Assembly: GCF_001514065.1 (NCBI RefSeq) | Contig: NZ_KQ948433.1 | Location: 315,815-379,814 of the forward strand | Length of the DNA stretch: 64,000 nucleotides | From: Streptomyces antibioticus | Lineage (GTDB): Bacteria > Actinomycetota > Actinomycetes > Streptomycetales > Streptomycetaceae | Direction: 5' to 3' | Shown here: one piece after another, positions 1 to 64,000 of the stretch | How positions within the stretch are numbered: position 1 is the first letter of the stretch | Layout: each line of letters opens with the position of its first letter | Program-made: the position numbers and the translations under genes | Notes under the pieces: generated by a model | Database searches by the model: none | What the model was told of the DNA's origin: nothing | What the model saw: the letters and a program-made list of their open reading frames with translations, nothing else

Positions 1-2
1 TT

Positions 3-119
3 GCCCGTCTCCACCTGGACGCGCTCGGTGTGAAGCTGACGACGCTGCGTCCGGAGCAGGCTTCCTACATCGGCGTCGACGTCGACGGCCCGTACAAGCC
101 CGACCACTACCGCTACTGA
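3..119 (+). CDS. ahcY: S-adenosyl-L-homocysteine hydrolase, C-terminal end (partial)
   Basis: Only the last 38 codons are present; the reading frame enters from the left edge. The enzyme splits S-adenosylhomocysteine into adenosine and homocysteine, relieving product inhibition of methyltransferases. The tail matches the family: a helix with [15 protein letters not shown], then [10 protein letters not shown], ending in KPDHYRY. In this family the terminal Lys and Tyr reach into the NAD site of the neighbouring subunit. In related naphthoquinone clusters a SAM-recycling gene set sits at this edge, so more such genes probably lie to the left. Methyl demand here fits the methyltransferase at 31104-32099. 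Confidence 0.9.
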
Positions 120-141
120 GCCGACCGCCCAGGAGGACCAG

Positions 142-273
142 GTGTACGACACCGTCGAGGAGCACCCCACGCAGGCCCAGGACGCGGCGGTGGCGCTCGC
201 CCCGCCGCTGCTGCTCGCCGGCGTCGACGAGGACGACACCTGGGAGCCGCACGTCGTACGCGGCATCGACTGA
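142..273 (+). CDS. Small acidic hypothetical protein (43 aa)
   Basis: A GTG start follows an AGGAGG-like site at 132-137 with good spacing, 22 bp after the ahcY stop, so it is probably the last gene of that operon. The product is small and acidic, with a run of Ala/Leu/Pro (ALAPPLLLAG), then VDEDDTWEPHVV and a charged end. I recognise no domain. Its position right behind the SAM-recycling gene suggests a cassette-associated peptide, but no function can be assigned. Confidence 0.5.
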   Translation: MYDTVEEHPTQAQDAAVALAPPLLLAGVDEDDTWEPHVVRGID

Positions 274-292
274 CGCCCCGGAGGGTGCGGAC

Positions 293-625
293 ATGAGTGG
301 TCTGCTGCGCGCTGCCGGGTGGTGGCTGAAGAACCGCTGCCTGCGCCCGGTCTGGCGGTCCTTGGCAGCTTTCGGCTCCATGCACTTCGGCCCCGGGACG
401 TCACAGTCCCGGGGCCGAAGTGCACGTCGCCGTCCCGCCGCCCCTCCCCGGGGCCTGACACGCCGGCCATGGCGCCGGCTGCTGGTGCTGCCGCCGGGGG
501 TCGGTGGGCCACCGCCCGCCCACCCCGAGCGACTGTGTGCCGAGGTGCCGCTGACCGCGCAGGAACGCCTGCTCGCCCGGGAGCTGTGGCCGGGTTACGA
601 GCAGCACGTCCGCGGTCGTAGGTGA
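293..625 (+). CDS. Small hypothetical protein, DUF6059-like
   Basis: A 110-residue frame. The N-terminus has LRPVWRSLAAFGSMHFG and the C-terminus has HPERLCAEVPLTAQERLL. Both blocks resemble the short actinobacterial family I know as DUF6059 (an aromatic N-terminal helix, then a Pro-rich link and HPERLCPEVPLT). The middle is low-complexity Arg/Pro. A perfect 18-bp inverted repeat lies inside the frame at 382-423. Either the gene tolerates a terminator-like hairpin, or translation really stops short and only the ends are kept by chance. Function unknown. Confidence 0.45.
   Translation: MSGLLRAAGWWLKNRCLRPVWRSLAAFGSMHFGPGTSQSRGRSARRRPAAPPRGLTRRPWRRLLVLPPGVGGPPPAHPERLCAEVPLTAQERLLARELWPGYEQHVRGRR
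382..423. terminator. Perfect 18-bp hairpin, terminator-like
   Basis: The arms at 382-399 and 406-423 are exact reverse complements separated by six bases (GTCACA). There is no T tract. It would be an ordinary end for the ahcY operon, except that it falls inside the frame at 293-625. Confidence 0.6.
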
Positions 626-632
626 TCCTCGC

Positions 633-1610
633 TCACCATTCGATGAGCGCGAGCCCTGCCGCCATGCCGCCGCCGAACCCGGCGAGCAGGACGAGGTCAC
701 CGCGGTGCAGGGCGCCCGCGCGGTGGGCGGCGTCGAGGGTGATGGGAATGGACGCGGCACCGGTGTTGGCGTACGTCTCCAGCGTCCAGTGCATGGTGGC
801 GTTCGTCAGGCCCAGCTCGGTGAAGAGTTCGTCGAGCATGACGCCGTTGGCCTGGTGCGGGATGAAGTGGCGTACGTCGTCGGGGACGACACCGGCCTCG
901 TGCAGGAACTGTTTGACCAGCTGCGGCACGTGGTCGGCGACGAAGCGGCGCACTCCCCGCCCATCCATGGTGAAGTACTGCCGTCCGTCCTCGATGCCCT
1001 CGGCGGTCAGCGGCAGCCGGCTGCCGCCGCCGGGGACCTGGATCAGGTCGGACAGCTCACCGAAGGTGTGCAGATCCAGATGCCGGATGCGCGGACCGCT
1101 CCCGCCGGAGCCGAGAACGATGGCGCCCGCGCCGTCCCCGAAGAGCACGACCGTCCTGCGGTCGGCCGGGTTGAGGATGCGCGAGTAGACGTCGGCGCCG
1201 ATGACGAGGGCGTGGCCGCCCTTGCGGGCCAGGAGGTTCTCGGCCGCCGACAGCGCGAACACCTCGCCGGAGCAGACGGCGTTGACGTCGAAGGCAGCGG
1301 CACCGGCGGCGCCCAGGTTGCGCTGCACATAGGCGGCGGTGGGCGGCTGCGGCCGGTCGGGCGTGGAGGTGGCCACCACGATCACGGTCAGCTGCGCGGG
1401 GGTGATGCCGGCCTGCTCCAGCGCGGCCCGGGCCGCGGCGGTGGCCAGGTCCGAGGTGGCTTCGTGGTCGTCGGCCCATCGCCGCTCGCGGAAAGCGGTC
1501 TTGCTGATGATCCAGTCGCTGTCGACTCCGGCCGGTGCCCCGACTTCGTCGTTGGAGACGATCCGGTCCGGCACATAGGCGCCCGTACCGATGATCCTGA
1601 CGTCCTGCAT
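633..1610 (-). CDS. nphT7: NphT7-type acetoacetyl-CoA synthase (KAS III fold)
   Basis: Condenses acetyl-CoA with malonyl-CoA, losing CO2, to give acetoacetyl-CoA for HMG-CoA synthase. This decarboxylative route pulls carbon into the mevalonate pathway more strongly than a thiolase. The 325-residue protein has the KAS III triad: Cys113 in VNAVCSG, His252 in IPHQANG and Asn282 in TYANTGAAS. The sequence follows CL190 NphT7 closely (GTGAYVP, STPDRPQPPTAAYVQ, LLAGFGGGMAA). It is the last gene of the leftward mevalonate operon, 85 bp after mvaS, which separates it from the fatty-acid FabH enzymes. Confidence 0.93.
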   Translation of the reverse strand: MQDVRIIGTGAYVPDRIVSNDEVGAPAGVDSDWIISKTAFRERRWADDHEATSDLATAAARAALEQAGITPAQLTVIVVATSTPDRPQPPTAAYVQRNLGAAGAAAFDVNAVCSGEVFALSAAENLLARKGGHALVIGADVYSRILNPADRRTVVLFGDGAGAIVLGSGGSGPRIRHLDLHTFGELSDLIQVPGGGSRLPLTAEGIEDGRQYFTMDGRGVRRFVADHVPQLVKQFLHEAGVVPDDVRHFIPHQANGVMLDELFTELGLTNATMHWTLETYANTGAASIPITLDAAHRAGALHRGDLVLLAGFGGGMAAGLALIEW

Positions 1611-1695
1611 GCGCGTGCCCGCCCCTCAAGTGGTTTTCGAATGACTGTGCGCATGGGGCCGGGTGGGTGCCCCACCCGGCCCCTCCAGCGGAGCG

Positions 1696-2865
1696 CTAGC
1701 GCGCCTGGTAGATGCGCTTGTGGCCGCTGATCCCGGACAGCCGGAACGGGCCGGTGGTCTGCTCCTCGGTGGCGTAGTCGCCGCCGTCCGTGGGGAACGA
1801 CCGCTCGTGCAGGTCGCGGTAGCCGGCGTAGTCGACCGGCCTGCGCCGGGCGATGGCCTCCTGGTTCGCCTCGGTGCGCAGCCGGTCCCGGTAGCCGGCG
1901 ACGACCGTGCCGGCGAAGAACTCGGCGACACTGCCGGAGCCGTAGCTGAGGAAGCCGATGGGCTTGCCGGTCAGGTCGTCGGCCTGGTCCAGCAGCGAGG
2001 CCAGGGCCAGGTACACGGAGGCCGTGTAGCTGTTGCCCATCACCCTGTTGTAGGCCGTGGTCAGGCCGATGGCCTGCGCGATGGCGTCCTTGTCGGTGTC
2101 CTGGCCGTTGTAGTTCAGCAGGTGGGTGTGCGCCTTGTAGGCCATCTTCGTGAACGGCTGGTGGTAGCAGAACGCGGCGAACTCCTCCAGCGCGCGGCCG
2201 CCCTGCTCGGTGTAGTCCTTCCAGGTGCCCTCGACGGCCTGGAGGTAGGCGTTGATGGACTCATGGCCGTCGACCAGCGCCGTGTTGAGGTAGTTGGGCC
2301 GCCAGAAGTCCATGACGTCGGCGGTGAACAGCCCCGACGGGTCCTCGATGCGCACCAGGGCCGGGTCGAGGCTCACCAGCATGGCCACCGCCGCGGCGCC
2401 CTGCGTCGCCTCGCCGGGGCTGTCCAGCTCGTACTTGGAGACGTCACTGGCGATCACCAGGACCTGCTGCGCGGGGTCGCGCCGCACCAGGCCGATGGCG
2501 AACTGCAGGGCGGCCGTGGCGCCGTAGCAGGCCTGCTTCAGCTCCACGACCCGGGTGGCCGAGGGCAGCCCGAGCAGCGAGTGGACGTACACACCCGCCG
2601 ACTTCGCCTGGTCGATGGAGGACTCGGTGGCGAAGACGACCGTGCGGATACGGTCGCTGCCGTGCCGGGCGATGATCGGCGCGGCGGCCGTCGCGGCCAG
2701 CGTCACGATGTCCTCGTCGGCGGCGGGGATGCTCATCGACTGCTGGCCGATGCCGACGTGGTACTTGCCGATCTCGGTGCCGTTGTAGTCGGCGAGCGCG
2801 GTGTGCGGCAGCACGAACTCGCCCGTGGCGAACGACAGATCGTGGATTCCTATGGAGATGGACAT
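1696..2865 (-). CDS. mvaS: Hydroxymethylglutaryl-CoA synthase
   Basis: Condenses acetoacetyl-CoA with acetyl-CoA to HMG-CoA. The 389-residue length is normal for bacterial enzymes. The acyl-accepting Cys113 sits in ELKQACYGAT, and the general base Glu81 in FATESSID. The start is ATG at 2865, 3 bp after the HMG-CoA reductase stop, so the two are translated together. Fifth enzyme step to be encoded in the mevalonate operon reading from the mvaK1 side. Confidence 0.95.
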   Translation of the reverse strand: MSISIGIHDLSFATGEFVLPHTALADYNGTEIGKYHVGIGQQSMSIPAADEDIVTLAATAAAPIIARHGSDRIRTVVFATESSIDQAKSAGVYVHSLLGLPSATRVVELKQACYGATAALQFAIGLVRRDPAQQVLVIASDVSKYELDSPGEATQGAAAVAMLVSLDPALVRIEDPSGLFTADVMDFWRPNYLNTALVDGHESINAYLQAVEGTWKDYTEQGGRALEEFAAFCYHQPFTKMAYKAHTHLLNYNGQDTDKDAIAQAIGLTTAYNRVMGNSYTASVYLALASLLDQADDLTGKPIGFLSYGSGSVAEFFAGTVVAGYRDRLRTEANQEAIARRRPVDYAGYRDLHERSFPTDGGDYATEEQTTGPFRLSGISGHKRIYQAR

Positions 2866-2868
2866 GCC

Positions 2869-3930
2869 CTAAACACCAACCTTTGCGGTCTTGTTGTCGC
2901 GTTCCAGCTGGACGTGCGCGCGCATGAGCTCACCCGGGTTGGTCTGTGCCGCGAGCAGCGAGAGTTCACCGCACAGCACCGTGGCCGCGGCGAGGACGGC
3001 GAGCCGGCGGGCGTTCTCGCCGGGCGCGGCCTCGGCCCGGCAGCCGAGCCGGGTCAGGTTCGTCTCCACGAAGCCGAGCCCCTTGCCGTTGCCGACGGTG
3101 CCGACGATCAGGTTCGGCAGGGTGCAGGCGAAGTAGAGGTCACCGTCGCGGTCCTCGGCCATCACGACGCCCTGTGAGCCCTCGATGATGTTGGCCGCGT
3201 CCTGGCCGGTGGCCAGGTAGAACGCGAGCAGCATGTTCGCGTAGTGCGCGTTCGCCGAGCGGATGCCGCCGGCGAGGAGGGTGCCGAGCAGGTTCTTGCG
3301 GATGTTCAGCTCGACGATCTTGGCGGCCGTGGTGTGCAGGACGTCGGTCACCACGTCACGCGGGATGAGGATCTCGGTGACGACGTTCTTGCCGCGGCCG
3401 AGGATGCCGTTGATCGCGGTGGCCTTCTTGTCCGTGCAGTAGTTGCCGGAGATCGAGCCGTAGGAGATGCCCGGGACCGTCTTGAGGAGGTGGGCGAGCA
3501 GGGCGTCGGAGGCGAGGGTCGCCATGTTGTGGCCGGAGGCGTCGCCGGTGGTGAACTCGAAGCGGATGAACAGCAGGTTGGCGTTGATCTCGTGCCGGAT
3601 GCCGACGAGCTGGGCGAACCTGCTGCAGCCGCGCACCACCTCGCGCAGCTCGTCGATGCGGGCCTCGATGGTCCGCGCGGCGGTCAGGGCGGTCTGGGCG
3701 TCGACCGCCTCGACGAGGACGGAGCGGGTCATCCGCTCGTCGACGAGGGTGGCGACGATGCCCTTCTCGGTCAGCCGGGACACCTTCGCGCCGCGGCCGA
3801 CCGACGGCCACAGCGGCGACTCGTAGGTGGCCAGCGGAACCTGGGTCTCGGTGGTGGCGACGTTCCCCGAGATACGCAGGGGGCCGACCCAGCGCATCGG
3901 GACGCCGGCGATCGCGTGTGCTTCGGTCAT
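2869..3930 (-). CDS. mvaA: Hydroxymethylglutaryl-CoA reductase
   Basis: Reduces HMG-CoA to mevalonate. The 353-residue soluble enzyme keeps the catalytic pieces: Glu in ATYESPLW, Asp in TTGDASGHNM, Lys in NYCTDKKATAING, the GTVGNGKGL cofactor segment and a late His in RAHVQLE. The start is ATG at 3930, chosen because it overlaps the end of the isomerase gene by 4 bp (ATGA) and begins MTEAHAIAGVP as in Streptomyces homologues. Upstream in-frame sequence belongs to the isomerase region. Confidence 0.95.
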   Translation of the reverse strand: MTEAHAIAGVPMRWVGPLRISGNVATTETQVPLATYESPLWPSVGRGAKVSRLTEKGIVATLVDERMTRSVLVEAVDAQTALTAARTIEARIDELREVVRGCSRFAQLVGIRHEINANLLFIRFEFTTGDASGHNMATLASDALLAHLLKTVPGISYGSISGNYCTDKKATAINGILGRGKNVVTEILIPRDVVTDVLHTTAAKIVELNIRKNLLGTLLAGGIRSANAHYANMLLAFYLATGQDAANIIEGSQGVVMAEDRDGDLYFACTLPNLIVGTVGNGKGLGFVETNLTRLGCRAEAAPGENARRLAVLAAATVLCGELSLLAAQTNPGELMRAHVQLERDNKTAKVGV

Positions 3931-5021
3931 CGTGAGCTTCCTGTCATCTCGGTGAGGGCGTCGATGGAGCTGGAGCGCTGGGCGAACCGCCGGGTGTCGA
4001 TGCCCCGGTCGTGGCAGAAGTCGCGGAGCTCGCCGTGGATCAGCAGGTCGCAGTGGGCGAGGTCGGCGGGTGTGCGCGCGCCGAGCATGGTCTGCAGGGC
4101 GGCCAACTGGTCGAGCCAGGTGGAGATCTGTGCGACGAGCGCCGGCACCCCACCGTCGACCAGCGTCCGCAGGAACCCGCCGGAGGAGCCGACGGCACGG
4201 GCGCCGAGGGCGAGCGCGCGGGTCACGTCCAGCGGGTTGCGGACCCCGCCGGAGGCCAGGACGGGGATGCCGACGTCCTGTGCGTCCAGGAGGCAGGCGG
4301 CCGTGGACTGGCCCCAGCCGTGCAGGAACGCGTAGTCGGCGAGCTCGCGCCGCCCGTTCTCGATACGGGCGAAGTCCGTGCCGCCGCGGCCGCTGACGTC
4401 GGCGACCTGCACGCCCAGGTTCGGCAGGGCCAGGATCGTCTGGCGGCTCAGGCCGTTGCCGACCTCCTTGACGATCACCGGGACGTCGACACCCGCCGCG
4501 ATCCGCTCGATCTGCGCCGGCCACGACCCGAAGGAGCGGTCGCCCTCCGGCATCGGGGTCTCCTGCGCCGTGTTGAGGTGGATCTGCAGCGCGTTGGCCT
4601 CGAGCAGGTCGATGGCGCGGCGCGCGTTGTCGACCGACGCCGTCGCGTTGACGTTCGCCATGACGAACCCGTGCGGGTTCTCGGTCCGCAGCACCCGGAA
4701 GGTGTCCGCGCAGGACGGGTCCTTGAAGTAGGCGTGCATCGAACCGGACGCGATGGCCACCCCGGTCTCCCGGGCGGCCGTGGCCAGGTCCCGGTTGATG
4801 ACGCCGGTCTTGGCGCTGCCGCCCGTCATGGCGTTGATGTACAGCGGCGCCTGCCAGGTGAGGCCGGCGAAGCTCGTGGCCAGGGACACGTCCGGGCGGT
4901 CGATGCCGGCCAGGGCGTGGTGCACGAACGACACCTCGTCGAACTGGTTGCGTCCGCTGTGCGCGTGCTGCTGCTCCATGGCGAGCCGGACGTGGTCGTC
5001 CTTGCGCTGAGCGCTACTCAT
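3927..5021 (-). CDS. fni: Type 2 isopentenyl diphosphate isomerase (FMN)
   Basis: Interconverts IPP and DMAPP with reduced FMN and NADPH. The TIM-barrel protein of 364 residues begins with the type 2 signature RKDDHVRLA, has MTGGSAKTG early, and ends with the flavin phosphate segment SGGVRNPLD / GARAVGSSGG. The start ATG at 5021 overlaps the phosphomevalonate kinase stop (ATGA). Type 2 enzymes are typical of Streptomyces mevalonate clusters. The isomerase supplies DMAPP for the prenyl synthase and the two aromatic prenyltransferases. Confidence 0.95.
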   Translation of the reverse strand: MSSAQRKDDHVRLAMEQQHAHSGRNQFDEVSFVHHALAGIDRPDVSLATSFAGLTWQAPLYINAMTGGSAKTGVINRDLATAARETGVAIASGSMHAYFKDPSCADTFRVLRTENPHGFVMANVNATASVDNARRAIDLLEANALQIHLNTAQETPMPEGDRSFGSWPAQIERIAAGVDVPVIVKEVGNGLSRQTILALPNLGVQVADVSGRGGTDFARIENGRRELADYAFLHGWGQSTAACLLDAQDVGIPVLASGGVRNPLDVTRALALGARAVGSSGGFLRTLVDGGVPALVAQISTWLDQLAALQTMLGARTPADLAHCDLLIHGELRDFCHDRGIDTRRFAQRSSSIDALTEMTGSSR

Positions 5022-6109
5022 GCTTCGATCCCTTCCAGGGCGGGTCGCAGCGGCAGGGGCAGCACCCCGGCCGCGGCCCACCGTTGACGTACCTGCGAGA
5101 TGTCGTGCGGTGCCCGGTCGTCGAGCAGGGCGATGCCGCAGTCGCCGCCGCCCGCTCCGGAGGGCTTGGCGGCGCCGCCGACGTCCTCGGCCGCGTCGCA
5201 CAGCGCGGTCAGCGCGGGCGTGAAGATGCCGAGGCCGACCTCGTCGTCCAGCCGGGCCAGCTCCTGCCGGGCCCGCCGGATCTCGTGCAGCAGCGCGGGG
5301 CCGTCACCGGTCTGAAGCGCCGTGACGGCGGCCTGTACGAAGTCGGCGGTGGTCTCGATGAACTTCTGGTGCGAGGCACTGCCCCGCCAGCTGCGCCGCC
5401 GGTGCAGGTCGGAGACGAGGGCCTCGGTCGAGGCCGGGCTCCCGGTCCAGCCGACCTGGAAGGACAGACCGGCCGGTGCGGGCAGCCGTCGTACCGCGAA
5501 ACCGGGCCAGGGCGCCCGCAGGGCCTCCGCCACGCCCCGGCCGCGGGCCAGGTCCAGGACCTGGGTCCGGTCGGGGGCGCGGTAGGAGATCCAGCCGCCC
5601 CAGGCAGCGGCGGCGAGATCACCGCCGGACCCCTTGGGCTCGATCCGGGCGCCGGCGATCAGCGCCAGCCGGAACCGCTCCTCGCGGGTCAGCCGCAGTC
5701 CGCAGTACGACGAGACGGCGTCGACGGTCGCCACCGTCACCGCGCCGCTGGAACCCAGGCCGTACTTGCGGCCGTTCTCGTGCAGGGTGCTGCTGGTCGA
5801 CACGTTCAACGGCGGTACGGGCAGCCCGTGTTCGGCGAGCAGCTCGGCCACGGTCTCGATCGCGGACACCACGTGCGGCGTCCGCCCGTCACCCCCCACC
5901 AGCCGGCCGCCGTGCCAGCGCAACCGCGCCGCGTCCGGGCCGAGGTCGGAGGCGATGACGACATCGGTGTCCGCCTCGGACACGGTGACGGTGAGATAGC
6001 GGTCGACGGCCACCAGGATCGCCTGGTTGCCGGGCTCGACCACCGCGTACTCGCCCGCGACGAACAACTTGCCCGGCGCACGCCGCACCACGGTCCGCTG
6101 ACCGGCCAT
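5018..6109 (-). CDS. mvaK2: Phosphomevalonate kinase (GHMP family)
   Basis: Phosphorylates 5-phosphomevalonate to the diphosphate. GHMP-kinase landmarks in order: APGKLFVAGEYAVVEPG at the N-terminus, the ATP loop GLGSSGAVTVA in the middle, and GAGGGDCGIALL near the C-terminus. It has 363 residues from ATG 6109. That ATG shares one base with the mvaD stop (TGATG). A GTG one codon upstream is an equal alternative. Part of the tightly coupled mevalonate operon. Confidence 0.93.
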   Translation of the reverse strand: MAGQRTVVRRAPGKLFVAGEYAVVEPGNQAILVAVDRYLTVTVSEADTDVVIASDLGPDAARLRWHGGRLVGGDGRTPHVVSAIETVAELLAEHGLPVPPLNVSTSSTLHENGRKYGLGSSGAVTVATVDAVSSYCGLRLTREERFRLALIAGARIEPKGSGGDLAAAAWGGWISYRAPDRTQVLDLARGRGVAEALRAPWPGFAVRRLPAPAGLSFQVGWTGSPASTEALVSDLHRRRSWRGSASHQKFIETTADFVQAAVTALQTGDGPALLHEIRRARQELARLDDEVGLGIFTPALTALCDAAEDVGGAAKPSGAGGGDCGIALLDDRAPHDISQVRQRWAAAGVLPLPLRPALEGIEA

Positions 6110-7152
6110 CACACGCCCTCGTCCAGCAGCCGGGCGCCAGGACCGGGCACGGCGACGTGCACCGAACCGCCCGCGGCGGCCTCCCGCACCACCGAGGCCA
6201 CCCGGTCGGTGTCGACGCGCCGGCACAGCACCTTGACGTTCGGCCCGGCGTCCATCGTCACGTACGCCGGCACACCGTCCCGGCGCAGTTGCAGCACGCT
6301 GTCGATGACGGTGAGCGAGGCCGGTGACATGTAGCGCACCGCGGGGCGGGCCGCCAGCATGGTGGCGTGCATGCCGAGCGCGTTGCGTTCGGCGATCTCC
6401 CCGACCGCCTCCAGGTCGGCGCGCTTGAGGGCCGCCCGCATGTCGGCCAGGTCGGCCTTGCTGGATTCCGCCCACGGCTCGTACAGCGGGGAGGTGTCCA
6501 TGGTGCGGCGCATCGCCGTACGGCTGGACACCTCCTTGGGGCCCGCGTTGACGACCGCGACGACCAGCGCCGGGTCGAGACCGGCGGCGTCCACCGGCTC
6601 GGCGTACGAGCGGGCGTCCGCCTCCTCGGGGCCGGCGTCGGGGGTGCCGGCGTGCCAGACGGCGAAGCCGCCGAAGATCGACCGCGAGGCCGAGCCGGAG
6701 CCGCGCCGGGCCAGCCGCGACAGGCCCCGAGCGTCGAGACCGAGCCCGTAGGCGGCGGACGCGGCCACGGCCAGCGCGGCGAAGCCACTGGCCGAGGACG
6801 CCAGGCCCGCCCCGGTCGGCACGGTGTTCTCGGTGTCGACGACGGCCCGCACCGGCCGGCCCGCCCGCTCCCGCACCAGGTCGAGGAACGCGACGATCCG
6901 GCGCTCCGCCTCACCGGTCGCGGGCAGCCCGTTGAAGACGACCGTGTCCTGCTCCGCGTCGGGGGCGAGCCGCACCCGGGTGGCGGTGGGAAAGACGGAC
7001 AGGGTCATCGACAGGCTGTCGGTGCGGGGCAGGAAGAGCTTCTCGTCGCTCTTGCCCCAGTACTTGATGAGCGCGATGTTCGGGTGCGCTACCGCGGTGG
7101 CGGCGGCGGTCTCCCGCACGTCCGCCAGGGGGGTCGGCTGTTCAGTGCGCAT
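6109..7152 (-). CDS. mvaD: Diphosphomevalonate decarboxylase
   Basis: ATP-dependent decarboxylation of mevalonate diphosphate to IPP. Family features are clear: HPNIALIKYWGKSDE near residue 25, DSLSMTL, the phosphate loop GAGLASSASGFAALA, and GSGSASRSIFGGF. It has 347 residues. The start ATG at 7152 overlaps the end of mvaK1 by 11 bp. Confidence 0.95.
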   Translation of the reverse strand: MRTEQPTPLADVRETAAATAVAHPNIALIKYWGKSDEKLFLPRTDSLSMTLSVFPTATRVRLAPDAEQDTVVFNGLPATGEAERRIVAFLDLVRERAGRPVRAVVDTENTVPTGAGLASSASGFAALAVAASAAYGLGLDARGLSRLARRGSGSASRSIFGGFAVWHAGTPDAGPEEADARSYAEPVDAAGLDPALVVAVVNAGPKEVSSRTAMRRTMDTSPLYEPWAESSKADLADMRAALKRADLEAVGEIAERNALGMHATMLAARPAVRYMSPASLTVIDSVLQLRRDGVPAYVTMDAGPNVKVLCRRVDTDRVASVVREAAAGGSVHVAVPGPGARLLDEGV

Positions 7153-8149
7153 GGTCGGAGAGCCTCCTCAGCGGCACGACCCAGGTCTGCACGGCGCCGG
7201 CCGCGTGCAGCTGCCGGGCGACCGCCCGGGCCTGCTCCGGCTGGGTCAGGGCCAGGACGCAGCCGCCCAGGCCACCCCCGGTGATCTTGGCGCCGAGGCT
7301 GCCCGCCTTCAGGGCGCCCTCGACCATCGCGTCGATCCGGTCGGTGCTCAGTCCGGCGGCGCGCATCAGCTCGTGATAGTCCGTCAGCAGCGCCCCCAGC
7401 CGCTCCGACTCGCCCTCGGCCAGGGCCAGTTCGGCCTCGTCGACGAGCCCGGTCGCCCGGCGCAGGAACCGTTCCTGGGATCCGGCCTCGCGCTGGAAGC
7501 CCTTCCGCAGCAGCTCCACCGCCTCCTTCGTGCTGCCGGCGGTACCGCTGTCCGCGAGGATGAACAGCCCCTCGCAGCCGACGTCCAGGTCCCGGGCGCG
7601 GCCCGCCTGGAACCGCAGCGGGCCCGTCGCGCCGACGGCCATGGCGTCCACGCCGCTGGCCCGCCCGTGCGCCACGTTCTCGGCCGTCTGCACCAGCTCG
7701 AACGCCGTGTCGCGGTCCAGTTCGCGGTCGAAGAGGTCGGCGAGCGCGAGGACGATCGCCCGCGAGTGGGCGGCGCTGGAACCCAGCCCGCGACCGGGCG
7801 GGATGGCAACGTCGAGGATCACATCCAGGTGCGGGGCGCCGGTGATGCCCATGCGCTCCTTGAAGGCCCGCGTCAACTGACCCAGCCCGTCCGACACACG
7901 CGTGACCACCGCGCGGGACGCGGAGCCGGTCATGGTGAAGGACAGCTCACCCCGGTCGTCGGCGCCGGGCCTGGACCAGCCGGCGCTCGCCGTGGCCGTG
8001 AGCTGCGGAATCGGCAGAGCGAGGGCCGGCGCCCCGTACACGACCGCGTGCTCTCCCAGCAGGATGGCCTTGGCATGGGCGCGGCCGATGCCCACGGAGC
8101 GAGCCCGGCGGCTTCCCGGCACTCCTTCCAATGAGGTCGGTAGTGTCAA
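7142..8149 (-). CDS. mvaK1: Mevalonate kinase
   Basis: Phosphorylates mevalonate; first gene of the mevalonate operon. GHMP motifs: AKAILLGEHAVVYGAP, GRGLGSSAA and KITGGGLGGC. I place the start at TTG 8149, which has a GGGGAG site 9 bases upstream. However, the in-frame codons upstream read QKRQGELSG, which matches the N-terminus I recall for CL190 mevalonate kinase (MQKRQRELSA). The native start may therefore be a CTG within the 15-bp tandem repeat at 8171-8200; no in-frame ATG or GTG exists there. Catalytic residues are unaffected either way. Confidence 0.92.
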   Translation of the reverse strand: MTLPTSLEGVPGSRRARSVGIGRAHAKAILLGEHAVVYGAPALALPIPQLTATASAGWSRPGADDRGELSFTMTGSASRAVVTRVSDGLGQLTRAFKERMGITGAPHLDVILDVAIPPGRGLGSSAAHSRAIVLALADLFDRELDRDTAFELVQTAENVAHGRASGVDAMAVGATGPLRFQAGRARDLDVGCEGLFILADSGTAGSTKEAVELLRKGFQREAGSQERFLRRATGLVDEAELALAEGESERLGALLTDYHELMRAAGLSTDRIDAMVEGALKAGSLGAKITGGGLGGCVLALTQPEQARAVARQLHAAGAVQTWVVPLRRLSDHAH

Positions 8150-8170
8150 CCCACTCAGCTCCCCTTGACG

Positions 8171-8200
8171 TTTCTGCAGGAAGAATTTCTGCAGGAAGAA
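8171..8200. repeat. Perfect 15-bp tandem duplication at the 5' end of mvaK1
   Basis: The unit TTTCTGCAGGAAGAA occurs twice with no gap (8171-8185 and 8186-8200). Read on the minus strand it is in frame with mvaK1 and would encode FFLQK twice, immediately before the conserved QKRQ-ELS stretch. It may change the start or leader of the mevalonate operon. Confidence 0.85.
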
Positions 8201-8249
8201 CAGGACGTGCGACGGGCGGCACCATGCCGCCCGTCAACCAGTGCGGCCT

Positions 8250-8447
8250 TCATGTGCAGGTACGAGGACGGCGCTGCAGGGCGATCTCGGTGAGCTCGTC
8301 GATGTCGAACTCCGAGCGGCAGTTCGGGGCGCCGTAGCGGGTGATCTTCCCGCGGCTCACCCATTTGCGGATGGTCGCTTCGGACACCCCCACGGCGAGC
8401 GCCGCCACATTCGTGGGGACAAGCCGGTGACGCGGCGGTTTCATCAT
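8250..8447 (-). CDS. Small helix-turn-helix protein, excisionase/OvmW-like
   Basis: A 65-residue basic protein. The segment VPTNVAALAVGVSEATIRKW is a MerR/excisionase-type helix-turn-helix, followed by a wing (SRGKITRYG) and FDIDELTEIA. The start ATG at 8447 overlaps the stop of the partner gene (ATGA). The pair resembles OvmW/OvmZ, small proteins of unknown role in Streptomyces aromatic polyketide clusters; this comparison is from memory. It lies 100 bp upstream of mvaK1 on the same strand and could regulate the mevalonate operon. Confidence 0.75.
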   Translation of the reverse strand: MMKPPRHRLVPTNVAALAVGVSEATIRKWVSRGKITRYGAPNCRSEFDIDELTEIALQRRPRTCT

Positions 8448-9070
8448 GCGGTGACACCCTTTCGCTGCTGCTCCATGAGCCGCCTCAGGTTCAGCCATTC
8501 GTGCATTTCCCAGGAATGTCCGGCGGAGCATTCAATGCTTCCGCCGCCGGTGACCCCGCCATTCAGCGAAGGCCGCATCGTCCCGTCGCAGTCGTCCATG
8601 GCGCACTTCCGGACGAGCGCGTCCAGAGCGCCGCGTTCGGGGTCGATCGCGCCGCGCAGCTCCGCGACCAGGCCCTCGATCTCGTCCGCGAAATCGGCGG
8701 CCGGCGGCTGGGCCGCCAACCACTCCAGATGCCGCGACAGAAACCTCGCCAGCTGCGGAACGGAATGCGCCGGAGCGGGGACTTCGAGCTGCTCCACCAC
8801 GATTTCGGACCAGGAACCGAGGGTCTCGACAATGTTGAGCCGGGTGTCCAGCACCGCGGTGTTCAGGTAGTCCCGCCGGGCGCTTCCCGACACCTTGGTC
8901 GGGTTGGTCCGCCGGGACACCGGCGACACGTGGTGCAGGCTCTCCCGGTGCAGCCCCGGCAGCGCGCGCAGGGCGCGCTCCACCTGTCCCAGACACTCCG
9001 CGCACAGCAGCGACCCGGTGCCGGCCCGCCGCTCGTGACCGTGGTTCCTGGAGCACGGGTCGGCGTTCAT
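8444..9070 (-). CDS. Cys/His-containing hypothetical protein, OvmZ-like
   Basis: A 208-residue protein. I chose ATG 9070 because AAGGAG precedes it by about 6 bases; longer in-frame starts lack a ribosome site. The N-terminus has Cys/His pairs (DPCSRNHGH, LLCAECLGQVERAL) and the C-terminus another set (KCAMDDCDGTM, IECSAGHSWEMHEW), suggesting zinc-knuckle ends around a helical centre. It is coupled to the HTH protein downstream. Similar pairs occur in angucycline clusters (OvmZ). It may be a partner or antagonist of that regulator; no enzyme motif is visible. Confidence 0.7.
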   Translation of the reverse strand: MNADPCSRNHGHERRAGTGSLLCAECLGQVERALRALPGLHRESLHHVSPVSRRTNPTKVSGSARRDYLNTAVLDTRLNIVETLGSWSEIVVEQLEVPAPAHSVPQLARFLSRHLEWLAAQPPAADFADEIEGLVAELRGAIDPERGALDALVRKCAMDDCDGTMRPSLNGGVTGGGSIECSAGHSWEMHEWLNLRRLMEQQRKGVTA

Positions 9071-9462
9071 CGCAGCTCCTTCACGAGGCGGCTCGCCCTC
9101 CGCGGCCTTCATGAAATTCCCGGTGTTTTCCATGTCCCGAACCCCCGTCGAATTCCCAACTCCCGCGTGCGCGTGGGGCACCCGCGGACCATCGCTTCTT
9201 CAGGGGAACTCCAGATTCCCATTCCGATCCCCGAAAAGTCGGTGCGATTCCGTTCGAAGCGGAATCAGTGAAGCTTTTCGACGAACGTACCGAGGGCTGA
9301 CCGAGGCCTACTGGAGTCCCGATACAGCCTCGTTCGCGGCTCGCCTGGAAGCGAGGACAGAGCTGGTCAGCGCACCGGGTTCGGTTTCTCAAGCGGAGTT
9401 CCACCCGGATCTGAGTATTCGTTGAGCGCCTGCCTCGACGGTTGCGGAGAAAGGAGGACGCT
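9071..9462. promoter_or_regulatory. Divergent intergenic region with palindrome and SARP-like repeats
   Basis: 392 bp without a supported gene, between the OvmZ-like gene and the nitrite-pathway genes. A palindrome at 9246-9266 has 7-bp arms GATTCCG / CGGAATC around TTCGAAG. Heptamers CTGAGTA (9411) and TTGAGCG (9422) are 11 bp apart, with TCGACGG at 9434, ending 23 bp before the GTG at 9463. This is the spacing expected of a SARP activator. Inferred from pattern only. Confidence 0.45.
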
Positions 9463-11706
9463 GTGGACGGTACGCATGCAGGCGAACGCGCAGTAAGTGT
9501 CGGGATCACCGAGAGGGCCCGTACCTCGGTGACCAGCCCGAGGGTGCCCGGCGACCCTGTACTGCCCCCCAAGGGCGGAGCGGCCGGGCACTTGCAGGTC
9601 TGCCTCGTCGGTGCCGGCCCGCGCGGCCTGTCCGTACTGGAACGGCTCTGCGCGCAGGAGCGGAAGTCACCGCGCTGGGAGGCCGTCACCGTCCACGTCG
9701 TCGACCCGGACCCACCGGGCGCGGGACGGGTGTGGCGCCCGACGCAGTCCCGTCACCTGCTCATGAACACCGTCGCCTCGCAGGTCACGGTCTACACCGA
9801 CGCCAGCGTCCGCATCGACGGTCCGCTGGACGAGGGACCGAGCCTGCACGAATGGGCCCGGGCCCTCGCCGCCAGCAGCCTGGAGAACGGTGCCGCGGCC
9901 GCCTACGACGACGAGGTCCTCGCCGAGGCGCGCGGACTGGGCCCCGACAGCTACCCCACACGCGCCCTGTACGGCTCCTACCTCACCTGGGCGTTCCAGC
10001 GGGTCGTCGCCGACGCCGCCGCACACGTGACGGTACGCACGCACCCGGTGCGCGCCGTGGCCCTTCAGGACGAGACCGGCTTGAGCGGTCCGCAGACCGT
10101 CGTCCTGGAGGACGGCACCCGGCTCACCGGCCTGTCCGCGATCGTGCTGGCCCAGGGCCACGTCCCCGTCCGGCTCTCCGCCACGGAAGCGGAGTTGACG
10201 ACCTTTGCCGAACGCAACGGACTGACCTACCTGCCCCCGTCCAACCCGGCCGACGTGGACCTGTCCGGCATCGCCCCCGGCGAACCGGTGCTGCTGCGCG
10301 GACTCGGCCTCAACTTCTTCGACTATCTCGCCCTGTTCACCTACGGCAGGGGCGGCGCCTTCACCCGCGTCGACGGCCGCCTCGTCTACCGGCCCTCCGG
10401 CCGCGAACCCCGCCTGTACGCCGGCTCCCGACGCGGCGTGCCCTACCAGGCGCGCGGCGAGAACGAGAAGGGCGCCCACGGCCGCCACCACCCCCGGCTG
10501 CTGACCGCGGGCTACATCGCCGAGCTGCGCGCACGGGCCCCGCACAGCGGAGCCATCGACTTCGCCGCCGACCTGTGGCCGCTGGTGTCCAAGGAGGTGT
10601 GCAGTGTCTACTACGCGGCGCTGCTCACCGCGCGCGGCGACGCCGCCGACGCCGTCGACAGCTTCGTCGAGAACTATCTGCACGCCGAACCCGGCCCCGA
10701 GGAGGACCGCCTCCTCGACGCCACCGGGATCGCCGCCGCCGAGCGCTGGGACTGGGAGCGCGTGGCCCGCCCCTACGGCGACCGTGACTTCACCGACCGG
10801 ACGGCCTTCCGGGCCTGGCTGCGCGGGCACCTCGACGACGACGTCCGGCTGGCCCGCCAGGGCAATGTCAGCGGTCCCGTCAAGGCCGCCCTCGACGTCC
10901 TGCGGGACCTGCGCAACGAGCTGCGTCTCGCCGTCGACCACGCGGGTCTGACCGCCGAGTCCCACCGCGAGCACCTCGACGGCTGGTACACCCCGCTCAA
11001 CGCCTACCTCTCCATCGGCCCGCCCGCCTCCCGCATCGAGGAGATGGCCGCGCTCATCGACGCCGGCGTCCTCGACGTGACCGGCCCCGGCCTGCGCGTC
11101 GCCGCCGACGCCGACGACCCGCTCGGGCCCTGCTTCACGGCGACGTCGAGCGCGATACCGGACGTGCGGATACGAGCCACCGTCCTCATCGAGGCGCGAC
11201 TGCCGGAGATAGACCTCCGGCGCACCGCGGACCCGTTGATGCGCCGGCTGCTGGAGACCGGGCAGTGCCGGCCCTTCCGCATCCCCGGACCGGACGGCGA
11301 TCCGGACGGCGCCTACGAGACCGGCGGCCTGGCGGTGTCCGAGCGTCCCTACCACCTCCTCGACGCCCACGGCACCCCGCATCCGCGGCGCTTCGCCTAC
11401 GGCGTGCCCACCGAGTCCGTGCACTGGGTGACCGCCGCGGGCATCCGCCCCGGCGTCGGCTCGGTGACGCTGGAGGACTCCGACGCCATCGCCGCGGCGG
11501 TCCTGGCCCAGCCCGAACTCCCCGCAGACACAGGGGGGTCGGTCCCTGTGACCCGGGAGTCCGCGCTGAGGGAGTCCGCGCGCCCGGAGTCCGCGCGCCC
11601 GGAGTCCGCGCTCGCGGGATCCGGGCTCGGGGAGCCCGCGCACCTGGAACCCGTGCTCCCGAACCCCGCCCATCCGGAACCCGCCCACACAAAGGCGAAC
11701 GCATGA
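9463..11706 (+). CDS. creE: CreE/FzmM-like FAD monooxygenase (aspartate to nitrosuccinate)
   Basis: Large flavoenzyme of 747 residues from GTG 9463, which has AAAGGAGG just upstream; a TTG at 9442 would overlap that site. The N-terminus has a Rossmann FAD motif CLVGAGPRGLSVLERL, then RHLLMNTVASQVTVY and a second nucleotide segment ending IVLAQGHVP. This layout fits the FAD/NAD(P)-binding family containing CreE and FzmM, which oxidise the amino group of L-aspartate stepwise to nitrosuccinate. The next gene is the matching lyase, overlapping by 4 bp, which makes the assignment much stronger than the domain alone. The C-terminal 50 residues are an unusual pentapeptide repeat (11554-11688) that the family does not need. 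Confidence 0.8.
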   Translation: MDGTHAGERAVSVGITERARTSVTSPRVPGDPVLPPKGGAAGHLQVCLVGAGPRGLSVLERLCAQERKSPRWEAVTVHVVDPDPPGAGRVWRPTQSRHLLMNTVASQVTVYTDASVRIDGPLDEGPSLHEWARALAASSLENGAAAAYDDEVLAEARGLGPDSYPTRALYGSYLTWAFQRVVADAAAHVTVRTHPVRAVALQDETGLSGPQTVVLEDGTRLTGLSAIVLAQGHVPVRLSATEAELTTFAERNGLTYLPPSNPADVDLSGIAPGEPVLLRGLGLNFFDYLALFTYGRGGAFTRVDGRLVYRPSGREPRLYAGSRRGVPYQARGENEKGAHGRHHPRLLTAGYIAELRARAPHSGAIDFAADLWPLVSKEVCSVYYAALLTARGDAADAVDSFVENYLHAEPGPEEDRLLDATGIAAAERWDWERVARPYGDRDFTDRTAFRAWLRGHLDDDVRLARQGNVSGPVKAALDVLRDLRNELRLAVDHAGLTAESHREHLDGWYTPLNAYLSIGPPASRIEEMAALIDAGVLDVTGPGLRVAADADDPLGPCFTATSSAIPDVRIRATVLIEARLPEIDLRRTADPLMRRLLETGQCRPFRIPGPDGDPDGAYETGGLAVSERPYHLLDAHGTPHPRRFAYGVPTESVHWVTAAGIRPGVGSVTLEDSDAIAAAVLAQPELPADTGGSVPVTRESALRESARPESARPESALAGSGLGEPAHLEPVLPNPAHPEPAHTKANA
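11554..11688 (+). repeat. Nine tandem 15-bp units encoding a pentapeptide repeat
   Basis: Nine consecutive 15-bp units in frame with the creE-like gene encode RESAL, RESAR, PESAR, PESAL, AGSGL, GEPAH, LEPVL, PNPAH and PEPAH. The first four are nearly identical and the later ones have drifted. They form codons 698-742, ending five residues before the stop. Confidence 0.9.
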
Positions 11707-13133
11707 CGTCCCCTTACGAAACTCCCCGGACGCACACCCTCTCCGCCCACCTGGACGCGGGGCTCCTCTCCCCGGTCCGGGCGGGTACCGAGGCCGAGGC
11801 GGCTGTCGGTGACGGGGCCTGGCTCCAGGCGATGCTCGACGCGGAGGCGGGCCTGGCCCGCGCCCAGGCGCGCTGCGGCACCGTCCCCGCCCAGGCCGCC
11901 GCGGCCATCACCGCCGCCGCCCGCGCCGACCTGCTCGACGTACGCGAACTGGCGCTGGCCGCGCGGGAGACCGCGAACCCGGTCGTGGGGCTGGTAAAGG
12001 CGCTCACCGCGGTGGTCGCCGAACGCTCCCCGCAGGCCGCCGAGTACGTGCACCGCGGTTCCACCAGCCAGGACGTCTTCGACACCGGCGCGATGCTGGT
12101 GGCCCAGCGGGTGCTACGGATCATCGCCCGTGATCTGCGGTCGGTCGCCGACGCGCTGGGCCGCCTCGCAGCCGCCCACCGGGACACCGTCACCGCGGGC
12201 CGCACCCTCGCCCTGCACGCCGTACCCACCACCTTCGGCCTGAAGGCGGCCGGCTGGCGGCAGTTGGTCCTGGACTCCGTCGAGCGTCTGGAACGGATCG
12301 AGTTGCCGGTCGCGCTCGGCGGCGCGGCCGGCACCCTCGCCGGCTACCTCCAGTACGCCGGTGAGGACGCCGACCCCGCCATCGTGCTCGAAGAACTCGG
12401 CGCCGCCTTCGCCGACGAGACCGGCCTGGCCGTCCCCACCCTGCCCTGGCACGCCCTGCGCACCCCGGTCGCCGACCTCGGCGCCGCGCTGGCCCACACC
12501 ACCGGCGCGCTCGGCAAGATCGCCGCCGATGTGCTGGTCCTCACCCGGACCGAGATCGGAGAGGTCGCCGAGCCCGCCGCCACCGGACGAGGCGTGTCCT
12601 CGGCGATGCCGCACAAGCGCAACCCCGTGCTCGCCACCCTGATCCGCTCGGCCGCGCTCCAGGTGCCCGCGTTGGCGACCGTACTGCTCCAGTCCCTGCC
12701 CACCGAGGACGAACGGTCGGCCGGGATGTGGCACGCGGAGTGGCAGCCGCTGCGGGAGGCACTGAGGCTGACCGGCGGCGCCGCGCACACGGCCGTCGAA
12801 CTCGCCCGGGGGCTCCTCGTGCGCCCGGAGCGGATGCGCACCAACCTCGACGCGACCGGCGGACAGCTCGTCTCCGAACGCGTCTCGGCCGTCCTCGCGC
12901 CCCGCCTCGGCAAGACGGCCGCGAAGGAACTGCTCAGCCAGGCCTCGATGCTGGCCTCCCGCACCGGCCTGCCCCTGGCCGACGTCCTGGCCGACCTGCC
13001 CCAGCTCGCCGGCATCCTCAGCCGCGAGGAGGCCGCCGCCCTCCTCGACCCGGCCGGCTACACCGGCCTCGCCGGCCCGCTCGTGGACCGGGCCCTGACG
13101 ACCCCGGCCCACGCGAGGACCCTGTCGCCCTGA
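11703..13133 (+). CDS. creD: CreD/FzmL-like nitrosuccinate lyase (fumarase superfamily)
   Basis: A 476-residue member of the fumarase / adenylosuccinate lyase / 3-carboxymuconate cycloisomerase superfamily. It has the superfamily signature SSAMPHKRNPV in the mobile loop and YVHRGSTSQDVFDTG for the substrate site. Paired with the upstream flavoenzyme (ATGA overlap), the expected reaction is elimination of nitrous acid from nitrosuccinate, leaving fumarate. General annotation would call it PcaB-like, but no protocatechuate genes are present. Nitrite made here could feed a diazotising ligase; the AMP ligase at 28768-30351 is the candidate. Confidence 0.8.
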   Translation: MTSPYETPRTHTLSAHLDAGLLSPVRAGTEAEAAVGDGAWLQAMLDAEAGLARAQARCGTVPAQAAAAITAAARADLLDVRELALAARETANPVVGLVKALTAVVAERSPQAAEYVHRGSTSQDVFDTGAMLVAQRVLRIIARDLRSVADALGRLAAAHRDTVTAGRTLALHAVPTTFGLKAAGWRQLVLDSVERLERIELPVALGGAAGTLAGYLQYAGEDADPAIVLEELGAAFADETGLAVPTLPWHALRTPVADLGAALAHTTGALGKIAADVLVLTRTEIGEVAEPAATGRGVSSAMPHKRNPVLATLIRSAALQVPALATVLLQSLPTEDERSAGMWHAEWQPLREALRLTGGAAHTAVELARGLLVRPERMRTNLDATGGQLVSERVSAVLAPRLGKTAAKELLSQASMLASRTGLPLADVLADLPQLAGILSREEAAALLDPAGYTGLAGPLVDRALTTPAHARTLSP

Positions 13134-13148
13134 CGGCAGGAACGAGGT

Positions 13149-13181
13149 GGTGCGTACGGCGCGGGCTACGCCGTACGCACC
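13149..13181 (+). terminator. Hairpin after the creE-creD pair
   Basis: Arms GGTGCGTACGGC (13149-13160) and GCCGTACGCACC (13170-13181) pair perfectly across nine bases, 15 bp after the lyase stop. No T tract, as is common in Streptomyces. Confidence 0.7.
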
Positions 13182-13332
13182 ATCGGGTCTTCTTCCGGCC
13201 CTTCTTCATGGCCCGTTCCCGGACCGTTTCTAGAGGCCTCCTCGAACGCCGCTTGAGGCGGCGTCGAACCTGGTCGCGTCGGCTGCCGCGCGGCGCATGA
13301 TGCAAACACAACGCACAGGGGAGGCGGCCGAG

Positions 13333-14844
13333 TTGAGTCTGGACGCGCGTGTTGTCGACAAGAACGGCGGCCACGGCCACGCCGTGGTGATCGGCTCCGG
13401 CCTCGCCGGGCTCACCGCGGCGCGGGCACTGGCAAACCTCATGGACCGGGTCACCGTGATCGAACGCGACTGGCTGCCCCGCGGCCCCGGCCGCCGCCGG
13501 GGTGTGCCCCAGGCCCGTCACACCCACACCCTGACGACCACCGCCCATACGGGCCTGGAGCGGCTGTTCCCCGGTATCCGCCACGACCTGGTGCGGGCCG
13601 GAGCGGTCCGCGTCCGCGTCCCCGCGGACCTGCTGACGCTCGGCCCGGCCGGCTGGCTGCCCCGCTTCGACACGGGCCTGTCCCGCTTCAGCGCCGGCCG
13701 CGACCTGATCGACGCGGTGGTACGAGACCGGGTGCGCGCCGACCCCAAGGTGACCTTCCTGACCGACCACGAGGTCGTCGCCCTCCAGCCCGGCCCCCAG
13801 GACACCGTCGCCGGCGTGTGGGTGCGCGCCCGGGAGCGGCGGTCACCGGACGGCTTCGCGCCCCGGCGGCTGATGTCCGCCGAGTACGTGGTGGACGCCT
13901 CCGGACGCGGCTCCCGCGTCCCCGAGTGGCTCGCCGCACTCGGCTACGAACCCCCGCGGGAGACCGTCTCCGCCACCGCGACCACCCACGCCACCACCCT
14001 CTACGCCCCGCCCGTCGGCCATGTCGCCGACTTCGAGGGCCTGCTGCTGATGCCCGCGCCCGGCGACCCCCGCCGGGCCGTGCTCAGCCCCGTCGAGGGC
14101 GGCCGCTGGTCGGTGACTCTCAGCGCAGGCGACGGCAGCGCCCCGCCCACCGACCACACCCGGCTCCTCGCGGCCGCCGACACGCTGCGCGACCCGCTGC
14201 TGCGCGACCTCATCGCGAACGCCACCCCGCTCGGCCCCGTCTACACCTGCCGGACCCGAAGCAGCCGTCGGCACTACGAGCAACTGCGCCGCTTCCCCGA
14301 CCAGTTACTCGTCGTCGGGGACGCCCTCGCCACCCTCGACCCGGCCCACGGCCACGGCATGACCCTCGCCGTGGAGTGCGCCCTCGTCCTCGACCAGATG
14401 CTCACCGCACACGGCACCGCCGTCGGGATCAGCCACCGGCTGCGCCGGGCGCTCGCCCACCGCGTCGGCCCCGCCTGGCGGTCGGCCACCGGCCCACTGG
14501 ATCCGCCGCACGGGCTGCGGGCCCGGCTCGGCAGCCGGTACGGCTCCCGGCTCGCCGTCGCCGCCACCACCGACCGGCAGGCCGCGACCGAACTGCTCAC
14601 CGCCCACGAGACCCTCGCCCCGCCCGCCGCCCGCGCCCTGTGGGCGGCCCTGCGCCCCCGCGGCGAGGCCGCCGTACCGCCGCCGCCCACGGCCACCCAC
14701 GGCCCCGACGCCCGCCGGCGCCGCCCCGTGGCACCGACCGCACCCGCGATCGGCGTCGCCACCGGCTCCGTACGGCCACAGCCCACCGGATCCTCGGCCC
14801 ACTGGCCCGCCGTGACCCCGGCCGGAGAGCGGCGACGACCGTGA
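13333..14844 (+). CDS. FAD-dependent monooxygenase/hydroxylase, TTA-containing
   Basis: A flavoprotein of the aromatic hydroxylase / geranylgeranyl reductase-like group. It has the FAD Rossmann motif HAVVIGSGLAGLTAARAL, a VIERD acidic strand end, and the second FAD motif VVGDALATLDPAHGHG. The start is uncertain: TTG 13333 has GGGGAGG 8 bases upstream and gives a normal N-terminus, whereas ATG 13297 has no ribosome site. Codon 14305-14307 is TTA, the rare leucine codon read by the bldA tRNA. The C-terminus is a long Pro/Arg-rich tail. Substrate unknown; a naphthoquinone or phenazine hydroxylation is possible. Confidence 0.8.
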   Translation: MSLDARVVDKNGGHGHAVVIGSGLAGLTAARALANLMDRVTVIERDWLPRGPGRRRGVPQARHTHTLTTTAHTGLERLFPGIRHDLVRAGAVRVRVPADLLTLGPAGWLPRFDTGLSRFSAGRDLIDAVVRDRVRADPKVTFLTDHEVVALQPGPQDTVAGVWVRARERRSPDGFAPRRLMSAEYVVDASGRGSRVPEWLAALGYEPPRETVSATATTHATTLYAPPVGHVADFEGLLLMPAPGDPRRAVLSPVEGGRWSVTLSAGDGSAPPTDHTRLLAAADTLRDPLLRDLIANATPLGPVYTCRTRSSRRHYEQLRRFPDQLLVVGDALATLDPAHGHGMTLAVECALVLDQMLTAHGTAVGISHRLRRALAHRVGPAWRSATGPLDPPHGLRARLGSRYGSRLAVAATTDRQAATELLTAHETLAPPAARALWAALRPRGEAAVPPPPTATHGPDARRRRPVAPTAPAIGVATGSVRPQPTGSSAHWPAVTPAGERRRP

Positions 14845-15210
14845 CGGGCAGGGTGAACAGGCCCTGTCTTCAAGCCACTTGGCGGATTCAACGCCGTCGC
14901 GGACGGCACCGTACGCTCCTACGCTCGGTCGCATGACTGAGGTGACTGCGGTGACTGAGGTGGAGCAACAGGCAGGCCACGCAAGCCACTTGAGGCCATA
15001 CGCCCGACAACTCTCTCAAGGATCGCTTGAGTTGCCACTCGAGTATCACTTGAGCGCGGTTGTTCGCCCTTGCCGCGCGTCGATAGCGTTTTACCAGCTC
15101 CAGGGCACGGGCCCGCTTGCGCCGCGGCAGGCCGCCTCCATGACCGGCCGGACGCCGGACGTACCGGGTGTGCCTGTGACGGCCGAGCGGCGACGGGAGG
15201 GCGCGCGGGT
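14845..15210 (+). promoter_or_regulatory. qcrB upstream region with SARP-like direct repeats
   Basis: 366 bp without a convincing gene. CTTGAG-type hexamers occur at 14989, 15015 (inverted), 15026, 15038 (CTCGAG) and 15049. The last three give heptamers TTGAGTT, TCGAGTA and TTGAGCG spaced 12 and 11 bp, the one-helical-turn arrangement of SARP activator sites. The weak frame starting ATGACTGAGG at 14934 has no ribosome site and overlaps these repeats. Confidence 0.55.
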
Positions 15211-16920
15211 ATGAGCACGACCGAGAGGGCGCCACACAGTGTGCGCACCACACCACCGAGGGGCGAACGCATAGCCGACTGGGCGGACGGACGGCTCGGG
15301 ATCTACAGCCTCCGGTTCCTGCTCCGCAAGGTGTTCCCCGACCACTGGTCGTTCATGTTCGGCGAGATCGCGCTCTACAGCTTCATCGTGCTGATCCTCA
15401 CCGGCGCATGGCTCACCATGTTCTTCGACCCGAGCATGAGCGAGACCGTCTACCACGGGTCGTACGTACCGCTCCAGGGCATCCCGATGTCCCAGGCGTA
15501 CGCCTCCACCCTCGACATCAGCTACGAGGTGCGCGGCGGCCTGTTCATCCGCCAGCTGCACCACTGGTCGGCGCTGATCATGATCGCCGCGCTCTGCGCG
15601 CACACACTGCGACACTTCCTGACCGGATCGTTCCGCAAGCCGCGTGAGCTCAACTGGCTGATCGGCTTCATCATCCTGGTCCTGGTCACCCTGGAAGGCT
15701 TCGTCGGCTACTCGCTCCCCGACGACCTGCTCTCCGGCACCGGCCTGCGCATCGCGGAAGGCGTCACGCTGGCCATCCCGTTGGTCGGCACGTATCTGAC
15801 GTTGTTCCTGTTCGGCAACGAATACCCGGGAACCGACATCATCCCGCGGTTCTACAGCATCCACATCCTGCTGATCCCAGGCATCGTGCTGGCGCTGACC
15901 GCGGCCCACCTGATCCTGGTCTTCTACCACAAGCACACCCAGTTCCGAGGCCCCGGCCGCACCGAGAACAACGTCGTCGGCCAGCCGCTGATGCCGCACT
16001 ACACGGCCAAGGCGGGCGGGTTCTTCTTCCTCGTCTCCGGTGTGCTCGCGCTGCTGGCGGGCATCGCCCAGATCAACCCGATCTGGACCTACGGCCCCTA
16101 CCGCCCCGACCAGATCTCCCAGGGCTCCCAGCCCGACTGGTACATGGGCTTCCTCGAGGGCGCCCTGCGTGCCATGCCCGCCTGGGAGTTCGTGCTGCCC
16201 GGCGGCTACACCGTCAACATGGGCGTGCTGCTGCCGGCGGTCATCCTGCCCGCGGTCATGATCAAGGTGTTCGCGGCGTGGCCGTTCCTGGAAGCGTGGA
16301 TCACCGGCGACAAACGCGAACACCACCTGCTGGACCGCCCCCGCGAGCAGCCCACCCGCACCGCGTTCGGCCTCGCCTTCGTCAGCTTCTACCTGGTGCT
16401 GTTCTTCGGCGGCGCCAACGACGTCCTGGCCGAGCACTTCCACCTCTCCCTGAACCAGATCACCTGGGCAGTACGCATCGGCCTGCTCGTCGTCCCGGCA
16501 CTGACCTACGTCATCACCCGGCGGATCTGCCTCGGCCTGCAACGCCGCGACCGCGACAAGCTGCTCCACGGCCGCGAGACCGGACGCATCAAGCGGCTGC
16601 CGCACGGCGAGTTCGTCGAGGTCCACGAGCGCCTCGACCGCGACACCGAGTACACCCTGCTGTCCCGGGAGATGCCCGAAGTGCTGCCGACCCCGGCGGC
16701 CACCGACGCCGACGGTGTGCCCAACCCCCGGTTCCGCGAGGACAAGCGGCGCCATCTTCTCAGCCGCTGGCTGTTCGGCAGCCAGATCCCCAAGCCGACC
16801 CGCGAAGAGATGCGCCACGCCCTGGAACACCTCGACCCGGACCACGCGCCCTCGCCCAACGGCCACGCCGCCCTCGGGGAGGGCGAACAGGACCGGCACC
16901 AGAGCCAACAGGTGCACTGA
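15211..16920 (+). CDS. qcrB: Cytochrome b subunit QcrB, stand-alone second copy
   Basis: Cytochrome b of the actinobacterial bc1 complex, 569 residues, with eight or so membrane helices and the long cytoplasmic C-terminus. Haem ligands are visible at His117/118, His131, His218 and His233. The quinol-site motif reads PDWYMGF, and SLPDDLLSGTG and FYHKHTQF match Streptomyces QcrB. Start ATG 15211 follows GGGAGG. The normal partners qcrA and qcrC are absent, so this is not the housekeeping operon. A lone target paralogue inside a quinone cluster suggests self-resistance by subunit replacement; hydroxynaphthoquinones are known bc1 inhibitors. Confidence 0.92.
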   Translation: MSTTERAPHSVRTTPPRGERIADWADGRLGIYSLRFLLRKVFPDHWSFMFGEIALYSFIVLILTGAWLTMFFDPSMSETVYHGSYVPLQGIPMSQAYASTLDISYEVRGGLFIRQLHHWSALIMIAALCAHTLRHFLTGSFRKPRELNWLIGFIILVLVTLEGFVGYSLPDDLLSGTGLRIAEGVTLAIPLVGTYLTLFLFGNEYPGTDIIPRFYSIHILLIPGIVLALTAAHLILVFYHKHTQFRGPGRTENNVVGQPLMPHYTAKAGGFFFLVSGVLALLAGIAQINPIWTYGPYRPDQISQGSQPDWYMGFLEGALRAMPAWEFVLPGGYTVNMGVLLPAVILPAVMIKVFAAWPFLEAWITGDKREHHLLDRPREQPTRTAFGLAFVSFYLVLFFGGANDVLAEHFHLSLNQITWAVRIGLLVVPALTYVITRRICLGLQRRDRDKLLHGRETGRIKRLPHGEFVEVHERLDRDTEYTLLSREMPEVLPTPAATDADGVPNPRFREDKRRHLLSRWLFGSQIPKPTREEMRHALEHLDPDHAPSPNGHAALGEGEQDRHQSQQVH

Positions 16921-16957
16921 CCCGGGGCGCGAGCGGAGCACCGGGCCGGCATGAAGG

Positions 16958-16996
16958 GGCGGCGCGGGTGATCAGGGGACGGTCACCCGCGCCGCC
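16958..16996 (+). terminator. 14-bp hairpin after qcrB
   Basis: Arms GGCGGCGCGGGTGA (16958-16971) and TCACCCGCGCCGCC (16983-16996) pair perfectly across an 11-base loop, between the qcrB stop and the next gene. Confidence 0.65.
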
Positions 16997-17059
16997 GTCG
17001 TACCCCGCCCATGTCGTCCCTCCGGCAGCCCACCCTGCCGGAGCACCCACGGAGGCCCG

Positions 17060-17416
17060 ATGAATCGCCCCACCCGGCAGCGGGACGGACTCCCGGCCGA
17101 GTCCATCACCCGGGTCCGCCCCGGACTGACCCAGGATCTGCGTGGCCGTCAGCGCCGCTATGTCACGGCCATGCTGGTGCGCACCGCCTGCGTGGTGGTG
17201 ATGGTCCTCACCTGGAACCGCTGGCCCGGCGTCGCGCTCTGCGCGCTGGCCGGCGGGGTCCTCATTCCGTACGTCGCGGTCGTCGCCGCCCAGGCGGGCT
17301 GGCGCCAGCAGCGCGGCGTACGGCCCGAACTGGCCCGCCCCCACACCGAACCCGCCCCGCGGGTCGTCCTCGAACCCACCCTGGTCCTGCCCTCGGAGGA
17401 GAAGACAGCGGCCTGA
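17060..17416 (+). CDS. DUF3099 family membrane protein
   Basis: A 118-residue protein with two hydrophobic helices (about residues 37-53 and 56-77) between a basic N-terminus (GRQRRYVTAMLVRTACV) and a polar tail. This pattern and the PYVAVVAAQAG segment match DUF3099, a small actinobacterial membrane family of unknown role. GGAGG lies 5 bases before the ATG. It follows qcrB in the same direction after a hairpin, so it may be a respiratory accessory protein, but nothing in the sequence proves that. Confidence 0.75.
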   Translation: MNRPTRQRDGLPAESITRVRPGLTQDLRGRQRRYVTAMLVRTACVVVMVLTWNRWPGVALCALAGGVLIPYVAVVAAQAGWRQQRGVRPELARPHTEPAPRVVLEPTLVLPSEEKTAA

Positions 17417-17458
17417 GCGCAGCGCACCCACGGATGCGTGCCGGACCGCAGCTGCCGC

Positions 17459-18217
17459 TCAGCGCGCCCGATCGGCCGCACGCAGGATCGCGCAGGCCTC
17501 CGCCACCGGATCGGCGTGGCCACCGGGGTGGGTGACCAGGTGGAGGCGGTGCGGCAGGCCGTCGTGGACGTCGAGCACCAGGGCGTGCAGCACGGCGCCG
17601 CCGCGGTCGCGGAAGACCCAGCCGGGCCGGTCGCCCACCAGGGTCTCGTCCAGGGTGATGCCCACCCGCGCCAGCGGCGCGACGATCGCCGCGAGCATCC
17701 GTGAGACGTTCTCGGCGCCCGCCACACACGTGGGCCACGGCAGCGGCTCGCGCCCGCCGTCGCTGATCTCCGCGACGGCGTCGAGCAGCTGACGGCAGGC
17801 CTCCTCGGAACATCCGAGAGCTGCCGCGATCTGCTCGTCATCGCACCCGAGTGCCTCGCGCAGCACGAACACGGCACGCTCCAGCGGGGACAGCCGCTCC
17901 AGCACCATCAGGGCCGACAGCGCCAGCGAGTCCGCCAGCTCCACCGGCCGGTCCGGGTCCGCCGGCCGGCTGTCGGCGGGCAGCGGCCCGACGGCGTCGC
18001 CCCGCGCCACGCGGGCCGCCCGCACGGCCCTGACCGCGATCCGGCTGACCTCGGCTGCCAGATACCCCTCGACCGAAGCGGGCCGCGTCGGCGCGGCCAT
18101 CGTGCGCAGCCAGGCCGCCTGCACCGCGTACTGGGCGGCACGCGCGTCACCCGTGATCCGGTAGGCAATGGCGGACAACAGGGGCCGCAGTTTCGTGAAC
18201 TCGTCGGCTGTGCTCAC
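17459..18217 (-). CDS. ECF41-like sigma factor, divergent
   Basis: A 252-residue protein from GTG 18217 (GAGGAG upstream). The N-terminus resembles sigma region 2 (LRPLLSAIAYRITGDARAA), and the middle is region 4 (ERLSPLERAVFVLREALGCD, then EQIAAALGCSEEACRQLL). A SnoaL-like domain follows, as in ECF41 factors, but is shorter than usual. Its second half is clearly paralogous to the protein at 44950-45543. Region 2 is weak at the -10 recognition residues, so it may be a poor sigma factor or a modulator. It points toward the qcrB gene and away from the prenyl synthase. Confidence 0.7.
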   Translation of the reverse strand: MSTADEFTKLRPLLSAIAYRITGDARAAQYAVQAAWLRTMAAPTRPASVEGYLAAEVSRIAVRAVRAARVARGDAVGPLPADSRPADPDRPVELADSLALSALMVLERLSPLERAVFVLREALGCDDEQIAAALGCSEEACRQLLDAVAEISDGGREPLPWPTCVAGAENVSRMLAAIVAPLARVGITLDETLVGDRPGWVFRDRGGAVLHALVLDVHDGLPHRLHLVTHPGGHADPVAEACAILRAADRAR

Positions 18218-18587
18218 ACCAGCTCCTCGGGAACGGCCGCAGCAGGTCCGTCACTCCGTCCCGCCGAAATAACGGGGGGCCAAAAAAGGGGGCCAAAAAA
18301 GGGGGGGCGTGCCCGCCGTCAGGGGGGATGCGACGGGCACGCCACAGGGGGGAGGGGGGCTCCCGGCCTCACAGCCCACTCTAGAAGCCGCGCACCATCA
18401 AGTCGCCTGCCGGCAGCGGAAGTTCGAGCTCCATTGCAGCGAGGATCCACCGTGAGTGAGCAATGCACCGCCCTGTCAATGGAACTCGACCGGACTTCTA
18501 GGCCCCCCACAGATACTCGAAGGCGTGTTTGTAGGCCGGGGAAGGTTTCCGGCCTTATTCCTAAGACAACCCAGGGAAGTTGACGCG
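18218..18587. promoter_or_regulatory. Divergent region with G-rich tandem repeats
   Basis: 370 bp between the sigma-like gene and the prenyl synthase, without a gene. At 18274-18300 the unit GGGGGCCAAAAAA is repeated twice, followed by further G runs of six or seven up to 18359. Between them, GGCGTGCCC (18304) and GGGCACGCC form a hairpin. The five or more G runs could fold as a G-quadruplex. Possible promoter elements lie nearer 18588, but none is convincing. Confidence 0.5.
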
Positions 18588-19670
18588 ATGACGAGCACTC
18601 GAACCAGCCCCGTTCAGGCCGTCGAGGCAGCGCTCCGCCGGTTCTTCGCCGACCGCCGGGACGAGGCCGCGGCGGTCGGCCCGGCCTGCGTCGACGCGGT
18701 CACCGAGCTGGAGACCTATGTACTGCGCGGCGGCAAGCGGGTACGCCCGACCTTCGCCTGGCTCGGCTGGCTCGGCGCCGGAGGCGACGAGAGCGTTGAC
18801 GCCACGGTTGAGGCGGTGGCCCGCGTCGGTGCCGCCCTGGAACTGTTCCACGCCGCCGCCCTCATCCACGACGACGTCGTCGACGCCGCCCCCACCCGCC
18901 GCGGTGCCCCCGCCGCCCACGTGATGTTCGCGGACCGGCACCGGGACCGCTACTGGAACGGCGACGCGGAACTCTTCGGCACCGGCGCCGCGATCCTCAC
19001 CGGAGACCTCGCCCAGGGCTGGGCCGAGGACCTCGTCCACACCTCCGGGCTGCCCGCGTCCGCCCTGGCCCGGGTGGTCCCGGTCTGGTCGGCCCTGCGC
19101 ACCGAGGTGCTGTTCGGCCAGCTGCTCGACGTGACCGCCGAGGCCGCGGCCGAGGAGGACATCGACACGCCTCAGCGGGTCAACCAGTACAAGACGGCCT
19201 CGTACACGGTGGAACGCCCGCTGCTCATCGGCGCCGCCATCGCCGGCGCGGACCCCGGACTCGCCGCCGCCTACAGCGCGTTCGGACGGGACATCGGCAT
19301 CGCCTTCCAGCTGCGCGACGACCTGCTGGGCGTGTTCGGCACTCCCGAGGAGACCGGAAAGCCGTCCGGTGGCGACCTGGTCCAGGGCAAGCGCACGGTG
19401 CTGTTCGCCGCCGCGCTGAAGTACGCCGACGAGCGCGACCCGGACGCCGCGAAGTTCCTCAGGACGAAGATCGGTACGCCGATCACCGACGACGAACTCA
19501 CCGCGATGCGTTCCGTCATCACCGACGTCGGCGCGGTGGACCATGTCGAACGCGACATCACCCGGCGCACCGAGCGGGCCCTCGCCGCGCTGCGGTCGAG
19601 CAGCGCCACCGATTACGCGAAGGACGAATTGACCGCCATGGCGATCAGCGCGACGCAGCGGACTTCGTAA
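18588..19670 (+). CDS. Polyprenyl diphosphate synthase (GPP/FPP/GGPP type)
   Basis: Trans-prenyl elongating enzyme of 360 residues. The first Asp-rich motif is LIHDDVVDAAPTRRG (DDxxD without insertion), and the second is LRDDLLGVFG followed by GKPSGGDLVQGKRT. Small residues (Ala-Ala) four and five places before the first motif do not by themselves limit chain length. In context it should make geranyl diphosphate for NphB, because naphterpin-like products carry C10 chains, but the product length cannot be read from the sequence. The mevalonate operon supplies its substrates. Confidence 0.9.
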   Translation: MTSTRTSPVQAVEAALRRFFADRRDEAAAVGPACVDAVTELETYVLRGGKRVRPTFAWLGWLGAGGDESVDATVEAVARVGAALELFHAAALIHDDVVDAAPTRRGAPAAHVMFADRHRDRYWNGDAELFGTGAAILTGDLAQGWAEDLVHTSGLPASALARVVPVWSALRTEVLFGQLLDVTAEAAAEEDIDTPQRVNQYKTASYTVERPLLIGAAIAGADPGLAAAYSAFGRDIGIAFQLRDDLLGVFGTPEETGKPSGGDLVQGKRTVLFAAALKYADERDPDAAKFLRTKIGTPITDDELTAMRSVITDVGAVDHVERDITRRTERALAALRSSSATDYAKDELTAMAISATQRTS

Positions 19671-19704
19671 TCCTTGGAAATCGCTCAACTCCCGCTCCAT
19701 AAAA

Positions 19705-19746
19705 GCCCCTTGGGTGACCCAGGTCACCTCAAGGGGCTCTTGGTTT
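19705..19746 (+). terminator. Terminator after the prenyl synthase
   Basis: Arms at 19705-19719 (GCCCCTTGGGTGACC) and 19722-19737 form a strong stem with one unpaired base, followed by TCTTGGTTTTT. Confidence 0.8.
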
Positions 19747-19813
19747 TTGGATGGGAAGCGTGTCACAATTTCCGTACGTCCTCCCTGCCCAAAATCATTT
19801 TCGCGGCAGCGAG

Positions 19814-19843
19814 TTGACGTCGTATCCCGCCGGTTCGTAGAGG
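19814..19843 (+). promoter_or_regulatory. Candidate sigma-70-type promoter for the aroC leader
   Basis: TTGACG at 19814-19819 and TAGAGG at 19838-19843 are separated by 18 bp, about 70 bp before the leader ORF start at 19914. Pattern match only. Confidence 0.35.
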
Positions 19844-19913
19844 CAAGCCCAAGTCGCTGCCCTCCCGGCACAGTTCCCTTTTCAGACACCGTGATCCGAG
19901 CCGTGGAGAACGC

Positions 19914-19964
19914 ATGTCAAAAAACGCTGTCATTCCTTTGTCGACGCCTGCCGACCTCCGATGA
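19914..19964 (+). CDS. 16-codon leader ORF coupled to aroC
   Basis: ATG 19914 has GGAG at 19905 with ideal spacing and encodes [16 protein letters not shown]. Its TGA overlaps the aroC ATG (ATGA at 19961-19964). The aroC start has no ribosome site of its own, so aroC is probably translated by coupling to this leader. It could instead be the N-terminal stub of a lost gene. It contains no run of aromatic codons as an attenuator would. Confidence 0.5.
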
Positions 19965-21145
19965 CCAGGTTGCGCTGGCTGACCGCGGGGGAGTCCCACG
20001 GTCCCGCACTCGTGGCGACGCTGGAGGGTCTTCCCGCCGGTGTGCCGATCACCACGGAGATGGTGGCGGACCACCTGGCGAGGCGCCGGCTCGGTTACGG
20101 GCGCGGTGCCCGGATGAAGTTCGAGCAGGACCAGGTCACCTTCCTGGGCGGCGTCCGGCACGGCCTCACCCTCGGCTCCCCGGTCGCCATCATGGTGGGC
20201 AACACCGAATGGCCCAAGTGGGAGCAGGTCATGGCGGCCGATCCCGTCGCCCCGGAGATCCTGTCCGGCCTTGCTCGTAACGCGCCCCTGACCCGGCCGC
20301 GTCCTGGTCATGCCGACCTCGCGGGCATGCAGAAGTACGGCTTTGACGAGGCTCGGCCGATCCTGGAGCGTGCGTCCGCGCGGGAGACGGCGGCGCGGGT
20401 GGCGCTGGGCGCGGTTGCCCGGTCGTACTTGAAGGAGACGGCCGGTATCGAGATCGTCAGCCATGTCGTCGAGCTGTGCTCGGTGAAGGCCCCGCAGGGT
20501 GTGTACCCGATTCCGGCCGACGTCGAGAAGCTGGACGCGGACCCGCTGCGCTGCCTGGACGCGGACACGTCGAAGGCGATGGTCGCGGAGGTCGATCAGG
20601 CCCACAAGGACGGCGACACCCTGGGTGGTGTGGTGGAGGTCCTGGCCTACGGTGTTCCGGTCGGCCTTGGTTCGCACGTCCACTGGGACCGCAAGCTCGA
20701 TGCCCGCCTGGCCGGTGCGCTCATGGGTATCCAGGCGATCAAGGGTGTGGAGATCGGCGACGGTTTCGAGCTGGCGCGCGTGCCGGGCTCCAAGGCGCAC
20801 GACGAGATCGTGGGCACGCCTGAGGGCATCCGCCGCGTGTCGGGCCGTTCCGGCGGCACCGAGGGTGGTCTGACCACCGGCGAGCTGCTGCGGGTGCGGG
20901 CGGCGATGAAGCCGATCGCCACGGTGCCGCGCGCCTTGCAGACCGTGGATGTGGCCACCGGTGAGGCGGCGCCCGCCAACCACCAGCGCTCGGACGTGTC
21001 CGCGGTGCCGGCCGCCGGTATCGTCGCCGAGGCCATGGTGGCCCTCGTCCTGGCGGATGCGGTCGCGGAGAAGTTCGGCGGCGACAACGTGGCCGAGACG
21101 CGCCGCAACGTGCGGTCGTTCCTCGAGAACCTGGCCATCCGATGA
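19961..21145 (+). CDS. aroC: Chorismate synthase
   Basis: Converts EPSP to chorismate with reduced FMN. The 394-residue protein starts [19 protein letters not shown] and contains [28 protein letters not shown] and [10 protein letters not shown], all classic signatures. Codon choice is more housekeeping-like (many GGT, GTT and CGT) than in the neighbouring phz genes. With aroK and the aroB stub that follow, it looks like a copy of the start of the chromosomal aroC-aroK-aroB operon, kept to raise chorismate supply for phenazine synthesis. Confidence 0.95.
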
Positions 21146-21654
21146 GTCCTCGGGTGGTGCTCGTCGGCCCGATGGGCGTGGGCAAGTCGACGGTCGGGCA
21201 GTTGCTCGCCGGGCGGCTCGGTGTGGGTTACCGGGACACCGATGACGACATCGTCGCCGCGCAGGGCCGGAGCGTCGCGGAGATCTTCGTCGACGAGGGC
21301 GAGTCTGCCTTCCGTGCGATCGAGAAGGCCGCGGTGCTGCGGGCGCTGGCCGAGCACAACGGCGTTCTCGCCCTGGGCGGCGGCGCGATCCTCGACGAGG
21401 ACACACGCGTGGCCCTCGCCGGCCTGCCGGTGGTCTACCTGTCGATGGATGTCGAGGAGGCCGTCAAGCGCACCGGCCTGAACACGGCCCGTCCGCTGCT
21501 CGCGGTCAATCCGCGCAAGCAGTGGCGTGAGCTGATGGAGGCGCGCCGGCACCTGTACGAGCAGGTCGCCACGGCGGTCGTCGCGACGGACGGCCGTAGC
21601 CCTGAAGAAGTCACCGAAGTCGCCCTGGACGCACTGGAGTTGAAGCAGGCATGA
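21142..21654 (+). CDS. aroK: Shikimate kinase
   Basis: Phosphorylates shikimate at O3. The 170-residue protein has the Walker A loop GPMGVGKST, the shikimate-binding DTDDDIV and GGGAI motifs, and the lid Arg in NTARPLL. It overlaps aroC by 4 bp. This arrangement is the same as in the Streptomyces housekeeping aromatic operon, and the codon style resembles aroC rather than the phz genes. Confidence 0.93.
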
Positions 21655-21683
21655 GCGAGGCAGCGACCCGGCGCATCAGCTGA
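21651..21683 (+). pseudogene. aroB: Truncated 3-dehydroquinate synthase start (aroB remnant)
   Basis: An ATG overlapping the aroK stop encodes [10 protein letters not shown] and then stops. Streptomyces AroB begins MSEAVTRI and follows aroK directly, so this is best read as the first few codons of aroB left at the edge of a copied segment. It probably has no function. Confidence 0.6.
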
Positions 21684-21748
21684 CCCCTGCCGGCAGCCGG
21701 ACCTTCCGTGCACATTTCGTTTCCCGATCACACATACAGAGGTTCACT

Positions 21749-22249
21749 GTGTCCGAAACCGTAGACACCCCCACGGCAACCACCGCATTCACCGACGCCG
21801 TGGAACAGCGGCGCCACAACCGCGCCATCGTCGAGCAGTACATGAACACCCTGGGCCAGGACCGGCTGCGCCGGCACGAGCTGTTCACCGAGGACGGCGT
21901 CGGCGGGCTGTGGACCACCGACACCGGATCACCCGTCGCCACCCACGGCCGCGACCGCCTCGGCGAGCACGCCGTGTGGTCCCTGAAGTGCTTCCCCGAC
22001 TGGGAGTGGTACAACGTCCGGATCTTCGAGACGGACGACCCCGACCACTTCTGGGTCGAGTGCGACGGCCGCGGAAAGATCCGCTTCGGCGACTACCCCG
22101 AGGGCTACTACGAGAACCACTTCCTGCACTCCTTCGAGTTCGAGAACGGGAAGATCAAGCGGCAGCGCGAGTTCATGAACCCGTTCCAGCAGCTGCGCGC
22201 CCTGGGCATTCCGGTCCCCGAGATCAAGCGCACCGGCATCCCCACCTGA
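21749..22249 (+). CDS. phzB: Phenazine biosynthesis protein PhzA/PhzB family (first copy)
   Basis: A small NTF2-fold protein of 166 residues from GTG 21749. PhzA/B helps pair two aminocyclohexenone molecules into the tricyclic phenazine precursor. Family blocks are visible: HNRAIVEQYMNTLG, DWEWYNVRIFET, FWVECDGRGKIRFG and YPEGYYENHFLHSF. It opens the phz operon. A second, diverged copy closes the operon at 27691-28173, so the pair may act as PhzA plus PhzB. Confidence 0.93.
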   Translation: MSETVDTPTATTAFTDAVEQRRHNRAIVEQYMNTLGQDRLRRHELFTEDGVGGLWTTDTGSPVATHGRDRLGEHAVWSLKCFPDWEWYNVRIFETDDPDHFWVECDGRGKIRFGDYPEGYYENHFLHSFEFENGKIKRQREFMNPFQQLRALGIPVPEIKRTGIPT

Positions 22250-22296
22250 CGACGCCCCCTGGCACGAACGACCTCACCGCTGGATCGGAGAACGGC

Positions 22297-23484
22297 ATGA
22301 ACGAAGTCGTGAAGGACGTCACCCGGGACATCCGGGTCCGCGAGGCGTTGCAGCAACCCGAGTGGAGCGACCTCCTCCAACTGAGCCGGGTGGGTGAGGC
22401 GCTCGCCTCCCGCCCGACCCTCGTACAGCCCGACGACGTGGCCACCATGCGCACCCTGCTCGGCAAGGTCGCGGCCGGCGAGGCCCTGGTCGTGCAGTCC
22501 GGGGACTGCGCCGAGGACCCGCAGGAGTGCACCGCCGAGCACGTCGCCCGCAAGGTCGCCGTCCTCGACCTGATCGCCGGGGCGCTCGGCCTGATCACCG
22601 GCAAGCCCGTGCTGCGTGCCGGGCGCATCGCCGGCCAGTTCGCCAAGCCCCGCTCCAAGCCCACCGAGATCATCGACGGCGTCGAACTCCCCTCGTTCCG
22701 CGGGCACATGGTCAACGCCCCCGAGACCGACGCCGAGAGCCGGCGCGCCGACCCGCTGCGCATCCTCACCGGCTACATGGCCGCCAGCGACGTCGTCGAC
22801 CACCTCGGCTGGCGTGAACGCGGCGCGGGCCGCGACGTCGTCAGCCCCCGCGTGTGGACCAGCCACGAGGCGCTGCTCCTCGACTACGAGGTGCCCATGC
22901 TCCGGGTGGACGAGCAGGGCCGCCTGTTCCTCGGCTCGACGCACTGGCCGTGGATCGGCGAGCGCACCCGCCAGGTCGACGGCGCGCACGTCGCCATGCT
23001 GTCCCAGGTCAGCAACCCGGTGGCCTGCAAGGTCGGGCCGTCGATGGAGCCCGAGGAGCTGCTGGCGCTGTGCGAGCGGCTCGACCCGTGGCGCGATCCG
23101 GGCAAGCTCACCCTGATCGCCCGCATGGGCGCCGGGAACGTCGCCGACCGGCTGCCGCGACTCGTCGAGGCCGTACGGGAGGCCGGGCACCCGGCGATCT
23201 GGCTGACCGACCCGGTGCACGGCAACACCGTCAACGCGCCCAGCGGCCACAAGACCCGCCTGGTGGAGACCGTCGCCCTGGAGGTCTCCCGCTTCGTGAC
23301 CGCCGTCCGCGACGCCGGCGGGGTGGCCGGCGGACTGCACCTGGAGACCACGCCCGACGACGTCACCGAGTGCGCCTACACCAAGGACGACCTGCACACC
23401 GTGGGCGAGCGCTACACCTCCTTCTGCGACCCCCGCCTCACCCCGTGGCAGGCCGTGTCCGTCGTCGAGTCCTGGACCGCCTGA
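22297..23484 (+). CDS. phzC: DAHP synthase, class II (PhzC)
   Basis: Joins phosphoenolpyruvate and erythrose 4-phosphate, the first shikimate step, dedicated to phenazine synthesis. The 395-residue protein has the class II features [10 protein letters not shown] (metal-binding Cys), [14 protein letters not shown], and the late DPVHGNT and THLE-like [13 protein letters not shown]. It is shorter than plant-type class II enzymes, as expected for PhzC, which often escapes feedback control. ATG 22297 has CGGAG upstream. Confidence 0.94.
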
Positions 23485-23519
23485 ACCCCACGCCCCCAGC
23501 AGCAACAGGAGCCGAAGCC

Positions 23520-24143
23520 ATGACCGGCATACCTCCCATCTCCGCGTACCCGCTGCCCGCCCAGGGCGACCTGCCGCCCGCCGCCGTCGCCTGGAAGGCC
23601 GACCCCGCCCGGGCCGTCCTCCTCGTCCACGACATGCAGCGGTACTTCCTCAAACCGTTCCCCGACAGCCTCCGCGACGACCTGATACGCGGCGCGGTGC
23701 ACCTGCGGGAGCGCAGCGCCGCCCTCGGCGTCCCCGTCGCCTACACCGCCCAGCCCGGCGGCATGACCGACGAACAGCGCGGTCTGCTCAAGGACTTCTG
23801 GGGCCCCGGCATGCGCACCACGCCCGAGGACCGCCAGGTCGTCGACGCCCTCGCCCCGGCCGACGGCGACTGGCTGCTCACCAAGTGGCGCTACAGCGCC
23901 TTCTTCAAGACCGACCTGCTCCAGAGGATGCGGGCCGCCGGCCGCGACCAGCTGATCCTGTGCGGGGTCTACGCCCACGTCGGGGTCCTCGCCACCGCCG
24001 TCGAGGCCTACACCAACGACATCCAGCCGTTCTTCGTCGCGGACGCCACAGCGGACTTCTCCCAGGAGTACCACCGCTCGGCCCTCACCTACGCCGCCGA
24101 GCGCTGCGCCCGCGTCGTCACCGCGAAAGAGGTGTTCGCATGA
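23520..24143 (+). CDS. phzD: Isochorismatase PhzD
   Basis: Hydrolyses the vinyl ether of 2-amino-2-deoxyisochorismate to give dihydro-hydroxyanthranilate and pyruvate. The 207-residue alpha/beta protein has the catalytic Asp in [11 protein letters not shown], Lys in [10 protein letters not shown], and [13 protein letters not shown], where PhzD-type enzymes lack the nucleophilic Cys of related amidases. It overlaps phzE by 4 bp. Confidence 0.95.
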
Positions 24144-26044
24144 CGTACGGCGACCTGCTCGACCAGGCGCTGAACGGGCCCGCACAGCAGCCGTACGCGC
24201 TGCTGCACCGCCCCGGCACCACCGGCCCCGGCGTCGTCGAGGTCCTGACCGGCGAGGTGTCCCTGCCCGCCACCCTCGCCGACATCGACCTGCCCGAGAA
24301 CCCGGCGGCGGGCGCCGGCGCCCACCACGAGACGCTCGTCGTCCTGCCCTACCGGCAGCTCGCCGAACGCGGCTTCGCCTGCTCCGACGACGGCACCCCC
24401 CTGGTGGCCATGACCGTCACCGGCCAGCAGCAACTGCCGCTGGACGAGGCCCTCGACCGCATCCCCGACGTGCCGACCACCCTCACCGGCGGCGACTTCG
24501 ACGTCGACGACACCGCCTACGAGGACGTGGTGCGCCGCATCGTCAAGGAGATGATCGGCACCGGGGAGGGCGCGAACTTCGTCATCAAGCGCACCTTCGT
24601 CGCCGACATCACCGACTACGGCCCGCGCAGCGCCCCCGCCCTGTTCCGCCGCCTGCTCACCCGTGAGTCCGGCGCCCACTGGACGTTCCTCATCCACACC
24701 GGCACCCGCACCCTCGTCGGCGCCTCCCCCGAACGGCACGTCAGCCTCCAGGCCGGCACCGCCGTCATGAACCCCATCAGCGGCACCTACCGCTACCCCT
24801 CCTCCGGGCCCACCCTCTCCGGCGTCCTTCAGTTCCTCGGCGACCGCAAGGAGACCGACGAGCTGTACATGGTCCTCGACGAGGAACTGAAGATGATGGC
24901 CCGGATCTGCCCCGGCGGCGGCCGGGTCGTCGGGCCCTACCTGAAGGAAATGGCCAAGGTCGCCCACACCGAGTACTTCATCGAGGGCCGCACCGACCGC
25001 GATGTGCGCGACATCCTGCACGAGACGATGTTCGCGCCCACCGTCACCGGCAGCCCGCTGGAGAGCGCCTGCCGCACCATCACCCAGTACGAGCCCGGCG
25101 GGCGCGCCTACTACAGCGGCGCGGCGGCACTGATCGGGCGGGACGCGGACGGCGAGCGGGTCATGGACTCCGCGATCCTCATCCGCACCGCCGACATCAG
25201 CGCCGAGGGCCGCATCGGCATCGGTGTCGGCGCCACCATCGTGCGCCACTCCGACCCGGCCTCCGAGGCCGCCGAGACCCGTGCCAAGGCCGCCGCCCTG
25301 GTGGCCGCTTTCGACGGCACCCCGCAGACCGAGCGCTTCGCCGAGCACCCCGTCGTCCGTGCGGCCCTCGCCGGGCGCAACACCTCCATCGCCGACTTCT
25401 GGCTCACCGACGCCGAAGCCCGCGAGGCGGCCCGCCCCGAACTCGCCGGGCGCAGCGTCCTCGTCGTCGACGCCGAGGACACCTTCACCTCCATGCTGGA
25501 CCAGCAACTGCGGTCCCTGGGGCTGCGGGTGACGGTCAGCCGCTTCGACGAGCCGTACTCCTTCGACGGCCACGACCTGGTCGTGATGGGCCCCGGCCCC
25601 GGCGACCCGCAGGAACTCGCCCACCCCAAGATGCGGCACCTGCACACGGCCGTCGACACCCTGCTGCGCGAGGGACGCCCCTTCCTCGCCGTCTGCCTCA
25701 GCCACCAGGTCCTCGGTCTGCGCCTCGGCCTGCCGCTGCGCCGCCGGGACACACCCAACCAGGGCGTGCAGAAGCAGATCGACCTGTTCGGCGGCGCCGA
25801 ACGCGTCGGCTTCTACAACACGTTCGCCCTGCTCGCCGACGGCGACGAGTTCCACGCCGACGGCATCGGCACCGTCCGGGTCAGCCGCGACGCGGCCACC
25901 GGCGAGGTGCACGCCCTGAGCGGTCCAGGCTTCGCCTCGGTGCAATTCCACCCGGAGTCAGTGCTGACCCGAGAGGGACCCCGCATCGTGGGAACACGCC
26001 TTGCCGCACTGCTCACCCCGGCGAAGGCCGCGGGCCGGGCCTGA
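24140..26044 (+). CDS. phzE: 2-Amino-2-deoxyisochorismate synthase PhzE
   Basis: Adds ammonia from glutamine to chorismate. It is a fused protein of 634 residues. The N-terminal part (about 1-410) is an anthranilate synthase-like domain with NPISGTYRY and [10 protein letters not shown]. The C-terminal part (about 440-634) is a class I glutamine amidotransferase with GPGPGDP, the Cys nucleophile in AVCLSHQ, and [10 protein letters not shown]. It is the branch point where chorismate from aroC enters the phenazine pathway. Confidence 0.96.
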
Positions 26045-26068
26045 CCCGCCCTGCGGCCCCACCAAGGA

Positions 26069-26102
26069 CCGGGCCGGCGCCCACCCCCGTGCGCCGGCCC
26101 GG
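26069..26102 (+). repeat. Intercistronic hairpin between phzE and phzF
   Basis: CCGGGCCGGCGC (26069-26080) pairs perfectly with GCGCCGGCCCGG (26091-26102) across ten bases. The phzE-phzF gap is 91 bp, the longest in the operon apart from its ends. The hairpin may stabilise or partly terminate the message. Confidence 0.55.
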
Positions 26103-26135
26103 TACCCGCCGAGACCAGAACCACTGGGAGACCGG

Positions 26136-26975
26136 ATGCATACGTACGTCGTCGTCGACGCGTTCGCGCGCGAACCCCTCACCGGAAACCCGGTGGCGGT
26201 GTTCTTCGGGGCCGACGACCTGCCCGCCGAGCAGATGCAGCGCATCGCCCGGGAGATGAACCTGTCGGAGACCACCTTCGTGCTCCGGCCCCGCCAGGAC
26301 GACACCGACGCCCACGTGCGGATCTTCACGCCGGTCAACGAACTGCCCTTCGCGGGCCACCCGTTGCTGGGCACCGCCATCGCTCTCGGCGCCCGCACCG
26401 ACGCCGACCGGCTGCGCATCGAGACCGCCATGGGCGTCGTACCGTTCACGCTCGAACGCGCCGACGGCAAGGTCGTCGCCACGAGCATGCGGCAGCCGGT
26501 GCCCGTGTGGGAGCCCTTCGACCGCGCCGACGAGCTCCTGGAGGCCCTCGGCGTCCACGACTCGACACTCCCGGTGGACATCTACCGCAACGGCCCGCGG
26601 CACGTCCTCGTCGGCTTCGAGAGCGTCGAGGCCCTCTCGAAGGTCGACCCCGACCACCGCGCCCTGGCCCGCTTCCCCGACATGGCGACCAACTGCTATG
26701 CGGGAGAGGGGAGTTCGTGGCGCAACCGGATGTTCTCGCCCGCCTACGGCGTCGTCGAGGACGCGGCCACCGGCTCCGCCGCGGGCCCCATCGCCATCCA
26801 TCTCGCCCGGCACGGCCTCATCGAGTACGGGCAACGCATTCAGATCACCCAGGGCGTCGAGATCGGCCGCCCCTCACCCATGGGCGCGCTCGTCCACGGC
26901 GAGGGCGACCACGTCACCTCCGTCGAGGTCTCGGGCCCCGGAGTGGTCACCATCGAAGGGGTGCTCCATGTCTGA
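26136..26975 (+). CDS. phzF: Dihydro-hydroxyanthranilate isomerase PhzF
   Basis: Isomerises trans-2,3-dihydro-3-hydroxyanthranilate to the ketone that dimerises. The 279-residue protein has the diaminopimelate epimerase-like fold, with MHTYVVVDAFA at the start, GNPVAVF, the catalytic Glu45 in MNLSETTFV, LPFAGHPLLGTA, and EDAATGSAAGP in the second half. It overlaps phzG by 8 bp. Confidence 0.96.
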   Translation: MHTYVVVDAFAREPLTGNPVAVFFGADDLPAEQMQRIAREMNLSETTFVLRPRQDDTDAHVRIFTPVNELPFAGHPLLGTAIALGARTDADRLRIETAMGVVPFTLERADGKVVATSMRQPVPVWEPFDRADELLEALGVHDSTLPVDIYRNGPRHVLVGFESVEALSKVDPDHRALARFPDMATNCYAGEGSSWRNRMFSPAYGVVEDAATGSAAGPIAIHLARHGLIEYGQRIQITQGVEIGRPSPMGALVHGEGDHVTSVEVSGPGVVTIEGVLHV

Positions 26976-27669
26976 CCTGTCCCAGCTCCACGCGACCAAC
27001 GGGATGGCGGTGACCACCCGTGGCGGCTCCAGCCGCTCCGAGACCCTCACCGGCAACCTCCACGTGCCCTTCCCCGAGTTCATGGCGCCCCCGGCCGAAC
27101 CGATCGGGCTGCTGTCGGCATGGCTGGAGTCCGCCGTCGCGCACAACGTCCGCGAGCCGCGCGCCATGGCCCTCGCCACCGCTGACGCCCAGGGGCGCAC
27201 CTCCTCGCGCATCGTCGCCCTCACCAAGGTGACGGACACCGGCATCGTGTTCATCACCCACTCCGACAGCCGCAAGGGCCGCGAACTCGCCGAGAACCCC
27301 TGGGCGTCCGGCGTGCTGTACTGGCGCGAGACCACCCAGCAGATCACCCTCGCCGGCCCCGTCACCCAGCTGTCCGAGGCCGAGTCGGAGGCCCTGTGGT
27401 TCGCGCGGGCCGTCTTCACCCACGCCATGACCACGGTCTCCCGGCAGAGCAAGCCGCTGGAGGACCTCGACCACTTCGCCCGGCTGCGCGCCGAGGCCCT
27501 CGAACTGGGCGAGCCGCCGCGCCCGCTGCCGCGGCCCGCCACCTTCGTCGGCTACCGCCTCGACCCCGCCAGCGTCGAGTTCTGGGGCAACGGCGTCGAC
27601 CGGCTCCACGAACGCCTCCACTACCAGCGCACCGACGGCGGCTGGCAGATCAACCGACTCCAGCCCTGA
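26968..27669 (+). CDS. phzG: Pyridoxamine-phosphate-oxidase-like PhzG
   Basis: FMN enzyme that oxidises the tricyclic intermediate toward dihydrophenazine carboxylic acid. The 233-residue protein has the PNPOx-fold blocks RAMALATADAQGRTSSRIV, FITHSDSRKGREL and WRETTQQI, and the C-terminal SVEFWGNGVDRLHERLHY. Start ATG 26968 lies inside the end of phzF. The reduced dihydrophenazine acid released at this stage is the known substrate type of phenazine prenyltransferases. Confidence 0.95.
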   Translation: MSDLSQLHATNGMAVTTRGGSSRSETLTGNLHVPFPEFMAPPAEPIGLLSAWLESAVAHNVREPRAMALATADAQGRTSSRIVALTKVTDTGIVFITHSDSRKGRELAENPWASGVLYWRETTQQITLAGPVTQLSEAESEALWFARAVFTHAMTTVSRQSKPLEDLDHFARLRAEALELGEPPRPLPRPATFVGYRLDPASVEFWGNGVDRLHERLHYQRTDGGWQINRLQP

Positions 27670-27690
27670 GCCCCGGGAGCCATCATCACT

Positions 27691-28173
27691 ATGTCCACCA
27701 CACCGGTGTTCACCGGCCAGCACGAGCTGCGCGCCCGCAACCGCCGGGCCGTGGAGGAGTACCTGCGCACCGGCCCCGAGGCCCGGCTCATGCGGTACAC
27801 CCTCTACACCGACGACGGCACCGCGTCGCTGTTCTACACCGACATCGGCCGCCCCATCGTCGTCACCGGCCGCGAGAAGCTGAAACGGCACGGCGAACTG
27901 TCCCTGAAGGTACTGCCCGACTGGCAGTGGTACGACGTCCAGATCTACGAGACCCAGGACCCGTCCGTCATCTGGGTCGAGTGCGACGGCGAGGGGACGA
28001 TCCGCTTCCCCGGCTATCCCGAGGGCCGCTACCGCAACCACTTCATCCACGGCTTCACCCTGCGCGACGGGAAGATCGCCGCCAGCCGCGAGTACACCAA
28101 CCCGATCGAGCACATGAAGTCGCTGAGCATCGAGACACCGCACATCCGCCGGGACTGGATCCCCACGTCCTGA
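27691..28173 (+). CDS. phzB: Phenazine biosynthesis protein PhzA/PhzB family (second copy)
   Basis: A 160-residue paralogue of the first phz gene. It keeps NRRAVEEYLRTG, DWQWYDVQIYET, WVECDGEGTIRFPGYPEG and NHFIHGFTL. It lies 21 bp after phzG and ends the operon before a strong terminator. Having copies at both ends of the operon is unusual, since in Pseudomonas phzA and phzB are adjacent. Confidence 0.92.
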   Translation: MSTTPVFTGQHELRARNRRAVEEYLRTGPEARLMRYTLYTDDGTASLFYTDIGRPIVVTGREKLKRHGELSLKVLPDWQWYDVQIYETQDPSVIWVECDGEGTIRFPGYPEGRYRNHFIHGFTLRDGKIAASREYTNPIEHMKSLSIETPHIRRDWIPTS

Positions 28174-28189
28174 ACCGGTTCGCGTGCCT

Positions 28190-28230
28190 GGGGCCGCCCA
28201 CCTGTGTGTCAGGTGGGCGGCCCCTTTTTT
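28190..28230. terminator. Strong bidirectional terminator after phz operon
   Basis: A perfect 15-bp stem (28190-28204 with 28210-28224, loop TGTGT) followed by six T. It separates the rightward phz operon from the convergent naphthoquinone operon. Confidence 0.93.
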
Positions 28231-28238
28231 GCGTGGGG

Positions 28239-28703
28239 TCAGCCCAGGTAGCGCTGGATCGTCGGCTTGATCAGGTCGATCAGGTCGTCCACCGGCGTCG
28301 AGGCGATCGGCTCCAGTTTCACGATGTAGCGCATCAGGACGACACCCCACACCTGGGACGTGGCCGCGTTGACATTGACCGCCGGGACGCCGATGGTCTC
28401 CGCGGCCTGGTAGATGTCCATGTCTGCGATGCCGATCGCCTTGCCGGCCTGCGCGAACAGCTGGTTGGTGAGGAAGCCGCGCATCTGGTCGGCGCCCTCG
28501 TCGCTGTTGACCGCGGCGGTCAGCAGCCCGAGCAGCCGGGGCCGCACCTGCGGGTCCTCCCACAGCACGAAGGCCGCGCGGAGCAGTTTCTCGGCGAGCT
28601 CGTCACGCGCCCCGGCGAGCGCGTCCGCGCCGGCGTCACCGAGTGCGCCGCCCAGCGAGTCCAGGGCGGCCGAGGGCTCCTCGACCTGGATGGTTTCCGA
28701 CAC
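28239..28703 (-). CDS. TetR-type C-terminal ligand-binding domain without HTH
   Basis: A 154-residue helical protein from GTG 28703 with AGGAGG upstream. The segments AAFVLWEDPQVRPRLLGLL, RGFLTNQLF and VLMRYIVKLEPIAS then LIKPTIQRYLG match the ligand-binding half of TetR regulators. The N-terminal DNA-binding helix-turn-helix (about 50 residues) is missing; the first 20 residues are only an acidic leader. The ribosome site shows that the short form is the real product, not a truncated reading. It ends the seven-gene rppA operon. It might bind a pathway intermediate, act as a chaperone or antagonist, or have become an enzyme; no function is proven. Confidence 0.75.
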   Translation of the reverse strand: MSETIQVEEPSAALDSLGGALGDAGADALAGARDELAEKLLRAAFVLWEDPQVRPRLLGLLTAAVNSDEGADQMRGFLTNQLFAQAGKAIGIADMDIYQAAETIGVPAVNVNAATSQVWGVVLMRYIVKLEPIASTPVDDLIDLIKPTIQRYLG

Positions 28704-28767
28704 TTTTCCTCCTGGTGTTTCCGTACTGAAATGGCCGGGGAGGGCGCCCCCCGGCCGCTTCGGTTCT

Positions 28768-30351
28768 CTAACGGTTCGTCAACTGGTCCTTGAGCCGGTC
28801 GGCGAGCGCGAGCCGCTGCACCTTCAGCGTCGCGGTGCGCGGCAGCTCGGCCTCCGGGATCTGCACCGGGTCCGCCAGCTGCGGGAACCCGGCCGCCGCG
28901 GCACGCCACCGCTCCGGGTCCAGCGGCTTGTCGCCGTGGGTGCAGATCACCGGGACCGCCTCGGAGTTGGGGCCCTGCACGACGACCAGCTCGCTCAGCT
29001 CGTGCAGCTCCGCCAGGACGACGTCCTCGATCTCCAGGGAGCTCGTCACCCCCGGGATCATGTCGACCTCACGGTCGAGCATGTGCAGACAGCCGAACCG
29101 GGTGAAGTAGCCGACATCACCGGTGCCCCACCACTCGCCCTTGCGGTTGGCGTCGTAGCGCTCCTGCTCGCCGTAGTACGTCTTGGCGATGCCCGGCCAG
29201 GCCACCTCGATACGGCCCGGGTTCTGCTCGGTCGGACGGTGGCCGTCGCGGCTGACCACCCGTACCTTCGCCGCGCCCAGCGGCATCTGCCAGCCCACGC
29301 ACCGCCCGTTCGCCTTGTGCGCGGAGTGCCGGAAGTAGGCGCGGCCGACGGCGGGGCCGACCTCGCTCTGCCCGTAGATCTGGAAGAACAGGGCGCCGCG
29401 CCGGTCGGAGGCCTTCAGGAGCGTGCTCATCGTGCCCGGGTGGATCGCGTCGAAGGTGCTGCTGAAGACCTTCACCGAGGCGAAGGGCGCCCGCGGGTCC
29501 TCGGCCAGGCCCTCCCACTCCATGAGCGAGTTGGGCAGCGCCTCGATGAGGGCCGGGCGGTGCTCGATGAAGTGCTCGGCGACGACCGCCGGGTCCGTCT
29601 CCCGCAGCAGCAGGACCGGGTACTCCTTGAGCAGCGCCAGCGACATGGCCGCGACCATCCGCGAGTGCACGAACGGCACATGGATGGCGACGGTCTCCTT
29701 CTTGCGCAGCAGGGCCAGCAGCCGCCACTGCGGAAGCAGGCGGATGCCCTGGGTGCGCGGGGTGTGCACCACGAGCTTGGGGATTCCGGTGGTGCCGGAG
29801 GTGTGGGTGATGACGGCGGCCTCGTCGATCGGCCGGACCACCGGCTTCACCCGCGGGGAGCCCGCGAGCTCACCGAGCGAGATCGCGCCCGGCCGGTCGA
29901 AGGCCGAGGTGATCACGCGCTCGGTGAGGTCCGCCAGCGCCACGTCGGCGAGGGTGTCGAGCTTCTTGCCGTCGGTGAGCAGCGTCGGCCGGCCGACCCG
30001 CTCCAGCAGGACGCCCACGGTGGCGGGGTCCAGGGCGGGGGAGATGTTGACGACGATCCCGCCGATACGGGAGATCGCCGCCGCGAGCATCCAGTGGTCG
30101 GCGCCGGCCGTCTTGTAGATGAAGACGTGCTCGTCGGGCCGGACCCCGGCCGCCCACAGGCGGGCCGCCAAGTCGTCGACGTGATCGGCGTACTGGGCCA
30201 CCGTCAGCCGGCGCCCCGCCTCCGGCAGGGCGTCCAGGTCGTGGTCCAGGGTGATCGGCGTCGACGGGTTCACGGCCGCGGCCATCTCCGGCAGGAGACC
30301 GATGTGCAGGCCGCGCTTCTGTATCGATGAGTAGGCGGTTGAGCCCTTCAT
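28768..30351 (-). CDS. AMP-forming ligase, candidate diazotase
   Basis: A 527-residue member of the acyl-CoA synthetase / adenylation superfamily. Core motifs: THTSGTTGIPKLV (phosphate loop), IYGQSEVGP, WGTGDVGYF, REVDMIPGV and the late Lys in TATLKVQR. AAGGAG precedes ATG 30351. It sits in the tetrahydroxynaphthalene operon, where no carboxylic acid activation is obviously needed. In cremeomycin and avenalumic acid clusters such ligases (CreM, CmaA6) activate nitrite with ATP to diazotise an aryl amine. With the CreE/CreD pair at 9463-13133 this is the best reading, but an ordinary acyl-CoA ligase role cannot be excluded. Confidence 0.8.
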   Translation of the reverse strand: MKGSTAYSSIQKRGLHIGLLPEMAAAVNPSTPITLDHDLDALPEAGRRLTVAQYADHVDDLAARLWAAGVRPDEHVFIYKTAGADHWMLAAAISRIGGIVVNISPALDPATVGVLLERVGRPTLLTDGKKLDTLADVALADLTERVITSAFDRPGAISLGELAGSPRVKPVVRPIDEAAVITHTSGTTGIPKLVVHTPRTQGIRLLPQWRLLALLRKKETVAIHVPFVHSRMVAAMSLALLKEYPVLLLRETDPAVVAEHFIEHRPALIEALPNSLMEWEGLAEDPRAPFASVKVFSSTFDAIHPGTMSTLLKASDRRGALFFQIYGQSEVGPAVGRAYFRHSAHKANGRCVGWQMPLGAAKVRVVSRDGHRPTEQNPGRIEVAWPGIAKTYYGEQERYDANRKGEWWGTGDVGYFTRFGCLHMLDREVDMIPGVTSSLEIEDVVLAELHELSELVVVQGPNSEAVPVICTHGDKPLDPERWRAAAAGFPQLADPVQIPEAELPRTATLKVQRLALADRLKDQLTNR

Positions 30352-30445
30352 CGGGCTGTCTCCTTTGCGATGGGCTATGGGTTCGGGCTGGTCGCCGGCT
30401 CTGTGCGGGATACCGGGACACCGAGATGCCGGGGCGGCGGGCGTG

Positions 30446-31066
30446 TTACGCCGCGCGGCCGGCCTTCAGCGCCGCCGCCGTCTGCGTGACCCGGCGGGCC
30501 TGGTAGCGGGCGCCTTCCAGGACCACCTCGCCGGGGCCGCCGTTGCTGTTGCCGGCGCCCGAGACGTACGACGTGCCGTACGGATTGCCCGTCTTGAACT
30601 GGATCGGGTCGGTGTAGCCGGGCGGCACGATGATGCCGCCCCAGTGGTAGAAGGTGTTGCTCAGCGCCAGGATCGTGGACTCCTGGCCGCCGTGCGGGGT
30701 ACCGGTCGAGGTGAAGGCCGAGACGACCTTGTCGGCGAGCCCGCCCCGCTGCCACAGCGGGCCCGCGGTGTCGATGAAGGCCTTCAGCTGGCTGGAGACG
30801 TTGCCGAAGCGGGTCGGGGTGCCGAACAGCACCGCGTCCGCCCACTCCAGGTCGTCGAGGCCGGCCACCTCCACGTCGGCGGTGTCCTCGATGTGCTTGG
30901 CCCACGCCGGATTGGAGTTGACGGCCTCCGGCGGGGCCAGCTCACGCACCTTGCGCAGGCGCACGGTCGCGCCCGCCTTCTCCGCGCCCTCGGCCGCGGC
31001 CTGCGCCATGGCGTGCAGGTTGCCGGTGGCGCTGTAGTAGATGATCGCGACGTTCACGGCTGTCAT
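30446..31066 (-). CDS. NAD(P)H:quinone oxidoreductase, WrbA family
   Basis: A flavodoxin-fold protein of 206 residues. The FMN phosphate loop is YYSATGNLHAMA; the isoalloxazine loop is GTPTRFGNVSSQL. TSTGTPHGGQESTIL and the FYHWGGIIVPPGY segment are WrbA hallmarks. It reduces quinones by two electrons. In this operon it could keep the naphthoquinone as the hydroquinone for methylation or prenylation, or protect the cell from redox cycling. Start ATG 31066 follows AAGGAA. Confidence 0.9.
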   Translation of the reverse strand: MTAVNVAIIYYSATGNLHAMAQAAAEGAEKAGATVRLRKVRELAPPEAVNSNPAWAKHIEDTADVEVAGLDDLEWADAVLFGTPTRFGNVSSQLKAFIDTAGPLWQRGGLADKVVSAFTSTGTPHGGQESTILALSNTFYHWGGIIVPPGYTDPIQFKTGNPYGTSYVSGAGNSNGGPGEVVLEGARYQARRVTQTAAALKAGRAA

Positions 31067-31103
31067 GTGTGGTTCCTTCGCTGTGTGCCGACCGCCGGGG
31101 CGG

Positions 31104-32099
31104 CTACCGGGCGACGACGAGGGTGGCGGGCTCGGCGACGTGGAACGAGATGTCCTCGAACCCGGCCTTGGTCAGCCAGTCGCGGTAGTCGCTGCGGGTC
31201 CAGGTGCTGCCCTGCCGGGTCTTGAGCAACATCTCCGAGGCGAAGATCAGCGGGAAGGCCGGGCCGCTGCGGTCGTCGTCGACGACGTAGTCGTTGACGA
31301 CGAGGGTGCCGCCGGGCTTGAGGGCCTGCCGCAGCCGGGAGAAGACCTCGATGTTGCTCTCCGGGCTCTCCTGGTGGGCGATGTGCGAGTACACCGCGAC
31401 GTCGTACTCGGCGGTGCCGAAGTCGGTGGTGTGGAAGTCCCCGTTGAGCGTGGTGAACCGGTCCCCGACGCCCCGCTCGTCGAGCAGCCGGCGGGCGATC
31501 TCGTTGATCGGCTCCCAGTCGAGCTGGGTGGCGCGGGCGGCCGGGTTGGCCTCCAGCCAGATCCCCGAGTAGATGCCCGAGCCGCCACCCACGTCGAGGA
31601 TGGAGATCTCCCCGGCGTCCGCCAGCCCGAGCACCTCGGCGGCGACACCCGCGGCGGGCACCGACTGTGCGGCGATCGCCGTGACGATGCCCTCCCAGTG
31701 CGGGTTGTTGGCGACCTCGACGACCACGTCCTTGATCGGCCCGCCGACCCGGACGACCTCGGCCAGGTCGGTCAGCGAGCCCGTGTGACCCAGCTTCAGC
31801 CGCGCGAACGGGGCCAGCGACACCGGGGTGTCCTCCACCAGGTAGGTGGCCGCCTCGGGGGTGTTGCGGTAGCGGCCCTCGTGCAGCTCGACCAGGCCGA
31901 TGCTGACCAGCCCGTCGAGCAGGGTCTGCGCGCCGCGCTCGGCGATGGCGGCGCGCCGGGCCAGCTCGTCGGCGGTGTCCGCGCCGTTCGCGAGGTGGGT
32001 GAAGACCGAGTGGGTGGCGGCTGCGGCGAGGACACCGGTGGCCCAGTAGCCGTTGATCAGCCGCATGATGCCGACAGGTGACGGCTGGTTGTTGGTCAT
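31104..32099 (-). CDS. SAM-dependent methyltransferase (O-/C-methyltransferase fold)
   Basis: A 331-residue class I methyltransferase. The N-terminal part (1-100) is the winged-helix dimerisation domain seen in small-molecule O-methyltransferases. The SAM loop is ILDVGGGSGIYSG, followed by the acidic QLDWEPINE and DVAVYSHIAHQE. The usual catalytic His of true O-methyltransferases is not obvious. Some naphthoquinone C-methyltransferases have this fold (Fnq27 in the fnq cluster), so ring C-methylation is the likeliest role. ATG 32099 overlaps the aminotransferase stop. Confidence 0.88.
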   Translation of the reverse strand: MTNNQPSPVGIMRLINGYWATGVLAAAATHSVFTHLANGADTADELARRAAIAERGAQTLLDGLVSIGLVELHEGRYRNTPEAATYLVEDTPVSLAPFARLKLGHTGSLTDLAEVVRVGGPIKDVVVEVANNPHWEGIVTAIAAQSVPAAGVAAEVLGLADAGEISILDVGGGSGIYSGIWLEANPAARATQLDWEPINEIARRLLDERGVGDRFTTLNGDFHTTDFGTAEYDVAVYSHIAHQESPESNIEVFSRLRQALKPGGTLVVNDYVVDDDRSGPAFPLIFASEMLLKTRQGSTWTRSDYRDWLTKAGFEDISFHVAEPATLVVAR

Positions 32100-33265
32100 G
32101 CTGCCCCTCCGAGGGCGAATGTGGCGGGCGAGGTGGCGGCGGAGTGGGTGTGCACCGCGCTGCGCAGCGCGGCGACGACCCGCTCGACCTGGTGGGGCTT
32201 GAGTTCCGCGTGCATGGGGATGGAGAGCTGGCGGGCGAACAGGTCCGCCGAGACGGGGCAGGTCTGCTGTGCCTTGAACACCGGCTGCACATGGCCGGCC
32301 CAGGTGCCCTGCTGGCAGCCGATGCCCTGGCCGCGCAGCTCCGCGGCGACCGCGGCACGGTCCACGCCCGCGTCCAGCGTCACCATGTACGTCTGCCAGG
32401 CGTGGGTGCGGTCGTCGGGGACGGTCGGGGTGCCCACCAGCTCCTCGTCGGCGAGGAGTTCGGCGTACTGGGCGGCGACCGTGCTGCGGCGGGCCAGCAG
32501 TTCGTCGATCCGGCCGAGCTGCACCTGGAGGATGGCCGCGGCGATGTCGGACAGCTTGAAGTTGTAGCCGACCTCGGTGAACGTCGGCACGGGCAGGCCC
32601 ACGACCTTGCCCATGTCGAAGATGCTGCCGATGCCGAACGAGGAGCGCAGCCGCGCGTCCTTGCCGATCTCCGGGTCGTGGGCGAGCAGCGCGCCGCCCT
32701 CCCCGCTGGAGGCGCCCTTGCGTCCGTGGAAGGACAGGCACCCGATCTCGGCGAGCGCACCGGCCTGCCGGCCCCGGTAGGTGGCGCCGACCGCACAGGC
32801 CGCGTCCTCGATGAGGAACAGCCCGTGCCGGTCGGCGATCTCCTGCAGCTCGTCGTAGTCGGCGGGCATGCCGACCGTGTCGATCGCGACGATCCCCGCG
32901 GTGCGCGGCGTGACCAGGTCGGCCACCGCCTGCGGGTCGACCGTGTAGGTGTCGGGCCGTACGTCGGCGAAGACCGGGGTCGCGCCCACGTACAGGGCGG
33001 CCTGCGCGGGCGCCGGGAACCCGTAGTCGGCGACGATGACCTCGTCGCCCGGACCCACGCCGAGCGCGAGCATCGCCAGGTGCAGCGCGGCACCGCAGTT
33101 GGCGAGGGCCACGGCGTCACCGACGCCGTACTTCTTGACGAGCTGGGCCTCCAGGGCCTTGCCCTTGGGGCCTTGTCCCGCGGGCCAGCCGGAGGCGAAC
33201 ACCTCGGCCACGGCGGCCAGTTCCTCCTCGCCGAGGCTCGCGTGGACGAGCGATATCGGTTCCAT
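32096..33265 (-). CDS. PLP aminotransferase, DegT/DnrJ family
   Basis: A 389-residue fold-type I aminotransferase. It has ANCGAALHLAMLALGVGPGDEV, IEDAACAVGA, and the PLP lysine in CLSFHGRKGASSGEGGAL. Such enzymes usually make amino sugars, but no sugar nucleotide genes are present. In THN-derived meroterpenoid pathways a PLP enzyme installs the 8-amino group on flaviolin, and this position next to the cupin oxygenase and THN synthase fits that role. I chose ATG 33265, 7 bp after the cupin stop; a GTG at 33283 is possible. Confidence 0.9.
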   Translation of the reverse strand: MEPISLVHASLGEEELAAVAEVFASGWPAGQGPKGKALEAQLVKKYGVGDAVALANCGAALHLAMLALGVGPGDEVIVADYGFPAPAQAALYVGATPVFADVRPDTYTVDPQAVADLVTPRTAGIVAIDTVGMPADYDELQEIADRHGLFLIEDAACAVGATYRGRQAGALAEIGCLSFHGRKGASSGEGGALLAHDPEIGKDARLRSSFGIGSIFDMGKVVGLPVPTFTEVGYNFKLSDIAAAILQVQLGRIDELLARRSTVAAQYAELLADEELVGTPTVPDDRTHAWQTYMVTLDAGVDRAAVAAELRGQGIGCQQGTWAGHVQPVFKAQQTCPVSADLFARQLSIPMHAELKPHQVERVVAALRSAVHTHSAATSPATFALGGAA

Positions 33266-33272
33266 CTCGGGT

Positions 33273-33839
33273 TCAGCTCCCACTCTGGTTCGCGTGCGTG
33301 GTCTGGCCGGGGATGTGCAGGGCGGGCGGCTCGTAGCGCAGTGGCGTCAACTGCTCGACGTCGTACCGCTTGCGCATGGCCTCCACGGCCGCGGCGTCCA
33401 CCGTGGTGCCGCGCGACCAGATCTCCGCGATCTCCTCGAAGTAGTCCTCGTGGATGGGCGAGGGCAGGCACTGGAAGAGCATCTTCACCGGCCTGTCGGT
33501 GGCGTTGCGGAACGCGTGCGGGGTGCCGGGCGGCACGAACATGCAGCCGCCCTCACTCGCCCGGATCACGCGGTCGCCCTTGGGGGACACCCAGTCGTGC
33601 CAGCTGTCCGGTGTGCGCTCGGTCGGTTCGAAGCACAGCAGGTCGAGCTCGCCCTCAAGGACGTAGAAGAACTCCTGGGCGTCCCCGTGCACATGGGCTC
33701 CGACGTCGAAGCCGGGCGGCACGACCACTTCGAAGATCGACACGGAGGAGCCCATCTCCTTCGTGGCCTTGAAGGTCACCTCCTGTGCCCGGGTGACCAG
33801 CTTTCGCCCGGCGCCCGCCGGGAGGATGAGGTCGGTCAT
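33273..33839 (-). CDS. Cupin monooxygenase, MomA-like
   Basis: A 188-residue cupin. Metal-binding motif 1 is GAHVHGDAQEFFYVLEGE and motif 2 is PPGTPHAFRN. MomA-type cupins oxidise tetrahydroxynaphthalene to hydroxylated naphthoquinones (mompain or flaviolin) in fnq- and fur-type clusters. GGAGGA precedes ATG 33839. It follows rppA directly. Confidence 0.9.
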   Translation of the reverse strand: MTDLILPAGAGRKLVTRAQEVTFKATKEMGSSVSIFEVVVPPGFDVGAHVHGDAQEFFYVLEGELDLLCFEPTERTPDSWHDWVSPKGDRVIRASEGGCMFVPPGTPHAFRNATDRPVKMLFQCLPSPIHEDYFEEIAEIWSRGTTVDAAAVEAMRKRYDVEQLTPLRYEPPALHIPGQTTHANQSGS

Positions 33840-33870
33840 ACGGGTTTCCTCCGCTGTCCGTCAGGGGCGC

Positions 33871-34938
33871 TCAGGACGCGGACCGGGAGTCGTCGGACCC
33901 CCAGGTGCCCAGGGCCATCTCCGCGGTGATACCGGGACCGAAGCCGGCGATCAGGCCGGTGGCGCCGGGGGCCGGGGCGTCCTCCTCGAACAGGCGCCGG
34001 GCGGCCTCCAGGACGACGGCGCTGGCGATGTTCCCGTACTCGCTCAGCGTCGACCAGCTGTGCCGGAACACGTCCCGGTCGACCTCCAGGAACTTGGCGA
34101 GGTCGTCGAGGATGCGCGGGCCACCGGCGTGCACGATGTAGAAGTCGAGCTTGCCCGCGTCCCAGCTGTGGTCCTTGGCGAGCTCGCGCAGGACCGGGGC
34201 GAGCGGCTCCATCGTGCCGGGGACCCGGCGGTCGAGCTGGAAGTGGAAGCCGGTGTCCTTGACCGCGTACGAGATCCAGTCCTCGGTGTTGGGTATCAGG
34301 TAGGAGGCGTTGCGCTCCAGCTCGATGCCGTTGCCGCCGATGCCGCGGACGACGGCCGCGGCGACCGCGTCACCGAACAGGCCGTCGGACAGCAGCGAAC
34401 CGATGTCGTCGGCCTCCGGCTGGTAGCACAGCGAGCACAGCTCGCAGGAGACGATGAGGACGTTGCTGCCGGGGTGGGCCACGCAGAAGTCGTGGGCCCG
34501 GTTGATCGCCGCGCCGCCCGCCGCGCAGCCCAGCTGGGCGATGGGGATCTGCCGGGTGTCGGGGCGGAAGCCCAGCTTGTTGATGAGCCAGGCGGTCAGC
34601 GACGGCATCATGAAGCCGGTGCACGACACGTAGATGATCGCGTCGATGTCACGGGCCCGCAGCTCGGCGTTGGCCAGGGCACGTTCGATGACCTCGGGGG
34701 TGCGCTTCTTCGACTCGACCTCGTAGATGCGGTTGCGCTCCTCGAAGCCCGGGTGGCGCAGCGTCTGCTCGATGGGCTGGACGATGTGCCGCTTCTGCAC
34801 GCCGGTGTTGCGGATCAGGCGGAGCGCCAGGGGCAGTTGCGGCTTGCCGGCGTGCGCCTTCTCCGCAAATTCCAGAGTCTCTTCCACCGTGATGATGTGT
34901 TCCGGCGCCATCATGGCCGGCTTGCAAAGCCTGGGCAT
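33871..34938 (-). CDS. rppA: 1,3,6,8-Tetrahydroxynaphthalene synthase (type III PKS)
   Basis: Condenses five malonyl-CoA to tetrahydroxynaphthalene. The 355-residue chalcone-synthase-fold protein has the triad Cys138 (AQLGCAAGG), His270 (YIVHAGGP) and Asn303 (EYGNIAS). Cys106 (YVSCTGF) is the extra cysteine typical of bacterial THN synthases. I chose ATG 34938 (MPRLCKPAMMAPEH), the normal RppA start; the longer frame has no ribosome site. First gene of the seven-gene leftward operon. Confidence 0.96.
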   Translation of the reverse strand: MPRLCKPAMMAPEHIITVEETLEFAEKAHAGKPQLPLALRLIRNTGVQKRHIVQPIEQTLRHPGFEERNRIYEVESKKRTPEVIERALANAELRARDIDAIIYVSCTGFMMPSLTAWLINKLGFRPDTRQIPIAQLGCAAGGAAINRAHDFCVAHPGSNVLIVSCELCSLCYQPEADDIGSLLSDGLFGDAVAAAVVRGIGGNGIELERNASYLIPNTEDWISYAVKDTGFHFQLDRRVPGTMEPLAPVLRELAKDHSWDAGKLDFYIVHAGGPRILDDLAKFLEVDRDVFRHSWSTLSEYGNIASAVVLEAARRLFEEDAPAPGATGLIAGFGPGITAEMALGTWGSDDSRSAS

Positions 34939-35631
34939 ATCTGGAATCCACTTCTCTTGGGGTCTCGACAGCGGGGGCGGTGCGGCGGGCGGGTCACGCT
35001 TGCTCAGCAAGCGCTACAAGGTGCCTCAAGACCGAGCGGTCGCGGCTGGCGGCGACGAGCCTCGGATGCTTCAGTGGCAGGGGTGACCGGACAGGGAAGG
35101 CGATCACGGCGAAGTACGCGAGCATGGCGAAGAAGCCGGGAGAGTCCGGGAAAGGACTTCGGCTGTCCGGAGAAACCGTCGGCTGTCAGGTGCGCAGGGG
35201 CTCGATTCGCCCTGCGGTAACCGGCGAACGACCCTCGGTCCGTTGCCCCGTGCTGTTTTCGGGCAGGCGAGGGGTGCGAAAATAGTGACACGCGCTGAGG
35301 AGCCGAGCCAAGTGCCTGTTAGGCATACCCGAGCCAGACTCCAGGCGTACTCGCGCGCGCTTCCGGCAGGGGTCAGGACGCCCCCTGCCAAACCCTCTCC
35401 GACCTGCATGTTCACCGATCGACGGGGGAGTCGCGAGACCTCGTTCCCGGCCCTTCGGAAGCGTGTGTTCCGGCCCCCGTGGAGCACCGGGCGGCCACCG
35501 CCTCAAGTGAATCAAGACCGTACGGCAGGGAATCGTCCAGCACATGTGTGCCGGACTCCGTCGGCGGCCCGTCACATTTGCCCGCCGCGGCCTGTCACAC
35601 AGACGAGGCCCTGCTGGGAGGAAGCGACCTG
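34939..35631. promoter_or_regulatory. Divergent control region of rppA and the ECF41 gene
   Basis: 693 bp without a supported gene. A perfect 17-bp palindrome with 8-bp arms CGCTTGCT / AGCAAGCG and one central base lies at 34997-35013, 59 bp from the rppA start. On the rppA strand, TTGAG (35029-35025) and CTGAG (35007-35003) are 22 bp apart, two helical turns, fitting a SARP site. The right end holds the ECF41 promoter at 35570. Frames inside it are Arg-rich and unlike real proteins. Confidence 0.5.
35570..35606 (+). promoter_or_regulatory. ECF41-type promoter of the sigma gene
   Basis: CGTCACA (35570) and TGTCACA (35593) start 23 bp apart, followed by GACGAGG. This matches the ECF41 consensus known to me (TGTCACA, then a GTC-containing -10) and the four other copies in this window. 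It implies autoregulation. Confidence 0.7.
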
Positions 35632-36579
35632 ATGAACGAAAACGAATGGCTGGCCGACCGATTCGAGGCCGACCGCCCGCGGTTGCGGGCGGTGGCCTAC
35701 CGGGTGCTCGGATCCATGGCGGAGGCCGACGACGCCGTCCAGGAAGCCTGGCTGCGGGTGATCCGCTCGGACGCCAGCGAGGTGGAGAACATGAGCGGCT
35801 GGCTCACCACCATCGTGGCCCGGGTGTCGCTGAACATGCTCCAGTCCCGCAAGTCGCGCCGCGAGGACCTCGTGGACGCCCCCGACACCGACCACGCGCA
35901 GCACAGGGAGGCGGAGTCGGCCGACCCCGAGCAGGAGGCGATGCTCGCCGAGTCGGTCGGGGCCGCGATGTTCCTCATCCTCGACACGCTCACGCCCGCC
36001 GAGCGGCTGGCGTTCGTCCTGCACGACATGTTCGCGGTGCCCTTCGAGGAGATCGCCCCGATCGTCGACCGCACCCCGGCCGCGGCCCGCCAGCTGGCCA
36101 GCCGGGCCCGCCGCCGCTTCCAGCGCCAGGGCGTCAGGCCGGAGGACGTGGAGGTCGTCGCGCAGACCCCGCCGGCCCCGGACACCGAGGCGGCCCAGGT
36201 CGGCAAGGCCGACTTCGTGCACGCGTTCCTCACCGCCTCCCGCGAGGGCGACTTCGAGGCGCTGCTGGCCATCCTCGCCCCGGACATCGTGGTCCGCGCC
36301 GACCAGGCGGCCGTGCAGATGGGCATGGCCACCGGCATCGGACTGGCCACGGGTGCGGGGCTGACCGAGGAGATGCGCGGCTCCGACGCCGTCACCCGCG
36401 CCTTCTCCAAGCTTTCCTGGGCGCCGGTGCCCGCCCTCATCGACGGCTCCGCGGGGCTCGCCTACGTCCGCGACGGTGTGGCACACGCCGTGTTCCGCTT
36501 CGACATCGCCGCGGGCCTGATCACCAACATCGACATCCGCGCCGACCTGACCGGCCTGGACATCGTCATCCTGAACTGA
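35632..36579 (+). CDS. ECF41 (SigJ-type) sigma factor
   Basis: A complete ECF41 factor of 315 residues. Region 2 begins RPRLRAVAYRVLGSMAEADD and continues EAWLRV; region 4 has LTPAERLAFVLHDMFAVPF and ARQLASRARRRF. A C-terminal SnoaL/NTF2-like domain (about 195-315) replaces an anti-sigma factor in this group and both helps and limits activity. GGGAGG precedes ATG 35632. The five matching promoters (35570, 39542, 41587, 44888, 54385) are its likely regulon. Confidence 0.92.
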   Translation: MNENEWLADRFEADRPRLRAVAYRVLGSMAEADDAVQEAWLRVIRSDASEVENMSGWLTTIVARVSLNMLQSRKSRREDLVDAPDTDHAQHREAESADPEQEAMLAESVGAAMFLILDTLTPAERLAFVLHDMFAVPFEEIAPIVDRTPAAARQLASRARRRFQRQGVRPEDVEVVAQTPPAPDTEAAQVGKADFVHAFLTASREGDFEALLAILAPDIVVRADQAAVQMGMATGIGLATGAGLTEEMRGSDAVTRAFSKLSWAPVPALIDGSAGLAYVRDGVAHAVFRFDIAAGLITNIDIRADLTGLDIVILN

Positions 36580-36593
36580 ACGGCCGCAGGGGT

Positions 36594-36645
36594 CCGGGCA
36601 CGAGGACGGGGCGGTCCGCCTGGACCGCCCCGTCCTCGTGCCCGG
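36594..36645. terminator. Bidirectional terminator, 24-bp perfect stem
   Basis: Arms 36594-36617 and 36622-36645 pair without mismatch around GCCT, between convergent genes. Confidence 0.92.
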
Positions 36646-36651
36646 AAGACC

Positions 36652-37569
36652 TCAGTCCTCCAGCGCGTCGAACGCCTTCAGCAACCGCCGCTGGATGTCG
36701 GTGATGTGGTAGTACGCACCGAGCTTGTAGTACTCCTCCGTGGGCGACAGCGTCAGCCCGTAGACCAGGGTGCGGTTCTCGCCGACATAGGCGTACGGCG
36801 CCTTCGTGCCGTAGTGGCGGAACTGCTCGATGTCGCGCTCGTCCGTGGAGGGCACCAGCGTCGGGTCCGTGGAGATCACCGCGAAGCACAGGCGGTCGAT
36901 CTTGCCGGTGTCCCAGTTGAGGGTGGGGTAGACCGAGAACGAGCGCTTGCAGAACTCCAGCCCCAGCTCGGTCGGCACGTGCAGACCCAGCTCACGGACC
37001 AGCGCCAGCACGGACTCCGGCGCCAGCGTCTGCTCGCTCAACTCGCTGAAGTACAGGTTGACCTGACGCTTCTTGTAGTCCATCGACGTCATCTGGACCT
37101 TGTCCAGCCCGTAGCGGGCGAACAGCTCCGCGTTCTCGGCCACGGACGACGGCATGGACGGGATGGCGCTCAGCTGCGCGACCCCGGGCATGTCGTCGGT
37201 GGGGAAGAACGCGTACGTCTTCTTGAACCCACCGGTGACCTCGCCGTCGATGGCGAACATCGACACCGGAAGGTGCTTCTGGGTGTCGGCCAGCAGATCG
37301 TCCACGGGGTGACCGGTCGCCGGGAACAGCCCCTTGTCCACCACGGTGGCGTACGGGTCGCCCTGGCTGGTCGGCACCGAGATGCTGAAGTCCAGCTCCG
37401 TGGAACGACGTCCGCTCGCCATCGAGAAGACGACGACGCCGTCGGTGAGGGTGTCCTGGAACTCGGTCAGCAGCGGATAGATCTTCTCGCGTGCGCAGGT
37501 CACGCCCAGCAGTCCCGCCGCTTCCTCCATGGCCGCGTACACGCGCTCGACATCAGCGGCTCCGGACAT
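36652..37569 (-). CDS. nphB: NphB-type aromatic prenyltransferase (ABBA fold)
   Basis: Transfers a geranyl group to a dihydroxynaphthalene or flaviolin-type ring. The 305-residue soluble enzyme follows CL190 NphB nearly residue for residue in the parts I remember. It has Asp60 in STELDFSISVP (Mg2+ site), GFKKTYAFFP, SMDYKKRQVNLYF, the Arg in KIDRLCFAV and EEYYKLGAYYHIT, which form the diphosphate pocket. It is two residues shorter at the loop before FSMASGR. GGAGG precedes ATG 37569. It is transcribed away from the SARP gene. Confidence 0.96.
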   Translation of the reverse strand: MSGAADVERVYAAMEEAAGLLGVTCAREKIYPLLTEFQDTLTDGVVVFSMASGRRSTELDFSISVPTSQGDPYATVVDKGLFPATGHPVDDLLADTQKHLPVSMFAIDGEVTGGFKKTYAFFPTDDMPGVAQLSAIPSMPSSVAENAELFARYGLDKVQMTSMDYKKRQVNLYFSELSEQTLAPESVLALVRELGLHVPTELGLEFCKRSFSVYPTLNWDTGKIDRLCFAVISTDPTLVPSTDERDIEQFRHYGTKAPYAYVGENRTLVYGLTLSPTEEYYKLGAYYHITDIQRRLLKAFDALED

Positions 37570-37663
37570 GCATACCTCCACGCTTCGATCCTGACGATCC
37601 GTCCGCGCCTCAGCCTCGGCCATCGGCCTTGAACCACGCTGGAGGATCGATTGGCGCTGACTG

Positions 37664-37680
37664 GTCGAACAGACCCTCGA
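37664..37680 (-). promoter_or_regulatory. SARP-like heptamers upstream of nphB
   Basis: On the nphB strand TCGAGGG (from 37680) and TCGACCA (from 37668) are 12 bp apart, about 100 bp before the nphB start, in the 177-bp region shared with the divergent SARP gene. Confidence 0.35.
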
Positions 37681-37746
37681 CGTCATGGGGCACGCACAAT
37701 GGCCGAAGCATTGCCTGCCCAAAAGAGAGTGGGGGCGAGTTCACGA

Positions 37747-38952
37747 ATGGCTGACGACACGACCGATACCGCCGTACGGACCGACGAACCCTACGCGCGC
37801 CCCGGCAATTCGGATGCATGGCGCATAGCGGCACTGGAACGCGAGATCCAGGAACTGCGCCGCACCAACGAGGAACTGCGCGTGTATGTGAGCAGAGAGC
37901 TCGAACCCGAGCCTGAATTCACCGTTGTGGCCGACCAGGAACTGGCGGAGTTCGACGTCGTGACCGGCAGCGGAACCACCCCGGCGGCAGCGGCGGTCAC
38001 AGCGCCGGCCGCGGCCATCACCGAACCCACCCGCCCGCGCGCCCTCGCCGAGTTCCACGCCCTGGGCCCCATCGAGGCCTTCGTCGGCGGCCGGCTCGTC
38101 GACCTCGGGGCACCCAAGCAGCGCGCCCTGCTCGCGCTCCTGGTCGGCAAGGTGGGCCGCCCGGTGTCGGTCGACACGATCGTCGAGGAACTGTGGGCCG
38201 GCCAGCCGCCGCCGTCCGCCGTCTCCTCCCTCCAGGCCTACGTCGCCAACCTGCGCCGGGTCCTGGAACCCGACCGCGCGCCGCGGACCCCGCCCACCGT
38301 CCTGCGCACCTACGGCCGCGGCTACCTCCTGGACACCCGGGTCGTGGAGGTGGACGTGCAGTGGTTCGGCGAACGCTCCGTCGCCGGCTGGCAGGCACTG
38401 GACCGGGGCGACGCGCGCAGCGCGGTCCACGAGTTCGAGTCGGCGCTGTCCCTGTGGCGCGGCCAGGCGTACGCCGAGGTGGCCGACACCGCCTACATCC
38501 GGCCGGACGTGGCCCGCCTGGAGGAGCTGCGCCTGTCGGTCGTCGAGGGCCGGTGCGCGGCGCTGCTCGCCGTCGGCGCCCATGAGATCGCGGTGGCCGA
38601 ACTGGAGGCGTTCGTCCAGGACCACCCGCTACGGGAGTACGGCTGCGAACTCCTGGGCCTGGCCCTGTACCGGGCGGGCCGGCAGGCCGACGCCCTGGCC
38701 GTGCTCCGCACCAACCAGCGGCGCCTGGCGGACGAACTGGGCATCGACCCGCGCCCGGCCCTGCGCCGCCTGGAGCAGCAGATCCTCACCCAGTCCGCGT
38801 CCTTGGACTGGCAACCGGCCCCCCGCCCCTCCGCCGTCGCCACCCGGCGCCCCCCTGAGGTCCCGGCCTGCTCCGTCCGCCGCCAGCCGACCCACCGCGA
38901 CCACCTGCCCCGACCCGACTTCTTCCGCTCGTCCCTGCTGGCGGACCGATAA
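37747..38952 (+). CDS. SARP-family transcriptional activator
   Basis: A 401-residue regulator. Residues 25-50 form a short charged helix, probably a coiled coil (ALEREIQELRRTNEEL). After an Ala/Pro linker, residues 105-200 form the OmpR-type winged helix (KQRALLALLVGKVGRPVS, SLQAYVANLRRVLEP, RTYGRGYLLD). Residues 205-350 are the bacterial transcriptional activation domain (LEELRLSVVEGRCAALLAVG, HPLREYGCELLGLALYRAG). No NB-ARC part, so it is a small SARP with an extra N-terminal segment. Likely pathway activator of the cluster. Start ATG 37747 is chosen without a strong ribosome site. Confidence 0.92.
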   Translation: MADDTTDTAVRTDEPYARPGNSDAWRIAALEREIQELRRTNEELRVYVSRELEPEPEFTVVADQELAEFDVVTGSGTTPAAAAVTAPAAAITEPTRPRALAEFHALGPIEAFVGGRLVDLGAPKQRALLALLVGKVGRPVSVDTIVEELWAGQPPPSAVSSLQAYVANLRRVLEPDRAPRTPPTVLRTYGRGYLLDTRVVEVDVQWFGERSVAGWQALDRGDARSAVHEFESALSLWRGQAYAEVADTAYIRPDVARLEELRLSVVEGRCAALLAVGAHEIAVAELEAFVQDHPLREYGCELLGLALYRAGRQADALAVLRTNQRRLADELGIDPRPALRRLEQQILTQSASLDWQPAPRPSAVATRRPPEVPACSVRRQPTHRDHLPRPDFFRSSLLADR

Positions 38953-39001
38953 CCGCCCGCGGCGAGCAGCGCCCACGCCGGCCGTCCGTCGCGGGGGGCG
39001 A

Positions 39002-39454
39002 TCACGCCTCCGCGGTCTGGCGGGGCGGAGAGCCGGCCAGGGGCGACGAGTCCTCGTAGCGGACCTCGTAACGCCGCTCGGTGAACTTCCAGCCGTCCCC
39101 GGTGCGCTGGTAGTGGTCGTGATAGATGGCGTAGTTGAGGCCGCCCCGGCCGTCGAAACCACGCCCCACCTCCGACATGTAGGCGCGCCCCGTGGCGGTG
39201 TCGCCGTCGAGCACGATCAGGCCCGGGTGCGTGTTCTGCACCAGGAACTCCACGACCTTCGGCACCCGCCTGCCCCACGCCCGGATCTCCTCCGGGCCCA
39301 GCAGCTCGATCGGGATGTTGGGCATCCGCAGCGCCCCGTCCTCCGTGAAGAGCGTCGCCACCCGGTCGTAGTCGCGCATCATCACCGCATCGGTGAACTC
39401 ACCGCGCAGCGCCTCGATTTCGACGCGGTCCGCGATGGCCTGGAAGTCATTCAT
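39002..39454 (-). CDS. SnoaL/NTF2-like protein
   Basis: A 150-residue NTF2-fold protein (IEALRGEFTDAVMMRDYDRV, FTEDGALRMP, YAIYHDHYQRTGDGWKF). Family members are ring cyclases, hydroxylases or isomerases of small molecules. It carries its own ECF41 promoter (39542 to 39513, minus strand), setting it apart from the neighbours. GAGG lies before ATG 39454. It could act on the quinone product or be a protective binder. Confidence 0.85.
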   Translation of the reverse strand: MNDFQAIADRVEIEALRGEFTDAVMMRDYDRVATLFTEDGALRMPNIPIELLGPEEIRAWGRRVPKVVEFLVQNTHPGLIVLDGDTATGRAYMSEVGRGFDGRGGLNYAIYHDHYQRTGDGWKFTERRYEVRYEDSSPLAGSPPRQTAEA

Positions 39455-39512
39455 CGCTTTCCTCTTTCTCCTTACCGAAATTCCCGGACGGTGTGTTCGT
39501 CCGCCTCACCAT

Positions 39513-39542
39513 GACGACAGCCGGGGTCCGGGGAATGTGACA
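39513..39542 (-). promoter_or_regulatory. ECF41-type promoter of the SnoaL-like gene
   Basis: Read leftward: TGTCACA from 39542 and TGTCGTC from 39519, starts 23 bp apart, then GAGG. Same spacing as the sigma gene promoter. Confidence 0.65.
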
Positions 39543-39777
39543 GCCGAAGACCCATTCCCGGCCTGTTTCCCTCGGACGGGTGAGCGCATACGGCACGACG
39601 TTCGACGTGCGGCGCCAGGCGCCAAGCGGGCGCCAACCGGCTCCATAGTGCGCCCCAACCACGCCACCCGATGCTGGATGCCGCAGCACTGGCCGAAGTG
39701 CGCCGTCATGCCTGTTCAACCCGTAATCCACGACGGCCCGCCCCCTGTGTGGGTCCTCATCTGATGGAAGGCCGAAT

Positions 39778-41550
39778 ATGGAGGCTACCGAGGTTCCGGT
39801 TCTGATCGTGGGCGGAGGCGGCTGCGGCCTGTCGGCCTCCGTCTTCCTGTCGGACCACGGTGTGCGGCACCTGCTCGTGGAACGGCACGCGGACACGTCG
39901 ATCCTGCCGAAGGCGCATTACATCAACCAGCGCACGATGGAGATCTTCCGCCAGCACGGCCTCTATGACGACGTTGTCGAACGCGCCTCCACCACCGACC
40001 GCTTCGGCCGGGTGCGCTGGCAGACCACCCTGACCGGCGACGGCCCTCTGGACCGCCGGATCATCCACGAGATGGACGCCTTCGGCGGCGGCGCGCTGAC
40101 CGAGGTGTACGCCGCCGACGGCCCCGTACTGCCCTGCAAGCTGCCCCAGTTGCGGCTGGAGCCGATCCTGCGCCGGCAGGCCGAGGAACGTAACCCCGGC
40201 CGGGTGCTGTTCTCCCACGAACTGGTCTCCTTCACCGAACGGGACGACCATGTCGTCGCCGACATCCGTGACCTCGCCACCGGCGAGACCACCCGGGTCG
40301 CCGCCCGGTACGTCATCGCCGCCGACGGCGGCCGCACCCTCGGCCCGCAGCTGGGCGTGCAGATGCAGGGCACGGTGAAGATGGCCGACGTCTCCACCGC
40401 CTACTTCTCCGCCGACCTGTCCCAGTGGTGGCACGACGGCACCCTGATGACCTGGTTCATGAACCCCGAGCGCGCCGACCGCAACTTCACCCTGCTGGAG
40501 ATGGGGCCGAACTGGGGCCGCCAGTGCGAGGAATGGGGCCTGACCTCCTTCCTCCTGGGCGACGCCGACCGCGCCGACAACGAGGCGGTCGCCGACCGCA
40601 TCCGCGAGGTGCTGGGCCTGCCCGGCCTGGAGCTGACCGTGCACAAGGTGTCGCAGTGGTCGGTGGAGGGGGTGCTCGCCGACCGCTACCGCTCCGGCCG
40701 CGTCCTGATCGTCGGCGACGCCGCCCACCGCCAGCCGCCCACCACCGGCCTCGGCCTCAACGGCGGCATCCAGGACGTCCACAACCTCGCCTGGAAGCTC
40801 GCCGCCGTCCTGTCGGGACGCGCCGACGACGGACTGCTCGACACCTACGAGAGCGAGCGGCGACCGGTCGGCAAGCGCAACGTCGACTGGGGCCTGGCCG
40901 CCTGGTTCCACCACCGTGTCATGACGGAGGCCGCGCTCGGCCTCGGCCCGCACGTCCCGCCGGAGCGCCGCGCCTCCGCGTTCGCCGGCTATTTCGAGCA
41001 GTCCGAGGTCGGCGAGGTCCGGCGGGCCAGGGCGGCGGAGCTGTTCGCCACCCACCGCGCCGAGTGCCAGGCCCACGACCTGGAGATCGGCTACTTCTAC
41101 GAGGAAGGCGCACTCGTCCCCGACGGCACCCGGCCGCCGGCAGGCTCGCCCATGGGCACCGAGTACCACCCCACCACCCGCCCCGGGCACCGGCTGCCGC
41201 ACGCCTGGCTGGAGCGCGACGGAGAGCGCCTGTCCACCCACGACCTGGTCGGCGCCGAGGGCGGCTTCGCCCTCCTCATCGGTTCCACCGGCACCGGCTG
41301 GGCCGAGGCGGCCGAGCAGGTCGCCGAGAAGTTCTCGATCCCCCTGACCGTCGCCCGCATCGGAGCCGGCGCCGAATACACCGGCGACGGCTGGGCCGAC
41401 GTACGGGAGATCGCCGACGACGGCGCCGTCCTGGTGCGCCCCGACAACCACGTGGCGTGGCGCTCCATGGGCGCGGCCGACCAACCGGCGGCCGTGCTGA
41501 CACAGGTGTTGTCCCAGGTCATGGACCACGGGACCGCCGACAGGACCTGA
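39778..41550 (+). CDS. FAD-dependent aromatic hydroxylase (PheA/TfdB family)
   Basis: A 590-residue class A flavin monooxygenase with the C-terminal thioredoxin-like domain of the phenol hydroxylase / polyketide hydroxylase group. Motifs: VLIVGGGGCGLSASVFL (FAD), ARYVIAADGGRT (DG motif), and VLIVGDAAHRQPPTTGLGLN (GD motif). Likely hydroxylates the naphthoquinone or phenazine ring using NADPH and O2. It lies between the SnoaL-like gene and the exporter. Confidence 0.9.
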   Translation: MEATEVPVLIVGGGGCGLSASVFLSDHGVRHLLVERHADTSILPKAHYINQRTMEIFRQHGLYDDVVERASTTDRFGRVRWQTTLTGDGPLDRRIIHEMDAFGGGALTEVYAADGPVLPCKLPQLRLEPILRRQAEERNPGRVLFSHELVSFTERDDHVVADIRDLATGETTRVAARYVIAADGGRTLGPQLGVQMQGTVKMADVSTAYFSADLSQWWHDGTLMTWFMNPERADRNFTLLEMGPNWGRQCEEWGLTSFLLGDADRADNEAVADRIREVLGLPGLELTVHKVSQWSVEGVLADRYRSGRVLIVGDAAHRQPPTTGLGLNGGIQDVHNLAWKLAAVLSGRADDGLLDTYESERRPVGKRNVDWGLAAWFHHRVMTEAALGLGPHVPPERRASAFAGYFEQSEVGEVRRARAAELFATHRAECQAHDLEIGYFYEEGALVPDGTRPPAGSPMGTEYHPTTRPGHRLPHAWLERDGERLSTHDLVGAEGGFALLIGSTGTGWAEAAEQVAEKFSIPLTVARIGAGAEYTGDGWADVREIADDGAVLVRPDNHVAWRSMGAADQPAAVLTQVLSQVMDHGTADRT

Positions 41551-41586
41551 CCCGACAGGGCCCGGCGGAAAAACCGTGACGGCACT

Positions 41587-41616
41587 CGTCACATTCCTCC
41601 GCCGGGACCTGTCATA
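41587..41616 (+). promoter_or_regulatory. ECF41-type promoter of the MFS exporter
   Basis: CGTCACA (41587) and TGTCATA (41610), starts 23 bp apart, then GGGCGAGG. It ends 48 bp before the exporter ATG. Confidence 0.7.
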
Positions 41617-41664
41617 CGGGCGAGGCCTTGAGTCCGACCCAAAAAACAACGAGGAGAACAGACC

Positions 41665-43176
41665 ATGTCCACAACCAGTGCCGTGCCTACGGCAAGGGAC
41701 TCACGGCGGTGGATGGTTCTCGCCGTCATCTGTGTCGCCTACCTCATGCTCACCCTCGACATGACGGTGATGAACCTGGCTCTGCCGTCGGCGCAGGAGG
41801 CTCTCGACTTCTCGGACGCGGACAAGCAGTGGATCGTCACTTCGTACGCCCTCTGCTACGGCACCCTGCTGCTGATCGGCGGCAAGCTCTCTGACCTCAT
41901 CGGCCGCAGGGAGACCTTCCTCGTCGGTCTGGTCGGCTTCGCGACGGCCTCCGCGGTCGGCGGCGCGGCCAACAGCTTCGGGATGCTGGTCACCGCCCGC
42001 GCGGCCCAGGGTGTCTTCGCCGCCCTGCTGGCGCCCACCACCCTGTCGATGCTGGCCACCACGTTCACCGACCCCAAGGAGCGCGGCAAGGCCTTCGGCG
42101 CCTTCAGCGCGGTCGCGGCCAGCGGCGGCGGTCTGGGTCTGCTGATCGGCGGCGCGCTGACCTCCGGCCTGAACTGGCGCTGGTGCATGTACGTCAACCT
42201 GGTGTTCGCCGCGTTCTCGCTGATCGTCGGCGGCAAGCTGGTCCCGCGCCAGCCCCGCGCCAAGGCCAGCCTGGACATCCCCGGCGTCATCCTGGTCTCC
42301 GCCGGCCTCTTCGGCCTGGTCTACGGCTTCTCCAACGCCGCCACGCACTCCTGGGACACCCCCTCGACCTGGGGCTTCCTCGCGGCCGGTGCCGTGCTGC
42401 TGATCGTGTTCGCCGCCTGGCAGACCCGCGCCCAGCAGCCGCTGCTGCCCCCGCGTGTCGTCACCGACCGTAACCGCGGTGGTGCCTACCTCACCTCGCT
42501 CCTCGTCGGCATCGGTATGTTCGGTGTGCTGCTCTTCCTGATCTACTACCTGCAGACCGAGCTCGGCTACTCCGCGATCAAGTCCGGTCTCGCCCTGCTG
42601 CCGATGATGGTCGTCACCGGTGTGGCCAGCAACGTCGGCAACATCAAGGTGATGCCGAAGTCCGGCCCGCGTCCGCTGATCACCATCGGCATGCTGGTCA
42701 ACGCCGGTGCCATGCTCTGGCTCACCCAGATCGGCGCCGACTCCAACTACGCCACCGCGATCCTCGGCCCGCTCATGCTCATCGGCCTCGGCATGGGCAT
42801 GATCTACGCCGCCGCGCTGAACACCGGCACCTCCGGTGTGGCCCCGCAGGACGCGGGCGTCGCCTCGGCGACCATCAGCGCCGGTTCCCAGCTCGGCGGC
42901 GCCATCGGCACCGCCCTGCTCAACACGATCGCCGCCAGCGCGGCCAGCGACTACATCTCCGGCCACGCCCAGGGCAAGCCCAGCGTCGAGGTGTTCCACC
43001 TCGCCGCGATCGAGGGCTACCAGCAGGTGTTCTGGTGGTGCGCCGCCATCTTCACCGCCGGCGCCGTCCTCGGTGGACTGCTGCTGCGCAGCGGCCCGCT
43101 CCCGGCGCCCGCCTGGGCCGCCAAGCCGAAGGTGGAGGAGCCGGAGACCGGCGAGCCGGAGAAGGCGCTCTCCTGA
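41665..43176 (+). CDS. MFS drug exporter, 14-helix DHA2 (EmrB/QacA) family
   Basis: A 503-residue transporter with about 14 membrane helices. The DHA2 motif C-like LDMTVMNLALPSAQ lies in helix 1, motif A GGKLSDLIGRRETFLVG in loop 2-3, and WRWCMYVNLVFA in helix 5-6. It should export the final quinone or phenazine using the proton gradient. GAGGAG precedes ATG 41665. Expression from the ECF41 promoter couples export to stress or product sensing. Confidence 0.94.
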   Translation: MSTTSAVPTARDSRRWMVLAVICVAYLMLTLDMTVMNLALPSAQEALDFSDADKQWIVTSYALCYGTLLLIGGKLSDLIGRRETFLVGLVGFATASAVGGAANSFGMLVTARAAQGVFAALLAPTTLSMLATTFTDPKERGKAFGAFSAVAASGGGLGLLIGGALTSGLNWRWCMYVNLVFAAFSLIVGGKLVPRQPRAKASLDIPGVILVSAGLFGLVYGFSNAATHSWDTPSTWGFLAAGAVLLIVFAAWQTRAQQPLLPPRVVTDRNRGGAYLTSLLVGIGMFGVLLFLIYYLQTELGYSAIKSGLALLPMMVVTGVASNVGNIKVMPKSGPRPLITIGMLVNAGAMLWLTQIGADSNYATAILGPLMLIGLGMGMIYAAALNTGTSGVAPQDAGVASATISAGSQLGGAIGTALLNTIAASAASDYISGHAQGKPSVEVFHLAAIEGYQQVFWWCAAIFTAGAVLGGLLLRSGPLPAPAWAAKPKVEEPETGEPEKALS

Positions 43177-43202
43177 CAGCACCGACCAGGCAACACGGAC
43201 AA

Positions 43203-43239
43203 GGATGAGGGCCGGGTGACCACCCGGCCCTCATCCTTT
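43203..43239. terminator. Terminator between exporter and multicopper oxidase
   Basis: 16-bp perfect arms GGATGAGGGCCGGGTG (43203) and CACCCGGCCCTCATCC (43221-43236), then TTT. Confidence 0.88.
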
Positions 43240-43259
43240 GCGCTGTCCCGGCGTGGGCG

Positions 43260-44738
43260 TCAGCCGCGCCGCACGGAGGGCTTGCGCACCCGGAAGTTCG
43301 CCATCATGCCCATCGACGCGTGGTCGAACATGTGGCAGTGGTACACGTAGGTGCCCTCGTAGCCGGTGAAGGTCGCCTGCAACTTGACCGTCTCCCCGGG
43401 CTGCAGCGGCACGGTGTCCTTCAGCCCGCTCTCCGGACCGGAGGTGACGGGCTTGCCGTTGCGCTCCAGCACCCGGAACTGCACCAGGTGCATATGGAAG
43501 TTGTGCGGGGTGTAGAGATTGGCGTTGCGCACGTTCCAGATCTCCGTGGCCCCGTACTCGATCTCGGTGTCGACCCGGTCCATGTCGAACGACTTGCCGT
43601 TGATGAACGCGTCCATGGTCGCGCCCGTCTCGTCCATGCTCAGCACGAAGTCACGGCTGACCGTGGCGCTTCCCAGCGCGGGCAGCTTGCGCAGCGTCGA
43701 GGGGACGGTGCTGCGGTCCGTGACGGGTCCGGTGACCCGGAACTGCAGCACCCGGCCGAGCTGGTCGACGGGCTCGCCGGGCAGCAGACCGCCGGTGTTG
43801 GTGAGGATCAGCTTGGTGCCGGCGGCGTACTTGGAGAAGTCGATGACGATGTCGGCGCGCTCACCGGGGGAGAGGGACACCGACGTCACATCCAGCGGCT
43901 TCTCCAGCAGCCCGCCGTCGGAGCCGATCTGCTGGAAGGAGGAGCCGTCGGACAGCTGCAGTGTGTAGAACCGCAGGTTGGCCGTGTTGAACAGCCGGAA
44001 GCGGTACTTGCGGGCGGCGACCTCGAAGTACGGCCACGCCTTGCCGTTGGCCAGCAGCACATGGCGGTTCATGAAGTCGCCCATGCTGTAGATGAGCTGG
44101 CCGCTGTCGTCGAACCGTGCGTCGCGCAGCGCGATCGGCACGTCGTACGCCCCCGACGGCAGGTTGAGGTTCTTCTCCACGTCGTCGGTGAGCAGATAGA
44201 AGCCGGTCAGCCCGCGGTAGACGGTCTCCGACTCCTGGTGGTGGGCGTGGTCGTGGAACCACAGGTTCGCGTGCGGCTGGTTGTTGGGGTACGTGTAGAT
44301 CTTCGACCCGCCGCCCGGCGCGATGAGATCCATCGGCGAGCCGTCACTGCTCTCCGGCACATGCGCGCCGTGCAGATGGATCGAGGTGGACACGCCCAGC
44401 CGGTTGGTCTGCCGGACCAGGACGCGCCGCCCGGAGGCCGCCTTGATGACGGGACCGGGGAAGTTGCCGTTGAAGGTGTACACGCGGGTCTTGCGGCCCG
44501 GCAGGATCTCGGCGTCCGCCTCCTGCATGGCGATGTCGTAGTAGCTGGTCAGGCCCAGATCGCACACCGGCTCCAGCACCTTGGGCACCGGCATCGCCTG
44601 CTCGAACTGCGGAATGGTGGTCGGGTCCAGCTCACCGGCCTGAGCCGACTTGGCCATCGCGGGCGCCAGCAGGCCCGCACTGCCGAGGGCGCCGGTCAGC
44701 GCGGCCCCCGTCAGGAGGACGGTTCTGCGGTGGATCAT
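43260..44738 (-). CDS. Secreted multicopper oxidase (bilirubin/phenoxazinone oxidase type)
   Basis: A 492-residue three-domain copper oxidase. The N-terminus MIHRRTVLLTGAALTGAL is a twin-arginine export signal with cleavage after APAMA. Copper sites are complete: HLHGAH and WFHDHAHH early, HNFHMHL and YHCHMFDHASMGMM at the C-terminus, with a Met axial ligand. Such enzymes oxidise phenols and aminophenols, for example phenoxazinone synthase and CotA. It could oxidise or cyclise the prenylated hydroquinone outside the membrane. GGGAGGGG precedes ATG 44738. Confidence 0.93.
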   Translation of the reverse strand: MIHRRTVLLTGAALTGALGSAGLLAPAMAKSAQAGELDPTTIPQFEQAMPVPKVLEPVCDLGLTSYYDIAMQEADAEILPGRKTRVYTFNGNFPGPVIKAASGRRVLVRQTNRLGVSTSIHLHGAHVPESSDGSPMDLIAPGGGSKIYTYPNNQPHANLWFHDHAHHQESETVYRGLTGFYLLTDDVEKNLNLPSGAYDVPIALRDARFDDSGQLIYSMGDFMNRHVLLANGKAWPYFEVAARKYRFRLFNTANLRFYTLQLSDGSSFQQIGSDGGLLEKPLDVTSVSLSPGERADIVIDFSKYAAGTKLILTNTGGLLPGEPVDQLGRVLQFRVTGPVTDRSTVPSTLRKLPALGSATVSRDFVLSMDETGATMDAFINGKSFDMDRVDTEIEYGATEIWNVRNANLYTPHNFHMHLVQFRVLERNGKPVTSGPESGLKDTVPLQPGETVKLQATFTGYEGTYVYHCHMFDHASMGMMANFRVRKPSVRRG

Positions 44739-44887
44739 GTCCCCTCCCCGTGGAGATACATGTGATGGACATCAGATGCCTCGCAGAGGATGCACGGCCG
44801 CACTCTCCGGCGCCTGGAGCGCCGGTGGAGCAGAAGAGGCGCAACGGCACCCGTGGGACGCCCGCCGACGCCGCCGCCGACCCCTCT

Positions 44888-44917
44888 TGTCACCTCCCCC
44901 CGCTCCGACTTGTCACA
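44888..44917 (+). promoter_or_regulatory. ECF41-type promoter of the region-2-less sigma protein
   Basis: TGTCACC (44888) and TGTCACA (44911), starts 23 bp apart, then AGACGAGA, 33 bp before the GTG start at 44950. Confidence 0.7.
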
Positions 44918-44949
44918 TAGACGAGAGCCGAGTCCGAGGAGGGGCTTGC

Positions 44950-45543
44950 GTGAGCCACAACGAAGAGTCCGAGGCAGTACGGCCCCGCAAGGCCACCCGC
45001 ACCGCCTGGGAGACACCGCGCGCCCCCAAGCCACGCCGGCCCCCGCGCCCCGACCCGGAGTTCACACCCCCGGCGGAGCCACCCGACTCCCGGCCGGAAA
45101 CACCCGACCACGTTTCCACCGCGGCCGTACTGCTTCTGGAGCGGCTGTCCTCCCTGGAACGAGCGGTGCTTGTGCTGCGCGAGATGCTCGGCTGCGACAT
45201 GGCCGCGATCGCGGCGGCCGTGGGCCAGCCGGAAGTCGTCTGCCGTCAGCTCGCCGCCACCATCACCGCGCGCACCAACACCGGCACCCGTGCCTGGCCC
45301 CGTTTCATCACCGGCGCGAACCGGGTGGCCCGGCTGCTCGCGGCGGTCGTCCCGGCCCTGGTGTCCGTCGGCGTCACGATGCGCCCCACGGACACCGCCG
45401 CCGGCCCCGGCGCGCTCTTCCACGACCGCCACGGCACTCTCCTGGGCGCCCTGGCCCTCGACATCGCCGACGACCGCGTCCGCACCATCCACTGGCTGCC
45501 CGCCACCGCGGTGGTCCGCGAGGAAACGGGGGAGCCCACATGA
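44950..45543 (+). CDS. Sigma region 4 plus SnoaL-like protein lacking region 2
   Basis: A 197-residue protein from GTG 44950 (GAGGAGG upstream). The first 55 residues are a Pro/Arg-rich disordered segment where an ECF factor would have region 2. Then come region 4 (ERLSSLERAVLVLREMLGCD and AAIAAAVGQPEVVCRQLAAT) and a SnoaL-like end. It aligns through its whole second half with the protein at 17459-18217. Without region 2 it cannot open a -10 element, so it may bind -35 sites or the core enzyme and modulate the ECF41 factor, from whose promoter it seems to be expressed. Confidence 0.75.
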   Translation: MSHNEESEAVRPRKATRTAWETPRAPKPRRPPRPDPEFTPPAEPPDSRPETPDHVSTAAVLLLERLSSLERAVLVLREMLGCDMAAIAAAVGQPEVVCRQLAATITARTNTGTRAWPRFITGANRVARLLAAVVPALVSVGVTMRPTDTAAGPGALFHDRHGTLLGALALDIADDRVRTIHWLPATAVVREETGEPT

Positions 45544-45607
45544 CCCCCCCACCGGCTGGCCCGCGCCGCGGGCCGGCCTCGGACACGTGACGGTCCCGAC
45601 GGTTTCC

Positions 45608-45637
45608 GTCAGTCCGTGTCAGTCCGTGTCAGTCCTT
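45608..45637. repeat. Three tandem 10-bp repeats at the eboF end
   Basis: GTCAGTCCGT occurs twice (45608, 45618), then GTCAGTCCTT (45628), overlapping the eboF stop codon. Role unknown. Confidence 0.75.
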
Positions 45638-47077
45638 TGACAGGACGTCAGACCTGCCGTCCTCCACCACACGCAGGCCGCGTCCTTCTCCCAGCCCCGC
45701 GAGATCCAGCAGCAGTTCCTTGACCTCGGTCGCCCCGTACCGCCCGCGCGCACCCCGCGGATCCGAGCACAGCAGCACCGGCCCGTCCTGCGGACTGCCC
45801 GGCAGCCGGCCGTGCGTGCCCTTCACCGCCGCCGCGCCCGCGTCCAGCCCGATCGCGCTCATCAGATAGCGCATGCCGAGCTTCTTGCGGGCCAGCGCCA
45901 CCGCGGTGCGTCCCTTCGCGGCGAGCGGCGCCGCCGGGTCGAAGAACAGCTCCGCGGGGTCGTACCCGGGCTTGCGGTGGATCTCCACCAGCCGCGCGAA
46001 GTCCGGTGCGCGCTCGTCGTCCAGCCAGTAGTAGTACGTGAACCAGGCGTCCGGCTCGGCGACCAGCACCAGATCACCGGCCCGCTCATGGTCCAGGCCG
46101 TAGGCCGCCTTCTCCGCGTCGCCCAGCACCTCGGCCACGCCCGGCAGGCCGGCGCACACCTTGCGCACCAGCGGCAGATCCTCGGGATCGTCGACGTACA
46201 CGTGCGCGACCTGGTGGTCGGCGACGGCGAACGCGCGTGACGTCCACGGGTCCAGGTACTCCATGCCGGCCTGGGTGTGCACCCGCAGCAGGTTCTCGCG
46301 GCGCAGCGCACGGTTGACGTCGACCGGGCGGGAGGCCCGTGTGATGCCGTACTCCGACAGGGCCACCACGGTCGCCCCGCGCCGGCGCGCCGCCTCCAGG
46401 AGCGGGCCGAGCACCGCGTCCAGCTTCGCCGCGGCGGCTGCCGCCTTGCGCCCGTCCGGGCCGAAGCGCTGAAGGTCGTAGTCGAGGTGCGGGACGTAGA
46501 CCAGCGTCAGATCCGGGTCGTGGCGCTCCATGATCTGTTGCGCGGCCCGGCAGATCCATGCGGAGGAGGCGATGCCCGCTCCGGGGCCCCAGTAGGAGAA
46601 CAGGGGGAACTCGCCCAGTGCGGTGGTGAGTTCGTCGTGCAGCTCGGGCGGGTCGGTGTAGCAGTCGGGGTCCTTGCGGCCGTCGGCGTGGTAGACGGGC
46701 CGCGGGGTCACCGTCCAGTCGGTGTCCGCGCCCATCGCGTACCACCAGCAGATGTTGGCGACCGTGTACCCGGGGTGGCGGCGGCGCGCCGCGTCCCACA
46801 GCTTGTCGCCGCCGACGAGCTTGTTGTGCTGGCGCCACAGCAGGACTTCGCCGAGGTCACGGAAGTACCAGCCGTTGCCGACGATGCCGTGCTCGCTGGG
46901 CGGGGCGCCGGTGAGCAGCGTGGCCTGCACCGAGCAGGTGACGGCGGGCAGCACCGGGGCGAGTTCGGCCTGCCAGCCCGTACGGGCGATCGCGGCCAGT
47001 CGCGGCATGTGCCTGAGCAGTCGCGGGGTGAGCCCGACGACGTCGAGCACGACCAGGGGAGTGGGCCGGGCGTTCAA
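45629..47077 (-). CDS. eboF: EboF-like alkaline phosphatase / nucleotide pyrophosphatase
   Basis: A 482-residue phosphodiesterase-superfamily protein. It has VVLDVVGLTPRLLRHMP, the nucleophile region LPAVTCSVQATLLTG, EHGIVGNGWY, YVPHLDYDLQRFGPDG and ALSEYGITR, giving the metal ligands of the alkaline phosphatase fold. The TTG start at 47077 overlaps the previous stop and has AGGGAG upstream. In ebo operons this is EboF. No signal peptide, so it works in the cytoplasm. Substrate unknown. Confidence 0.85.
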   Translation of the reverse strand: MNARPTPLVVLDVVGLTPRLLRHMPRLAAIARTGWQAELAPVLPAVTCSVQATLLTGAPPSEHGIVGNGWYFRDLGEVLLWRQHNKLVGGDKLWDAARRRHPGYTVANICWWYAMGADTDWTVTPRPVYHADGRKDPDCYTDPPELHDELTTALGEFPLFSYWGPGAGIASSAWICRAAQQIMERHDPDLTLVYVPHLDYDLQRFGPDGRKAAAAAAKLDAVLGPLLEAARRRGATVVALSEYGITRASRPVDVNRALRRENLLRVHTQAGMEYLDPWTSRAFAVADHQVAHVYVDDPEDLPLVRKVCAGLPGVAEVLGDAEKAAYGLDHERAGDLVLVAEPDAWFTYYYWLDDERAPDFARLVEIHRKPGYDPAELFFDPAAPLAAKGRTAVALARKKLGMRYLMSAIGLDAGAAAVKGTHGRLPGSPQDGPVLLCSDPRGARGRYGATEVKELLLDLAGLGEGRGLRVVEDGRSDVLSKD

Positions 47078-48243
47078 TGGATCAGCTCCCTAACAGGTTG
47101 CCCGCGCAGTCCGAGAGCGAGCAGTTCGTCCCGGGCGAAGGCCACCTCGGCGGCGATACCGTCGGCCAACTGGCCTTCGGTGACAGGGCGTTGGTCGGTC
47201 GGCAGCACGTTCCAGGTGTACGTCTCCACCTCCAGGTGGTCGCACAGCGCCCGTTCGCCGCCGACGAGCACGCTCAGCGCGTCCCGCAGTACGTCGAGCG
47301 TGGCGTGCAGCGGCGGCTGCGGGGCGGCGTGCAGCGGCACGTGGTAGTGCACCCGCCATGGTCCGGGCAGCTCCGCGTCGAGCGCTTCGCCCAGGTCGTC
47401 GGCCGCGTGCCCGGCGGCGGACCTGGTCTGGTGCAGGAACCGGGGTTCGGCGTACCCGCGCAGCGCGTCGGCCGTCGCGGCCTGCTCCGGATGGTCCGCG
47501 CCGAGCGCGGCGGACACCTGCACCTTCACCACCGGCAGCCCCGCACCGGCCAGCCGGGCCAGCGCGTCCCGCGGTTCCTCCCAGCCGCACGCCAGATGAG
47601 CCAGGTCCAGACACACCCCGAGGTAACGGGTGTCGACGCCGGCCAGTGCGGCGGCGACCTGCTCGGTCGACTCCAGCACGCAGCCGGGCTCCGGTTCGAA
47701 CCCGACGCGGATCAGCCGCCCGGTGCGCGCGTGCACGCCCTCAAGGCGTTCCGCGAGCTCGTCGAGCCGCCCCCGCGCCACCGCCTGGTCGGCCACCGTC
47801 CACGGCGTACGCCAGGCCAGCGGCAGCGTCGACACCGACCCGCGGGCGGCGTCGTCGGGCAACAGCCCCGCCAGCACCCGGGCCAGGTCGAGGGTGTACG
47901 TCATCCGCGCGTCGCTCAGCCAGTCCGGCCGGTACACCGCGTGCTTGACCACCGGCGCGTGGAAGGCGCCGTAGGGAAAGCCGTTGCAGGTGACCACCTC
48001 CAGGCCGCGCGCGTCGAGGTCACGGCGCAGCCCCTCCACCGCGGCCGGGTCGGCGGCCAGCCGGGCGGCGACCGGCGCGGCCAGCCACAGCCCGACCCCG
48101 AGCCGCTCGACGCCCAGACCGCGCCGGGCCGGCACCGCGTACGTGTCCAACTGCCGCACGATCTCCGGCAGTTCCTCGCCGGCGTGGACATTGGTGCAGT
48201 ACCCGAGATGGACGGTCTGCCCGTCGCGGTGGGCCAGCCGCAT
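47074..48243 (-). CDS. eboE: EboE-like TIM-barrel protein (xylose isomerase-like)
   Basis: A 389-residue sugar-phosphate isomerase-like barrel. HLGYCTNVHAGEEL at the N-terminus is characteristic of EboE. VTCNGFPYGAFHAPVVK, RVGFEPEPGCVLEST and CLDLAHLACGWEEP carry the metal-binding Glu, Asp and His. The end has VHYHVPLHA and LEVETYTWNVLP. The ATG at 48243 shares its first base region with the eboB stop. Its substrate is unknown; in cyanobacteria the ebo set is needed to move a scytonemin precursor to the periplasm. Confidence 0.9.
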   Translation of the reverse strand: MRLAHRDGQTVHLGYCTNVHAGEELPEIVRQLDTYAVPARRGLGVERLGVGLWLAAPVAARLAADPAAVEGLRRDLDARGLEVVTCNGFPYGAFHAPVVKHAVYRPDWLSDARMTYTLDLARVLAGLLPDDAARGSVSTLPLAWRTPWTVADQAVARGRLDELAERLEGVHARTGRLIRVGFEPEPGCVLESTEQVAAALAGVDTRYLGVCLDLAHLACGWEEPRDALARLAGAGLPVVKVQVSAALGADHPEQAATADALRGYAEPRFLHQTRSAAGHAADDLGEALDAELPGPWRVHYHVPLHAAPQPPLHATLDVLRDALSVLVGGERALCDHLEVETYTWNVLPTDQRPVTEGQLADGIAAEVAFARDELLALGLRGQPVRELIH

Positions 48244-49097
48244 CAGCTGCCTCCGCGGGCGATGGAGTTCCCGGCGAACGCGGAGGCCGCCTCACCCGCC
48301 GTCCCGGACAGGTCCAGCCGTCCGGACTGCCCGTAGAACTCGATCGGGTTGCGCCACAGCACCCGGTCCACGTCGTCCTCGCTGAACCCGGCGTCGAGCA
48401 TCGCCTGCCCGGTGGCGCGGGTGAGCAGCGGGTCACTGCGCCCCCAGTCGGCGGCGGAGTTCACCAGGATCCGGTCCGGCCCCCACTCCCGCAGCACCAC
48501 CGCCATGCGCTCCGGCGACATCTTGGTGTCCGGGTAGATGGAGAACCCCATCCAGCAGCCGCTGTCCGCGATCTGACCGACGGTCACCTCGTTGAGGTGG
48601 TCGACGACGACCCGGCCCGGGTCGATCCCCGACTCCCGCACGACGTCCAGGGTGCGGCGGGTGCCGCGCTGCTTGTCGCGGTGCGGGGTGTGCACCAGTA
48701 CCGGCAGGTCGTGCACGACGGCCAGGGCGAGCTGGGCCGCGAACACCTCGTCCTCGGCCGGGGTCATCGAGTCGTAGCCGATCTCGCCCACCGCGACCAC
48801 GCCGTCCCTGGCGAGGTAGCGCGGCAGCGCGCCGAGCACCTCGCGGCAGCGCGGGTCGTTGGCCTCCTTGGGGTTCAGCGCGAGGGCGCAGTAGTGGCGG
48901 ATGCCGAACTGGCTCGCGCGGAACGGCTCCCAGCCGGTCAGCGAGTCGAAGTAGTCGGTGAAGGACCCGGCGCTCGTGCGCGGCTGGCCGAGCCAGAAGG
49001 CCGGCTCGACGAGCGCGCGCACACCGGCGGCCGCCATCCGCTCGTAGTCGTCGGTGGTCCGTGAGGTCATGTGGATGTGCGGGTCGAAGATGCGCAT
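48243..49097 (-). CDS. eboB: EboB-like TatD-family metal hydrolase
   Basis: A 284-residue amidohydrolase-fold protein. It starts FDPHIHMTSRT (metal-binding HxH), then VVAVGEIGYDSMT (Glu), VLVHTPHRDKQ, VVDHLNE and NSAADWGRSDP. This is the TatD-like member of ebo operons. I chose ATG 49097, which joins the eboA stop as TGATG. Confidence 0.88.
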   Translation of the reverse strand: MRIFDPHIHMTSRTTDDYERMAAAGVRALVEPAFWLGQPRTSAGSFTDYFDSLTGWEPFRASQFGIRHYCALALNPKEANDPRCREVLGALPRYLARDGVVAVGEIGYDSMTPAEDEVFAAQLALAVVHDLPVLVHTPHRDKQRGTRRTLDVVRESGIDPGRVVVDHLNEVTVGQIADSGCWMGFSIYPDTKMSPERMAVVLREWGPDRILVNSAADWGRSDPLLTRATGQAMLDAGFSEDDVDRVLWRNPIEFYGQSGRLDLSGTAGEAASAFAGNSIARGGS

Positions 49098-49876
49098 CAG
49101 ACTGTCTTCTCCTTGAACTCTGCGGACCGTGCCGACGCCGTGTCGCCGATCCCCCTTTGCGGTGTGGACCGCACCCACTCCGGGTCGCTGATCAGCGCCA
49201 GCAGGACGGTCGCGTCGTCGGGCAGGGACCGTCCGGCGGCCCGCCGTTCGTCGTCCAGGTCGGCCAGCATCCGGGCCAGTTCACCGTCGGCCCGCCGGTC
49301 CAGGTCGGCCACGGCGGTCAGCGGTATCTCCATGAACACGCACTTGAGGACGGCCTGCCGCCACATCCCGTCGTCGAGCCGACGGGCGGCGGACCCGACC
49401 GCGGCGGCCACCAGACGCGGGTCGTTGGTACGGATCGCGTCGTCCAGCAGCTCCACCGAGGCGGCCCCGATGTCGAGCCCCTGCGGCACGTCCGGCGCGC
49501 CGGCCGGGCCCTGCGGCCCGCCCGCCGCACCGGCCCCGGCGTTCGGGCCCGACAGGGCGCGCAGCACCGCGCGCTTCTCCGCCGCACCGCCCTGCCAGTA
49601 CAGGGCGGTGACCAGCCGGGCCAGTGCCGTCCCGCGCAGCGGCAGCGCGGTCAGCAGCAGCACCCGCGCCGCGTCGTCGACGCTCCAGCCCGCGAGTTCC
49701 GGGCCGGCCCCGGCGAGTGGGCCCCGGCCGCAGCGCCGGCCCACGGCGGGGAACCGCATGGTGATCGCGTCCGGGTTCTGCGCCACCTGCCAGCGGGCGT
49801 CACCCAGCCACTGCGGGTCGGTGACCTGGTTCTTCAACACGTCGGTCAGTAGGTCTGCGAGATGTCGGGCGGTCAC
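49097..49876 (-). CDS. eboA: EboA-like protein
   Basis: A 259-residue helical protein from GTG 49876 with AGGAGG upstream and a GTGA overlap with the previous gene. WSVDDAARVLLLTALP, LVTALYWQGGAAEKRAVLRAL and LKCVFMEIPLTAV, with ARMLADLDDERRAAGR near the end, fit EboA domain proteins. The longer open frame upstream is an antisense-like read-through and is not used. It contains no catalytic motif; probably a scaffold or partner of the EboB-EboC system. Confidence 0.85.
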   Translation of the reverse strand: MTARHLADLLTDVLKNQVTDPQWLGDARWQVAQNPDAITMRFPAVGRRCGRGPLAGAGPELAGWSVDDAARVLLLTALPLRGTALARLVTALYWQGGAAEKRAVLRALSGPNAGAGAAGGPQGPAGAPDVPQGLDIGAASVELLDDAIRTNDPRLVAAAVGSAARRLDDGMWRQAVLKCVFMEIPLTAVADLDRRADGELARMLADLDDERRAAGRSLPDDATVLLALISDPEWVRSTPQRGIGDTASARSAEFKEKTV

Positions 49877-50769
49877 AGGGAGACCTCCTCCGCTACACGG
49901 GTCGCGCTCAGGAACTCGGCCGCGGCACGGGCGTGGGTCAGGAACGCCAGCGACGTGCGCGCGACCGCGGGGGCGGCATGGGAGTGGCGGGGCAGCTCCA
50001 CGGCCGTCAGCCCCCGGTATCCGGTCTCCGCCAGGGCCCGCAGCGCGGCCGGGAAGTCGACCTCGCCGGAGCCGAACTCCAGATGCTCGTGCACGCCCCG
50101 CCGCATGTCGTCGATCTGCACGTTCACCAGGTACGGGCCGGCCTTGGTGACACACTCCGCCACCGGCAGCGGCTCGACGCAGCGGCAGTGCCCGATGTCG
50201 AGCGTCAGCCCGAAGCAGTCCGGCGCGCCGAGCCTGCCGCGCAGCGCGAACCAGTCGTCGAGGGTCTCCACCAGCATCCCGGGCTCCGGTTCGAACCCCA
50301 GCCGTACGCCCGCCGCGTCGGCCGCGTCCACCACCTCGGCGCAGCCCCGCACCAGCCGGTCCCAGGCCATCCCCCGCGACACCGCGGAGGGCCGGATGCC
50401 GGCCCAGAACGAGACGGCCTCCGCCCCCAGGTCCGCCCCGATGTCCACGGCCCGCCGCAGGAAGTCGAGCCGGGCCGCGGGTTCGTCGTCGAGGAGGGTC
50501 GGGGCGTGCTTGCGCCACGGGTCGAGGAGAAAGCGGGCGCCGGTCTCGATGACGACGGCGAGCCCGAGCCGGTCCAGGCGGGCCGCCAACGCCTCGACGC
50601 GGCGGGGCAGTTCCGGTGCGAACGGGTTCAGATGGTCGTGGTCGAGGGTGAGCGCGACGCCCTCGTAGCCGAGGTCGGCGATGACGGCGAGCGCGTCCTC
50701 CAGGCGGTGGTTGGCGAACCCGTTGGTGCCGTAGCCGAAGCGTATGTCCGAGGAGGTCATGGGGCTCAT
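49873..50769 (-). CDS. Sugar phosphate isomerase/epimerase-like TIM barrel
   Basis: A 298-residue barrel of the xylose isomerase-like family: FGYGTNGFANHRLEDAL, VALTLDHDHLNP, VRLGFEPEPGMLVET, GLTLDIGHCRCVEP, VNVQIDDMRRG and LTAVELPRH. The Glu-Asp-His-Glu metal set is present. It is a second such barrel in the operon besides EboE, and its FEPEPG motif is shared with EboE. It is coupled to ubiA by ATGA. Substrate unknown. Confidence 0.85.
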   Translation of the reverse strand: MSPMTSSDIRFGYGTNGFANHRLEDALAVIADLGYEGVALTLDHDHLNPFAPELPRRVEALAARLDRLGLAVVIETGARFLLDPWRKHAPTLLDDEPAARLDFLRRAVDIGADLGAEAVSFWAGIRPSAVSRGMAWDRLVRGCAEVVDAADAAGVRLGFEPEPGMLVETLDDWFALRGRLGAPDCFGLTLDIGHCRCVEPLPVAECVTKAGPYLVNVQIDDMRRGVHEHLEFGSGEVDFPAALRALAETGYRGLTAVELPRHSHAAPAVARTSLAFLTHARAAAEFLSATRVAEEVSL

Positions 50770-51620
50770 GTCGGCGACACCCGGCCCGCCAGGACTCGGC
50801 CGATCGGTGCGCAGGCGGCCACCGCCGCCGCCGCGCCGGGCCGCGCCGACCGTGCCACGAGCGCACCCTGCAAGGTCGGCAGATTGGTGATCCCGGCCGC
50901 GACCGCGGCCCGTACGCTGCCCGCGTCCGGTGTGGCCAGAGCCCGCACCTGGGCGTCCCCGTAACCGGCCGCGTACCAGGCGGCCAGCGAGCCGACCAGC
51001 CCCGGTCGGGGCGCGCGTCCCGAGGCGGCGAGCGCGACCCCGGCGGTCGCGGCCAGCGTCGCCCCCGGCAGCAGCCGGCCGGTGCCGGACACCTCACGGC
51101 GCGAGAGCGCGGTGACGGTGTAGGTGTGCGCGGCGACGGTGAGCGCCGGCACGAGCGCGCCGCGCCAGCCGCCCCGGCGGGTGCTCGCACCGAGGAGCAC
51201 GTCCAGCGCACGGCAGGCGGCCATGCCGGCCGGCCCCGCGGCGGTGCCCTTCAGCTGCACGTCGTACGCCCACACCGCACCGGTCAGCGGCACCGCCACC
51301 GCGAGCGCCCTGCGGCCCCCGGCCAGTGCGGCGAGCGTCAGTCCGGCCGCGCTGAGCCCGGCCGCGACTCCCAGCGCGGCCCGGGCGCTGATCCGGCCGG
51401 ACGGGATCGGCCGGTCGGGACGCTCCTTCGCGTCCAGGTCCCGGTCCGCCCAGTCGTTGGCGGCCATCCCCGCCCAGTACAGGCAGACCGCGGCGGCGGA
51501 GAGCCCTGCGGTGCGCGGGCCGAGGGTGCCCGCGGCGGCGGCACCGGCCACGGCGTCTCCCGGCACCGACAGCGCGGCGGGCGCGCGGACCAGGTCGACG
51601 AGATCCCGGGGTGTGGTCAT
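50766..51620 (-). CDS. eboC: EboC-like UbiA-family membrane prenyltransferase
   Basis: A 284-residue intramembrane protein with about eight helices. The first Asp-rich motif is NDWADRDLDAKERPDRPI, followed by a second-motif region near VWAYDVQLKG. UbiA enzymes move a prenyl group to an aromatic ring or a glycerol/sugar phosphate. In the ebo operon it may prenylate the product of the inositol-phosphate-synthase-like enzyme encoded next to it. A third prenyltransferase besides the two soluble ABBA enzymes. Confidence 0.88.
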   Translation of the reverse strand: MTTPRDLVDLVRAPAALSVPGDAVAGAAAAGTLGPRTAGLSAAAVCLYWAGMAANDWADRDLDAKERPDRPIPSGRISARAALGVAAGLSAAGLTLAALAGGRRALAVAVPLTGAVWAYDVQLKGTAAGPAGMAACRALDVLLGASTRRGGWRGALVPALTVAAHTYTVTALSRREVSGTGRLLPGATLAATAGVALAASGRAPRPGLVGSLAAWYAAGYGDAQVRALATPDAGSVRAAVAAGITNLPTLQGALVARSARPGAAAAVAACAPIGRVLAGRVSPT

Positions 51621-52771
51621 CGGCCGCCGCCCGGTGCGGTGCTGAGGCCGGCGAGGTAGGTGCGCAGCGCCTCCCACTGGGCGTGCAGTGCGTGGTCGAC
51701 GTCGCCCAGCGGGTCCTTGAAGAAGTAGGAGAGCGACTCCAGCGGCCCGGTGTGTCCGGCCTCGTGCGCGGCGGCGGTGATCCGGGCCAGGTCCAGGACG
51801 AGCGGCGCCGCGAGCGCCGAGTCGCAGCCCTGCCAGGTGAACTGCAGGCACATGCCGGTGCCGAGGAACCCGTCGAAGGTGATCAGGTCCCAGGCCGTCT
51901 TGAAGTCGCCGATGTCGGCGACGTAGTCGATGCGGGTGTCGCCGTCGGGCGCATAGCCGAGGGTCTCGTGCAGCACCCGCTGCTTGCTGGCCGTCTTCGC
52001 GGCGTTGGCCTGCGGGTCGGTGAGGCTGGCGCCGTCGCCGCCGCCGAGCAGGTTGATGCCGGACCAGGAGCGCACCGAGAGGTTGCGCATCGCGAACATG
52101 GGCGCCAGCACCGACTTCAGCAGTGTCTCGCCGGTCTTGCCGTCGTGGCCTGCGTAGGGCAGGCCGCGCTCGGCGGCGAGCTCGGCGAGCGCCGGCAGCC
52201 GGGCTCCGGTGGAGGGGGTGAAGTCGACGAACGCGCAGCCCGCTTCGAAGGCCGCGTAGGCGTACAGCGAGCTGGGCGGCAGCACCCTGCCCGGCGCGGC
52301 GAGCGCGGCGGTCAGCGCGGCCAGGTCGGAGTGCGCGGGATGCGCGGGCGGGGCGGGTTCGGTGGAGGACACGTTGACCACCACCACCCGGTCCAGGCCG
52401 TGCCGTCCGGCGAACGCCCTGAGGTCGTCGGCGATCAGTGCCGCGTCCTCGGCCTGGGTGGCGGCGGCCGGGGCGGGCCGCAGGTTCGCCTCCACCGCGT
52501 CGAGGTCCTGCTCCAGCGCCTGCACCAGCCGGGCCGGCACGACGCCGGCGGCGGCCAGCTGCTCGGCCTTCTTGGCCACGGGGACCGTGGTCACGTCGTG
52601 ACCGCCGAAGACCAGGTCGCCGAAGCCGGGCAGCGCCGTCACGTCCAGCGCGGGATGAGCGGTCACGCAGCCCACCGGGTCGGCCAGCCCGGCACGCAGC
52701 GCGAGCGCCCCGATCACGCTGGTGGTGGCGACGGATCCGCGGGCACCGATGAACCAGATGCCAGCACGCAC
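51617..52771 (-). CDS. myo-Inositol-1-phosphate synthase-like protein
   Basis: A 384-residue NAD enzyme from GTG 52771, with AAGGAG 6 bases upstream. It has the Rossmann start FIGARGSVATTSVIGA, VVVVNVSSTEP, GHDGKTGETLLKSVLAPMF and SWSGINLLGGGDG, with KTASKQRVL for the catalytic Lys region. It cyclises a sugar phosphate in its family. It heads the leftward ebo operon, the place where other ebo sets carry EboD, a dehydroquinate-synthase-like protein that also handles a sugar phosphate. Confidence 0.88.
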   Translation of the reverse strand: MRAGIWFIGARGSVATTSVIGALALRAGLADPVGCVTAHPALDVTALPGFGDLVFGGHDVTTVPVAKKAEQLAAAGVVPARLVQALEQDLDAVEANLRPAPAAATQAEDAALIADDLRAFAGRHGLDRVVVVNVSSTEPAPPAHPAHSDLAALTAALAAPGRVLPPSSLYAYAAFEAGCAFVDFTPSTGARLPALAELAAERGLPYAGHDGKTGETLLKSVLAPMFAMRNLSVRSWSGINLLGGGDGASLTDPQANAAKTASKQRVLHETLGYAPDGDTRIDYVADIGDFKTAWDLITFDGFLGTGMCLQFTWQGCDSALAAPLVLDLARITAAAHEAGHTGPLESLSYFFKDPLGDVDHALHAQWEALRTYLAGLSTAPGGGR

Positions 52772-52836
52772 GATTGTCTCCTTCGGGATCACACGTTCGG
52801 CAACGAACGCAATGGATCTTGTGGTCTGTGTGCGCT

Positions 52837-52877
52837 GCGGGCCGGACCGGACCTCTGAGCGGTCCGGTCCGGCCCGC
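52837..52877 (-). terminator. Hairpin downstream of the ScyD/E-family gene
   Basis: 17-bp perfect arms at 52837-52853 and 52861-52877 with the loop TCTGAGC, lying between the secreted protein gene and the ebo operon. It should isolate the two leftward units. Confidence 0.85.
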
Positions 52878-52896
52878 GCGCGGGACGACCGGTCGG

Positions 52897-54096
52897 TCAG
52901 CCGATCTTGACGATCTGTCCGTCGCCGGTGGCGTGGATGTCCGTGGAGCTGGTGCAGGCCGGGGCGTCGGTGCAGGCCGGCCACATCATGGTCTTGTCCG
53001 CGACGTAGATGGAGCCGTCGGGGCCGGCCAGGAAGCCGGTGGGCGCGAACAGCTTCTTGTCCGCCAGGACGGTACGGGAGTTGTCCTTGTGGTTGATCTG
53101 GATGACGTTGCCGATCGGGTCACCGGTGGGCAGGAAGCCGGTGGTGTCGAACTGCGTCACGTAGAAGTCGCCGTTGGCACCGAAGCCGCAGCCGCTGATG
53201 GCGCTGAAGCCGCTCTGCCAGACCTTGAGCTTGCCGGTCTTGGGCGAGTACCGGTACACGTTGGCGGCGGTCTCCGAGTTGCCGTGGCCGGTGATCTGGC
53301 CGATGTACACGCCGCCGTCGGGGCCGACGTCGAGGCACATCGGGACGGCGTCCGAGCCGCCCGGCGTCTTGGGCACGAAGGCGAGGACCTTGGTCTTGCC
53401 CTTGCGGTCGACCGAGTTCAGCGTGTTGGCGCCCGCGTCCACCAGGTAGAACCCGCCACCCGGCTTCGTCGTCAGCGCGTACGGGTTGGACGCCGGGTAG
53501 GTGTCGGACAGGTCCGGGTTGTTCTTGGTCCAGTTCCAGTTGACCGTGCCCGGGTTGGCGATCACCTTGCGCTGCCCGTGGGTGATGTCCATGATCGAGC
53601 CGTACTGCTTGGTGAGCGTCTTGGTCAGCTCCGGGTCGAGCCCGGCCGGCACCTGCTCCGGCGAGCCGGCCTGCAGGGTGTAGATGTGGCCCTTGCGGTC
53701 GACGGTGATGCCGTTGGGGCCGATCGTCTCTTCCTGGTTGAACGCGGTCGGCAGGTTCCTGGCGATCCGCACCGGGGTGCCGGAGGAGACATCCGCGACC
53801 GAACCGGTCTGGCCGTAACACCTGGTGGGGAAGCCGGTGCCCTGGCAGGCGGTGGGGGTGGCCCCCATCTCGGTGACCAGGAGTTCACCGTCGGGGCCCC
53901 AGGCCAGGCTCCGCGGTGAGTCCAGCCCGCGGGCCACCACGGTGACCGGTGCGTCGCTGGTGAGGTGGCGGTTCGGGCGGGCCTTCTGGTTGGCGGCCTC
54001 GGCCGCCTGTCCCGACGGTCCGACTCCCAGGCCGACGAGCGCTGCGGCGGCCGCAACTCCGGCGACCAGCGTTCTGCTCGTTTTGAGACGCCGCAT
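52897..54096 (-). CDS. Secreted ScyD/ScyE-family beta-propeller protein
   Basis: A 399-residue exported protein. MRRLKTSRTLVAGVAAAAAL is a secretory signal with cleavage near SGQAAEA. The mature part has NHL/SMP-30-like blades: ARGLDSPRSLAWGPDGELLV, IGPNGITVDRKGHIY, CLDVGPDGGVYIGQ, GFGANGDFYVTQF and LAGPDGSIYVAD. This matches ScyD/ScyE, secreted proteins of cyanobacterial scytonemin synthesis, and the gene lies directly upstream of an ebo operon, as scytonemin clusters also combine the two. I chose ATG 54096, the only start with a GGAGGG site. Likely acts outside the membrane. Confidence 0.88.
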   Translation of the reverse strand: MRRLKTSRTLVAGVAAAAALVGLGVGPSGQAAEAANQKARPNRHLTSDAPVTVVARGLDSPRSLAWGPDGELLVTEMGATPTACQGTGFPTRCYGQTGSVADVSSGTPVRIARNLPTAFNQEETIGPNGITVDRKGHIYTLQAGSPEQVPAGLDPELTKTLTKQYGSIMDITHGQRKVIANPGTVNWNWTKNNPDLSDTYPASNPYALTTKPGGGFYLVDAGANTLNSVDRKGKTKVLAFVPKTPGGSDAVPMCLDVGPDGGVYIGQITGHGNSETAANVYRYSPKTGKLKVWQSGFSAISGCGFGANGDFYVTQFDTTGFLPTGDPIGNVIQINHKDNSRTVLADKKLFAPTGFLAGPDGSIYVADKTMMWPACTDAPACTSSTDIHATGDGQIVKIG

Positions 54097-54527
54097 CTTG
54101 GACTCATTCCCTCCGGTCGAAACCACGACTTGCTGACGGGGTGTTCACGACAGGACGCACCGGGACCGACTCGCACTGATGCGGTATGACCCGCCCCCTG
54201 CATCTTGTTCTGGCGCCTCAGCATTGGGGACATGGCTTGTTCGTGACTGCCGATCAACTTGGCGCCGAGTTGGCGCCCACCGCACCGGCCCCCCGGGCCC
54301 AACTCCCGCTGCTCGTCAGCCGCTTGCGGCCCAGTCCAGCCGACGGGGCAGGAACGGACTTTCCGGGTACGTTCGTCGTCCGCCGGTCACATCTCGGCGC
54401 CGCGGACTGTCATGGGGGTGAGACCGCGGATCGGCGCGGTCGCGCGGCACGGAGCCGAGGCACACGGCGGACCGGGCCGGATGCGAGGAAACCGGCCCAC
54501 TGACACGGAACACGATCGGGAGAGACC
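54097..54527. promoter_or_regulatory. Divergent region with ECF41-type promoter
   Basis: 431 bp without a supported gene. GGTCACA (54385-54391) and TGTCATG (54408-54414) start 23 bp apart, then GTGAGA, on the plus strand toward the hemerythrin gene. The open frame from 54186 has no ribosome site and runs over the promoter. Confidence 0.55.
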
Positions 54528-55163
54528 ATGGGTGACAGGCTCGACATGTCGTTGATGTACGCGATGCACAACGCGCTGCGGCGCGAGCTGGAGATCATGG
54601 TGACGATCACGGCCCGCGTCGACGACGACCCGCGGCGCACCCTCGCCGGTGCCGCGGGCTGGGACCTCTTCAAGAAGGCCCTGCACATCCACCACACCGC
54701 CGAGGACGAGGCGCTGTGGCCGGTGCTGCGCCAGACGGTGGCCGACCGCCCCGACGCCGTGGCCCTGCTGGACGCGATGGACGCCGAGCACGGCTCCATC
54801 GACCCGCTCGTGGGGACCGTCGACGCCCTGCTCGCCGACCCGGAGGCCGACGCCGGGCAGCTCGCGGCCGCCGTCGACTCGCTGGCCGCCGGCCTCACCG
54901 GCCACCTCAAGCACGAGGAGGACGAGGCACTGCCGCTGATCCAGGAGGTCCTCACCCTTGAGCAGTGGCAGCACTACGGCCGGGTGCACGGCGCGAAGAC
55001 CGGCCCCGACGGCCCCCTGCTGACCCCCTGGGTCCTCGACGGCGCCGATCAGGAGACCATCGACGGAATGCTCGCCATCCTCCCCGAGCCCGTCCGCACC
55101 GCCTACCACACCGCCTGGGTGCCCGCGTACATCGAACTCGACCGCTGGAACACCAAGAAGTGA
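54528..55163 (+). CDS. Hemerythrin-like (HHE) di-iron protein
   Basis: A 211-residue four-helix protein. Iron-ligand positions are seen in MYAMHNALRREL, LHIHHTAEDEALWP, DAEHGSIDPL and TGHLKHEEDEALPL. HHE proteins bind O2, NO or peroxide, or store iron. Here it follows an ECF41-type promoter, and its neighbours are respiratory genes. A role in sensing or removing NO made from the nitrite pathway, or peroxide from quinone cycling, is possible but only inferred. Confidence 0.88.
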   Translation: MGDRLDMSLMYAMHNALRRELEIMVTITARVDDDPRRTLAGAAGWDLFKKALHIHHTAEDEALWPVLRQTVADRPDAVALLDAMDAEHGSIDPLVGTVDALLADPEADAGQLAAAVDSLAAGLTGHLKHEEDEALPLIQEVLTLEQWQHYGRVHGAKTGPDGPLLTPWVLDGADQETIDGMLAILPEPVRTAYHTAWVPAYIELDRWNTKK

Positions 55164-55170
55164 CAACACG

Positions 55171-55213
55171 CCGAGGCTCCCTCCCGACCCCGAAGGTCAG
55201 GAGGGAGCCTCGG
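55171..55213. terminator. Terminator between hemerythrin gene and cydC
   Basis: Arms CCGAGGCTCCCTC (55171-55183) and GAGGGAGCCTCGG (55201-55213), with inner pairing, between convergent genes. Confidence 0.85.
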
Positions 55214-55273
55214 CACAGGTACACCCGCCGCGCGCCGGCACAGGCCGACTGGACAGGCCGGCTGGACCAGAAG

Positions 55274-57031
55274 TCAGCGCGGTTCACCCGCCGCGCGCAC
55301 CCGCCCCCCGTCCAGCGTCACCACCTGGTCGGCCCCTGTGAAGCCCGCCCGCTCATGGGTGACCAGCAGGGTCGTACGGCCACGCGTGGCGTCGAGGATG
55401 TCGGCGAGCACCGCCGCCGCGGTGTCCGGGTCCAGTCCCTCGGTGGGCTCGTCCAGGACGAGGACCGGCGGATCGGCGAGCAGCGCGCGGGCCAGCAGCA
55501 GCCGGGTCCGCTGCCCACCGGAGAGCTGGGTGCCGTCCGGGCCGAGCACGGTGTCGAAGCCGTCGGGCAGCGAGTCGATCCAGTCCAGGATCCGGGCCCG
55601 GCGCGCCGCCTCCCGCAGCTCGGCGACCTCGGCGTCGGGCCGCGCCAGCAGCAGGTTGGCGTGGATGCTGGCGTGGAAGACATGGGCGTCCTGCGTCATC
55701 CCGGTGATCACGCGCCGCACGTCGTCACCGGCGCAGTCCCGCAGCTCGCGACCGCCGACGCGGACGCTGCCGGCCTCGTACTCCACGAACCGCATCAGGG
55801 TGGCGATGAGCGTCGACTTCCCCGAGCCGCTCGCGCCGAGCAGCACCGTGCGCCGCCCGGCCGGCAGGTCCAGGCTCAGCCCGTTCAGGGCCGCCGCACC
55901 GCCCGTCCGGTGCCGTACCGTCAGGTCCTTGATGCGCACGGCGACCGGCCCGTCGACGGCGAGCGGGGCCGGGTCGGCCGGCTCGGCGACCGGGGCAGGG
56001 GTGTCGAACAGCTCCGCCAACCGCCGTGCCCGCTCCCGTACTTCGGCCAGCCGGAACGCGGCGGCCGGCAGCGGTTCCAGCGCCTCGAAGGCGACCAGCG
56101 CGAGCACCGCGAGCACGGTCAGCTGTACGGCGGGCAGCCGCCCGTCGGCATGGGCGCGCAGCGCCCCGTGCACCACCGCGACCAGCGCCGCCCCCTGGAA
56201 GAGCAGCAGTACGGCCGAGGCCAGCGAGGTGGTCAGCGCGCGCCGCCGCTCCAGCCGGGCGATCCGCGCGGCGGCATCCTGTGCCCGCCCGACCGCCCGG
56301 CCCCGCGCTCCGTAGGCGGCGAGGTCGGCCGCCCCTTCGGTCAAGTCCACGATGTGCGCGGCGAGTTCGGCCCGCGCCGCCGCCTGCTCCCGGCCGGTGC
56401 GGTGGGCCACGGCGAGCACGGCCGCCGGCACCAGCAGGACGGCCAGCGCGAGCAGCAGCCCCAGCAGCAGCCCCGCCTGCGGCAGCAGCAGCCACGCCGT
56501 CACCGTGGCGGCGAGCCCCACGGAGACCGCCGCGGCGGTCGGCAGCAGCACCCGCAGCAGCAGATCCTGGGCGGCGTCGACGTCGTCGACCAGCCGGGTC
56601 AGCAGATCACCGCTGCGGAAGGCGGGCGTGCCCGCGGGCGCCAGCGGCACCAGCGCCTCGTACACCCGGGTCCGGAAGCCGGCCACGGCCCGCAGTACCG
56701 CGTCGTGTCCCAGGAGCCGGTCGCCGTAGCGCAGTGTCCCGCGCCCCAGGGCCAGGGCGCGCACGGCGACGATCGCCAGGCTCACCGAGGCGAGCGGCGG
56801 GTGCTCGGCGGCCCGTGTGATCAGCCAGGACGCGGTGGCCATGAGCGCCGCCGCAGCCAGCTCGCTGCCGGCCGCGGCGAGTCCGGCGGGCAGCAACCGG
56901 CGCCAGTAGGGCAGGAGTTGGCGCGCGAGGCGCAGCGTGGCACGGGAGGACCCGCCTGACGGCCGGGCGGGGGAATGGACGGCCGTCAGGCGGGAGTCGG
57001 TGTGGCCGACGGCCGCCGTGGGGGAGGTCAT
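55274..57031 (-). CDS. cydC: ABC exporter subunit CydC (cytochrome bd assembly)
   Basis: A 585-residue half-transporter: six membrane helices, then an ATPase domain with Walker A GASGSGKST, signature LSGGQRTRLL, Walker B VLVLDEPTEGLD and VTHE. CydCD exports thiols and is needed to assemble cytochrome bd. It overlaps cydD by 4 bp. In S. coelicolor CydC and CydD are, as I recall, one fused protein; here they are separate genes. Confidence 0.93.
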   Translation of the reverse strand: MTSPTAAVGHTDSRLTAVHSPARPSGGSSRATLRLARQLLPYWRRLLPAGLAAAGSELAAAALMATASWLITRAAEHPPLASVSLAIVAVRALALGRGTLRYGDRLLGHDAVLRAVAGFRTRVYEALVPLAPAGTPAFRSGDLLTRLVDDVDAAQDLLLRVLLPTAAAVSVGLAATVTAWLLLPQAGLLLGLLLALAVLLVPAAVLAVAHRTGREQAAARAELAAHIVDLTEGAADLAAYGARGRAVGRAQDAAARIARLERRRALTTSLASAVLLLFQGAALVAVVHGALRAHADGRLPAVQLTVLAVLALVAFEALEPLPAAAFRLAEVRERARRLAELFDTPAPVAEPADPAPLAVDGPVAVRIKDLTVRHRTGGAAALNGLSLDLPAGRRTVLLGASGSGKSTLIATLMRFVEYEAGSVRVGGRELRDCAGDDVRRVITGMTQDAHVFHASIHANLLLARPDAEVAELREAARRARILDWIDSLPDGFDTVLGPDGTQLSGGQRTRLLLARALLADPPVLVLDEPTEGLDPDTAAAVLADILDATRGRTTLLVTHERAGFTGADQVVTLDGGRVRAAGEPR

Positions 57032-58821
57032 GAGGCCATCGGCCCTTCTGCGGGCACCAGTCGGGGCGGAACGAGGTCCCCGAGTGGGTCGGTGACGGGG
57101 TGTGCGCAGGTCAGAGCTGCGTGGCCGGTGCCGGCGAGGCCGGCCACCACCGTGCCCACGTCCGAGTCCACCTGTCCGGCCCGCAGCGTCACGATCCGGT
57201 CGGCGTACGGCAGCAGGCTGGTGCGGTGCGCCACCATGATCGCGGTGCGGCCGCGCATGAGCCGCACCGTGGCGTGGGTGACGGCGGCCTCGCTGTCGGG
57301 GTCGAGGTGGGCGGTCGGTTCGTCGAGCAGCAGCACGGGGGCGTCCTTGAGGAAGGCGCGGGCGATCGCGATGCGCTGGCGCTGGCCGGCGGACAGGCCC
57401 GCGCCGTGCTCACCGAGCGGGGTGTCGTAGCCCTGTGGCAGCGCCTCGATGAACGCGTCGGCGTATGCGTCGCGGGCGGCCTGCCGTACCTCGGCCTCGC
57501 TCGCCCCGGGCCGCCCGAGCCGGATGTTGTCGGCGACGGACGCCGCGAACAGATGTGGGCGCTGCGGCACCCACGCCAGCCGCCGGCGCCACTCGTCCAT
57601 GTCGAGGCGGTCCAGGTCGATGCCGCCGACCGTGATCCGGCCCGCCGAGGGCCGCGTGAAGCCGAGCAACAGGGCCAGCAGCGTGGACTTTCCGGCCCCG
57701 CTGGGACCGACCAGGGCGATGTGCTCACCGGGCCGCACATGCAGCGAGACCCGGTCCAGAGCGGGTGCCGCGCGCCCCGGGTGGACGACGCCGACACCGT
57801 CGAGGCGCACCGACACGGCACGCACCTCGGGCACCGGCGTCCGCTCGTCCCGGAGCCCGCCCCGCTCCCCGTCCTCGTCCTCGTCGAGGATCGCGAAGAC
57901 CTGCTCGGCCACCGTGACGCCCTCGGCGCTCTCGTGGAAGGCGGCGCCCATCGCCCGCAGCGGCAGATACGCCTCGGGCGTCAGGAACAGCACGATCAGC
58001 GCCGTACGCAGATCCAGGTGGCCGTCCAGCAGCCGCAGCCCGACCGGCACCGCGACCAGGGCCACCGACAGCGTCGCGACCGTCTCCAGCACGAACGACG
58101 ACAGGAACGCCACCCGCAGGGTCCGCATCGTGGCCCGCCGGTGCGCGTCGGCCATGTCACCGACCCTGCGCGCCTGGTAATGGGCCCGGCCGAACGCCCG
58201 CAGTGTCGGCAGCCCGGCCACGACGTCGAGGAAGTGACCGCCGAGCCGTGCCAGCAGCCGCCACTGCCGCGCGGTGCGCCGGGCGGTGTGCATCCCGACC
58301 AGCGCCCCGAACACCGGGATCAGCGGCAGGGTCACGACGACGATCAGTGCCGAGGTCCAGTCGGTCGCGAACAGCCACCCGACGACCACGACCGGCACCA
58401 CACCGGCCGCCGCCATCGTGGGCAGCGAGCCCGTGACATACGGGTCCAGGGTGTCGAGGCCACGGGTGAGCAAGGTGGCCGTCTCGCCGTGCCGGCCCGT
58501 CGCGAGCCTGAGCGGCGCACCCTGTCCGAGCCGGCCGGTGAGCCGCTCGCGCAGGGTGTGCTTGACGTCGGACGCGACACGCTGCGCGAGCACGCCCCGC
58601 GCCCACGCCAGCAGAGCCCTTCCCGCGACCACGGTGCCCAGTGCGGCCGGCGTCCCGAAGGCGACCGTATGCCCGCCGAACCCGTCCGCGAGCACGGTCG
58701 CCAGCAGGGTCACCTGGGTGACGACGAGCCCCGCGCCGAGCAGCGCGAGGGCCGTCGAGTTCACCAAGTGGCGCCGCAGCACCGGCAGTTCCCGCATCAG
58801 CCGACGTTCGACCGGTTTCAT
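57028..58821 (-). CDS. cydD: ABC exporter subunit CydD (cytochrome bd assembly)
   Basis: A 597-residue half-transporter. Membrane part with GLPTLRAFGRAHYQARRV; ATPase with GPSGAGKSTLL, LSAGQRQRIAIARAF and VLLLDEPTAHLD, then VAHRTSLL. The Q-loop and LSAGQ differ slightly from CydC, as expected of a heterodimer. It follows cydB after 34 bp. Confidence 0.93.
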   Translation of the reverse strand: MKPVERRLMRELPVLRRHLVNSTALALLGAGLVVTQVTLLATVLADGFGGHTVAFGTPAALGTVVAGRALLAWARGVLAQRVASDVKHTLRERLTGRLGQGAPLRLATGRHGETATLLTRGLDTLDPYVTGSLPTMAAAGVVPVVVVGWLFATDWTSALIVVVTLPLIPVFGALVGMHTARRTARQWRLLARLGGHFLDVVAGLPTLRAFGRAHYQARRVGDMADAHRRATMRTLRVAFLSSFVLETVATLSVALVAVPVGLRLLDGHLDLRTALIVLFLTPEAYLPLRAMGAAFHESAEGVTVAEQVFAILDEDEDGERGGLRDERTPVPEVRAVSVRLDGVGVVHPGRAAPALDRVSLHVRPGEHIALVGPSGAGKSTLLALLLGFTRPSAGRITVGGIDLDRLDMDEWRRRLAWVPQRPHLFAASVADNIRLGRPGASEAEVRQAARDAYADAFIEALPQGYDTPLGEHGAGLSAGQRQRIAIARAFLKDAPVLLLDEPTAHLDPDSEAAVTHATVRLMRGRTAIMVAHRTSLLPYADRIVTLRAGQVDSDVGTVVAGLAGTGHAALTCAHPVTDPLGDLVPPRLVPAEGPMAS

Positions 58822-58855
58822 CCCGGACCCCTTCCCCTTCCCGTACGGCGGCGGC

Positions 58856-59887
58856 TCAGAAGTAGCTCGGGTGGCGCAGGCCCGTACGGCCGCGGAACGC
58901 CCACCAGCTCCACGCCTGGTACGCGAGGATCGTCGGCACCACCAGGACCCCGAACACGCTGAGGATCTTCAAGGTGGCGTCGTCGGTGACGGCGTCGTGG
59001 ATGTCGAGGCCGTGCCCGGCCGAGCTGATCAGCAGATACGGGTAGTGCCCCGCGCCCACCAGCAGCACCGGCAGCGCGGTCGCACAGCAGGTCGCCACGA
59101 ACGCCCGCACCTCATGGCCGCCGGTGAAGGACCACCAGGCGACACCGAGCGCCACCACGAGCGCCCCGGCGATGACTCCCGACACTCCCCGATTGGTCAT
59201 CGAGGCGCCCGAGCCGACGAAGGTGAGCAGCAGTGCGACGACCGCCGCGGCCCCGGCGCCCAGCAGCAGCTTGCCGCCCAGCTCCCGTGCCTTCGCGGCC
59301 GTTTCCCGCTCCGAGCGGAGGGCGACGAAGCCCGCGCCGTGCGCGGCGAAGAGCAGGATCGTGGCGATGCCGCACACCAGCACGAACGGTGTGAACACCT
59401 CACCGAACCCGATGTGGAAGCTGCCGTCGGCGCGCCGCGGCACCCCGTGCAGCAGCAGCCCCACCACCAGCCCCCAGCACAGCGCGGGCACCGCACCGCC
59501 GAACACGATCAGCGCGTCCCACGCCCGGCGGCCCCGGACCCCGCGGGCGCGGCGGCGCAGCTGCACCGCCGCGTTGCCGAGCACCAGCCCGGCCAGGATC
59601 GCCACGATCAGCGGATAGAGGCCGGACAGCAGGGTGCCTTCCAGGTGCGGGAAGGCACCGAACATCACGCCGGCGAAGGCCACCAGCCACACCTCGTTGC
59701 CGAGGAAGAACGGCGCGATGGCGTCGAGGGCGGCATTGCCGCCAGAAGCCTTCTCGGGCTTGCTCTCCTCGTGTTCGTCGCGGAGGAAGGGGTGCAGCAT
59801 CTGTGCGCCGTAGTCGTATCCGCCGAGCACGAAGTACCCGGCGAGCATCAGGCCCAGCAGGCCCAACCAGGCGATTTCCAGAGACAT
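58856..59887 (-). CDS. cydB: Cytochrome bd ubiquinol/menaquinol oxidase subunit II
   Basis: A 343-residue membrane protein with nine or so helices. It starts with LEIAWLGLLGLMLAGYFVLGGYDYG, then GNEVWLVAFAGVMFGAFP and ISSAGHGLDIHDAV. Works with CydA to oxidise quinol with O2 without pumping through the bc1 complex. Start ATG 59887; a TTG at 59896 is possible. Confidence 0.93.
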   Translation of the reverse strand: MSLEIAWLGLLGLMLAGYFVLGGYDYGAQMLHPFLRDEHEESKPEKASGGNAALDAIAPFFLGNEVWLVAFAGVMFGAFPHLEGTLLSGLYPLIVAILAGLVLGNAAVQLRRRARGVRGRRAWDALIVFGGAVPALCWGLVVGLLLHGVPRRADGSFHIGFGEVFTPFVLVCGIATILLFAAHGAGFVALRSERETAAKARELGGKLLLGAGAAAVVALLLTFVGSGASMTNRGVSGVIAGALVVALGVAWWSFTGGHEVRAFVATCCATALPVLLVGAGHYPYLLISSAGHGLDIHDAVTDDATLKILSVFGVLVVPTILAYQAWSWWAFRGRTGLRHPSYF

Positions 59888-59904
59888 CTGGCTCAACTCT
59901 CCCT

Positions 59905-61206
59905 CTAGAAAGCCGGGACCGGCTGCTTGTCTTCGGAGCCGCCCGTGGGCTGCTCGGGCAGAGCCTCGGCCAGCGGCTCGGTGACGCCCAGCTGGGTGGC
60001 GTCCGGGCCGCGCACGGCGAACCGGGTGATCAGCGTCCAGTTCGTCACGGCGAGCCCCACGAAGATGGCGATGAACACCGTGCAGGACGCGATCAGCGAG
60101 GCCCTGCTGACGTGGGACAGGGCGTCCTCGACGGTCAGATGGCCGTAGACGATCCAGGGCTGACGGCCCATCTCACGCACCACCCAGCCGGCCACCGAGG
60201 CGACGAAGGCGAACGGGATGACCGCCACCATCAGCCAGGCCATGGGCCGCCAGCGCACCAGCCGGTCCTTCCAGAGCAGGAACACGGCGATGAAGGTGAT
60301 CGTCGAGATCGTGTTGCCGATGAGCGTCATCGCGTTCATCGACAGATGGATCCAGCCCTGCGGGGGCACGTAGTCGCCGGGCCCGAACTGCTCCACGAGC
60401 CGGCGCTGCACCTCGGCGACGCCGGAGTTGTCCAGCACGGCGTTCTTCATCGGCTGGGTCCGCTCGATGATCGGACGCTGGAGCTCACCGACCACGACGA
60501 CGAAGAACGAGGCGAGCATCGCCACCCATGTCCCCAGCCGCAGCGAGGAGCGGAACAGCTCGGTCTCCTTCGTTCCGCGAAGGAAGTGGAAGCAGCTGAC
60601 TCCGGCGACGAACAGACCGCCCGTAGTCAGCGCCGCCAGCACGATGTGACCGAGGGCGGTGAGCGACATCTCGTTGGTCAGCAGCGCCCCGAAGTCGGTC
60701 AAGTAGGCGACACCGCCGCGTACTTCGTAGCCGACCGGGTGCTGCATGAAGCCGTTGGCGATCAGGATCCAGTACGCGGAGGCGTACGCGGTCAGGCAGA
60801 CCAGCCAGATCAGCGTGACGTGCACGCCGCGCCGCAGCCGCCCCCAGCCGAAGATCCACATCCCGAGGAACGTGGACTCGGCGAAGAACGCGATGAGCGT
60901 CTCCAGCGCCAGCGGGGCGCCGAAGACGTTCCCGGCGAACTTGCTCAGTCCGCTCCAGCTCAGGCCGAACTGGAACTCCATGACGAGGCCGGTGACGATA
61001 CCGACCGCGTAGTTGATGACGTAGAGCTGTCCCCAGAAGCGCGTCATGCGCTCACGGACAGCCTTCTTGGCGGGGTCACGGGTGTATGCGGCCCGGGTGT
61101 GCATGAACGCCACCAGGGGGACGAGCCCCATGGTGAGGATCACGAACAGCCAGTGGATGCCGGTCGTGGCCGCGAACTGGAGTCGGGCCAGCTCCGCAGC
61201 GCTCAT
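59905..61206 (-). CDS. cydA: Cytochrome bd oxidase subunit I
   Basis: A 433-residue subunit carrying the three haems. Ligand and proton-path residues are visible: His18 in GIHWLFVILTMG, Glu102 (LETLIAFFAE) and Glu110, His187 in TALGHIVL, and REMGRQPW near the end. The periplasmic Q-loop is short, as usual in actinobacteria. Cytochrome bd lets electrons bypass a blocked bc1 complex. The operon runs cydA-B-D-C leftward and is divergent from a LysR gene. Confidence 0.95.
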   Translation of the reverse strand: MSAAELARLQFAATTGIHWLFVILTMGLVPLVAFMHTRAAYTRDPAKKAVRERMTRFWGQLYVINYAVGIVTGLVMEFQFGLSWSGLSKFAGNVFGAPLALETLIAFFAESTFLGMWIFGWGRLRRGVHVTLIWLVCLTAYASAYWILIANGFMQHPVGYEVRGGVAYLTDFGALLTNEMSLTALGHIVLAALTTGGLFVAGVSCFHFLRGTKETELFRSSLRLGTWVAMLASFFVVVVGELQRPIIERTQPMKNAVLDNSGVAEVQRRLVEQFGPGDYVPPQGWIHLSMNAMTLIGNTISTITFIAVFLLWKDRLVRWRPMAWLMVAVIPFAFVASVAGWVVREMGRQPWIVYGHLTVEDALSHVSRASLIASCTVFIAIFVGLAVTNWTLITRFAVRGPDATQLGVTEPLAEALPEQPTGGSEDKQPVPAF

Positions 61207-61404
61207 GGTGCGACCTTCCTGAGGGAGGGCGGCGGGAGAAGGACAGAAGCGTGGGGCCCCCGCGTCGCGTGTACAGGCACCGGGCGGTGAAGCCCGCCAC
61301 CTGTGCGGTGGCCCCGGAAAGACGGTAGAGAACAACACTCATGCATTTCCAAGACCGGTTTTGCCATGTGACGATGCCTCGACAGTTATAGGTGAAGGTG
61401 GACC
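61207..61404. promoter_or_regulatory. Shared promoter region of cydA and the LysR gene
   Basis: 198 bp. The near-palindrome CAAGACCGGTTTTG at 61350-61363 (centre ACCGGT) lies 42 bp before the LysR start and is a candidate LysR operator. No gene. Confidence 0.45.
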
Positions 61405-62322
61405 GTGGATCTGCTGCAGTTGCGCTACTTCCAGACCGTCGCCCGCTTCGAGCACATGAGCCGCGCCGCGGAGGAACTGGGCATAGCCCAACCCTCGCTC
61501 AGCCGCACTATCGGACGGCTCGAGACCGAGTTGGGCTCCCCGCTCTTCGAGCGCCACGGACGGGGCATCAGACTCAACGCCGCCGGCACCCTGTTCCTGC
61601 GTCACGTCGACCGCTCCCTCAGCGAGCTCGACGACGGCGTCAGAGCCGTCCGCGAGGCCGGCGACCTGGGCCTGGGCCGGGTCGGCATCGCCTGCGAGAC
61701 CCTGCTGACCATCACCACCGTCCTCGGCAGCTTCCGCCTGGCCCAGCCCCGTGCCGACATCCGCCTCTACCAGTCCGACGCCGAGGAGATGGAGCGCCAA
61801 CTACGCGTCGGCGAGGTCGACTTCTGCATCGCCTCGCAGCCGCTGGACGACCCCCATCTGGACTCCCTGGAACTCACCCGGGAAGAGGTCCTGCTGGCCG
61901 TTCCCCGAGGTCACCGGCTGGACGGACGCGACCGCGTGACGATCTCCGAGATCGCCGACGAGCCCTTCGTCACCACCCGCAGGAACCACTGGCAACGCGC
62001 CCTGCTGGACCGCCTGTTCGCCGCCGAGGGCCGTACCCCGGTGATCTCCTGCGAGGGCGACGAACCCGCCGCCAGTCAGGTCCTCATCAGCGCGGGTCTG
62101 GGCATCGGCCTCATCCCGGCCATGTCCCGCCAGGCCGGCACCGACACCCGCGTCCCCGTCTCCTGGGTCCACGTGGACGCCCCCGCCTGCCACCGTGTCC
62201 TCACCCTGGTCTGGCGGCGCGACGCCCACCTGTCCGAAGCGGCCCTGAAATTCCGGGAATTCCTCACATCCCGCCCCTTCATGACCCACCGCCTGCCGGA
62301 CCCGCGCCGACCCGATTCCTAG
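61405..62322 (+). CDS. LysR-family transcriptional regulator
   Basis: A 305-residue regulator from GTG 61405. The N-terminal helix-turn-helix is LQLRYFQTVARFEHMSRAA with EELGIAQPSLSRTIGRLE and GSPLFERHGRGIRL. The effector domain (about 90-295) has DFCIASQPLD and VLISAGLGIGLIPAM. Divergent arrangement with cydABDC suggests it controls that operon, perhaps in answer to a quinone or to the redox state. Confidence 0.92.
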   Translation: MDLLQLRYFQTVARFEHMSRAAEELGIAQPSLSRTIGRLETELGSPLFERHGRGIRLNAAGTLFLRHVDRSLSELDDGVRAVREAGDLGLGRVGIACETLLTITTVLGSFRLAQPRADIRLYQSDAEEMERQLRVGEVDFCIASQPLDDPHLDSLELTREEVLLAVPRGHRLDGRDRVTISEIADEPFVTTRRNHWQRALLDRLFAAEGRTPVISCEGDEPAASQVLISAGLGIGLIPAMSRQAGTDTRVPVSWVHVDAPACHRVLTLVWRRDAHLSEAALKFREFLTSRPFMTHRLPDPRRPDS

Positions 62323-62505
62323 GGTGTGTCGAGCGGTCCTCAAGCGGGACTGGACTTGGACCGCCCAAAGTCCTCTGGTACGTTCACTGCCCTTCCCCGC
62401 CCGCTTCCGTGCCGACATGGCCCGGCCGCGGGCAGAAGAGCCGGAGAGGTGTCGCGTCCCCACCGACTCTCAAGCGATCCTCCACGCTTCTTCACCGGGG
62501 TCCAG

Positions 62506-62829
62506 ATGCCCAAGATCACCTATGTCTCCGCCGGCGGCACCGAGCGCACCCTCGACGTCCCCGTCGGCACGAGCGTCATGCGCGCCGCCGAACTCAACGA
62601 CGTCGAGGGAATCGTCGCCCAGTGCGGCGGCAACATGCAGTGCGCGACCTGCCACGTCTACGTCGACGAAACCACCCTCGACCAACTGCAACCCCCGCAC
62701 CCCGACGAGGACCACATGCTCGACTACACGGTCTGCCCCCGCCGCCCCAGCAGCCGTCTCAGCTGCCGGCTCACGGTGACCGAGGCGATGGACGGCCTGA
62801 TCGTGCACACCCCCGAACGCCAGGACTGA
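62506..62829 (+). CDS. [2Fe-2S] ferredoxin, adrenodoxin/putidaredoxin type
   Basis: A 107-residue ferredoxin. Cluster cysteines are Cys40, Cys46, Cys49 (QCGGNMQCATCHVYVDE) and Cys87 (RLSCRLTV), the C-x5-C-x2-C-x37-C spacing of P450-type ferredoxins. The end HTPERQD is usual. No P450 or reductase lies in this window, so the partner must be to the right or elsewhere. Reading out of the LysR gene region, 180 bp upstream holds no gene. Confidence 0.92.
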   Translation: MPKITYVSAGGTERTLDVPVGTSVMRAAELNDVEGIVAQCGGNMQCATCHVYVDETTLDQLQPPHPDEDHMLDYTVCPRRPSSRLSCRLTVTEAMDGLIVHTPERQD

Positions 62830-62879
62830 GGCTCCGGCGCCCCAAGCCGGGACCAACTCTCCCCCCAGTCCGGGCCAAG

Positions 62880-62894
62880 GTGTCCGACGGACAC
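62880..62894. promoter_or_regulatory. 15-bp perfect palindrome upstream of the second prenyltransferase
   Basis: GTGTCCG-A-CGGACAC, about 100 bp before the ATG at 62993. Candidate operator; no regulator identified. Confidence 0.4.
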
Positions 62895-62992
62895 TGCCAG
62901 GCAGGAGCTGCGGGCCGCCGTGCCACACACATGGCGGGCCGCCGTTTCGCAGACATGCATGGCAACAGCGACCTGAGACACCTGGGGGCCCG

Positions 62993-63895
62993 ATGTCCGG
63001 AGAAGCCGGCATAGAACGTCTGTACGTGGCCGTGGAAGAGGCGGCGGGCCTGCTGGGCGTGGCGTGCTCACGCGACGCCATGTGGCCGGTCCTGACCGCG
63101 TTCCAGGACGTATTCGCCGACGGCAGCGTCGTCTTCAACATCGTGACCAGCGGTGGACACGTCGCCGACCTGTCCTTCGACTTCTCGGTGCCCCCCGCCG
63201 TCGGCGACCCCTACACACATGCCCTCGCCCACGGCCTGGTCGACGAGACGGACCATCCCATCCGCGCCCTCTTCGCGGACATCCAGGAACGGTTCCCGAT
63301 CCAGTCGTACGGCGTCGACCACCGCATATCCGGCGGCTTCAACAAGGCCTACGTCTTCTTCCCGCTGACCGACCTCCAGGACCCGGCCCGGCTCGCCGCC
63401 GCCGTCCCGTCCCTTCCGAGCGGCCTGGCCGAGCATGTGCGCACCCTCGCCGACCACGGTCTGGCCAACAAGGTGTCCGCCATCGCGATCGACTACGCGC
63501 GCCGCACCTGGAACCTCTACTTCAACGGCCTTTCCCCCGAGCACGTCAGCCGTGAGGCGGCCCTGTCCCTGATCCGCGAGTTCGGCCTCCCGGAACCGAG
63601 CGAGCAGCTCCTGTCCTTCATCGAGACCTCGTCGGCGCTGTACCCGACCTTCGGCTGGGACTCCACCAAGGTCGAGCGGCTCAGCTTCTCCACCCGCACC
63701 ACGGACCCGGCGGCCCTGCCCGCCCGCATCGAGCCGAAGCTCGGCGAGTTCGCCGCCAACGCCCCGTACACCTACGACGGCGACCGCGTCCTCGTCTACG
63801 CCGGCGCCCTGTCGGCCAGCGAGGAGTACTACAAGCTGGCGGCCTACCACCAGCTGACCGCCGCGGCCCACGACCGCATCCGATCCGCCGGCTGA
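62993..63895 (+). CDS. ABBA prenyltransferase, phenazine-prenylating type
   Basis: A 300-residue soluble prenyltransferase. It shares the ABBA fold blocks with NphB (AVEEAAGLLGVACSRD, FDFSVPPAVGDPY, GFNKAYVFFP, AIDYARRTWNLYF, VERLSFSTRT, EEYYKLAAYH) but is distant overall. It resembles the dihydrophenazine-carboxylate enzymes PpzP/EpzP/CnqP3 more, for example LPEPSEQLLSF compared with LPEPSDELLRF. With a complete phz operon in the window it probably prenylates the phenazine core. Chain length (C5 or C10) is not visible. Confidence 0.88.
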   Translation: MSGEAGIERLYVAVEEAAGLLGVACSRDAMWPVLTAFQDVFADGSVVFNIVTSGGHVADLSFDFSVPPAVGDPYTHALAHGLVDETDHPIRALFADIQERFPIQSYGVDHRISGGFNKAYVFFPLTDLQDPARLAAAVPSLPSGLAEHVRTLADHGLANKVSAIAIDYARRTWNLYFNGLSPEHVSREAALSLIREFGLPEPSEQLLSFIETSSALYPTFGWDSTKVERLSFSTRTTDPAALPARIEPKLGEFAANAPYTYDGDRVLVYAGALSASEEYYKLAAYHQLTAAAHDRIRSAG

Positions 63896-63922
63896 CCACA
63901 CGTCAGGCGTGTTCCCGGCCCG

Positions 63923-64000
63923 CTACGCGGCCAGCACAGGCACCCTCGCCTGCGCCGGCCGCGTCGGCGCTGCCGACTTCGGGGGGCGCCGCCCGGCGAA
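63923..64000 (-). CDS. Possible C-terminal end of a leftward gene (partial)
   Basis: Read leftward, the frame entering from the right edge ends QARVPVLAA then TAG. Only 25 codons are visible, rich in Ala, Arg and Pro, with no recognisable family. It may be coincidence. Confidence 0.2.
   Translation of the reverse strand, partial: FAGRRPPKSAAPTRPAQARVPVLAA

Follow-up and report, generated by a model that had tools for sequence, protein, structure and literature searches.

The locus described here raises the question of why a set of ebo genes and a gene for a putatively secreted ScyD/ScyE-family protein stand together in an antibiotic cluster of Streptomyces antibioticus. Judged by its genes, a putative prenylated naphthoquinone cluster of this Streptomyces owns the gene set that cyanobacteria need for exporting a sunscreen precursor from the cytoplasm. 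The window (i.e., the whole stretch of 64,000 nucleotides that was analysed) was originally predicted to carry seven ebo genes and one gene of the ScyD/ScyE type; family models bore out all eight, each leftward and at its predicted position.

Organization of the ebo operon and its surroundings

The eight genes are given below from upstream to downstream; where two scores appear, the second is the cut-off of the model.

52897..54096, minus strand: ScyD/ScyE-family protein with a Sec-type signal peptide (by eye) and an NHL-like propeller (NF033206, 256 bits vs. 80)
51617..52771, minus strand: myo-inositol-phosphate-synthase (MIPS)-like protein, which replaces EboD (PF07994 and PF01658)
50766..51620, minus strand: EboC-like UbiA-superfamily prenyltransferase (NF045897, 349 bits vs. 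260; ND-x2-D-x3-D motif)
49873..50769, minus strand: xylose-isomerase-like TIM barrel, additional to the cyanobacterial set (PF01261, 135 bits)
49097..49876, minus strand: EboA, all-helical (EboA domain NF035938, 136 bits vs. 50)
48243..49097, minus strand: EboB-like TatD/PTE-type metallo-hydrolase (PF01026, 58 bits)
47074..48243, minus strand: EboE, TIM barrel (NF035939, 410 bits vs. 250)
45629..47077, minus strand: EboF-like type I phosphodiesterase/phosphatase (PF01663, 223 bits)

The seven ebo genes (45629-52771, minus strand) form one contiguous, coupled operon with the order MIPS-eboC-TIM-eboA-eboB-eboE-eboF, in which neighbouring genes overlap by 4 or 1 nt throughout; the scyE-type gene is located 125 nt upstream on the same strand. 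The model matched by the UbiA protein, NF045897, is named "SCO3242 family prenyltransferase", while EboC's own model, NF035940, gave 113 bits against a cut-off of 250; genes of the SCO3241-SCO3244 type presumably lie near the calcium-dependent-antibiotic cluster in S. coelicolor. EboA likewise stayed below the narrower model NF035937 (58 vs. 320), and its AlphaFold model (pLDDT 89, built from 45 sequences) found no significant fold match in the PDB (nothing better than E 0.39). EboB (TatD-like) and EboF (PF01663) belong to Pfam families that the available text of PMC5133447 assigns to Ebo proteins.

No protein of the window operon matched the sugar-phosphate cyclase family of EboD (PF01761). 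The name EboD was therefore rejected for the first gene of the operon, which encodes both MIPS domains and resembles A. fulgidus MIPS, the closest solved structure (1u1i, 231 bits; M. tuberculosis 1gr0, 37). The segments DGKTG, K-x-RVL, GDxKT, and FKDP are retained across an alignment of 11 MIPS-like sequences, and the two Pfam domains together with the conserved lysine-bearing segments, aligned with A. fulgidus MIPS, place this protein among the MIPS as a putative enzyme. The window operon is the actinobacterial form of ebo, with an inositol-phosphate-synthase-like enzyme where EboD sits elsewhere.

Around these genes, the window encodes a mevalonate pathway, a phenazine core, a type III polyketide synthase, an aminotransferase, and two ABBA prenyltransferases. 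Features outside the eight genes include the following.

11703..13133, plus strand: nitrosuccinate lyase of the nitrous-acid pathway (NF052556, 788 bits vs. 650)
32096..33265, minus strand: PLP aminotransferase, cluster marker (PseC/ArnB-type matches below cut-off)
33871..34938, minus strand: type III polyketide synthase, tetrahydroxynaphthalene (THN) synthase-like (PF00195/PF02797)
36652..37569, minus strand: ABBA aromatic prenyltransferase 1 (PF11468)
43260..44738, minus strand: multicopper oxidase with an RR (Tat-type) signal by eye (PF07732/PF00394/PF07731)
63026..63895, plus strand: ABBA aromatic prenyltransferase 2 (PF11468)

The type III polyketide synthase, the aminotransferase (which we take to be a marker of an 8-aminoflaviolin-type cluster), and an ABBA prenyltransferase together point to a THN-derived meroterpenoid cluster. 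The multicopper oxidase has four copper-ligand-like motifs, read by eye and compared with what we take to be those of CueO.

Distribution of the window-type ebo genes

An ebo operon that merely borders the cluster by chance would be the simplest explanation, given that ebo is common in Streptomyces (EboE in 265/392 genus genomes; two further copies in the host) and that the module of NK08204 is not adjacent to cluster genes. However, the window-type ebo forms a single ScyE-linked clade (8/88 loci, FastTree support of 1.0), and the host's two other copies fall outside it. Seven of the eight clade members have the octet, led by ScyE, and in the remaining one it is split by contig ends; the octet is intact in four different surroundings. 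All eight genomes encode both the aminotransferase and an ABBA prenyltransferase, in differing layouts, and so far this clade has been met in such genomes only; judged by gene co-occurrence, no cluster-free strain with this ebo at the same place was met. On the grounds of the separate clade and the constant gene company, chance neighbourhood was rejected as extremely improbable. Five comparison genomes with other ebo (G007-G011; hand-picked from the ebo loci and thus non-random, two of them of other genera and one of those a metagenome bin) encoded neither the aminotransferase nor an ABBA prenyltransferase and had no ScyE above the cut-off.

In the 392 genus genomes, for which 4-6 first-look candidates were scored per genome so that counts may be low, window-type MIPS and full-length window-type ScyE were found in the same four genomes, all aminotransferase-positive. 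The identity of window-type MIPS was at least 81%, with the next value at 64% among the matches listed for this sample. Co-occurrence of MIPS/ScyE with the aminotransferase gave a Fisher p of 1.5e-5 (2.3e-4 with three genomes, the window's own being omitted), values that overstate independence because the lineages are few and related. The aminotransferase itself was found in 26/392 genomes; ScyE was not found at E 1e-20 in 20 of these 26, possibly an undercount of ScyE as only five candidates per genome were scored, and window-type MIPS was not found in 22. The module thus appears to be accessory, and formation of these quinones apparently does not require it.

The multicopper oxidase, originally noted as a neighbour of these genes, held up as a partner in part: it is present in the window with an RR signal, and such an oxidase accompanies four of the eight modules (the window, Act143, CoH27, and G254), but none was found with the other four.

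A relative (41-47%) of polyprenyl synthases is encoded 3′ of eboF, on the same strand and at a distance of 36-206 nt, in 44 of 80 named GTDB loci; these loci are the best 80 of 428 relatives when ranked by how closely they match EboE of the window and are therefore not a random sample. Genes were called with a custom GC-frame caller, which can misplace starts and which missed eboC in L004 and L009, as shown by tblastn.

Association with naphthoquinone rather than phenazine genes

The original prediction had linked the genes to a quinone or phenazine precursor, and the two halves of this claim fared differently. Association of the ebo and ScyE set with the naphthoquinone cluster is supported by the presence of the aminotransferase and ABBA genes in all eight genomes. 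A role for the module in the phenazine half of the cluster would fit the phz genes in the clusters of the window, CoH27, and G254, as well as a distant ScyE (27-28%) encoded upstream of phzD in G232. However, no phz match was seen in the examined stretches of Act143, NK08204, and three Actinacidiphila genomes, these stretches being incomplete (that of NK08204 lacks the aminotransferase contig), so that phz genes may lie farther off. Because no phenazine gene was found in the examined stretches of five of the eight genomes, the module seems to follow the naphthoquinone genes; the phenazine link is not supported, and phenazine as the main target was rejected as very improbable.

Comparison with described systems

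The FNQ/endophenazine cluster of S. cinnamonensis, which we take to be a meroterpenoid-phenazine supercluster, presumably shares with the window a THN synthase, a prenyltransferase, phenazine genes, and a SARP. The same four features are shared by the mfq supercluster of Streptomyces sp. S4.7, in whose description the S. cinnamonensis cluster is named (PMC12814520). The main text of that paper contains none of the words ebo, inositol, UbiA, multicopper, or secreted.

The precedent for ebo acting with ScyE is scytonemin formation in Nostoc punctiforme (Klicki 2018, PMC6282210), where, as predicted for the window, one metabolite is served by EboA, EboB, an EboC-like protein, EboE, EboF, and a ScyE-family protein that has a signal peptide (in the window, a signal-like N terminus by eye). 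Unlike the Nostoc locus, the window has a MIPS-like protein for EboD, an extra TIM barrel, another gene order, and scyE directly before ebo; its host is Gram-positive, and its predicted product is a naphthoquinone rather than an indole alkaloid. Five of six protein families are common to the window and the ebo operons of Bacteroidetes, Cyanobacteria, and eustigmatophyte plastids (Yurchenko 2016, PMC5133447), but the window lacks their sugar-phosphate cyclase. As far as the available text of that study goes, Actinobacteria are mentioned only for a fusion of EboA with an isomerase-like protein; in the window, the two are encoded by separate coupled genes. The Ubi-297/ebo locus of Flavobacteria and Saccharomonospora also has a UbiA-type prenyltransferase within ebo, but neither ScyE nor a meroterpenoid cluster is described for it in the available text (PMC9235831).

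In the clusters of two further genomes, the THN synthase and ABBA genes are accompanied, as in the window, by genes of the window type for ScyE (two) and MIPS (one). We take these clusters (G195 and G058) to be merochlorin-like, a name based on their chloroperoxidases and cis-prenyl synthase. They differ from the window in having vanadium chloroperoxidases in place of the multicopper oxidase, and none of eboA, B, C, E, and F was seen beside ScyE and MIPS in the stretches examined. Inositol is not mentioned in the relevant passages of PMC9686526, PMC4650096, and PMC10897937. In the literature searched, mostly the main texts of open papers, no meroterpenoid cluster of Streptomyces was found to be described as containing ebo or ScyE.

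Proposed function of the module

We tentatively read the eight genes as one module, i.e., a cluster-owned ebo set and its ScyE partner that would work as carrier-lipid export for a THN-derived prenylated naphthoquinone, a reading to which we give somewhat less than an even chance. It is based on gene content, operon structure, clade, co-occurrence, and export signals read by eye. Several findings count against it: the aminotransferase-positive genomes in which ScyE or window-type MIPS was not found, the main text of the mfq paper with neither ebo nor inositol, the merochlorin-like loci with none of the other ebo genes in the stretches examined, the four modules for which no such oxidase was found, the distance of the NK08204 module from cluster genes, and a ScyE fold shared by enzymes and binding domains. 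The MIPS-like enzyme would form a cyclitol phosphate by cyclizing a sugar phosphate, which is the role presumed for EboD in other ebo operons; the TIM barrel, EboB, EboE, and EboF may tailor and dephosphorylate this product, and EboC may add a prenyl chain to the cyclitol, with the helical EboA as a possible assembly factor. The resulting prenylated cyclitol lipid would ferry an intermediate, either a naphthol or a quinone, through the membrane, and ScyE would act on this intermediate outside, in some clusters alongside a Tat-type multicopper oxidase and in the merochlorin-like clusters alongside vanadium chloroperoxidases with RR signals. The exchange of EboD for MIPS and the polyprenyl-synthase gene after eboF independently support the idea that ebo makes a prenylated cyclitol. 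Because the cluster owns both an ebo copy and a matching, putatively secreted protein, maturation of its antibiotics may end outside the cytoplasm; if so, a well-studied antibiotic class would have late biosynthetic steps there.

Alternatively, the ebo-made cyclitol or an EboC-prenylated part could end in the product itself, and EboC would then act as the third prenyltransferase in the pathway. In vitro, quinoline acids rather than a cyclitol were farnesylated by an EboC homologue (PMC9235831), which fits such tailoring and counts against the carrier-lipid reading, and a prenylated-cyclitol product has been proposed for ebo generally (PMC5133447). However, the operon form is far commoner than the clusters, no THN synthase, aminotransferase, or ABBA gene scored above 80 bits in the flanks (≤10 kb) of 74 other named loci, and the literature consulted gave no example of a product that bears a cyclitol. 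For the first two of these reasons, EboC as a dedicated product prenyltransferase is kept as a rival only, and we consider tailoring distinctly unlikely.

The module could also serve self-protection: it would make a prenylated inositol lipid as a shield for the membrane, ScyE would bind or break the quinone outside, and no intermediate would be moved; this would go with a quinone reductase and a respiratory bypass (second cydABCD, extra cytochrome b). The cluster does include a divergent second cydA (the normal cydA is elsewhere in the host), an actinobacterial QcrB-type cytochrome b that is 60-62% identical to three other host copies, and WrbA; cydABCD accompanies the module in the window, CoH27, and G254 (cydC and cydD were seen in Act143), and an accessory role suits the many clusters without the module. 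Near the Actinacidiphila modules, however, no cytochrome b was seen and the only cyd-type matches were distant, cydD-like ABC proteins (33-34%), and Nostoc ebo mutants make no scytonemin and accumulate its monomer (PMC6282210), which leaves self-protection unlikely in our judgement.

Extending the carrier-lipid reading, ebo might generally make a prenyl-cyclitol carrier lipid for aromatics (in Actinobacteria from inositol phosphate), with some Streptomyces naphthoquinone clusters owning a private copy and ScyE, so that unfinished antibiotics would cross the membrane and ScyE, together with exported oxidases or haloperoxidases, would complete them outside; we regard this generalization as rather doubtful. 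As the cluster-owned set occurs in a genetically tractable Streptomyces whose pathways are amenable to cloning in full, the carrier-lipid idea is directly testable.

Properties of the ScyE-type protein

Starting from the ATG at 54096, the protein has an N terminus resembling a signal peptide, and signal-like N termini are also present in ScyE relatives (all read by eye). Six cysteines are among the invariant columns of an alignment of six ScyE sequences. A sequence search of the PDB gave weak propeller matches only, and the predicted structure (pLDDT 74) found PDB propellers from E 4e-12, suggesting an NHL/SMP-30-like fold that resembles those of lyases, lactonases, a sugar dehydrogenase, and binding domains; such a predicted fold alone does not show that ScyE is an oxidase. 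For ScyE, an oxidative dimerisation that takes place outside the cytoplasm has been proposed. The ScyE tree, which carries a warning of long branches meeting, included 36 of 38 ORF matches; G259 was left out as weak and G116 as a fragment (102 bits over 108 residues). The G116 fragment, which comes from an aminotransferase-positive genome, is perhaps a remnant of a window-type ScyE.

Organization of the ebo–ScyE Operon

The host genome of the window (10.15 Mb, 29 contigs) carries, from 54096 to 45629, an array of eight leftward genes, which family models and Pfam assigned, in order, to the ScyD/ScyE family (ScyE), a myo-inositol-phosphate synthase (MIPS)-like protein, a UbiA prenyltransferase (EboC), a xylose-isomerase-like TIM barrel, EboA, TatD-like EboB, EboE, and EboF. 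Neighboring genes within the seven-gene ebo set share 4 or 1 nt, and ScyE, located upstream, ends 125 nt before the MIPS gene; the ebo genes and ScyE thus form one operon rather than a chance arrangement. The original prediction of an ebo-type set with a ScyD/ScyE-family gene directly upstream in the same direction was borne out by the family models, Pfam, and the gene overlaps; the interpretation offered with it is supported in part. This module represents an ebo set plus ScyE owned by the surrounding cluster, with MIPS standing where EboD is found elsewhere.

Among 80 loci around EboE relatives in named genomes (the best 80 of 428), 64 presented the complete order MIPS-eboC-TIM-eboA-eboB-eboE-eboF, and 14 of the remaining 16 end at a contig boundary shortly before eboE; within these 80 loci, no TIM match was found at L066 and neither a TIM nor an EboA match at L080. 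A polyprenyl-diphosphate-synthase relative lies 3′ of eboF on the same strand in 44 of these best 80 loci (within L011–L082), at a distance of 36–206 nt (median 150), and matches the window protein encoded at 18588–19670 at 41–47%. It is likely an eighth ebo gene, which would supply the donor of EboC, and perhaps a hitherto undescribed one.

The closest structure to the MIPS-like protein was archaeal MIPS (1u1i; 231 bits), with M. tuberculosis INO1 far behind (37 bits), and the lysine-bearing conserved segments of MIPS are retained in 11 sequences of this protein. MIPS and sugar-phosphate cyclases alike convert sugar phosphates to cyclitols. Outside the actinobacterial form, ebo carries EboD, a sugar-phosphate cyclase, and an isoprenoid-cyclitol has been proposed as the ebo product (PMC5133447). 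That EboD and MIPS are both cyclitol-making enzyme types favors this proposal. The predicted EboA structure was all-helical (pLDDT 89) and had no significant match in the PDB (best E 0.39); EboA was earlier proposed to be a TPR-like scaffold (PMC6282210).

Phylogeny and Co-Occurrence of Window-Type ebo and ScyE

EboE was found in 265 of 392 genus genomes, and ebo presence alone is therefore hardly informative. The host itself has two extra ebo copies on contig 7 (G000:C7:8573 and G000:C7:166326, separated by 158 kb), and the stretches fetched around them gave no match to MIPS; its second MIPS (58%) is on contig 1. In a tree of EboB, EboE, and EboF from 88 loci, the window ebo, L004–L009, and the G254 copy formed one clade of eight (support 1.0), and each of the other two host copies paired with an ordinary Streptomyces ebo. 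ScyE-ebo was directly readable at seven of the eight clade loci (the window, L004, L005, L006, L007, L009, and L162); at the eighth, L008, the contig begins within eboC, and another contig of that genome (L118) has ScyE, MIPS, and the eboC start at its end. None of the 74 other named loci presented a ScyE match >80 bits in its flanks. In two genomes, an ebo operon of the ordinary type is accompanied by a ScyE-family gene of another type (L159:893-10552, where this gene is ~1.5 kb downstream of the operon, and L160); a genome search found no ABBA aromatic prenyltransferase genes in either.

Among 12 genomes examined, all seven with window-type ebo have an ABBA prenyltransferase as well as ScyE above the cut-off, and both are missing from the five comparison genomes. 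The aminotransferase taken as marker of 8-aminoflaviolin-type clusters (32096–33265 in the window) was found in 6/6 non-host window-type genomes versus 0/5 comparison genomes; the host and G254 have it as well. The 392 genus genomes contained the aminotransferase in 26, ABBA genes in 33, and ScyE in 21 cases (ScyE threshold, E 1e-20). ScyE was present in 6/26 aminotransferase-positive versus 15/366 negative genomes (p 0.0013; 5/25 versus 15/366 with the host left out, p 0.006), p-values that serve as a rough guide, the genomes being few and partly close kin. Of the 21 ScyE genomes at this threshold, 15 lack such a cluster, and most aminotransferase-positive clusters lack ScyE; it is the window type that shows the tight association. 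Full-length ScyE of this type had HMM scores of 430–814 (every other ScyE, ≤135) and formed a single clade of 16 rows (support 100/99), with ABBA genes in the source genomes of all 16; full-length window-type ScyE and window-type MIPS occurred in the same four of the 392 genomes, all aminotransferase-positive. Co-occurrence of ebo with the cluster genes, proposed earlier as a check, holds for window-type ebo; ordinary ebo is common in the genus.

Gene Surroundings of the Module

Four surroundings were distinguished. The module sits between a multicopper oxidase and hemerythrin-cyd in the window and Act143; in CoH27 and G254 it adjoins ABBA2, with the oxidase, LysR, and cyd farther out. Two Actinacidiphila genomes with joined contigs presented the order SARP-FMO-MFS-ScyE-ebo-polyprenyl synthase-THN synthase-aminotransferase (a third Actinacidiphila module is spread over two contigs). 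The flanks of the NK08204 module (~22 kb on the left, ~24 kb on the right) contained only distant (30–38%) monooxygenase, sigma, MFS, and ABC matches; a second contig carries ABBA1 (87%), SARP, FMO, cytochrome b, and mevalonate genes, and a third the aminotransferase (86%). The clusters of the window, CoH27, and G254 contain phenazine genes, whereas no such genes turned up in the stretches fetched for Actinacidiphila, Act143, and NK08204 (its aminotransferase contig lying outside these). Judged from these stretches, the module tracks the naphthoquinone genes, in NK08204 without adjacency; of the quinone or phenazine company originally predicted, the naphthoquinone half is supported and the phenazine half is not. 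In G232 (L161:2-8704), a distant ScyE-family gene (28%) lies upstream of phzD, and a multicopper oxidase piece (55%) is at the contig end.

Window-type ScyE also occurs apart from other ebo genes. The closely similar genomes G195 and G058 have two window-type ScyE genes plus a MIPS of the window type (81%), all close to genes for THN synthase and ABBA prenyltransferases; the stretches fetched contained no other ebo genes. The G195 neighbors include a cis-prenyl synthase and three vanadium-chloroperoxidase genes, two with RR signals at the start and the third cut by the locus end; two G058 proteins, with N termini near-identical to those of the G195 chloroperoxidases, are candidate family members. 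Four more window-type ScyE genes without ebo are all in Actinacidiphila, three of them ~8–11 kb from an ABBA gene; their tie to quinone genes is weak, since a scan of ten proteins in the neighborhood of two of these genes revealed no quinone-type enzyme.

Possible Role and Nostoc Precedent

In Nostoc, every ebo gene deleted proved necessary; ebo mutants retained the scytonemin monomer in the cytoplasm, whereas in a scyE mutant it arrives in the periplasm, and a cyclitol lipid was put forward as the carrier (PMC6282210). Compared with that account, the window has the same two parts, here in one array and tied to a different aromatic product. This supports a like division of labor, in which ebo would serve to move an intermediate and ScyE would act outside the cytoplasm; that it applies in the window cluster is a tentative reading that we hold with slightly more doubt than belief, because most related clusters are without the module and the support consists of genes and analogy. 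The ScyE model, built from only 6 sequences, was a propeller (pLDDT 74) nearest to NHL proteins, streptogramin lyase, lactonases, an amidating lyase, and a putative glucose dehydrogenase; this predicted fold does not establish an oxidase.

Other Features of the Cluster

The window also contains the mevalonate pathway, a phenazine core, and genes for a type III PKS, cupin, aminotransferase, O-methyltransferase, acyl-CoA-ligase-like protein, WrbA, SARP and sigma regulators, FAD monooxygenase, MFS pump, and two ABBA prenyltransferases (36652–37569 and 63026–63895). A nitrous-acid pathway is indicated by a nitrosuccinate lyase (788 bits against a cut-off of 650); the lyase pairs with an FAD protein (9529–13133), placing this pathway within the naphthoquinone cluster, as expected for diazotization-type deamination. 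The same pair adjoins distant ScyE genes in G247 and G259. Across the two genes of the window pair (11627–11728, minus strand), ARAGORN called a probably spurious tRNA whose anticodon has four bases. The window cluster resembles the meroterpenoid-phenazine superclusters known from S. cinnamonensis and Streptomyces sp. S4.7 (PMC12814520).

A divergent second cydABCD set lies within the cluster (55274–61206; its cydA scored 294+88 bits vs. 577 for the normal host cydA at C5:594112), accompanies the module in CoH27 and G254 too, and is possibly a means of respiratory self-protection. An extra actinobacterial QcrB-type cytochrome b (15211–16920; NF050120, 749 bits), with 60–62% identity to three other host copies, is present in the NK08204 cluster as well.
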